Made by a program: the position numbers and the translations under genes. Shown one piece after another: positions 1 to 26,363 of a stretch of DNA of 26,363 nucleotides. The stretch lies in the IMG/VR virus record IMGVR_UViG_3300036857_000487, positions 1-26,363 of that record; one strand, written 5' to 3'. The notes under the pieces were generated by a model, which saw only the letters and a list, made by a program, of their open reading frames with translations, did no database searches and had not been told where the DNA came from. How positions within the stretch are numbered: the first letter of the stretch is position 1; every line of letters starts with the position of its first letter. Source of the stretch: a virus.

Positions 1-2
1 CC

Positions 3-392
3 ATGCTGGACGTGAATAATCTGGCGAACTCTTCGCGCGTCACCTTGCAGATTCCGGGCCTTTCGACGCCGGGCGATATCGCGCTGGTGGTGAACTACTG
101 GCCGAACGATCCGACGCACAACGAAATCACCGGGCTGATTCATCTGTCGAAAACCCGGGAAGTGCGGCCGTTCAAGATCGAAACGGAATACGCAGCCGGT
201 GAAACGCTGGTCGTTACCTTCGCAGCTTTCGTCACGGCGTTGCCGCTGGCCTTTACCGGAACCGGCGCGATGAAGCTGAATTGCACGCTGCGTCAGTACG
301 GGGATGTGACGGTCGAGCGGGAAGGCGCGCCGGATACGCTTAGCACGCGGCGGCCATTGGGTGACGAATCGACGCTGGAGCAGGTGGCCTGA
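3..392 (+). CDS. Major tail (tube) protein, C-terminal part
   Basis: The 129 visible residues are beta-rich, with alternating hydrophobic and polar stretches such as VTLQIPGLSTPGDIALVV. They end four bases ahead of the tail assembly chaperone, which is where the major tail tube protein sits in lambda- and HK97-like siphoviruses. The reading frame is open to the left edge, so the ATG at position 3 may be internal and the true start may lie outside the window. The assignment rests mainly on gene order; no diagnostic motif is present. The protein would polymerise into the tail tube in the virion. An alternative is a separate short minor tail protein. Confidence 0.6.
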   Translation: MLDVNNLANSSRVTLQIPGLSTPGDIALVVNYWPNDPTHNEITGLIHLSKTREVRPFKIETEYAAGETLVVTFAAFVTALPLAFTGTGAMKLNCTLRQYGDVTVEREGAPDTLSTRRPLGDESTLEQVA

Positions 393-393
393 G

Positions 394-807
394 ATGCCGA
401 AGCGGAAACGAAAAATTCTGCAGCGAGTCGAAATCGTGCTGGGCGACGAAGTGCCGCGCTACCTCTACTACACGCTGGCGGATGTGCTCGAGCTGCAGCA
501 GCTTCCGCAGCGGGATGTGGATTCGATTGCGGTGGCGATGTTTCTGGGGCTGCGCCACGAACACGCCGATCTGACGCTCGAAACCCTGCGGCCGCTGATC
601 GAAATGCAGAATCTGTCCTACTACAACGCCTGCATTGCGGAGGCGATGGGTACGGCAAACCCTTCCGCGGAGCCGGCCGCGGGCGCGGAGCCGGCGCAGG
701 CGGCAGCGGTCAACGGCCTGGCGGTTCCGTCGTTTCCGAGTGGGAGCGGCTCCGGGCTTTCGCTCGTATCCGGCTCCGGCTCTCCGAGTGGGAATTCTGG
801 GAGCTGA
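394..807 (+). CDS. Tail assembly chaperone, unshifted product (gpG-like)
   Basis: This 137-residue protein lies directly between the major tail protein and the tape measure gene, the position of lambda G. I chose the ATG at 394, one base after the upstream stop, over a GTG at 361 inside the previous gene. Residues 1-87 look like a folded helical domain (for example YYTLADVLELQQLP). After Ala-Asn-Pro at 88-90 the frame turns into a Pro/Ala and then Ser/Gly low-complexity tail (PSGSGSGLSLVSGSGSPSG). That is typical of a zero-frame tail beyond a slip site. It would bind the tape measure protein during tail assembly and would not be expected in the mature virion. Confidence 0.75.
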   Translation: MPKRKRKILQRVEIVLGDEVPRYLYYTLADVLELQQLPQRDVDSIAVAMFLGLRHEHADLTLETLRPLIEMQNLSYYNACIAEAMGTANPSAEPAAGAEPAQAAAVNGLAVPSFPSGSGSGLSLVSGSGSPSGNSGS

Positions 808-1067
808 CACGGCCGGAGCTGGACGCGTTAATCGAGCAGTGGAAGGAAGGGAACCGGCACTGGGAGCTGATGATGGCGCAGTTACTCTATCTGACCTATC
901 AGGCGAACAAGACGAAGGATGCGCCGGAGGTGTCGATTGAATCCTTCCTGCTGACGAAGCCGGAGGAATCGCTCGAGCAGCCGCGGCGGCGGGCGCCGCA
1001 GATGCCCAGCGGGCGGCAATTGGAGGCGTATTTTTTGAGTCTGCCGGGAGCAAGACGCCGTGGCTGA
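394..1067 (+). CDS. Tail assembly chaperone, -1 frameshift fusion (gpGT-like)
   Basis: A -1 shift at the heptamer A AAC CCT (657-663) joins the first 90 codons to a second frame that runs to the stop at 1065-1067, giving about 224 residues. The second frame looks like the T part of such proteins: SEWEFWELTRPELDALIEQW, then LLYLTYQANKTKDAP, ending in a basic tail. No ATG, GTG or TTG occurs in this second frame between 603 and 870, and its conserved part begins upstream of 870. Independent initiation therefore cannot produce it. The fusion end overlaps the tape measure start by eight bases. Siphoviruses need G and GT in a fixed ratio for tail assembly. Confidence 0.75.
657..663 (+). promoter_or_regulatory. 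-1 ribosomal frameshift slippery heptamer
   Basis: The heptamer A AAC CCT is phased exactly as X XXY YYZ on the zero frame (GCA AAC CCT). After slipping the codons read AAA CCC. It is the only canonical heptamer I found in the overlap of the two frames. A GC-rich stretch with repeated CCGCGG (665-670 and 677-682) follows and could fold into a stem, although it starts only one base after the slip site. Confidence 0.65.
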
Positions 1068-3936
1068 AGGCCTGAATCGAACCGTCAGTATCGTTCTGAA
1101 TGCGGTGACGGATTCCTATAACCGTTCCATTGCGGAGGCGCAGAAAACAACGGATGCGGCCGTTTCCTCGATTCAGGCTTCGGCCGCGAACGCCTCGAAA
1201 TCCTTCGATGCGCTTTCGGTTTCGGTGAAAACCTCCGGTCTGGCGAATGTCGAAACGACGCAATCCATGGCGGCGCTCAATACGGCGCTGAACGCATCGA
1301 ACGCGCAGTTTGCGCAGACGGCGACGGTTGCGGCATCGGCTGCGGAATCGACCAAAAAAGTAGCCGAGTCGGCGGCCGCAACGGCAACCGCGGAAACGAA
1401 TGCAGCGACGGCAACCGCGAAGGTAACGGATGCGTTCAAGGCCTCTACTTCCGCAGCGACGGAGGCAGCTGCGAAAACGATGCAGGTTGGTCAAGCGGCG
1501 CAGACAGTGGGCACGGCCATAGAGAATACCGGCAAACAATCGAATACGGCCGGCAGTTTCCTTTCGTCGCTGGGCGGCGCGGCGTCTAAATTGGTACCGA
1601 GTTTAGGTAGTGTGGCGACGATTGCGGCCGGCGCAGCAACCGGCATGACGGCGCTGCAGATCGCGGAAAAGGTCGGTGGCTGGCTGCTCGATACCGGTCT
1701 CAAAGCGCTTTCCAGTTCGGAAGCCTTAAAGGGGTTGAACGCGACGCTGGGAAGTGTCAAAACGGCGTTTTCGGAAGCGGCCGGTAAAGGCGTGGAAGCG
1801 CTGGCGCAGGCCTTTACGACACTGTTTGGGCCGGCGATTCAGAAAGTTTCCGGCTGGGTGACGGAGGCCTTGAAATGGGTGTCCGCGTTCGGCGACTGGT
1901 TTATCAAAAGTGGCGTCATTCAGAACCTGGCGCAGAAATTGTTCGATACTCTCAGTACCGGCTTCAGTCAAATCCGGCAATTTGTCAGCGGTGCGTTTGA
2001 AGGGATCGGCAAAGCGCTGGGCCTGGTCAATACGTCACTTGATAGCAATGCGAAAGCCAGCGATTTTTGGGCGCAGGCCTGGCGGACTTCACTTGACAAT
2101 GTGATTCATTACGTGGCGTATGCGGCCGCGGTCATTCAGGCCATTTTCGAAAAGCTGGCCGAACAGGCCAACAAATACAACGAAAGCATGCTGCAGAATA
2201 CGCAGCGCGAGCTGGCTGCAATCGGCGGGCTGTGGAACAAACTCGCATTAAAAATGCCGGAGTGGATCAAATTCGCCTTCGATGTGATCGGCGAAGATCT
2301 GGGCACGCTGCGCGACGGTCTGAAGAAGGATTTTCAGGAACTCGGCCATTCCATCAATACGGACGTCAACAGTCCCTTGAAAGGAATCGGGGATCGCATT
2401 TCGGATCTGACGAAGCGCAATGAATCCGCGATACAGGGAGTGGTGACGTGGGTCGTCAATCAAAAGAATCTCATCGATCACCTACATAAAACCGGTGATG
2501 CGCTGCAAGGCGTCGGTACGGCGGTTGAGACGGTGGCTGAAGCGCATCGTAAATTTTCGATGGATTCGATTCGCGCCTGGGAAGCGCAGCTCGCGCTGGC
2601 GAAGAAGCTGAATGAACAAATCAGCGGCATGACGCCGGTTTATAAAGAAGTCGATCAGGCAACCGAAGCCATGGCGCGGGAGGCAATAGCCGGCGCAGAG
2701 AAGGTGATTCGTGCAACCGAGTCGATCAAATTCGCAACCGACAAGCAAATTGATGACATGATTTACAACGTGCGCGAAGGCTGGAAGCAGCAGGTTTCGC
2801 TGGCCGGCACGAGTACGGAAGAAATCAAGCGCATCAATCAGGCAGCCTGGGCCACGATTACGCAGACGATTTCGAAAGACTGGTTCAACCTCTCAAAAGA
2901 TCAGCAGCAGGCGCTGGCGGAACTGGGCGCAGAGGTTCGCAAATCGGCCGACGAACACGGTCAGATTCTGACGAAGGATACGGAGCAAACCGGCAAAGAG
3001 CTGGGCAAACAAGAGTCGATGTGGAAGGATGCGCAGCGCAATATCACGAAGCTGGTGCGGCAGACGGCATCGGATATTACCGATGCGCTCTGGAGCGGAG
3101 ATAAGAGTTTCGGGGAAATCACGAAATCGCTGTTGACCGATATCGGCAAGATGTTTACGCAGATCTTTGTGCAGCAGGGCGTGGCAGCCGTCGGGAAATT
3201 CATTCAATCGCTGCTGGGCGGAAACGGGCTGACGGCAGCGCTGGGCGAAGTCACGAAGGCCTTTAAAGGTGTCGGCGATCTGTTCGGCGGGCTGGGCGGA
3301 GGCGCCGGGACGGCTGCTAAAGCGGGCGGCGACGCGGCCGGGGGCGCCGGCGGTGCGCTCGGCGGCGCGCTCGGCGGCATTAGCGGCGCAATGAACATGG
3401 TGACGGGCGCGATTTCCGCGGTGACAGGTATTATCGGCATCTTTCAGACGAAGGGCACGCAGAAGATCGAAGAAAACATCCAGCAGGGCGTGTTCCTGAC
3501 TTACATGGCCGTGCATGATCTTTATACGGAATTTCAGGCGTACACGCGCAATCAGGTGGTGGGCCTGCGCGCCGATATCACGCACTGGGGCAGTGAACTC
3601 TGGAACCAGTTATCGGCCGGCTTTAACAACATGCGTACCGGCTTTGCGACGATTACGGCGCAACTGGCAGCGCTGGCGGGCGCCTTCAATGTGCAATCGC
3701 TGGCGGATGCAATCAGCCGCATACAGCTTGCGCCGGCTACTGGTGTGCCTGTCGATGTCTCGAGTTTTTCCGTTGATTTCACGCCGGTTGTTTCGGTACT
3801 GAACGAGATTCGCAATGCGCTTTCGCAGTCGGCGCTGCGGCCGAATGTGAATCTGTCGGTTGAAACCGGCGTGACCTCCGACCAGGTGGCGAAAGAAATC
3901 GTGCGCCAGTTGCAGCTCGCGGGAGTGGTGCGGTGA
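1060..3936 (+). CDS. Tail tape measure protein
   Basis: At 958 residues this is the longest gene in the window, and it follows the G/GT pair. It sets tail length and travels through the tail tube during DNA ejection. Residues 1-160 are Ala/Thr/Ser-rich and probably coiled coil. Hydrophobic stretches follow around 180-330. Residues about 670-720 (ITDALWSGDKSFGEITKSLL followed by DIGKMFTQIFVQ) resemble the C-terminal domain of lambda-type tape measure proteins. A Gly/Ala-rich hydrophobic segment lies around 740-800. The start is a GTG at 1060, preceded by GGGAG, and overlaps the end of the frameshifted chaperone. Its stop overlaps the next start (GTGA). Confidence 0.92.
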   Translation: MAEGLNRTVSIVLNAVTDSYNRSIAEAQKTTDAAVSSIQASAANASKSFDALSVSVKTSGLANVETTQSMAALNTALNASNAQFAQTATVAASAAESTKKVAESAAATATAETNAATATAKVTDAFKASTSAATEAAAKTMQVGQAAQTVGTAIENTGKQSNTAGSFLSSLGGAASKLVPSLGSVATIAAGAATGMTALQIAEKVGGWLLDTGLKALSSSEALKGLNATLGSVKTAFSEAAGKGVEALAQAFTTLFGPAIQKVSGWVTEALKWVSAFGDWFIKSGVIQNLAQKLFDTLSTGFSQIRQFVSGAFEGIGKALGLVNTSLDSNAKASDFWAQAWRTSLDNVIHYVAYAAAVIQAIFEKLAEQANKYNESMLQNTQRELAAIGGLWNKLALKMPEWIKFAFDVIGEDLGTLRDGLKKDFQELGHSINTDVNSPLKGIGDRISDLTKRNESAIQGVVTWVVNQKNLIDHLHKTGDALQGVGTAVETVAEAHRKFSMDSIRAWEAQLALAKKLNEQISGMTPVYKEVDQATEAMAREAIAGAEKVIRATESIKFATDKQIDDMIYNVREGWKQQVSLAGTSTEEIKRINQAAWATITQTISKDWFNLSKDQQQALAELGAEVRKSADEHGQILTKDTEQTGKELGKQESMWKDAQRNITKLVRQTASDITDALWSGDKSFGEITKSLLTDIGKMFTQIFVQQGVAAVGKFIQSLLGGNGLTAALGEVTKAFKGVGDLFGGLGGGAGTAAKAGGDAAGGAGGALGGALGGISGAMNMVTGAISAVTGIIGIFQTKGTQKIEENIQQGVFLTYMAVHDLYTEFQAYTRNQVVGLRADITHWGSELWNQLSAGFNNMRTGFATITAQLAALAGAFNVQSLADAISRIQLAPATGVPVDVSSFSVDFTPVVSVLNEIRNALSQSALRPNVNLSVETGVTSDQVAKEIVRQLQLAGVVR

Positions 3937-4826
3937 AGTTCGACCTCTTCATTAACGGGGTGCGCCTGGAGAGCTGGGCAGAAGCGGAAATCGTACTCGA
4001 TTCGGCCTACAATTCCAGCGCTCGTTTTAGCGTGCGTGCTGCGGGCAACGGCTCCTGGCTGGACAATCTGTCGAAGGTGAAGATTAGCGGCCGGGATTGC
4101 CGGCCGGAGACGGCGAGCTGGGGATTCGAGGAGCTGGCTGACCTGGCCGACTGGTGGCTGGCCGGTCTGGCGGATGCCGGCATCGATCCGACCCAATCGG
4201 CTTACGGTATCGGATCCTGGCGGCTGAACTGGACCGAGGGCGTCCAGACGGCGCGCATCTATCAGGCTCCGGCGCGGCCGGCGAATATGCATGGCCTGGT
4301 GTTTTGGGGCTGGCTGAATCTCGCCTATCAAACGACCTTTCGGCCGCAGGTGACGGTACAGGCGTATGCACGCGACGGAGCGGGCACGGAATGGAGTTCC
4401 GGCCTGATCGCGCTCCCGGAAAGTTCCGCCTGGAATGCGTGCGGCCTGCGCATTGCGCCGACGAATGCGGTCGAGGCCTTTCCGACGGCGATTACGGAAT
4501 GGGGTTTCCGGCTGCGCTTCACGGAGAGCGTGCCGGCGAATCTTAAAGGGCAGTTACTCTTCGTCGTGCATCTCGATTCGGTCGAGCTGTGCGGGCGTGC
4601 CTATCCGCAGTCGCTCTTGCTGCCGCCGTTTCCGCCGGCCGTGCCGCTTGGTTCGTTGCAGCCGGCTGTGACGCATCCGTGCGCGAAGTACGACCAGGCG
4701 GTGTATGCCGATGAATTGCACGTCAAACCGACCGATGCCGGCTACTGCGGTACGGCCGGCATCTACGATCAATCGGTCTATGCCAGCGATAGCGTGATTT
4801 CACCGCAGGATGCACAGTATGCCTGA
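3933..4826 (+). CDS. Distal tail / baseplate protein
   Basis: This 297-residue protein starts with GTG inside the last codons of the tape measure gene, so it is translationally coupled to it. The N-terminus (MKFDLFINGVRLESWAEAEI) looks like the opening strands of a distal tail or hub protein. The middle (roughly 90-225) is beta-rich with many Trp and Tyr (VFWGWLNLAYQTTFRPQVTV) and could be a jelly-roll or carbohydrate-binding insertion. The C-terminus repeats a YDQ-VYA-D pattern twice (KYDQAVYADELHVKPTDAGY and IYDQSVYASD). Position right after the tape measure fits a tail-tip component. I do not recognise a specific family. Confidence 0.55.
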   Translation: MKFDLFINGVRLESWAEAEIVLDSAYNSSARFSVRAAGNGSWLDNLSKVKISGRDCRPETASWGFEELADLADWWLAGLADAGIDPTQSAYGIGSWRLNWTEGVQTARIYQAPARPANMHGLVFWGWLNLAYQTTFRPQVTVQAYARDGAGTEWSSGLIALPESSAWNACGLRIAPTNAVEAFPTAITEWGFRLRFTESVPANLKGQLLFVVHLDSVELCGRAYPQSLLLPPFPPAVPLGSLQPAVTHPCAKYDQAVYADELHVKPTDAGYCGTAGIYDQSVYASDSVISPQDAQYA

Positions 4827-5028
4827 GAACGGACGGTATGAGTTGAGCGCGGCCGAACGGGCCTTTATCGAGCGCAAGCGGAGGCTTATCGAGCAATTGG
4901 AAGCGGAACTTGCCGGCGCATTGATGCTGATTGCGGAGCAACAAAGGTTTCGCACACCGCATGAGTTGACGCGGGATTTCTGCGCTCTCGAAGCGGTCGA
5001 GAAGGGAGTAGCTGATGGCGTGGCCTAG
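4819..5028 (+). CDS. Small coiled-coil protein in tail operon
   Basis: This protein of 69 residues is mostly charged helix (AERAFIERKRRLIEQLEAELAGALMLIAEQQ). I chose ATG 4819 because AGGA at 4807-4810 lies eight bases upstream. The in-frame ATG at 4810 overlaps that same AGGA and has no ribosome binding site of its own. The gene overlaps the upstream stop by eight bases and the downstream start by 14. It could be a small tail-tip chaperone or structural protein; the function is unknown. Confidence 0.6.
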   Translation: MPENGRYELSAAERAFIERKRRLIEQLEAELAGALMLIAEQQRFRTPHELTRDFCALEAVEKGVADGVA

Positions 5029-5887
5029 TCCGGTCGTTGCGGGTCAGACGATTACCGCGAATTTTACGAATGCGCTCCTGCAATCCATTTCGCAGTGGGG
5101 CGGCGATGTGGATGCGCAGGGCTATGCGCTGAAGAGCGTCGGTAAATTGATCCTGAATGCCAATGGTTCGATTGATGCATCGGCGGGCGGCGTCGGCATC
5201 AAAGGGCCGATCAAGATTACCAACCTGGAAGACGACGGCTTAACGCTTGTGGCCGGCGACGGCCGGACGTTCAAACTCTCCGTCAAATCCGGTGCCGTTC
5301 CGAAAGTCACGACGAGTACGCAGACTCTTTCCTATTTTTCGACGGACCTGTCGCGCTTTCTTAGCTTCGATGTGACGCCGGGCCAGCCGGAACGGATCGG
5401 AACGGGCAGCGGCCGGCTGCGCTTTAATGCGGTCGGCATTGATGTTGATAGTGATTCTACCTTCGCCGGCAAAGTAACGGCGGCTGCACTGAATGTGACG
5501 AATGCGGTGAATCTGACCTTCGGCACAAACTGGCAGACTTGGACGCCGGCTTTTGCTGGAGCGGGCAGCGGTGGGCCGATGACAGTGACGCTCGCGAGTA
5601 TTCAAGGGGCGAACTACCTGCGTATCGGGCCTTTTGTGATTGTGCAATTTTATTCCAGTGTGACTTTGGGCGGCACGCCTAGCAATGGAGTTTCGGTCAC
5701 GTTGCCGGTTGTTTCCGCTGGTGGTGTTGCGCAGACGCTGGCCGGTTTTTCCGGTGGCGGGGTCGCGAGTCAGGGGCGCATCAATCCGAATCAGGCAGCG
5801 GTGATTGTCTATTCGGCGACGGGTGCCAATTTTCCGGTGCCGTCCACTATGGATGTCGGTTTTTCCGGTGTGTATCGGGTGCTCTAA
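5015..5887 (+). CDS. Putative tail fibre / adhesin-like tail protein
   Basis: The protein has 290 residues and is rich in Gly, Ser, Thr and Val throughout. The N-terminal part (MAWPSPVVAGQTITANFTNA) suggests a short attachment region. It is followed by repeating beta-strand text of the kind found in fibre shafts (KLILNANGSIDASAGGVGIK). The C-terminal 110 residues (TNWQTWTPAFAGAGSGGPMT, then YLRIGPFVIVQFYSSVTLGG) resemble the beta-sandwich end domains found on many phage fibres and appendages. The ATG at 5015 has GAAGGGAG upstream. It lies between two tail-tip genes, consistent with a receptor-binding or tip-decorating role. No chaperone or peptidase motif is visible. Confidence 0.55.
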   Translation: MAWPSPVVAGQTITANFTNALLQSISQWGGDVDAQGYALKSVGKLILNANGSIDASAGGVGIKGPIKITNLEDDGLTLVAGDGRTFKLSVKSGAVPKVTTSTQTLSYFSTDLSRFLSFDVTPGQPERIGTGSGRLRFNAVGIDVDSDSTFAGKVTAAALNVTNAVNLTFGTNWQTWTPAFAGAGSGGPMTVTLASIQGANYLRIGPFVIVQFYSSVTLGGTPSNGVSVTLPVVSAGGVAQTLAGFSGGGVASQGRINPNQAAVIVYSATGANFPVPSTMDVGFSGVYRVL

Positions 5888-7194
5888 TGCTCTTTCAGAT
5901 CGAACGCGCGAAGGGAGCGGGTACGATCCGGCTGGTGCATTTTGCGCCGACTGATTATCGCGGGGCGCAATTCTCGATGCAGGTGTCCTGGCCGAAAGAC
6001 GGGCCGGGTGGCGACTGGTGGTTCCGTGGCCGTCTGGTGGATGCCGACGGGCGTTATTGGTTGTCGGATACGATTCGCGCAGCCAATCCGCAGGCGCCGC
6101 AGCCGGCCGCAACCTATCTGATTCCCTATGTGATCGGGCCGGATGCGCTGCCGGCGGCCTGGCCGGAGCAGTTCGATGCTTCGCGCGTGACGGAAATCTG
6201 GTTCGATTGCTGGCTTTCGCCGGAGCTGGCGCAAATCTTCGAAATCGGCATCGATTGGATCCGGCTGGGCGCGCCTCCCTTCGCTCCCTGGACGCTGCCG
6301 CGGACGAGCCTGCCTCCGAGTGTTGCGCAAACCCTGTTTGGCGGCCTGATCAGCTCGATTGCGATGACGGATGCCGGCGCGCTGGATGGAACGGTTGAAT
6401 TGGCCTACTCCTGTCGCGACTACAAACTGTTTACGGACGGGCGCACCTGGAACAAGGATTATACGGCGCTCAATTACTACGATGACCAGATCATTCAGGA
6501 AGTGCTGACGGGTTCCGGACTCTCGCCTTCCATTCTGCAGCTTGGCGCACTCACACGTACAGCCGTGCTGCATTTGAATTTCGAGTATCAGACGGTGACG
6601 CAGGTGCTCGATGCCATCGCGAAGGCAACAGGCCTCGTCTGGTTCATCGATGCGGAGGGCCGTTTTAACTATCTGCAACCGGAGACGCAGTCGGTGGTGG
6701 TCGAATTGACAGACCAGGCGGGCGGCGATTCCTTCCGGGTTGAGAGTTACAACGAAGATTTCTATGCGCCGGCAAACGATGTCACCTTCATCGGCGACGG
6801 TGTGACGGCGCATGTCTACGATCAGGGTTCGATTAATAAGTACGGGTTGTTGCAATGGATCGATTACGACCTGCGCGTGACCAAAGCGGATACCGCGCTG
6901 CAGTTTGCGCAAACGGACCTGGCGCGCAGTGCGACGCCGAATGAGCAGGCGGAAATCGTGTGCTGGAAGGTTGGAGCGAAGCCGGGCGGCCTGGTACGGC
7001 TCACGGCTGCGCGCTATGGCTGGCAGGCGAAAGACATGAAAGTGCAGCGGGTGGCCTTGAAGCAATTGCCGGATCGCGCGGCGTTGACGGAGGTTCGCTT
7101 GACGCTTGGCGATTACAATCCGACGCTGGCCGATGCGATCGCGCAGATTGCGGCGGAAGTGAATGCGACGGCTGCCAATCCCACAGGCTTATGA
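5887..7194 (+). CDS. Tail hub / baseplate hub protein
   Basis: This 435-residue protein begins at a TAATG junction with the adhesin-like gene. Residues 1-125 are a Trp-rich beta domain resembling the middle of the 3933 gene. From about 165 onward the text (AYSCRDYKLFTDGRTWNKDY, QTVTQVLDAIAKATGLVWFI and DAEGRFNYLQPE) is characteristic of gp27-like hub proteins of siphovirus tail tips. In those, a short helical segment feeds into a beta domain that handles local coordinates and tail-tube symmetry. The C-terminus (EVRLTLGDYNPTLADAIAQI) also fits that family. It would form the ring that closes the tail tube until adsorption. No lysozyme-like domain is attached. Confidence 0.7.
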   Translation: MLFQIERAKGAGTIRLVHFAPTDYRGAQFSMQVSWPKDGPGGDWWFRGRLVDADGRYWLSDTIRAANPQAPQPAATYLIPYVIGPDALPAAWPEQFDASRVTEIWFDCWLSPELAQIFEIGIDWIRLGAPPFAPWTLPRTSLPPSVAQTLFGGLISSIAMTDAGALDGTVELAYSCRDYKLFTDGRTWNKDYTALNYYDDQIIQEVLTGSGLSPSILQLGALTRTAVLHLNFEYQTVTQVLDAIAKATGLVWFIDAEGRFNYLQPETQSVVVELTDQAGGDSFRVESYNEDFYAPANDVTFIGDGVTAHVYDQGSINKYGLLQWIDYDLRVTKADTALQFAQTDLARSATPNEQAEIVCWKVGAKPGGLVRLTAARYGWQAKDMKVQRVALKQLPDRAALTEVRLTLGDYNPTLADAIAQIAAEVNATAANPTGL

Positions 7195-7400
7195 GCAGTG
7201 CGGATGAAAAATTGATTGCGCTCGAATTCTCACCCGCAGAACTCGTATCGCTCTTCACAGGGCTGAGCGCAGCCAGCATTGCTCAGCCGAGGATGGCGCG
7301 CGAGTACGACTGGTATGCGCTCGAACGGCGCCTGCAGGCGGTGCTCGAGGCCTGGCGCCGGGAACAGCGCGAGAAAGCAGAGGATGAATGCCGCGATTAG
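7191..7400 (+). CDS. Small hypothetical protein
   Basis: This 69-residue protein starts at an ATGA overlap with the hub gene. It has a short hydrophobic N-terminal helix (LIALEFSPAELVSLFTGLSA). A strongly charged C-terminal helix follows (ALERRLQAVLEAWRREQREK). Nothing identifies its role. It overlaps the next start by 13 bases, so it is part of the same polycistron. Confidence 0.6.
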   Translation: MSSADEKLIALEFSPAELVSLFTGLSAASIAQPRMAREYDWYALERRLQAVLEAWRREQREKAEDECRD

Positions 7401-7822
7401 GTGTGCCGGCGAATATCCGCTATATCGGGGCACTCTTCCGGCAACCGCGGCCGGCTGCCGGAAATGTACTGGGCTTGAGCTTCCGGCTGCCGGTTGCCGT
7501 GCGGATCGAACGCGTGGCGCTGGGCGCGAAGCGCTGGTTTGCGATCTGGGAAGCCGGGCCAGGCGCCGGCGAAAAGGCAGCGCAGCTCACGACGAAGCAA
7601 GCGCTGATTCCGCTCGCGGTGGAAGTACGCGGGCTGTTTGAGGAGCAGCTGACGCCGTGGCAGGCTTTCGACTATAACGGTTCCCGGCAGGAAGAAATCG
7701 AGGGCGAAGTGGCGCGTCAATTGCGCGAATGGGTGCGCCGGCATCCGAAATCGAAAGTACGGTGGCAAGGCATCGAAGGCGTTGCTCGAACGGCGCCGGA
7801 AGCGGCGTGCGAAGCGGGGTAG
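7388..7822 (+). CDS. Hypothetical protein preceding the primase
   Basis: The 144-residue product is not one I recognise. The N-terminal half is beta-rich (LSFRLPVAVRIERVALGAKR, then WFAIWEAGPG). The C-terminal half is helical and basic (EEIEGEVARQLREWVRRHPK, then SKVRW). The ATG at 7388 follows AGAGG at a short distance. The gene ends three bases before the primase-polymerase gene, so it could be a replication accessory protein or the last tail gene. Context does not decide between them. Confidence 0.55.
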   Translation: MPRLGVPANIRYIGALFRQPRPAAGNVLGLSFRLPVAVRIERVALGAKRWFAIWEAGPGAGEKAAQLTTKQALIPLAVEVRGLFEEQLTPWQAFDYNGSRQEEIEGEVARQLREWVRRHPKSKVRWQGIEGVARTAPEAACEAG

Positions 7823-7825
7823 CCA

Positions 7826-10015
7826 ATGGCGGAAGCGGGTAGGGATCGTTTGTTGCGGGCTGCGCTGGCCTATGCGAAAGCGGGTTTTCGCGTGCTGCCG
7901 CTGGGTGTGCGCTCGAAGCTGCCGCTGATACCGGAGCGGGAAGGCGGCCGCGGCGTGCTCGATGCGACAACGGATGAGTTTCAGATCCGCGTCTGGTGGC
8001 AGCGCGAGGCGCAGGCGAATATCGGCCTGGCTTCCGGCGCCGGCCTGCTGGTTGTCGATATCGACGTGCGCAGCGGCAAACCGGGCCGCGAAGAATTTTT
8101 TGCGCTCGAACAGAAATACGGCAAGCTGCCGGAGACGCGCACGGTTTCGACGGGAACAGGCGGCACGCATCTCTACTTTCGCGTGCCGGAAGATTTCGCG
8201 GCACGCGGCCGGCTGGCGGCGCATGTGGATCTACGCGGCGTCGGTACGTATGTGCTGGCGCCTCCCTCGGTGCATCCGGATAGCGGCATCGAATATACCT
8301 GGGACGGTTTAAACGGCTGGTTTCAGGCGATGGCGGAGTTGCCGCAGGTGTGGCTCGAGGCGGCGCGAAAAGTTCCGGCTCGCGAACCGGCCGGCGATGC
8401 GAAGCAACAGGTAGCGCCGCGGCTGCCGGCGATTCTCGAGGGCTGCGCCTGGCTGCGCCATACGCGCGAGGATGCGGCCAGCCTGCCGGAGCCGGAATGG
8501 TATGCGATGCTTTCGATTGTCGCGCGAACCGAAAACGGCCGTGAGGATGCGCACGCTTTCAGCCGGCCGTATCGGGGATATCGGCCGGCTGAAACGGAGA
8601 AGAAAATTCGGCATGCGCTGGAGGATGCCGGGCCGGTGACGTGTGCGCGCGTGCGCAGCGATTTCGGCGAGAATTACTGTGCGGCGTGTTCCTACTGGGG
8701 CCGCATCGAATCGCCGGCCGTGCTGGGGCTGGAACGGCGGAGCTTCTCTCCGGCTTCACTCGAGGAGCCGGCGCCGGAAGCGGAGAGCTGGCGCAATGGC
8801 CTGACCCTGAACCGCAATCGCCGGCCGCATCCGAATGTGGCGAATGCGGCGCACGCGCTGCGCGAGCATCCGGGCTGGTCGGGAAAACTCGAGTACGACG
8901 CCTTCCGCGAAAAGATCATGCTGCGGGAAGGCCTGCCGGCGGCGATCGCTGCCGGCGAACTGGAGGAACAGCGATTCTTCTCGATTCTGACCTGGTTGCA
9001 GCGGACCTTGACGCCGACACTATCGGAAGGCGTGGCGCGTGCCGCAGTCGAGCTGGTGGCGCGCTCGCAGGCGGTGCATCCCCTGCGCGAACGCATCGCG
9101 GCCGAAAGCTGGGATGGGGTCAAGCGGCTGCAGGAGAATTTCTTTCTGCGTTATTTCGGCGCGCAGCCGCGGGCCGAACATCGCTACGCGGAAGATCAGG
9201 CGCTCTACTGGGATGAATGCGCGGTGGCGTGGTTTGTGCTGGCGGTGGCGCGCATCTTCCAGCCGGGCTGTAGCGGGGAAAGCATCCTCGTCTTGGAGGG
9301 CGGCCGGCCGTCGGAGGTGCTGGCTGCGTGTGAAGCGCTGGCCGGCGATGCTTCCTATTTGCTGGCGCAGCTTCCGTCGCGTTTCGAGTGGCAGGCCTCC
9401 GCGGAGCAATTGCGCGGTGTCTGGCTGGTGCTGCTGGCCGATGTCGGCCGGCAGCTGCAGTACGAACATGCGCGGCAGTTCCTGACGCGGACGCATGACC
9501 AGTACCGGCCGGCGCATAGCCGCTGGGGAAAGATGATCTATCCGCGGCAGTGCATGTTTCTGGGCACGGCGGAAGAAGAGCGTAGCTATCTGTACGGCGA
9601 AGGCATGCGCCTGGTCTGGCCGGTGGCAGTGGGCGCGGTGGATGTGGCCGGGCTGCGGCGCGACGTCTGGCAGATTTGGGCGGAAGCGCTGGTGCTTTAC
9701 CGCCGCGGCGCCGGCTGGTGGCCGAAAGCGGATCGGGCGAAGCTGTTCGAGCGGGAGCAGCAGGCGCGTCTGGTCGCCGATCCCTGGCTCGAAAAACTGG
9801 TCTACTATTCGCGGCAGAATCCGGAGCTTTCGATTGCGAAATTTTTCGAGGTATCCGGTGTGCCGCTGCACTTGCAGACGCGCGAAATGCAGCGGCGCGT
9901 GGCTTATTTGCTGGTGCAGGCGGGATTTCAGGCGGGAAAAGATGACGACGGCCGGCCGGTCTGGATCAATCGGGAAGCGCTGGAGGCGATGAGAGAGCGG
10001 GGTTTCGTGCAATGA
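7826..10015 (+). CDS. Primase-polymerase with degenerate VirE-like ATPase domain
   Basis: This 729-residue protein has an N-terminal primase-polymerase domain. It carries the metal-binding DID (78-80), GGTHLYF with His115, and the RGVGTYVLAPPSVH block (137-150). A middle region has Cys273, Cys285 and Cys288 in a zinc-site-like setting. From about 425 the text follows virulence-associated-E / D5-type helicases (SWDGVKRLQENFFLRYFG, FLTRTHDQYRPAHSRWGK, YPRQCMFLGTAEEE). The P-loop is gone: where the family reads GKST this protein reads EVLA (497-500), and the Walker B region is LLADV. It would prime DNA in the cytoplasm but probably cannot hydrolyse ATP on its own. The C-terminal 80 residues look like a small winged-helix domain. 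Confidence 0.85.
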   Translation: MAEAGRDRLLRAALAYAKAGFRVLPLGVRSKLPLIPEREGGRGVLDATTDEFQIRVWWQREAQANIGLASGAGLLVVDIDVRSGKPGREEFFALEQKYGKLPETRTVSTGTGGTHLYFRVPEDFAARGRLAAHVDLRGVGTYVLAPPSVHPDSGIEYTWDGLNGWFQAMAELPQVWLEAARKVPAREPAGDAKQQVAPRLPAILEGCAWLRHTREDAASLPEPEWYAMLSIVARTENGREDAHAFSRPYRGYRPAETEKKIRHALEDAGPVTCARVRSDFGENYCAACSYWGRIESPAVLGLERRSFSPASLEEPAPEAESWRNGLTLNRNRRPHPNVANAAHALREHPGWSGKLEYDAFREKIMLREGLPAAIAAGELEEQRFFSILTWLQRTLTPTLSEGVARAAVELVARSQAVHPLRERIAAESWDGVKRLQENFFLRYFGAQPRAEHRYAEDQALYWDECAVAWFVLAVARIFQPGCSGESILVLEGGRPSEVLAACEALAGDASYLLAQLPSRFEWQASAEQLRGVWLVLLADVGRQLQYEHARQFLTRTHDQYRPAHSRWGKMIYPRQCMFLGTAEEERSYLYGEGMRLVWPVAVGAVDVAGLRRDVWQIWAEALVLYRRGAGWWPKADRAKLFEREQQARLVADPWLEKLVYYSRQNPELSIAKFFEVSGVPLHLQTREMQRRVAYLLVQAGFQAGKDDDGRPVWINREALEAMRERGFVQ

Positions 10016-10236
10016 CGCGGCGCGATTGCCTGTCCGTGGTACCGATCGGATTCTGGAGTTTTCGCTTGCATGTCTTGTGCCGCTACCGCTGTGCCAACGG
10101 CGGCGTGCTCATGCTGATGCTGAAAGGCGAACCGTGGAAGCTGACGGAGCGCGAACGGGAACTGGTGCTCGGGATTGCCAAGAAGCTGGCGGAGCTGGAG
10201 CCGGCCGTTTTGCAGCAACGGCTGCCAGGAGTCTGA
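10012..10236 (+). CDS. Small hypothetical protein
   Basis: This protein of 74 residues starts at an ATGA overlap with the primase stop. The N-terminal half contains several Cys and aromatic residues (GFWSFRLHVLCRYRCANGG). The C-terminal half is an amphipathic charged helix (LTERERELVLGIAKKLAELE). It could be a replication accessory protein. No family is recognised. Confidence 0.5.
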   Translation: MTRRDCLSVVPIGFWSFRLHVLCRYRCANGGVLMLMLKGEPWKLTERERELVLGIAKKLAELEPAVLQQRLPGV

Positions 10237-10242
10237 TAGGGG

Positions 10243-10455
10243 ATGAAATTCGCATCGCGAAAAGGACCAGGCGAAGGGCCGATTCGGCCTCCCCTGAATC
10301 GGAACGCCTTCGAAACCGCGAAATGGTTTCCGCGCACGCAGGATGAACGCGCCGCGGTGGCGGTGCTGCTCGTGCTGCTGCGCGAGACGCCGGAGCTGGG
10401 CGCGCATCTGATGCGGTTTTTATATCATCTGGCGCAGTCGGAGGGCGCGGAATGA
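10243..10455 (+). CDS. Small hypothetical protein
   Basis: The product has 70 residues. A basic, Pro-rich N-terminus (MKFASRKGPGEGPIRPPLNR) leads into a Leu/Val-rich helix (ERAAVAVLLVLLRETPELGA) that could be a dimerisation helix. The ATG at 10243 has AGGAG about ten bases upstream. It overlaps the next gene by ATGA. The function is unknown. Confidence 0.5.
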   Translation: MKFASRKGPGEGPIRPPLNRNAFETAKWFPRTQDERAAVAVLLVLLRETPELGAHLMRFLYHLAQSEGAE

Positions 10456-10700
10456 AAGGGACGGCGAACTATCGGGCGGTCTTCTATGCGGTCTGGCTAC
10501 GCGCAGCCGGTTATACGCCGAAAGAAGCGGCGCGCCTGGTGGTCGAACGCTATCCGGCGATGCGGCGGCAGTTGCGCGAGCTGCTCCGGCGAGAGAAGGA
10601 AGCGAATTTTGAAGCCATGCAGGAGCGGACACAGGAGCCTATTCGGAATGGGGCGCGATCAGCCGAGATGCCATCCAAGCGGTTGCGGGAGAGGCGGTAA
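10452..10700 (+). CDS. Small basic helical protein
   Basis: This 82-residue protein reads as three helices. It opens with YRAVFYAVWLRAAGYTPKEA followed by ARLVVERYP, which resembles a small helix-turn-helix (the AGYTPKEAARLV segment). It continues into a very charged tail (RRQLRELLRREKEANFEAMQ). GGAGG at 10440-10444 is its ribosome binding site, and it overlaps the upstream stop by four bases. A DNA-binding or replication accessory role is possible but unproven. Confidence 0.55.
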   Translation: MKGTANYRAVFYAVWLRAAGYTPKEAARLVVERYPAMRRQLRELLRREKEANFEAMQERTQEPIRNGARSAEMPSKRLRERR

Positions 10701-10704
10701 CAAT

Positions 10705-11025
10705 ATGTTCAAGAAGAAAATGCCACGCAAACAACCAGGCAAGCAAACCAATTGGATTGTTGCCGAAGCGGGTAGCCGGATGTACCGGCTCAAAGAGATC
10801 GAAGAGTATGGGCTGGCGATTCCGCCCCTGTTTCAACATTGCATGCGCTGTAAAGGGCCGGCTGTTTATCTCCATTGTTTTCGAGCGAACCATGAGGACG
10901 CGAACTGGTTGCCGGAGGATTTGGAGACGCGTGAATTTATCGAGCAGATGCGGCACTGGGCGGGTTCGAACTTCGAGATTCCTTTATGTGAGGAGCATGG
11001 GAATGCCGGCGAGGCTGCGAACTGA
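10705..11025 (+). CDS. Small putative zinc-binding protein
   Basis: This 106-residue protein contains Cys46-x2-Cys49 and, 45 residues later, Cys95-x2-His98. Cys58 and His63 lie in between, so one structural zinc site is likely. The N-terminus is very basic (MFKKKMPRKQPGKQ), suggesting nucleic acid contact. GGAGAGG lies about ten bases before the ATG. The protein is not assignable to a named family. Confidence 0.55.
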   Translation: MFKKKMPRKQPGKQTNWIVAEAGSRMYRLKEIEEYGLAIPPLFQHCMRCKGPAVYLHCFRANHEDANWLPEDLETREFIEQMRHWAGSNFEIPLCEEHGNAGEAAN

Positions 11026-11044
11026 AAGAGCGGAGGTTTGTGCC

Positions 11045-11263
11045 GTGAGGTATTGGACGCGGGAGCGTCTGACGCTGCGTTTGGACGCTGTGCTGGTGGA
11101 CCGGTTAGACGTGCTGGCGGAAATGATGCGCCTGACACGGAGTGCGGTCGTGCGGCTGTTGCTGGATGAGGGACTGCTGCTGCGCGAGCGCGCCTGGGAG
11201 CAGATGCTGTGTCCTAGTCTGGCGAGGGAAAGAAGCGGCGAACTTGACGGCGCAAAGCGCTAG
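11045..11263 (+). CDS. Ribbon-helix-helix DNA-binding protein
   Basis: With the GTG start at 11045 this is a 72-residue protein. Its core RERLTLRLDAVLVDRLDVLA followed by EMMRLTRSAVVRLLLDEGL is a textbook ribbon-helix-helix. It has one beta strand with alternating exposed residues, then two helices with an RSAVVRLLL second helix. Proteins of this type bind DNA as dimers and usually repress their own operon or an early promoter. GGAGG at 11032-11036 supports GTG 11045. An upstream ATG at 11003, preceded by AGGAG, would add 14 residues and overlap the previous gene, and it cannot be excluded. This is the last gene of the long plus-strand early and tail run. Confidence 0.7.
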   Translation: MRYWTRERLTLRLDAVLVDRLDVLAEMMRLTRSAVVRLLLDEGLLLRERAWEQMLCPSLARERSGELDGAKR

Positions 11264-11389
11264 CTGTTGTGGTTTGTCGGGCGGAAAAAAACGGGTGTTG
11301 CTAAGTGGCTGAAAACAGGCCAAGCGAAGTTAACATAATGCCAAATTATCGGGCTTAGCTTTGACTTGATGGAGGGTTAAGCGCGAACG
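11264..11389. other. Intergenic leader of HNH gene
   Basis: These 126 bases separate the long operon from the HNH gene and are visibly richer in A+T than their surroundings. GGAGG at 11371-11375 is 14 bases before the HNH start, which is long for a ribosome binding site. TTGACT at 11361-11366 resembles a -35 but has no matching -10. The text ACATAATGCC around 11331 could be a -10. I cannot define a promoter or a terminator here. Confidence 0.3.
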
Positions 11390-11899
11390 ATGAAGGTTTG
11401 CGGGTTGCTCACGCTCGATGAACTGGTGACATTATATACCGTGGATCACTTGACGTGCAGGCAAATCGCCTCGGTAGCTGGTGTCTCACACGCCTATGTG
11501 CATCGCTGTTTGAAGTATTGCAGCGTTCCCGTTAAAGCAGGTGAATGGGCGGAGGTTTGGTGTTGGCAGTGCGGGCTTGTTTTTCAGCGGCAGCGTTCGC
11601 GTGCTGGCTTTCGGCGGCGCTACGTATTCTGTGATGAGGACTGCCGGAGAGCTTATCTTAAGAATCCTGCTTACGTCTCTGATCGGCGGGGAATCCGGCA
11701 AGCGCGCCGTTTGGTAGCGTGTTACTTCGATCTAAAGCCAGAACACATTGTTCATCACCATGATTCAGATGAGCGAAATAATGTCTTAAGAAATCTAGCA
11801 GTCTTCGCTTCTAATGCCGATCATATGCGCTATGAATGGGGCGGCAAGGTGAAACCAATTTGGGATGGGCGTTTCTTTCGTGTTCCAAAAGGGTTCTAG
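11390..11899 (+). CDS. HNH endonuclease with N-terminal helix-turn-helix
   Basis: The protein has 169 residues. Residues 17-45 (TVDHLTCRQIASVAGVSHAY) form a helix-turn-helix. A zinc site follows with Cys58, Cys61, Cys81 and Cys85. The HNH core is VHHHDSDERNNVLRNLAVFA with SNADHMR after it; His123, Asn135 and His145 are the likely catalytic and metal residues. It would nick or cut DNA. Codons use more A and T than the neighbouring genes. It is a stand-alone gene between the early plus-strand operon and a minus-strand operon. This pattern suits a free-standing homing-type nuclease acquired by transfer. Its stop overlaps the convergent gene by four bases. Confidence 0.8.
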   Translation: MKVCGLLTLDELVTLYTVDHLTCRQIASVAGVSHAYVHRCLKYCSVPVKAGEWAEVWCWQCGLVFQRQRSRAGFRRRYVFCDEDCRRAYLKNPAYVSDRRGIRQARRLVACYFDLKPEHIVHHHDSDERNNVLRNLAVFASNADHMRYEWGGKVKPIWDGRFFRVPKGF

Positions 11900-12108
11900 G
11901 GCGTGCGGGCCGGTTTCACAAGAAATAGCCTTCTAGCAACGTTACTGGGCGATTCCGTTTCCATTCCGATTTGCTCCTTCAGGTAGTGAAGTGCAAATTC
12001 GACTTCGCTTTCCGTAGGTGCCTTCGATTTTCGCAGGCACGCGATGATGATTGCGCACTCGTCCAGCGTCAATGGAATGTTGTAGATCATCCTTCCTTTC
12101 GCGGGCAT
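11896..12108 (-). CDS. Small hypothetical protein
   Basis: This protein has 70 residues. The core IYNIPLTLDECAIIIACLRK looks like a strand followed by an amphipathic helix. A second helix (SEVEFALHYLKEQIG) and a basic tail follow. The ATG has AGGAG about nine bases upstream on the minus strand. It sits immediately downstream of the zinc-ribbon gene and converges on the HNH gene. The function is unknown. Confidence 0.55.
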   Translation of the reverse strand: MPAKGRMIYNIPLTLDECAIIIACLRKSKAPTESEVEFALHYLKEQIGMETESPSNVARRLFLVKPARTP

Positions 12109-12111
12109 TTC

Positions 12112-12300
12112 TCAATTCTCCTGCTTTTTTGCATAGCGTTCGCGCCATGCTTCGAGCAAGCGTAAGCGCTCCAGCTCGGCCGCGATGAACCGGTGGCAAT
12201 GGCCGCAATACTGCTGTTCGGCATCGTTCGGATTGTAGCTTTTCCAGCCGCACAAGGGGCAGATGAGGGGAAGCGCTGGCGGGGAATTCTCGGCGGGCAT
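12112..12300 (-). CDS. Small zinc-ribbon protein
   Basis: This 62-residue protein has Cys14-x2-Cys17 and Cys32-x2-Cys35 in the pattern CPLCGW ... YCGHCHRF, a clear zinc ribbon. A charged helix follows (AAELERLRLLEAWRERYAKK). No Shine-Dalgarno precedes the ATG; instead TATTGT lies eight bases upstream, so the message could begin almost at the start codon. It ends four bases before the next gene of the same strand. A small transcription or nucleic-acid-binding factor is the likeliest role. Confidence 0.6.
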   Translation of the reverse strand: MPAENSPPALPLICPLCGWKSYNPNDAEQQYCGHCHRFIAAELERLRLLEAWRERYAKKQEN

Positions 12301-12323
12301 TTTGCGTTACAATAGCACTGAAC

Positions 12324-12350
12324 CCGCCAGCGGGGGTAACCGCCAGCGGG
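12324..12350. repeat. Tandem CCGCCAGCGGG repeats
   Basis: The 11-mer CCGCCAGCGGG occurs at 12324-12334 and again at 12340-12350, exactly 16 bases apart. Each copy is itself a small inverted repeat (CCGC-CA-GCGG). The pair lies between the 27-residue peptide gene and the zinc-ribbon start. It could be an operator pair or an RNA structure. Confidence 0.5.
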
Positions 12351-12361
12351 TCCAATCCGGT

Positions 12362-12445
12362 TTAGAGTTTTATATCAACTTTCAACCGGGCCTTTCGTTT
12401 CCTGAGTAAAATCAGGAGAACGATCAGCGCGAGAAGGTCCACCAT
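12362..12445 (-). CDS. 27-residue hydrophobic membrane peptide
   Basis: This short reading frame starts at ATG 12443-12445 and ends at TAA 12362-12364. Residues 1-14 (MVDLLALIVLLILL) form a hydrophobic segment, followed at once by a basic patch (RKRKARLK) and a short tail (VDIKL). A perfect AAAGGAGG stands six bases before the ATG on the minus strand (12452-12459), the best ribosome binding site in the window. It is the first gene of the minus operon with the zinc ribbon and the 70-residue protein. The architecture resembles type I toxin peptides and very small holin-like peptides; I cannot tell which. The frame has no homology support from me, so the call rests on the ribosome binding site and composition. 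Confidence 0.55.
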   Translation of the reverse strand: MVDLLALIVLLILLRKRKARLKVDIKL

Positions 12446-12472
12446 TCTGGGCCTCCTTTCTAGCTTCAAACG

Positions 12473-12497
12473 AACCCGCCTGTCGCGTAGGCGGGTT
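12473..12497 (+). terminator. Strong hairpin, terminator-like on plus strand
   Basis: AACCCGCCT (12473-12481) pairs perfectly with AGGCGGGTT (12489-12497) around a 7-base loop. TTTTCGTGTT follows on the plus strand. An outer pair, CTTCAA at about 12464 and TTGAAG at about 12507, extends the symmetry. Read on plus it fits a Rho-independent terminator. Read on minus it is a leader hairpin just ahead of the 27-residue peptide's ribosome binding site. Confidence 0.65.
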
Positions 12498-12597
12498 TTC
12501 GTGTTATTGAAGCTCTTGCGACAGGAGCTTCCACGAATCACCCCGATTCAAAGCCAGAATCTTTACTTTAGAGATGCGTGCCAAAAGCGAATTGACT

Positions 12598-12669
12598 CAA
12601 TTTTCGCATCGAACAGTTACGATGCTAAGATGCGAAAATCAATTGTTGCATCGTAAAATTTTACAATGC
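12598..12669. repeat. Cluster of inverted GCATCGTAA-type motifs
   Basis: GTTACGATGC (12616-12625) is near-complementary to GCATCGTAAAA (12648-12658), which in turn forms a palindrome with TTTTACAATGC (12659-12669). The core GTAAAATTTTAC (12653-12664) is perfect. A second inverted pair is TTTTCGCATC (12601-12610) with GATGCGAAAA (12629-12638). The motif recurs as GCATTGTAC (13128-13136) and GTACGATGC (13157-13165) at the start of the adjacent HTH gene. This is probably a binding-site cluster for a regulator. Confidence 0.6.
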
Positions 12670-13131
12670 GCGGATGCTACCAAAGTCGTTTTCGATGAAT
12701 CGCTCGAGCGACTTGCGGGACAGAAACCAGGCTCCGCGTCGAATAGCGGCAATCTTTCCATCGCGACAAAGTTCGGTTATGTAACTCGCCGGAAGTCCGA
12801 ATTCCTGGGCGGCTTCGTCGATGCGTAAAACGGGACGGCCGGCAGCCGGCAGGGATCGAGCAGGGAGTTGCCGCGGCGCGCTTGCAAGGGCGAGGTGGCG
12901 AGCGGGTGTCACTCGTACATTGCTGGCCAGCACATGCTCAATATCGACTTCAGCAAACAGTCGTTCCGGTTTTCGTCCTTCCCGTTTTTCTTCCTTGCTG
13001 CGGATTTCGCCGGCCGACACGAGACGGTATAACGTCGCTTTCGATTTGTCGAGTTTCTTTACTGCATTGTTCGTATTCAGCCACTTCTCGGAAGCATTGT
13101 CAGACTTGACGATTTTGCTCACTTCTTGCAT
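12661..13131 (-). CDS. Tandem helix-turn-helix regulator (excisionase-like)
   Basis: This 156-residue protein has two helix-turn-helix units. Unit 1 (about 17-66) reads KWLNTNNAVKKLDKSKATLY then RLVSAGEIRSK. Unit 2 (about 102-147) reads LRIDEAAQEFGLPASYITEL then CRDGKIAAIRRGAWFLSR. Both follow the MerR/excisionase pattern of HTH plus a short wing with an Arg-rich turn. A Pro/Ala-rich linker (80-100) joins them. Such proteins act as excisionases, repressors or replication regulators. Copies of the GCATCGTA motif flank both ends of the gene, and the last codons run into that cluster. No strong Shine-Dalgarno is visible. The neighbours, another HTH gene and RepA, suggest control of the plasmid state. 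Confidence 0.75.
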   Translation of the reverse strand: MQEVSKIVKSDNASEKWLNTNNAVKKLDKSKATLYRLVSAGEIRSKEEKREGRKPERLFAEVDIEHVLASNVRVTPARHLALASAPRQLPARSLPAAGRPVLRIDEAAQEFGLPASYITELCRDGKIAAIRRGAWFLSRKSLERFIENDFGSIRAL

Positions 13132-13177
13132 TGTACGCGGTGAATTGTCCGATGATGTACGATGCTCCGTTGTCTCT

Positions 13178-13588
13178 CTAACGAAGCCGATCCTGCAATG
13201 AGGCGAGCGTTTCGTCTATGGTGCTTAATTTCTCGACCATGCCTTGTACTTCCGATCGCATCTCGCCTACATCTCTACGGGCGCGTTTGATGCTCTGCCG
13301 CATTCCGCCCATAAGTGTCGTTACTGGGGCAATGGGTTTTGATTCTCTGGCTGCTGGGATGAGCGGTTCGTAGTTTTGCCTCGGTCGTAATTGTTCCCGC
13401 AATTGGACAATATCGGCGCGCAGATAGAACCGACCAGGACGGCCGCGGCTCTTGCCTGGCCGGATGTGGCTTTGCAGATTTCCTTGATTTACCAGCCGAT
13501 AAAAATGCTGTGGAGAGATTCGTAGAATGTGCAGTGCTTGGGCTGCATTGACGTATTCCGATTCTGTTTGTTCTGGTTCTGGTGTCAT
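13178..13588 (-). CDS. HTH / coiled-coil regulator, probably leaderless
   Basis: From ATG 13588 the protein has 136 residues. Residues 11-66 (EYVNAAQALHILRISPQHFY, RLVNQGNLQ, then RPGRFYLRADIVQLREQL) are a MerR/excisionase-type helix-turn-helix. Residues 95-136 (MRQSIKRARRDVGEMRSEVQ onward) are a coiled coil. An upstream ATG at 13663 would put coding sequence through two 25-bp palindromes, so I prefer 13588. TATACT lies seven bases before it (13596-13601 on minus), so the transcript may start at the ATG. DNA-binding head plus coiled coil recalls KfrA-like plasmid proteins and phage repressors. The function is inferred from that and from its operators. Confidence 0.7.
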   Translation of the reverse strand: MTPEPEQTESEYVNAAQALHILRISPQHFYRLVNQGNLQSHIRPGKSRGRPGRFYLRADIVQLREQLRPRQNYEPLIPAARESKPIAPVTTLMGGMRQSIKRARRDVGEMRSEVQGMVEKLSTIDETLASLQDRLR

Positions 13589-13595
13589 GGAGCAG

Positions 13596-13601
13596 AGTAT
13601 A
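13596..13601 (-). promoter_or_regulatory. -10 element of a probably leaderless promoter
   Basis: TATACT on the minus strand is separated from ATG 13588 by CTGCTCC, seven bases, and there is no Shine-Dalgarno. A good -35 is missing at 16-18 bases; that region is occupied by the first palindrome. This suggests regulation by the protein bound there. Confidence 0.5.
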
Positions 13602-13607
13602 GCCGAA

Positions 13608-13680
13608 GAGAACAAATCACTGATTTGTTCTCGCGTCACGGACTTTTGCTTGTGTGAGAACAAATCACTGAGTTGTTCTC
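13608..13680. promoter_or_regulatory. Two 25-bp palindromic operators
   Basis: The first site (13608-13632) is GAGAACAAATCA, one central C, and TGATTTGTTCTC, a perfect 12+1+12 palindrome. The second (13656-13680) is the same with one changed base in the right arm. Their centres are 48 bases apart, so they lie close to the same face of the helix. They stand directly upstream of the HTH/coiled-coil gene and overlap its promoter, as expected for autoregulatory operators. Confidence 0.8.
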
Positions 13681-13706
13681 AATTGCGACGTTAAGGCTGG
13701 AATAAC

Positions 13707-13946
13707 CTACGCGTGGCCGAACTTGCGTTTGGTTTCTTGACCGCCTGGTGTGTTGAGCGGCATGATGTTTTCACTGCCGCATTTCGGGCAGCAGGGTTTA
13801 CCACGCCTGCGCCAGATGGTGTAGATGATGCCGGGCAGGATGAAGAAAAGCCAGAGCAGGATTTCTAGAATCAGGCTGCCGCGGTTGCCGGATTTCGGCT
13901 CTTGCGAAATCGAGCCACAGTTGCCGCAAATGATGGGTCCGGTCAT
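13707..13946 (-). CDS. Small membrane protein with split zinc ribbon
   Basis: From ATG 13946 this is 79 residues: Cys7-x2-Cys10 near the N-terminus, a strongly hydrophobic segment at about 24-45 (LILEILLWLFFILPGIIYTI), then Cys53-x2-Cys56 (CPKCGSEN) and a basic tail. Two CxxC knuckles flanking a membrane-inserted hydrophobic stretch are the LITAF-like zinc-ribbon arrangement. A longer frame starting at GTG 14060 adds a basic segment that does not look protein-like. Membrane-associated; possible roles are superinfection exclusion or a lysis-related function, neither shown by sequence. Confidence 0.6.
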   Translation of the reverse strand: MTGPIICGNCGSISQEPKSGNRGSLILEILLWLFFILPGIIYTIWRRRGKPCCPKCGSENIMPLNTPGGQETKRKFGHA

Positions 13947-14087
13947 AGCAGTGGATTTGGATTCCAACTTCAACAGGAAAGGTTTTTTCAATCTGTCGGG
14001 ATGATTGCCGGCAGAAGCCGGCACACCGAATGGTAGCCGCGGCCGAAGGCTGCGCTCCACATTCTTCGGTGTTTCTTTGCCAAAGGA

Positions 14088-14169
14088 TTATCAACAGGTT
14101 TTTCCACTGGCCTTTTTGAATCTATTACGTAGTTTCAAACACTTACAAAACGTTTTCCACTTTTCCACA
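14088..14169 (+). promoter_or_regulatory. DnaA-box-like sites
   Basis: TTATCAACA at 14088-14096 differs by one base from the consensus TTATCCACA. TTTTCCACA at 14161-14169 differs by two, and two partial TTTTCCACT copies lie near 14100 and 14153. Their closeness to iterons and to repA supports a real origin. Confidence 0.55.
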
Positions 14170-14219
14170 GGCCTGCGTTTCTAGTTGTCCGTAATGTAGT
14201 TCTAGTCACTAATCCTGTT

Positions 14220-14253
14220 CTACAGGATAACTACAGGACAGAAAACTACAGGA
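14220..14253 (+). repeat. CTACAGGA direct repeats
   Basis: CTACAGGA occurs at 14220-14227, 14231-14238 and 14246-14253. TCCTG just upstream (14213-14217) forms an inverted pair with the first copy's CAGGA. The repeats lie in AT-rich sequence between the DnaA boxes and the iterons, where an unwinding or second binding element would be expected. Confidence 0.55.
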
Positions 14254-14269
14254 CCAATAAAGATAGAAT

Positions 14270-14353
14270 CCTACCGTTTCAGCGGTGAAATGCGGAAAAC
14301 CCAACAAAATCACCCTACCGTTTCAGCGGTATTCGCCCTACCGTTTCAGCGGT
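14270..14353 (+). repeat. RepA iterons (3 copies)
   Basis: Three perfect copies of the 17-mer CCTACCGTTTCAGCGGT lie at 14270-14286, 14314-14330 and 14337-14353. Their starts are 44 and 23 bases apart, about four and two helical turns. Perfect repeats of this size next to a RepA gene are the hallmark of iteron-controlled plasmid replication. The third copy overlaps the repA stop codon. Confidence 0.85.
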
Positions 14354-15324
14354 CCTGGTTGACCTTTTCCTCGGGAGCCTGTTGAAATTTTGGTCGGTGG
14401 TATGGGCACGACAGAGCCGGGCAGAAAGACAATGCCGCCTTCTGTTTTGTGACCGTTGCGTTGCGCGGGACGCTGGTATTCAATCTGGAGTTTGCCGGGG
14501 AAGCAGGCTGCAACTTTGGCGAGTGTGGTTTTGATCCGGGTTTGGAAGTTATCCATGCGGCTTGCATCGTAATTCGACCCGAGTTGCTTCGATAATCCGG
14601 ACCAGGGTACGAATTGCGCCTGGCAGAGGCGCTCGGCATGATAAGCCTTCGCGGCGGTCAGCGCGTAGAGGTCCAGAGCAAGCGGTGAGCGTTTCAGGCG
14701 ACGAAGGGCAGCCATGTCGAGGGGTATCGGCGCCGCAGTGATAGCGCGGAAAAATTTTTCGGTCAGTTCGATGGCGTTTCCGAACAGGTCGGATTGTTGA
14801 GGATTCTTTTTGCTCCACCAGGTTAAATCGTCTTCGACGATCTTCATGCCGCTGCGGCGCCGGCAGCCGGCCTCGTTTGTTTCGAAGGTGTAGATCAGGT
14901 TGATTTCGCATGCGAATAGGCGCCGGGCCTGATCTTTCAAGCGGTTGGTATCGCTACGTTTTCCGCCGTTACTTGGGTTTAACCCCAGTTCGCGCATGAA
15001 GTCGCTGAGGCTATCGCCCAAAATGAGGCGCGGATTTTTCGTCTGCACCGCTTCCGTGACGATCCAGAACAGTACGAGTCGCGGCAGAGTACCGTAGGGA
15101 TATCCCAAAGATTTCCCGGTCAGCTCATTGCGGCCGGGCAGGATGGTCAGTGTGAGATTGCCATTTTTTCGTTTCCAGATGGGCTGATTGCCGGGATTGG
15201 AGTGGGGTAACGTGCATTGCACGAGTTCACGGCTCATGTAGGCGTATTCCGTTGCCTCGATTTCGGCACGCAACCGGCTCTGGATATCGCCGGCGACGGC
15301 TAAGATTTCTCGGGTTGATTGCAT
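14338..15324 (-). CDS. repA: Plasmid replication initiator, RepA_C family
   Basis: The 328-residue protein carries the text of plasmid-encoded RepA proteins: YGTLPRLVLFWIVTEAVQTK, then LGDSLSDFMRELGLNPSNGG, DTNRLKDQARRLFACEINLI, PIPLDMAALRRLKRSPLALD and LYALTAAKAYHA, VPWSGLSKQLGSNYDASRMD. It binds iterons and opens the origin, recruiting host replication proteins. The ATG at 15324 has AAGGAG seven bases upstream on minus. The last codons are made by an iteron. The gene is transcribed toward the origin, away from the recombinase. A full-length initiator among phage structural genes implies an autonomous plasmid prophage. The family assignment comes from recognition of the text, not from a search. 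Confidence 0.85.
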   Translation of the reverse strand: MQSTREILAVAGDIQSRLRAEIEATEYAYMSRELVQCTLPHSNPGNQPIWKRKNGNLTLTILPGRNELTGKSLGYPYGTLPRLVLFWIVTEAVQTKNPRLILGDSLSDFMRELGLNPSNGGKRSDTNRLKDQARRLFACEINLIYTFETNEAGCRRRSGMKIVEDDLTWWSKKNPQQSDLFGNAIELTEKFFRAITAAPIPLDMAALRRLKRSPLALDLYALTAAKAYHAERLCQAQFVPWSGLSKQLGSNYDASRMDNFQTRIKTTLAKVAACFPGKLQIEYQRPAQRNGHKTEGGIVFLPGSVVPIPPTKISTGSRGKGQPGPLKR

Positions 15325-15342
15325 TCAGGCTCCTTGTCGGGC

Positions 15343-15401
15343 AGCCCAAAATGCCGGATAATCAAAAGCGCGAAGCTTTCGCGTAAACGGCATTTCGGGC
15401 T
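15343..15401 (-). promoter_or_regulatory. repA promoter with nested inverted repeats
   Basis: On minus, TTTACG (15382-15387) and GATTAT (15358-15363) are 18 bases apart, a plausible promoter for repA. The spacer holds a palindrome with arms CGCGAA (15369-15374) and TTCGCG (15378-15383). Outside both elements, AGCCCAAAATGCCG (15343-15356) and CGGCATTTCGGGCT (15388-15401) are inverted with 13 of 14 positions matching. This is a likely autoregulatory operator, though an RNA hairpin is also possible. Confidence 0.5.
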
Positions 15402-15517
15402 GGTGATGTTCAAAGCGGCTGAGTTTCGGTCAGGAAGCGGACACTGGCGAGTGATAGGCTTCTTTTCCGGCGCTCTGTCGCCCGTAGCTAGTTTAGGGCC
15501 AAAATGCGAAGGCTTCC

Positions 15518-15580
15518 AGGATTCAGAAGCGTAAGATAACGGTCATAACCGGAATTATGACGCCAAAATCTCTGAATCCT
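15518..15580. repeat. dif/lox-like recombination site in nested inverted repeats
   Basis: The core is an 11-6-11 arrangement: left arm AACGGTCATAA (15538-15548), centre CCGGAA (15549-15554), right arm TTATGACGCCA (15555-15565). The inner arms GTCATAA and TTATGAC are perfect inverted repeats. CATAA-N6-TTATG is the central pattern of chromosomal dif sites used by XerC/XerD. A further perfect pair, AGGATTCAGA (15518-15527) and TCTGAATCCT (15571-15580), surrounds it. The site is about 230 bases ahead of the phage recombinase gene. Confidence 0.55.
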
Positions 15581-15617
15581 CCTCCCGGGTCCCAAACAGA
15601 ATATGGCCTAAATGTTT

Positions 15618-15701
15618 CAGAAACGCGCCAGGTTGGATCAATTTGCTTGTCGGGTATACGACATAGCCCCTCTTTTTTCGACGCAACCTAGCGCGTTTCT
15701 G
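15618..15701. repeat. 18-bp inverted repeat
   Basis: CAGAAACGCGCCAGGTTG (15618-15635) and CAACCTAGCGCGTTTCTG (15684-15701) are inverted with 17 of 18 positions matching, separated by 48 bases. GTATAC sits near the centre (15654-15659). It could be accessory binding sites for recombination or a large hairpin. Confidence 0.65.
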
Positions 15702-15797
15702 TGCGAAACAGCTCTATCAGGGCTCAAGTTTTCTCCGGATCTGCCGATCTGAGTGTTTCAGGCCGAAAACTGAGCGTTTTCGGGCCGCAAACTTCTC

Positions 15798-16727
15798 ATG
15801 ATTTCTCTGGAAAGCCTTGCTTTGACGCGCAGCCGGTGGCAGCAAACCCGAAAGGCGGTGAACACGTATCGGGCGTACGATTACGCCTGGCGCAAGTTCG
15901 AATCCTGGTGTCAGCAGGCGAACTGTTCTGCTTATCCGGCCTTACCGGAGATGGTCGAGCTGTTCACGGTTTGGTGTCTCGAGCAGCGCGGCTATCGTTT
16001 CGCCACAGTCGGAATTTTTCTGCATGCGATCGCCGATCGCCATCGCTCAGTCGGGCAGGCGCAGATTGTTGTGCCGGCCGCTGCGTTGCTGCGCTGCGCA
16101 CGCCGGCAATGGACCGAGGAGCGACGCGCACGGAAAGCCTTAACGGTCGATTTGTTGCGCGCCATGAGTTCGAAGCTGGCCACATCGCGAGCGATTGACA
16201 CACGCAACCGAGCTTTACTGGTATTGGGTTTTGCGGCCGGCTGGCGAGCGAGTGAACTGGCAGCGCTGGAGACGACGCAAGTGGCGTTCGAAGGCGATGT
16301 GCTGGTGTTATGGCAGGCGCGTTCGAAGACTGATCAGCAAGGCTACGGGCGTGAAGTGCGCATTCCGCGGGGTGCATTACCGGAAACCTGTCCGCTCGGA
16401 TTGTTGCAGGCCTGGTTGCGGATGCGCGGCGATGAACCGGGGCCGATTTTTTTGCGCATGAATCGCAGCGGGCGAATCGAGAAACGCAGCATTCGCCGGC
16501 AACGCATCAACGGCATCGTGAAAGAAACGCTCGAAGCCATTGGCGAGGATGCGAGCGGTTATGGCTCGCATTCGCTGCGGGCGGGTATGGTGACAACGGC
16601 GGTCGAGCTGGGTGCTTCTGAACTGGCGATTATGCATCGTACCGGGCACCGCAATTTGCAGATGGTGCTTGACTACGTGCGGTCGCGCCAGGCCTGTCGG
16701 ATGGATCCGTTGCGCGGAGTCCTGTAA
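15798..16727 (+). CDS. Tyrosine recombinase (integrase / resolvase)
   Basis: The 309-residue protein has the complete tyrosine recombinase set: Arg150 (GWRASEL), Lys177 (RSKTDQQ), His258 and Arg261 (HSLRAG), His284 (TGHRN) and the nucleophile Tyr293 (MVLDYVR). Residues 10-110 form the core-binding SAM-like domain (TYRAYDYAWRKFESWCQQ). There is no N-terminal arm-binding extension, so its size and build are closer to Cre and Xer than to lambda Int. No Shine-Dalgarno is visible before ATG 15798. Next to RepA and a dif-like site, its likely job is resolving plasmid dimers, with integration as an alternative. It would act in the cytoplasm as a tetramer on two sites. Confidence 0.88.
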   Translation: MISLESLALTRSRWQQTRKAVNTYRAYDYAWRKFESWCQQANCSAYPALPEMVELFTVWCLEQRGYRFATVGIFLHAIADRHRSVGQAQIVVPAAALLRCARRQWTEERRARKALTVDLLRAMSSKLATSRAIDTRNRALLVLGFAAGWRASELAALETTQVAFEGDVLVLWQARSKTDQQGYGREVRIPRGALPETCPLGLLQAWLRMRGDEPGPIFLRMNRSGRIEKRSIRRQRINGIVKETLEAIGEDASGYGSHSLRAGMVTTAVELGASELAIMHRTGHRNLQMVLDYVRSRQACRMDPLRGVL

Positions 16728-16749
16728 CCGCTGTGCTCTTGTATTTTTC

Positions 16750-17025
16750 GTGATTCGGCAGGATGATCGTTTCGGAATGCAGCGGGGTTTGCCGCGTTAC
16801 GAGATTCGCCGGGTCTATTGTGCGCATTGCCGGCTATTCGCGCTCGTTCGCAGGGATGATTCGAAGGCCTGTTGTGGTATGGCCGTGAATGCGAAGGATC
16901 GGCGTTCGACGCGAAAACCAAAGCGGGGCCGTCCGCCGGGGTCAAAGAAAAAAACGCGGTTAAATCTCGATGGCGCATCAATTGCGACTTCGGTTTCCGA
17001 AGCGCGAGAAGCGAGTACGAAGTAG
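16750..17025 (+). CDS. Small zinc-knuckle protein with AT-hook-like motif
   Basis: From GTG 16750 the product is 91 residues; ATG 16777 is an alternative start and neither has a good ribosome binding site. Cys24-x2-Cys27 (VYCAHCRLF) and Cys41-Cys42 (KACCG) look like a compact zinc site similar to Com-type regulators. Residues 56-70 (KPKRGRPPGSKKKTR) contain the RGRP core of an AT-hook. Both features suggest DNA binding. It follows the recombinase by 22 bases on the same strand and could modulate it. Confidence 0.5.
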   Translation: MIRQDDRFGMQRGLPRYEIRRVYCAHCRLFALVRRDDSKACCGMAVNAKDRRSTRKPKRGRPPGSKKKTRLNLDGASIATSVSEAREASTK

Positions 17026-17263
17026 CGAACCGCAGCAGGCCTGGGTGATTGTGCACGGCCGCCCTCCCATGCCGTACGGTGTCATTCAGCTTGATGACGA
17101 CGGCCGGCCGAATCTGCGCCCTGGAATTGTGTACACGGATTCGCTCGAAGCGGCGCGGCGCTACATGCCGGCGGATGCGTTGGCCGTTACCGGATTCGAA
17201 GCGGCACGCCTGGTGAAGGCGCTGCCGGCATCACTCGGCGAAGTGCTCGAGGTCTGGTTTTAA
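16970..17263 (+). CDS. Hypothetical protein
   Basis: This 97-residue frame begins with ATG 16970 and overlaps the preceding gene by 56 bases, which is long. A later start within the frame is possible. A basic N-terminus (LRLRFPKREKRVRSS) precedes a more ordinary alpha/beta segment (YGVIQLDDDGRPNLRPGIVY, YMPADALAVTGFEAARLVKA). Its end converges on the minus-strand gene with a 33-base overlap. No family is recognised. Confidence 0.5.
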   Translation: MAHQLRLRFPKREKRVRSSEPQQAWVIVHGRPPMPYGVIQLDDDGRPNLRPGIVYTDSLEAARRYMPADALAVTGFEAARLVKALPASLGEVLEVWF

Positions 17264-17599
17264 TTCGCAGACGTGCGGATGTCCGCATTCCGGACAAACA
17301 AACTCCAGCCGCAATGTGAGACCTGGCTCTCTGTTTCCGGAGTGCGGCTGTTCTGGCCGGCTCTGCTCTGGTTCCGCGAGGTCCACTGGTAGGTGCGGCT
17401 TTTTTTTGATGCGACTCTGTTGCGTCTGCAATTGTGCGATCTCGCCCTGCAAGCGTTGTTTTTTGCGCCGGCGATGTTGTCGCTGATTTTCGTTCAGGCG
17501 TGGATTCGCCAGTTGTTCTTCGAGTTCGGCATAAAGGCGCTGACGGTATTCGATGCGGTTTTCGAGCGAATGCAGGTAGCGCGGCGTCAGAGCTTCCAT
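17231..17599 (-). CDS. Coiled-coil protein with C-terminal zinc ribbon
   Basis: This 122-residue protein has a long charged helix at 10-68 (LENRIEYRQRLYAELEEQLA and QLQTQQSRIKKK), a Pro/Glu linker, and a C-terminal zinc site CPECGHPHVCELK (Cys102, Cys105, Cys111 and nearby His). TAAAAT is seven bases before the ATG on minus with TTTACG 17 bases further up, and there is no Shine-Dalgarno, so it may be leaderless. A monocistronic minus-strand gene between two plus-strand modules is typical of morons expressed from the prophage. Confidence 0.65.
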   Translation of the reverse strand: MEALTPRYLHSLENRIEYRQRLYAELEEQLANPRLNENQRQHRRRKKQRLQGEIAQLQTQQSRIKKKPHLPVDLAEPEQSRPEQPHSGNREPGLTLRLEFVCPECGHPHVCELKPDLEHFAE

Positions 17600-17606
17600 G
17601 TGCCGT

Positions 17607-17635
17607 ATTTTAGATTTAAAAACCGGGCTCGTAAA
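17607..17635 (-). promoter_or_regulatory. Promoter of minus-strand coiled-coil gene
   Basis: On minus, TTTACG (17630-17635), a 17-base spacer and TAAAAT (17607-17612) precede ATG 17599 by seven bases. The start of transcription would fall at or beside the start codon. Confidence 0.5.
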
Positions 17636-17895
17636 CCTGTGTAGCGGCCGCGGGACGTCCGGCCGCGCGCGGATTTAGATACAGTATCTAGTTCTTACCA
17701 ATGTTCATAGTGAATATTCAGTTATTTTCTATTGCTGATCTTCTGTCGCGCGCATGTCAAAGGGGCTGGGTGCTCGCCAAAAGTGTAGTTCGCGGGAGTG
17801 GTTGAGGCTCGGTTCAGCGGAGAGAAGAGCGGGGCTGAACGGTGCGCTGCATGAGAACTCGGGGGTAGCCGGCAGTATACTCCCAGGCGGGGCTC
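17613..17895. other. Divergent intergenic region
   Basis: This region separates the minus-strand gene from the HNH gene. GATACAGTATC near 17677 is a small palindrome. TATACT at 17876-17881 could be a -10 for the HNH gene, with the purine-rich GGCGGGG before ATG 17896 as a ribosome binding site. The remainder has no coding potential I trust; the frames seen here look like shadows. Confidence 0.35.
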
Positions 17896-18243
17896 ATGTC
17901 CATCCGGGTGTTTGTGCCGTGCTTGCGGCCGTACTGCTCCGAGGCAGCAGAGCGCGAGGGCTACTGCCGAAAGCATGCGGCTGCTGCTCAGCGGCGGCCG
18001 TCCCGACATGAAGCCGGTTACGATTACGACTGGGTCAAGTTCCGTCGCGTCTATCTCACGCAACATCCGCTGTGTGTCCGCTGCCAGTCGGACGGAAGGG
18101 TCACGGCGGCGACGGAGATTCACCACCGGCGGGAGTTGCGGGATTATCCGGAATTGCGCTTCGAAGAAGAAAATCTTGAAGCATTGTGTAAACCCTGCCA
18201 CTCGCGCGAGACGAATCGAAAGAAATCAGCAGTAATTCCTTGA
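17896..18243 (+). CDS. HNH endonuclease (packaging-associated type)
   Basis: The protein has 115 residues. An N-terminal zinc knuckle (Cys9, Cys14, Cys24, His27) precedes the HNH fold. In the fold, Cys60-x2-Cys63, EIHHRRELRD with His76-His77, Asn93 (EENLEALC), and Cys98-x2-Cys101-His102 (CKPCHSRE) give a complete motif. Small HNH proteins of this form lie next to the terminase genes in HK97-type cos phages, where they help terminase cut DNA at cos. Here the small terminase gene starts 420 bases downstream. The role is inferred from that association. Confidence 0.85.
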   Translation: MSIRVFVPCLRPYCSEAAEREGYCRKHAAAAQRRPSRHEAGYDYDWVKFRRVYLTQHPLCVRCQSDGRVTAATEIHHRRELRDYPELRFEEENLEALCKPCHSRETNRKKSAVIP

Positions 18244-18662
18244 GAATTACCTGCGCTCGCGCGCGTTATTATAAGCAGCCTCGGAGGCCTGGGGGATGTT
18301 CGAAAGAAAGCGAGCGTGCACTAGGGAGCGGTTCCCGTCGTGCGAAACCCGCATGCAGTGTGAGGCATCGGCTTTGGGGACACTCTGTTTCCTGTTCCTA
18401 CCTCACTCCTGCTAAATCGTTGTGGTACGGATAGATACGCATCGATGGGAAAGTTGGGGTGGCGGGGGCTTCTCACTGGCGACGGGGGGGGGGTTCCGGC
18501 CGGTACAATTCCCTAGCGTGGGTGAAGGTGAGGCAAAGGCTGATAAATTCTTGTAATTCGCCCTTGACTTTAGGAAAATGGCGGGAGTATAGTTCTCACA
18601 AAACCGTAGTTTTGCCAGGAAATCTTGGTTGCGGGGTTTCTCCTGGGCGGGAGGATTGCCAC
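18244..18662. other. Possible cos region and late leader
   Basis: No convincing gene is present in these 419 bases between the HNH and small terminase genes. A run of ten G (18484-18493) is flanked by GGCGAC and TTCCGG, a composition seen at cos sites of several phages. A promoter is found at 18564-18593, and CAAAAC/GTTTTG (18599-18614) forms a small hairpin at its expected transcript start. Confidence 0.4.
18564..18593 (+). promoter_or_regulatory. Sigma70-type promoter before terminase
   Basis: TTGACT (18564-18569), an 18-base spacer and TATAGT (18588-18593) make the best -35/-10 pair in the window. Transcription would start near 18600, about 60 bases before the small terminase ATG. It could drive the packaging and head operon. 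Confidence 0.7.
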
Positions 18663-19136
18663 ATGTCGAATCCGGTTCCGACGCTGATTAAAGGCTTGCA
18701 CGGTACCCTGCAGCCGTGCCGGGCCGTCGAGAACGAACCGGAGCCGGCCGGCTCTCCATCGCTTGAACCACCTGCCTGGATGAACGAGTTTCAACGGGTC
18801 AGTTGGCGCGAAACACTGGCGAACTGTCCTTCCGATCTGCTGCGCGGCGTCGATACCGCGGTGCTGGTGCAGTACGTGATTGCGCTCGATCTGTACACGA
18901 AAGCGGCGCAGGAAATCAACGAGGTCGGTTACACTTCGCGCGGATACAAGGGCATTCGCACGGTTCATCCGGCCGTGCACGTGATGAACTCCCAGTCCGT
19001 CATACTCCGACAATGCATTCAGGAACTGGGGTTCTCGCCGGCTTCGCGAACACGAATCAACATGCTTGCTGATGTCGGAGCTTCCGATGAGGCCGGCTCC
19101 GACCACTGGGCACAGATCAGCATGACCTACACCTGA
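18663..19136 (+). CDS. terS: Terminase small subunit (P27 family)
   Basis: From ATG 18663, which has GGGAGG upstream, the product is 157 residues. The text PPAWMNEFQRVSWRETLANC, LVQYVIALDLYTKAAQEI, then HPAVHVMNSQSVILRQCIQE and LGFSPASRTRI is characteristic of the P27-type small terminase. That family's hallmark is a helix pair ending in the LGFSPASR segment. It recognises the packaging site and hands DNA to the large subunit. A longer frame starts upstream at 18459 but has no ribosome binding site and crosses the promoter, so I rejected it. Confidence 0.88.
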   Translation: MSNPVPTLIKGLHGTLQPCRAVENEPEPAGSPSLEPPAWMNEFQRVSWRETLANCPSDLLRGVDTAVLVQYVIALDLYTKAAQEINEVGYTSRGYKGIRTVHPAVHVMNSQSVILRQCIQELGFSPASRTRINMLADVGASDEAGSDHWAQISMTYT

Positions 19137-19215
19137 TACCACCTACTTATCTTCTGCGGCTTGCTGATCTGTGCTCCTGGTCTGGATTTTTTGAAAGGTA
19201 TTTTTTCCTCCCCAG

Positions 19216-20970
19216 ATGCCTTCCGCGTTTCCCCATGTCGAACAGGCGCTCACATACGCAGAGCAGATCGTCTCCGGGGACATCGAGGCCTGCCGTTGGG
19301 TTCGGCTGGCCTGTCAGCGGCAACTCGGGGATTTGAAGCGCTGGGCGGATGGCGGGCCGTATCGGTTCGATGTGGAGCAGGCGGAACGTGTCTGTCAATT
19401 TCTCGAAGGTTTCGGTCATGTGCATGGAACCTGGGCGGCACGCGGCCTGCCGATGCGGCTCGAACCGTGGCAGGCGTTTCAGGTCACCACAGTTTTCGGC
19501 TGGCGCCGGCGCGATACCGGCGCGCGGCGTTTTCGGCTCTGGTATCTGGACGTTGCACGCAAGAACGGGAAGACGACGCTGCTAGCCGGTATCGGCTTGT
19601 ACCTGGTGTGCGCCGATAATGAAGCCGGCGCAACGGTCGTGAGTGCGGCGACGACACGCGAACAGGCGCGCATCTCGTTTACCGATGCGCAGCGTTTGGC
19701 GGAACGTGACTGGAGATTCCGGCGCCGTTTCGGCGTGCGTGTGCTGGCGAATGCCATTACGCAGATACGCAGCGCATCCACGTTCAAACCGCTATCGGCC
19801 GAAGGGAAACACCTAGACGGGCTGAACATCCACGGGGCGATTATCGATGAGTTTCATGCACATCGTAAGCGGGAGTTGTGGGATGTGCTCGAGACAGCGA
19901 CGGGTTCGCGGTTGCAGCCGCTGCTGTTTGCGATTACCACGGCCGGCGCGAACCAGTACGGCGTCTGCTTTGAAGTGCGCAGCTATCTGACGAAGATTCT
20001 GGAAGGCACGGTTACGGATGAAACCGTCGGCGGCGCGATTTACACGCTGGACGAAGGTGACGATGCATTGGAGCCGGTGAACTGGCCGAAGGCGAACCCG
20101 AACCTGGGTGTATCGGTTTATCTGAGCGATATCGAAGCGCTGGCGCAGAAGGCGAAACACTCGCCGGCATCGCTGGCGGCCTTTCAAACGACGCGCGCCA
20201 ATCAGTGGGTGAATGCGTTTGCGGCCTGGCTCGATCTGAGCTACTGGCGGCGCGCGGCCGCGGGTTTCGTGCAGCCGGAGCCGGGAGAATTCTGCTACGT
20301 CGGTCTGGATCTGGCGACGAAAAGCGATCTGATTGCGCTCTGTCTCTGGTTTCCTCCGCAGGCGGGCTGCGAACGGCATCGGCTCGTGTTCCGGTTGTGG
20401 ATACCGGAGCGGGCACTCGCGCAGGAAGAAAATGCCCTGCTCGAAACCTGGGCAAAGCAGGGTTACATCACGGTTGTGCCGGGCAACATTCAGGACTTCG
20501 AAGCGCTGGCGGATGACCTGGAAGCGATTGGCCGGCTTTTCGATGTGCGCGAGCTGGCGGCCGATCCGTGGCAATTGCCTCCGCTGCTTTCGATTCTGCA
20601 TCGACGGTCGTTTGAGACGCCGGTTGCGGAGACGAAGCAGGCGACGGCGATTTTTTCGCCGGCGATGAAGGAAACCGAGGCCTGGCTGCTTGCGGAGCAA
20701 ATCGCGCACGATGGCAATCCGGCAGTGGCCTGGATGATTTCGAACGTCGTCTGCCGGCGCGATGCGAACGATAACTATTTCCCGCGAAAGCAGACGCGGG
20801 CTAACAAGATCGATGCCGCGGTGGCGATGTTTCTCGCGGCAGATCGTGTGATTAAGGCGTATCTGGCGGCGCCGTCTGCTTATGATGGCCGGCCGGAGAT
20901 TCGCACGGTTCCGTTTCGCATGACGGAGCAGGCCAGTGGAGGCGGTTTGGATGAGCTGGCGGGCTTATGA
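19216..20970 (+). CDS. terL: Terminase large subunit
   Basis: This 584-residue protein has an N-terminal ATPase with Walker A RKNGKTT (115-121) and Walker B AIIDE (208-212), and a C-terminal RNase H-like nuclease with Asp365 (GLDLATKSDL), Asp450 (AADPWQ) and Asp533 (NKIDAAVAM). The order and spacing are those of the Terminase_1 / HK97-like group. It drives DNA into the procapsid and cuts it. The Shine-Dalgarno is weak: GAAAGG lies well upstream, behind a T-run and CCTCCCC. It overlaps the next gene by ATGA. Confidence 0.95.
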   Translation: MPSAFPHVEQALTYAEQIVSGDIEACRWVRLACQRQLGDLKRWADGGPYRFDVEQAERVCQFLEGFGHVHGTWAARGLPMRLEPWQAFQVTTVFGWRRRDTGARRFRLWYLDVARKNGKTTLLAGIGLYLVCADNEAGATVVSAATTREQARISFTDAQRLAERDWRFRRRFGVRVLANAITQIRSASTFKPLSAEGKHLDGLNIHGAIIDEFHAHRKRELWDVLETATGSRLQPLLFAITTAGANQYGVCFEVRSYLTKILEGTVTDETVGGAIYTLDEGDDALEPVNWPKANPNLGVSVYLSDIEALAQKAKHSPASLAAFQTTRANQWVNAFAAWLDLSYWRRAAAGFVQPEPGEFCYVGLDLATKSDLIALCLWFPPQAGCERHRLVFRLWIPERALAQEENALLETWAKQGYITVVPGNIQDFEALADDLEAIGRLFDVRELAADPWQLPPLLSILHRRSFETPVAETKQATAIFSPAMKETEAWLLAEQIAHDGNPAVAWMISNVVCRRDANDNYFPRKQTRANKIDAAVAMFLAADRVIKAYLAAPSAYDGRPEIRTVPFRMTEQASGGGLDELAGL

Positions 20971-21215
20971 CGTCGAATAAACCGCACATCGAAATCATCG
21001 TGCCGAAGGGCTTCGCGGCGAACGGTACGCGACTCATCGGCACGCGTGTTTTGCTGGACGGTTACGAGCTGGCCGGCGTGCATTCGCTCGAGCTGCAGAT
21101 GAAACCGGAAGGGCCGGCGATTGTGCGGTTGGATTTGATGGCGCTGGGCGGTTTGACGGTACGCGAAGCGCAGAACGAAAGCCGGAACGACGAGTACGGA
21201 GCATTCGGGCAATGA
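20967..21215 (+). CDS. Small protein between terminase and portal
   Basis: This 82-residue protein starts at an ATGA overlap with terL. It reads as beta-rich (HIEIIVPKGFAANGTRLIGT, RVLLDGYELAGVHSLELQMK) with a charged C-terminus (REAQNESRNDEYGAFGQ). Small proteins at this site occur in HK97-type phages but I know no function for this one. Confidence 0.6.
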   Translation: MTSNKPHIEIIVPKGFAANGTRLIGTRVLLDGYELAGVHSLELQMKPEGPAIVRLDLMALGGLTVREAQNESRNDEYGAFGQ

Positions 21216-21221
21216 CGAATC

Positions 21222-21536
21222 TTACTGCTCTGTCGCTTCAGGTCCACCATGACGGCGCATCAGGATGTTTGTTAACGCATCGAGTTTTTCCTCGAAGTGT
21301 TTCATCCATGCGTCATGGTCGCTTATCCGTTGCTGGTGTGCAGTTAATGAGGCGTCGTGATTGTCCCATAATTCGGCTTGGCGCTTCACTTGTTCGCCTA
21401 GTCGTTTTTCCAGATGGGCCTGCACGATCATGGCGTCTTCCAGGTCGCGGAATTTCGCTCGGATGCGTTTCAATGCTGCATCGACGGTCGGATTACCGGA
21501 GAACGGAATATCGCCATTGGCAGGTTCATCGGCCAT
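21222..21536 (-). CDS. Coiled-coil protein, minus strand within the head operon
   Basis: The 104-residue product is mostly coiled coil (AALKRIRAKFRDLEDAMIVQ, HLEKRLGEQVKRQAELWDNH, HAWMKHFEEKLDALTNILM-like heptads in this order). TAAAAT is six bases upstream of the ATG, and GAGAG lies directly before it. The amino acid composition is far more natural than that of the overlapping plus-strand frame. Its orientation against the structural operon suggests a moron or lysogenic gene. An antisense effect on the head operon is possible. Confidence 0.6.
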   Translation of the reverse strand: MADEPANGDIPFSGNPTVDAALKRIRAKFRDLEDAMIVQAHLEKRLGEQVKRQAELWDNHDASLTAHQQRISDHDAWMKHFEEKLDALTNILMRRHGGPEATEQ

Positions 21537-21567
21537 CTCTCAATTTTAGCGGCCGCGGGGGTTCTCG

Positions 21568-23145
21568 ATGACGAACGCACTGCCGCTGCCGCGAAATCCC
21601 GTGCTGGCGCTGCTGGCGCGTGCCGTGCGCTTCCTGAATCAGTACCAGCCGGATCCACGGCAAACGGCCGGTGGGTGGCTGCCTCCGCGGCGTGTGCCCG
21701 GTTCCTATCCGGTAACGCCAGACACGGCGCTGACGTATTCGGCCGTGTTCGCCTGTATGCGCGTGATTGCGGAAACGTTGGCCATGCTTGAGTGGGAAGT
21801 TTTTGAACGGTTGCCGGATGGCGCATCGCGGCAGCGTTCGGATGTGCGGGTTTGGTATCTGCTCAATCGCCGGCCGAACGACGATATGCCGGCCATGAAT
21901 TTTCGCGAAGCGGTGGTTATGCAGATGCTGGCCTGGGGCAATGCGTTCGCGGAGATTACCTGGGGCAATGACGGCTATCCGTATCAGCTCTGGCTGATTC
22001 CATCGCAGCAGGTGGAAGTACAGCGCGATGCGCGCGGGAATTTGCAGTACAACGTGCGCGGCAATGTCGGCGAAGCGGATCGCACGATTCCCGCCGACAA
22101 CATGCTGCATTGGCGCAACATCGGTACGAACGGGCTGCTGGGCTTGAGTACCGTGGCGCAGGCCTCGCAGACGATTTCGTTCGGTAAAGAGCTGGAAGTC
22201 TTCGGATCGGTCGGTTTTCAGAATGCGCCGTTTCTCTCGGGCTGGATGGAATATCCGGGGAAGCTGCCGGATAAAGAACACAGCGACGCGATTAAACGGA
22301 GCTGGCGCGAACGGTACATGGGCTGGCGCAATGCCGGCGAAGTGCCGATTCTAGAATCCGGCATGAAGTACAACCAGTTGCAGCTTCCGCTGCGCGATGC
22401 GCAGTTTCTGGAGAGCCGGCAATTTCAGGCTCAGGAAATCTGCCGCTGGTTTCGCGTGCCGCAGCATAAGATCGGCATTCTCGAGGAAGCAAGTTACGCG
22501 AATATTGAGGCGCTTGAAATCGACTGCTTTAACGAAACCTTCCTGCCGGCGACGATCCGGCTGCAGCAGGAAGTCGATTACAAGCTGTTCGAAGGCAGCG
22601 TTCGCACGTCGAAATTTTTTACCCGGCATTCGCTGACGCCGATTCTCAAGGGCGATCTGAAAACGCGCTATGAAGCCTACAGCATTGGCCTGCGCTATGG
22701 CTTCCTGTCCATCAACGATGTGCGCCAGATGGAAGAGCTGGACAACGTGACGAACGGCGAGCTGCGCACGGTGCAATTGAATACGGTGCCGCTGGACGAA
22801 TTCGAACCGCTGGCACGCGTGAAGCTCGAGCAGGCCGAAGCGGATTTAGCCTATCGCGAAGCGCAGACGGAAGCGCTGGTGACGCGCGGCGAACAGACGC
22901 CGGATGCGACTTCGGGCGGAGGCGGCGGCAGTGACTTGTTTACGCCGGAGCAGGCGACAGCGCCGGCGACGGATGATGTGAAGGCAGGAACGCAGGCCTA
23001 TCGGCGCCTGCAGTTGTTACAGATGGGCCGGCAGCAGCTCGAACTGCTGCCGGCTCGTGTCAAATCCCAATTCCCTACGACAGGAACGAACGGACATGAC
23101 GGAAACCATTCTATCCCGCGGAACGGCGCCGCGGGTTCGAGCTAG
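21568..23145 (+). CDS. Portal protein (HK97 family)
   Basis: The 525-residue protein shows the HK97-type portal text: YSAVFACMRVIAETLAMLEW near the N-terminus, AVVMQMLAWGNAFAEITWGN, IPADNMLHWRNIGTNGLLGL, then QAQEICRWFRVPQHKIGILE, SYANIEALEIDCFNETFLP. It forms the dodecameric channel at the capsid vertex. It is about 100 residues longer than typical portals because of an acidic, Gly-rich C-terminal tail (from about 425; GGGGGSDLFTPEQ). The tail overlaps the start of the protease gene. The ATG 21568 has only a G-run upstream. Confidence 0.93.
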   Translation: MTNALPLPRNPVLALLARAVRFLNQYQPDPRQTAGGWLPPRRVPGSYPVTPDTALTYSAVFACMRVIAETLAMLEWEVFERLPDGASRQRSDVRVWYLLNRRPNDDMPAMNFREAVVMQMLAWGNAFAEITWGNDGYPYQLWLIPSQQVEVQRDARGNLQYNVRGNVGEADRTIPADNMLHWRNIGTNGLLGLSTVAQASQTISFGKELEVFGSVGFQNAPFLSGWMEYPGKLPDKEHSDAIKRSWRERYMGWRNAGEVPILESGMKYNQLQLPLRDAQFLESRQFQAQEICRWFRVPQHKIGILEEASYANIEALEIDCFNETFLPATIRLQQEVDYKLFEGSVRTSKFFTRHSLTPILKGDLKTRYEAYSIGLRYGFLSINDVRQMEELDNVTNGELRTVQLNTVPLDEFEPLARVKLEQAEADLAYREAQTEALVTRGEQTPDATSGGGGGSDLFTPEQATAPATDDVKAGTQAYRRLQLLQMGRQQLELLPARVKSQFPTTGTNGHDGNHSIPRNGAAGSS

Positions 23146-23833
23146 CGCGGCACGAACCGAAACGATTTATCTCTACGACGTGATCGGCGGCGCCGGCCTG
23201 TTCTTTGATGAAAACGGCGAAACGCCGAAATCGATCGCGCAGCGGCTGGAAGGCCTGCGCGGAATTGACGAAATAGCGGTTCGCATCAATTCGCCGGGCG
23301 GCGACGTCTTCCAAGGCCTGGCGATCTATAACGCGCTGCTGCGTTCGCCTGTTCCCGTGACGGCTTATGTCGATGGGATGGCCTGGTCGATTGCCTCGGT
23401 GATTGCCATGGCTGCGTCGCGTGTGGTTCTGGCCGGCAATGCCTCGTTTATGATCCATAACCCCATGGCTTTTGCATTCGGCGGAGCGGAAGAGCTGCGC
23501 ACGCTGGCTGATCTGCTCGACCAAACGAAAGAAAACCTGATAAACGCGTACCAGCGACATTCCGCGGCCGGCCGCGATCGTTTGGCTGCTTGGATGGATC
23601 AGGAAACCTGGTTTTCGGCGCAGGAAGCAGTGGACGAAGGGTTTGGCGACCAGGTCGAAGAGGCCTTACCGATCGCGGCCTGTTATCCGGCAGCGATGCG
23701 GTTTCGCAATCTGCCGGCTTGGGTGAAAGTATCGGCGGTGAAAAGACCGCAGGCGGATGCGCGAAGGGCGCAATTGGCGGCGATGGGCCGCAGAGTGTTC
23801 GAGCAGTTCAATAAATCAAAGCAAGGGCGGTGA
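23096..23833 (+). CDS. ClpP-like head maturation protease
   Basis: From ATG 23096 the protein has 245 residues; a GTG at 23057 lies deeper in the portal gene. RINSPGGDVFQGLAIYNALL is the ClpP oxyanion and handle region. Ser98 in VDGMAWSIASVIAMA is the nucleophile and His121 in FMIHNPM the base. The third residue is probably an Asp near 142. It removes the N-terminal scaffold part of the capsid protein during maturation. It overlaps the portal gene by 50 bases and is followed by the capsid gene after six bases. Confidence 0.92.
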   Translation: MTETILSRGTAPRVRASAARTETIYLYDVIGGAGLFFDENGETPKSIAQRLEGLRGIDEIAVRINSPGGDVFQGLAIYNALLRSPVPVTAYVDGMAWSIASVIAMAASRVVLAGNASFMIHNPMAFAFGGAEELRTLADLLDQTKENLINAYQRHSAAGRDRLAAWMDQETWFSAQEAVDEGFGDQVEEALPIAACYPAAMRFRNLPAWVKVSAVKRPQADARRAQLAAMGRRVFEQFNKSKQGR

Positions 23834-23839
23834 CTCTCT

Positions 23840-25411
23840 ATGGCAGTAGCAGTAACACTTCAGGAACAGCGGCAGCGATCGGCAGATTTGGGGGCGAGAG
23901 CTACCGCAATTATGGCGATGGCGGATCAGGAAGGACGGGACCTGACGGATGCCGAGGTGCAGGAATTCGACAACACCATGCAGGAGCAGGCGCGGGTGCT
24001 GGCCGATGTTCAGCGGCGCGAGCAGCTCGAAGTGATGAACCAGCATTTGGCCGGGCCGGCTCCGGCCGCTGGCGTTCAGGTCATACACGTGAACGGAAAT
24101 GCGAACGGCAACGGCAACGGCCTGCAGCCGCGGCCGGCGCCGCAATCGCAGCAGCAGCGGAGCGGGCATCGCGTGCAGGTGGAGAACCGGGCCGCGGGTA
24201 ACTTCGGATTCCGTGATTTCGGCGAATTCGCGCAAGCGGTACGCAATGCCGGCATTCATGGCCGGCCGACGGATCCGCGGCTGCTCAATTCGGGCGGACC
24301 TCCTGACAACGTGATGACGGAAGGTGTGAATGCCGACGGCGGCTATGCGGTGCCTCCCGATTACCGGGCGGACATTCAAAGTCTGATCATGGCGGAAGAT
24401 TCGTTGCTGCCGTTAACGGACAACATCACGACCTCGAGCAACCGTGTGGTGGTTCCGATTGACAGTTCTACGCCGTGGGATACGATCGGCGGCATTCAGG
24501 CGTATTGGGATAAAGAATGCGCGCTGAAAAAGAATTCGAAGCTGGCGCTCGATCAGGTGACGGTCGCACTGAATAAGCTCTATGTGCTGGTACCGGTATC
24601 GGATGAGCTGCTCGAGGATGCGCCGGCGCTGGCGGCGTTGCTGCGCCGGAAGGCGCCGGAAAAGATGGATTACAAAATTTCCGACGCCATTCTGAACGGT
24701 ACCGGAAACGGCGAACCGCAGGGAATCTACACTTCGCCTGCGGCCGTGATTGTGCCGCGGCCGGGCACGCAGCCGGTGAAAACGGTGACGGTGCAGAACA
24801 TCGTGCAGATGTGGACTGCGTTCTATTCGGCGTCGCGTTCGGCGGTTTGGATCATGAGCCAGGATGCGCAGGCGGCGCTGCTTTCGCTGTACTTCCCGAT
24901 TGTGGGAGCGGGCGGAACGCCGGTTAGCGGGTTTCCGGCTTATCTGCCTCCAGGTGGTTTGTCGGCGGCGCCGTATGGGACGCTGATGGGCCGACCGATT
25001 GTCGTGACGGATGCCGCGGCGCCGTTGGGGGAAACCGGCGACGTCGCATTAGTCGATCTGAAGGCCTATCTGACGGCAACGAAAGTCGGAGGCCTGCGGC
25101 AGGATATTTCGATTCATCTCTGGTTCGACTATGACATTACCTGCTTCCGGTTTGTGATTCGCGTCGGCGGCACTCCCTGGTTTAAGACTCCGATTACGAC
25201 GAAATCCGGCAGCGAGCGTTCGCCCTATGTGCTGTTGGGTGGTGATGGCGTCACGGGTCGTGATACGCAACGCGGTCGGTTTGACAATGCGCAGGAACGG
25301 CAGCAGGCGCAGGTAGAAGGCGCCGGCGAACATCCGACGGTATCGGCAGCGCGACGCTCGAATGAACGCGCGGACGAAGCAGCGGCGCAGCGACGCAAAG
25401 AAGGGAGGTAA
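23840..25411 (+). CDS. Major capsid protein (HK97 fold) with N-terminal delta domain
   Basis: The protein has 523 residues. Residues 1-70 are a helical delta domain (RQRSADLGARATAIMAMADQ). An Asn/Gly/Gln-rich linker at about 85-115 (NGNANGNGNG then QSQQQRSG) is the probable protease target. The body starts around 125 and contains the usual NADGGYAVPPDYRADIQSL, then DKECALKKNSKLALDQVTVA, KLYVLVPVSDELLEDAPALA, and IWLSQDAQAALL-like text (VWIMSQDAQAALLSL). The last 55 residues are a charged extension (QERQQAQVEGAGEHPTVSAA) not found in short family members. It assembles as hexamers and pentamers of the icosahedral shell. Confidence 0.93.
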   Translation: MAVAVTLQEQRQRSADLGARATAIMAMADQEGRDLTDAEVQEFDNTMQEQARVLADVQRREQLEVMNQHLAGPAPAAGVQVIHVNGNANGNGNGLQPRPAPQSQQQRSGHRVQVENRAAGNFGFRDFGEFAQAVRNAGIHGRPTDPRLLNSGGPPDNVMTEGVNADGGYAVPPDYRADIQSLIMAEDSLLPLTDNITTSSNRVVVPIDSSTPWDTIGGIQAYWDKECALKKNSKLALDQVTVALNKLYVLVPVSDELLEDAPALAALLRRKAPEKMDYKISDAILNGTGNGEPQGIYTSPAAVIVPRPGTQPVKTVTVQNIVQMWTAFYSASRSAVWIMSQDAQAALLSLYFPIVGAGGTPVSGFPAYLPPGGLSAAPYGTLMGRPIVVTDAAAPLGETGDVALVDLKAYLTATKVGGLRQDISIHLWFDYDITCFRFVIRVGGTPWFKTPITTKSGSERSPYVLLGGDGVTGRDTQRGRFDNAQERQQAQVEGAGEHPTVSAARRSNERADEAAAQRRKEGR

Positions 25412-25417
25412 ATAGCA

Positions 25418-25516
25418 ATGGGCACGCAACCGAAACCGCAACCGAAGCCGGAGCCGAAACCGGAGCCGGATCCCGAACGCCGGCCGAAGCCAGACGGCGA
25501 CGAAGAAGAAAGCTAG
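25418..25516 (+). CDS. Proline-rich mini-protein (32 residues)
   Basis: ATG 25418 follows AAGGGAGG by ten bases, a strong ribosome binding site, and TAG closes the frame at 25514-25516. The product is mostly PKPxPKPEP repeats (QPKPQPKPEPKPEPDP) ending in an acidic DGDEEES. It follows the capsid stop by six bases. Such short charged-proline peptides next to capsid genes could be spacers or decoration tags. The frame is too short for composition statistics, so confidence rests on the ribosome binding site. Confidence 0.6.
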   Translation: MGTQPKPQPKPEPKPEPDPERRPKPDGDEEES

Positions 25517-25612
25517 CCTTATGTGCGAACTCTCGAACGGCAGGCCTTTCCACGCAGTCTATTCCTGCGCAGCAACCGGAGCGGCCTGCCGAACGGGAGG
25601 AGCGGAGCGGCC

Positions 25613-26263
25613 ATGAAGACGACGCTGATTGAGGCTCCGGCGACGCTGCCGGTTACGTGGGAGCAGGTAAAGCGGCATCTGCGGCTGGAGGAGCTGGGCC
25701 CGATCGAAACCTCGGAGCAAATGTATGTCATGCAGACGCTGGCAGCGGCTGCGGTGCGCACGGCAACGAAAATCCTGCGCCTGGCGCTGATTGACACGAA
25801 ATATGAATTGCAGTGCTATCCGCAGGAACTGCGCACGCGCTGCGGCTGCTGTGTACTCGAGCTGCCGTGGACGAATCTACTTAGCGTCGAACTGGTTACG
25901 TATGGCGATCAGACGCTGATTGCGGGCACGGATTACCGCATCGAGCAAACCAGTGACGGGCTGTATACGACGCCGGGCCGCATCGTGTTTAACGCCGGCA
26001 TCTTTGGTACCTGCTGCGGCGGCGGTTGCCATTGTGGCTGCGGCGAAGGTGATTTCGAAGCGGTGACGGATGATTTGCTGCGCGTGCGCTATCGGGCCGG
26101 CTACGGCGAACTGCCGGAGGATGTGCCGGCGGATGTGCAGTCGTGGCTGCTGCTGCGGATCGGAGCACTATATGAAAACCGCGAAGAGGCTACCGACGCG
26201 AATATACAAACCGTTCCGTTTATCGACTCGCTGCTGTCCGATCGGCAGTTCGAGTTTTCCTGA
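25613..26263 (+). CDS. Head-tail connector protein (gp6-like), Cys-rich
   Basis: From ATG 25613 the protein has 216 residues. The text PVTWEQVKRHLRLEELGP, MQTLAAAAVRTATKILRLAL, then DVPADVQSWLLLRIGALYEN and REEATDANIQTVPFIDSLLS is that of the gp6-like head-tail connector (DNA packaging) family. Unusually, it has nine Cys: 68, 77, 79, 80, 134, 135, 139, 141 and 143, with the last five in CCGGGCHCGCG. GGGAGGAG at 25596-25603 is the ribosome binding site. It binds below the portal as a ring. Confidence 0.85.
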   Translation: MKTTLIEAPATLPVTWEQVKRHLRLEELGPIETSEQMYVMQTLAAAAVRTATKILRLALIDTKYELQCYPQELRTRCGCCVLELPWTNLLSVELVTYGDQTLIAGTDYRIEQTSDGLYTTPGRIVFNAGIFGTCCGGGCHCGCGEGDFEAVTDDLLRVRYRAGYGELPEDVPADVQSWLLLRIGALYENREEATDANIQTVPFIDSLLSDRQFEFS

Positions 26264-26269
26264 GGAATT

Positions 26270-26363
26270 ATGCGGGCCGGCGAACTTCGCTCCTATGTCG
26301 AGATTCAGCGGCCGCTGCCGCTGGCTGGCGCTACCGGCGATGCGGTGGCGCTTGATTGGGAGC
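26270..26363 (+). CDS. Head-tail joining protein, N-terminal part
   Basis: Thirty-one codons are visible before the right edge: MRAGELRSYVEIQRPLPLAG then ATGDAVALDWE. This matches the opening of the head-tail joining (SPP1 gp16-like / H_T_join) family, which begins with a short arginine-rich strand and a loop. AGGAA precedes the ATG by a few bases. The protein seals the connector after packaging. The rest lies outside the window. Confidence 0.75.
   Translation, partial: MRAGELRSYVEIQRPLPLAGATGDAVALDWE

Follow-up and report, generated by a model that had tools for sequence, protein, structure and literature searches.

The window, which is the whole of the IMG/VR virus record IMGVR_UViG_3300036857_000487 (26,363 bp, 58.8% GC), encodes an HK97-type siphovirus as identified by Pfam and family matches, and in addition carries repA, a gene for a RepA_C-type replication initiator, with a set of short repeats at its 3' end and a tyrosine recombinase gene upstream (Table 1). 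A reading made from the sequence only had described a near-complete siphovirus gene set, and this is borne out by the small and large terminase subunits, portal, protease, capsid, adaptor, tube, chaperone and tape measure; no genes for lysis could be identified in the window, and several tail genes are without a family match. The two chaperone reading frames (361-807 and 870-1067) have the appearance of a programmed-frameshift pair ahead of the tape measure gene. Head, packaging and core tail proteins (terminase, portal, protease, capsid, adaptor, tube and tape measure) are ~89-96% identical in a relative, G001. Two further relatives, G003 (L014:3793-5523) and G004 (L016:756-2495), encode a tail-fibre-like protein of ~576-579 aa with collagen-like GPQGP repeats, which is missing from the window.

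Table 1. Genes and sequence features of the window
Feature	Position	Strand	Remarks
Tail tube (C-terminal half), tail assembly chaperone, tape measure	3..3936	+	
PrimPol + VapE/D5-like helicase, probable lytic replication protein	7826..10015	+	Prim-Pol 5e-38, VapE-like 7.7e-33
RHH protein	11045-11263		
Second HTH protein, excisionase-family DNA-binding domain	12661..13131	-	TIGR01764 32.6 bits, cut-off 28.8
HTH_17 regulator, candidate repressor	13178..13663	-	Probable start ATG ~13589
Two 25-bp palindromic operator candidates	GAGAACAAATCactGATTTGTTCTC 13608-13632; GAGAACAAATCactGAGTTGTTCTC 13656-13680		At promoter of HTH_17 regulator
DnaA-box-like sites	TTATCAACA 14088; TTTTCCAC 14100, 14153, 14161 (14088..14169)	+	AT-rich side of oriV
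CTACAGG, three copies	14220, 14231, 14246 (14220..14252)	+	Between AT-rich region and iterons
Three identical 17-bp iterons CCTACCGTTTCAGCGGT	14270-14286, 14314-14330, 14337-14353	+	Spacings 44 and 23
repA, RepA_C-type replication initiator, 328 aa	14338..15324	-	Pfam PF04796 E 2.8e-27
repA leader	15325..15600	-	Nearly invariant in three copies; long hairpin 15344-15400 just before RBS
Palindrome GTCATAA-CCGGAA-TTATGAC	15542..15561		dif/cer-like inner core; identical in both G001 copies
Inverted repeat CAGAAACGCGCcAGGTTG / CAACCTAGCGCGTTTCTG	15618..15704		Upstream of recombinase; central ~50 bp varies among three aligned copies
Simple tyrosine recombinase, Cre-like, 309 aa	15798..16727	+	HSLR / GHR / Y catalytic motifs; no arm-binding domain
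Terminase small subunit, P27 family	18459-19136	+	
Terminase large subunit	19216-20970	+	
Portal, head maturation protease (ClpP-like), HK97-type major capsid, head-tail adaptor	21568..26263	+	

The tail tube gene is cut midway by the left end of the window, and the right end truncates a stopper gene that begins at ~26270; direct or inverted terminal repeats of 10-299 bp were not found in the window. In the relatives G001, G002, G003, G004 and G005 the counterparts of the two ends lie ~1.36-1.37 kb apart, and in G001 this gap holds genes for the stopper, an HK97-gp10-like protein, the tail terminator and the remainder of the tube protein, names which were assigned by gene order and reading. 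Since the window ends are joined across the gap in the relatives, the full molecule would measure ~27.7 kb with a circular gene order, and, as this join falls within the structural operon and spans ~1.37 kb, the template of the window is, judged from these comparisons, circular or concatemeric. Such a template fits an episome and packaged, permuted virion DNA alike. G001 (31,154 bp) comprises one full round of the map, with a unit of 28.2 kb, plus 2.9 kb, and its repeated end parts (L011:1-2881 and L012:13237-16154), which both bear the recombinase region, are 84% identical, too little for a simple terminal redundancy. Two related elements may stand in tandem in G001, or the assembly may have switched strains on a circular graph, and both readings need a circular or concatemeric template. 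Host genes flanking the element with attL and attR, which would speak against a plasmid prophage, were looked for and none were seen; neither the window nor the contigs of close relatives contain a stretch recognisable as host DNA at their flanks, and the window contains no tRNA and hence no candidate for a tRNA attachment site.

RepA matches the Pfam RepA_C family with 96.6 bits, where the cut-off is 26, in agreement with the initiator proposed earlier, and its gene has a ribosome-binding site (AAGGAG) just 5' of the ATG. The protein matches 904 plasmid records (E<1e-5) as against one of 50,697 phage records. That one record, OR850969.1, is an unannotated 'Salmonella phage' of 3,940 bp which resembles a small plasmid that was entered under the name of a phage. 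RepA is 41-48% identical to plasmid RepA proteins and 63% identical to that of G001, and among 150 genomes from the order to which a Bryobacterales MAG belongs, 6 contain homologs with 35-48% identity. A sequence search of the PDB returned nothing relevant, and an AlphaFold2 model built from two sequences reached a pLDDT of 42.

The last bases of repA belong to the third iteron as well, which places the origin 3' of the gene; from there outwards follow the iterons, the CTACAGG repeats, the TTTTCCAC boxes and TTATCAACA. The three perfect iterons of the sequence-only reading are exact copies, and no further copy exists elsewhere in the window even when three mismatches are allowed. Three identical 17-mers within 150 bp arose in none of 100 base shuffles, and elsewhere in IMG/VR the 17-mer is found in three copies in G001 and otherwise as eight single matches, read as chance level. 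The DnaA-box-like sites reported earlier also stand up, in that TTTTCCACA at 14161 is the sole TTWTNCACA on both strands of the window and TTATCAACA is likewise unique, and the three copies each of TTTTCCAC and CTACAGG are confined to the same ~160-bp stretch. The GC content of 14086-14290 is 39% compared with 59% overall. The origin had been placed at 14270-15324, an interval which does contain repA and the iterons, but the origin reaches out to ~14085. In G001 the iterons are identical in 51 of 51 bases although RepA is only ~63% identical, and all three CTACAGG copies have become CTTCAGG; fixed iterons beside changed CTACAGG repeats would be the pattern expected of selection on binding sites. 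An Rfam search yielded nothing.

The case for a replicon of known type, as opposed to a chance repeat, is made most strongly by the core of the iterons and their phasing, which are common to plasmids. At four Bryobacterales loci (L043-L046) repA is followed directly by three iterons whose core is that of the window, namely ACCGTTTCAsCG in the orientation of the window or CGsTGAAACGG(T/G) in that of repA. This core recurs on the same side of repA and in the same orientation in Granulicella pACIX902 (CGCTGAAACGGTAGC) and pACIX904 and in Pelobacter pPRO2, with variants in Methylomagnum, Polaromonas and Pseudanabaena, and was not seen at three loci (L031, L047 and pRM21). The distances from core to core are nearly throughout 22-24, 33-35, 44-45 or 53 bp, which are multiples of ~11 bp to within ~2 bp, the exception being one of 71 in Methylomagnum; the 44/23 spacing of the window differs from the usual 33/24 by approximately one helix turn. 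The RepA_C plasmids and contigs (pACIX902, pACIX904, pPRO2 and those of Bryobacterales) are alike in having a RepA 41-48% identical to that of the window and at least three iterons. They differ in that parA lies near repA in L030, pACIX902, Methylomagnum and Polaromonas, and the remainder of the window molecule is a siphovirus. The locus contains the initiator domain, phased repeats and DnaA box with AT-rich region of a RepA_C iteron replicon, the last recognised by sequence match only. By this comparison the replicon is real and of plasmid type, and the earlier view of initiator and iterons as a plasmid-type replicon holds, the combination being common to plasmids of Acidobacteriota and others. 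The relatives of RepA and of the large terminase subunit suggest that the host is probably a member of the Acidobacteriota.

An experimental precedent for this layout is provided by SGI1 (Salmonella Genomic Island 1), whose Rep has a RepA_C domain and is needed for SGI1 replication, and in which a 255-bp deletion immediately 3' of rep abolishes replication; the AT-rich regions lost with this deletion hold three imperfect 8-bp repeats, and a DnaA box and four 17-bp iterons are removed as well (PMC7433901). Both origins follow an initiator of the RepA_C type and have 17-bp iterons, a DnaA box and AT-rich short repeats directly 3' of the gene. The SGI1 iteron (RKGGGGGHRATTATGCG) is unrelated in sequence to that of the window, and unlike the window SGI1, an integrative mobilizable island, has no genes for phage structure. 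Since SGI1 has the same layout and is integrative, the replicon by itself is insufficient to prove plasmid lysogeny.

The best match of the recombinase in the PDB is P1 Cre (residues 23-297, E 7.7e-10), followed by a XerC-like protein (1.5e-4), and the XerD and XerC families of NCBIfam match it weakly, far short of their cut-offs. It matches 2,674 plasmid records and 27 of 50,697 phage records, and the 25 of these 27 that were listed comprise P1-like Cre proteins, the Streptomyces plasmid-prophage ZL12 and two cyanophages. ZL12 (pZL12) has a related recombinase (29.5%) and is among the few such phage records; it differs in its size of 90 kb and in having no RepA match at the cut-off used. Homologs with 32-44% identity are common in Bryobacterales genomes, where several (36-44%) sit between chromosomal and island genes. 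A recombination site shared upstream of these relatives was not found, and a search for attB in 257 genomes of the order gave matches of at most ~31 bp.

The leader of repA folds strongly (z-score -4.0) and seems more conserved than the coding sequence. It is a candidate RNA or operator control region, and RNA-based control of copy number is possible. Within it lies the only CATAA-N6-TTATG of the window (15542-15561), a candidate for a Cre/Xer-type recombination core, an operator or a part of the leader hairpin; as this palindrome is conserved and also inside the stable leader fold, it is given no firm role as a recombination site. The inverted repeat at 15618-15704 is a further candidate for a recombination or control site.

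The HTH_17 regulator falls slightly under the Pfam gathering cut-off (1.8e-5), and of its two operator candidates that at 13656-13680 has one mismatched pair. In G001 the matching place is occupied by different direct repeats (CAAGCTGTCTCA), a difference which suggests divergence of the immunity type. The excisionase-type HTH protein has homologs in G001 and G003 with 33-34% identity. Family searches found no ParA-type ATPase in the window, G001 or the junction, so that the earlier statement that none is recognisable in the window extends to the missing junction; in L030, a RepA relative, parA adjoins repA. The RHH protein at 11045-11263 is no partition system by itself as it is without an ATPase. 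No toxin-antitoxin system was recognised, and PADLOC gave only weak HTH matches on the small ORFs.

Taken together, the element is likely to be a temperate siphovirus that is maintained between infections as a RepA/iteron plasmid. The sequence-only reading had likewise inferred a plasmid prophage; the low copy number that it added is conjectural. This reading is based on an initiator with 904 plasmid relatives and one short 'phage' record, on iterons that are kept in G001 and have a core common to plasmids, on a layout as in the deletion-proven SGI1 oriV, and on contig ends inside the structural operon, the lack of a recognised host flank and the Cre-like recombinase. The element combines tailed-phage structural and packaging genes with a plasmid-type initiator and origin; the partition system that is usual, if not universal, in phage-plasmids was not found. 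It is proposed that RepA would bind the three iterons that adjoin the 3' end of its gene and, together with host DnaA at the adjacent boxes, would open the AT-rich stretch 14085-14270 and load the host replisome, leaving lytic-phase replication to the PrimPol-VapE protein. The Cre-like recombinase encoded beside repA may circularise the genome and/or resolve plasmid multimers, as P1 Cre serves multimer resolution (PMC10879196), and such resolution could help to stand in for the missing partition system.

P1 and other phage-plasmids likewise have a plasmid initiator and a Cre-type recombinase on a tailed-phage genome and, for the lytic phase, another replication protein of a different kind. The arrangement had been compared with that of P1, a parallel which stands for the Cre-like recombinase but not for RepA, which is of the RepA_C type and without a relative in P1-like phages among the matches in the 50,697 phage records. 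The element is a siphovirus of ~27.7 kb and, unlike P1, has neither a P1-type RepA nor ParA/ParB, myovirus genes or a recognised addiction module, the recombinase alone being related. Phage-plasmids typically have no integrases and rely on partition systems (PMC12977533), and the lack of a recognised ParA or toxin-antitoxin system counts against the phage-plasmid reading, as do the excisionase-type HTH protein and the recombinase relatives near chromosomal genes in Bryobacterales. The 84% identity of the G001 ends, as a tandem or a strain-switch chimera, is also counted against it, and packaged virion DNA could give a permuted contig as well.

The chief rival is an integrative temperate phage resembling SGI1, whose recombinase and excisionase-like HTH protein would integrate and excise the genome and whose RepA and iterons would act to amplify it only once it is excised. 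It is retained because SGI1, an integrative element whose Rep and oriV act on the excised form (PMC7433901), uses the same architecture, and because of the recombinase relatives beside chromosomal genes; the excisionase-family protein is a further point in its favour. It is nevertheless considered unlikely, as the window and its close relatives gave no recognisable host junction, no attB-like match exceeded ~31 bp in the 257 genomes and no tRNA is present, the recombinase has no arm-binding domain and its listed phage matches are almost all P1-like Cre and ZL12, and the PrimPol-VapE protein already provides lytic replication. A virulent phage, for which RepA and the iterons are an ordinary lytic origin and which is never kept as a plasmid, would account for permuted contigs as headful-packaged virion DNA, and nothing proves lysogeny, but the plasmid type of both iterons and RepA, the separate PrimPol-VapE protein, the Cre-like recombinase and the regulator with its paired operator candidates make it highly improbable. 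A plasmid with captured phage genes or a phage remnant unable to form particles, which the unrecognised lysis genes and unmatched tail genes might indicate, is just as improbable given the ~89-96% identity of the structural and packaging proteins in G001 and the presence of the missing junction genes in relatives.

A profile search of IMG/VR with RepA found 12 further contigs, none of which gave a tyrosine recombinase match. One of the 12, G273 (L098, 55.4 kb), encodes RepA_C, ParA and RecT together with a terminase and a portal; a cyclodipeptide synthase and a histidine kinase are encoded on it too. It is a candidate for a second, unrelated RepA_C phage-plasmid, and its gene content implies that phage-plasmids of this type may have arisen more than once.

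Phage-plasmids have mostly been described from cultured Proteobacteria, Firmicutes and Actinobacteria. Such elements are already known as a class, and what is unusual here is the RepA_C replicon type, which is essentially absent from collected phage genomes (the one 3.9-kb record among 50,697) and yet common on plasmids including those of Acidobacteria. The compact origin might serve as a shuttle-vector replicon for Acidobacteria, which are hard to manipulate. More tentatively, and with some doubt, it can be envisaged that a lineage of Acidobacteria siphoviruses took its RepA/iteron replicon from resident plasmids and segregates free of ParA by means of the Cre-like enzyme, whose target site would lie between repA and the recombinase gene, the whole forming one transferable maintenance cassette. 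If the phage-plasmid reading is true, the element would be a small siphoviral phage-plasmid, probably from Acidobacteria, and would document the exchange of replicons between plasmids and phages; shared iterons would then also imply incompatibility between the phage and resident plasmids.
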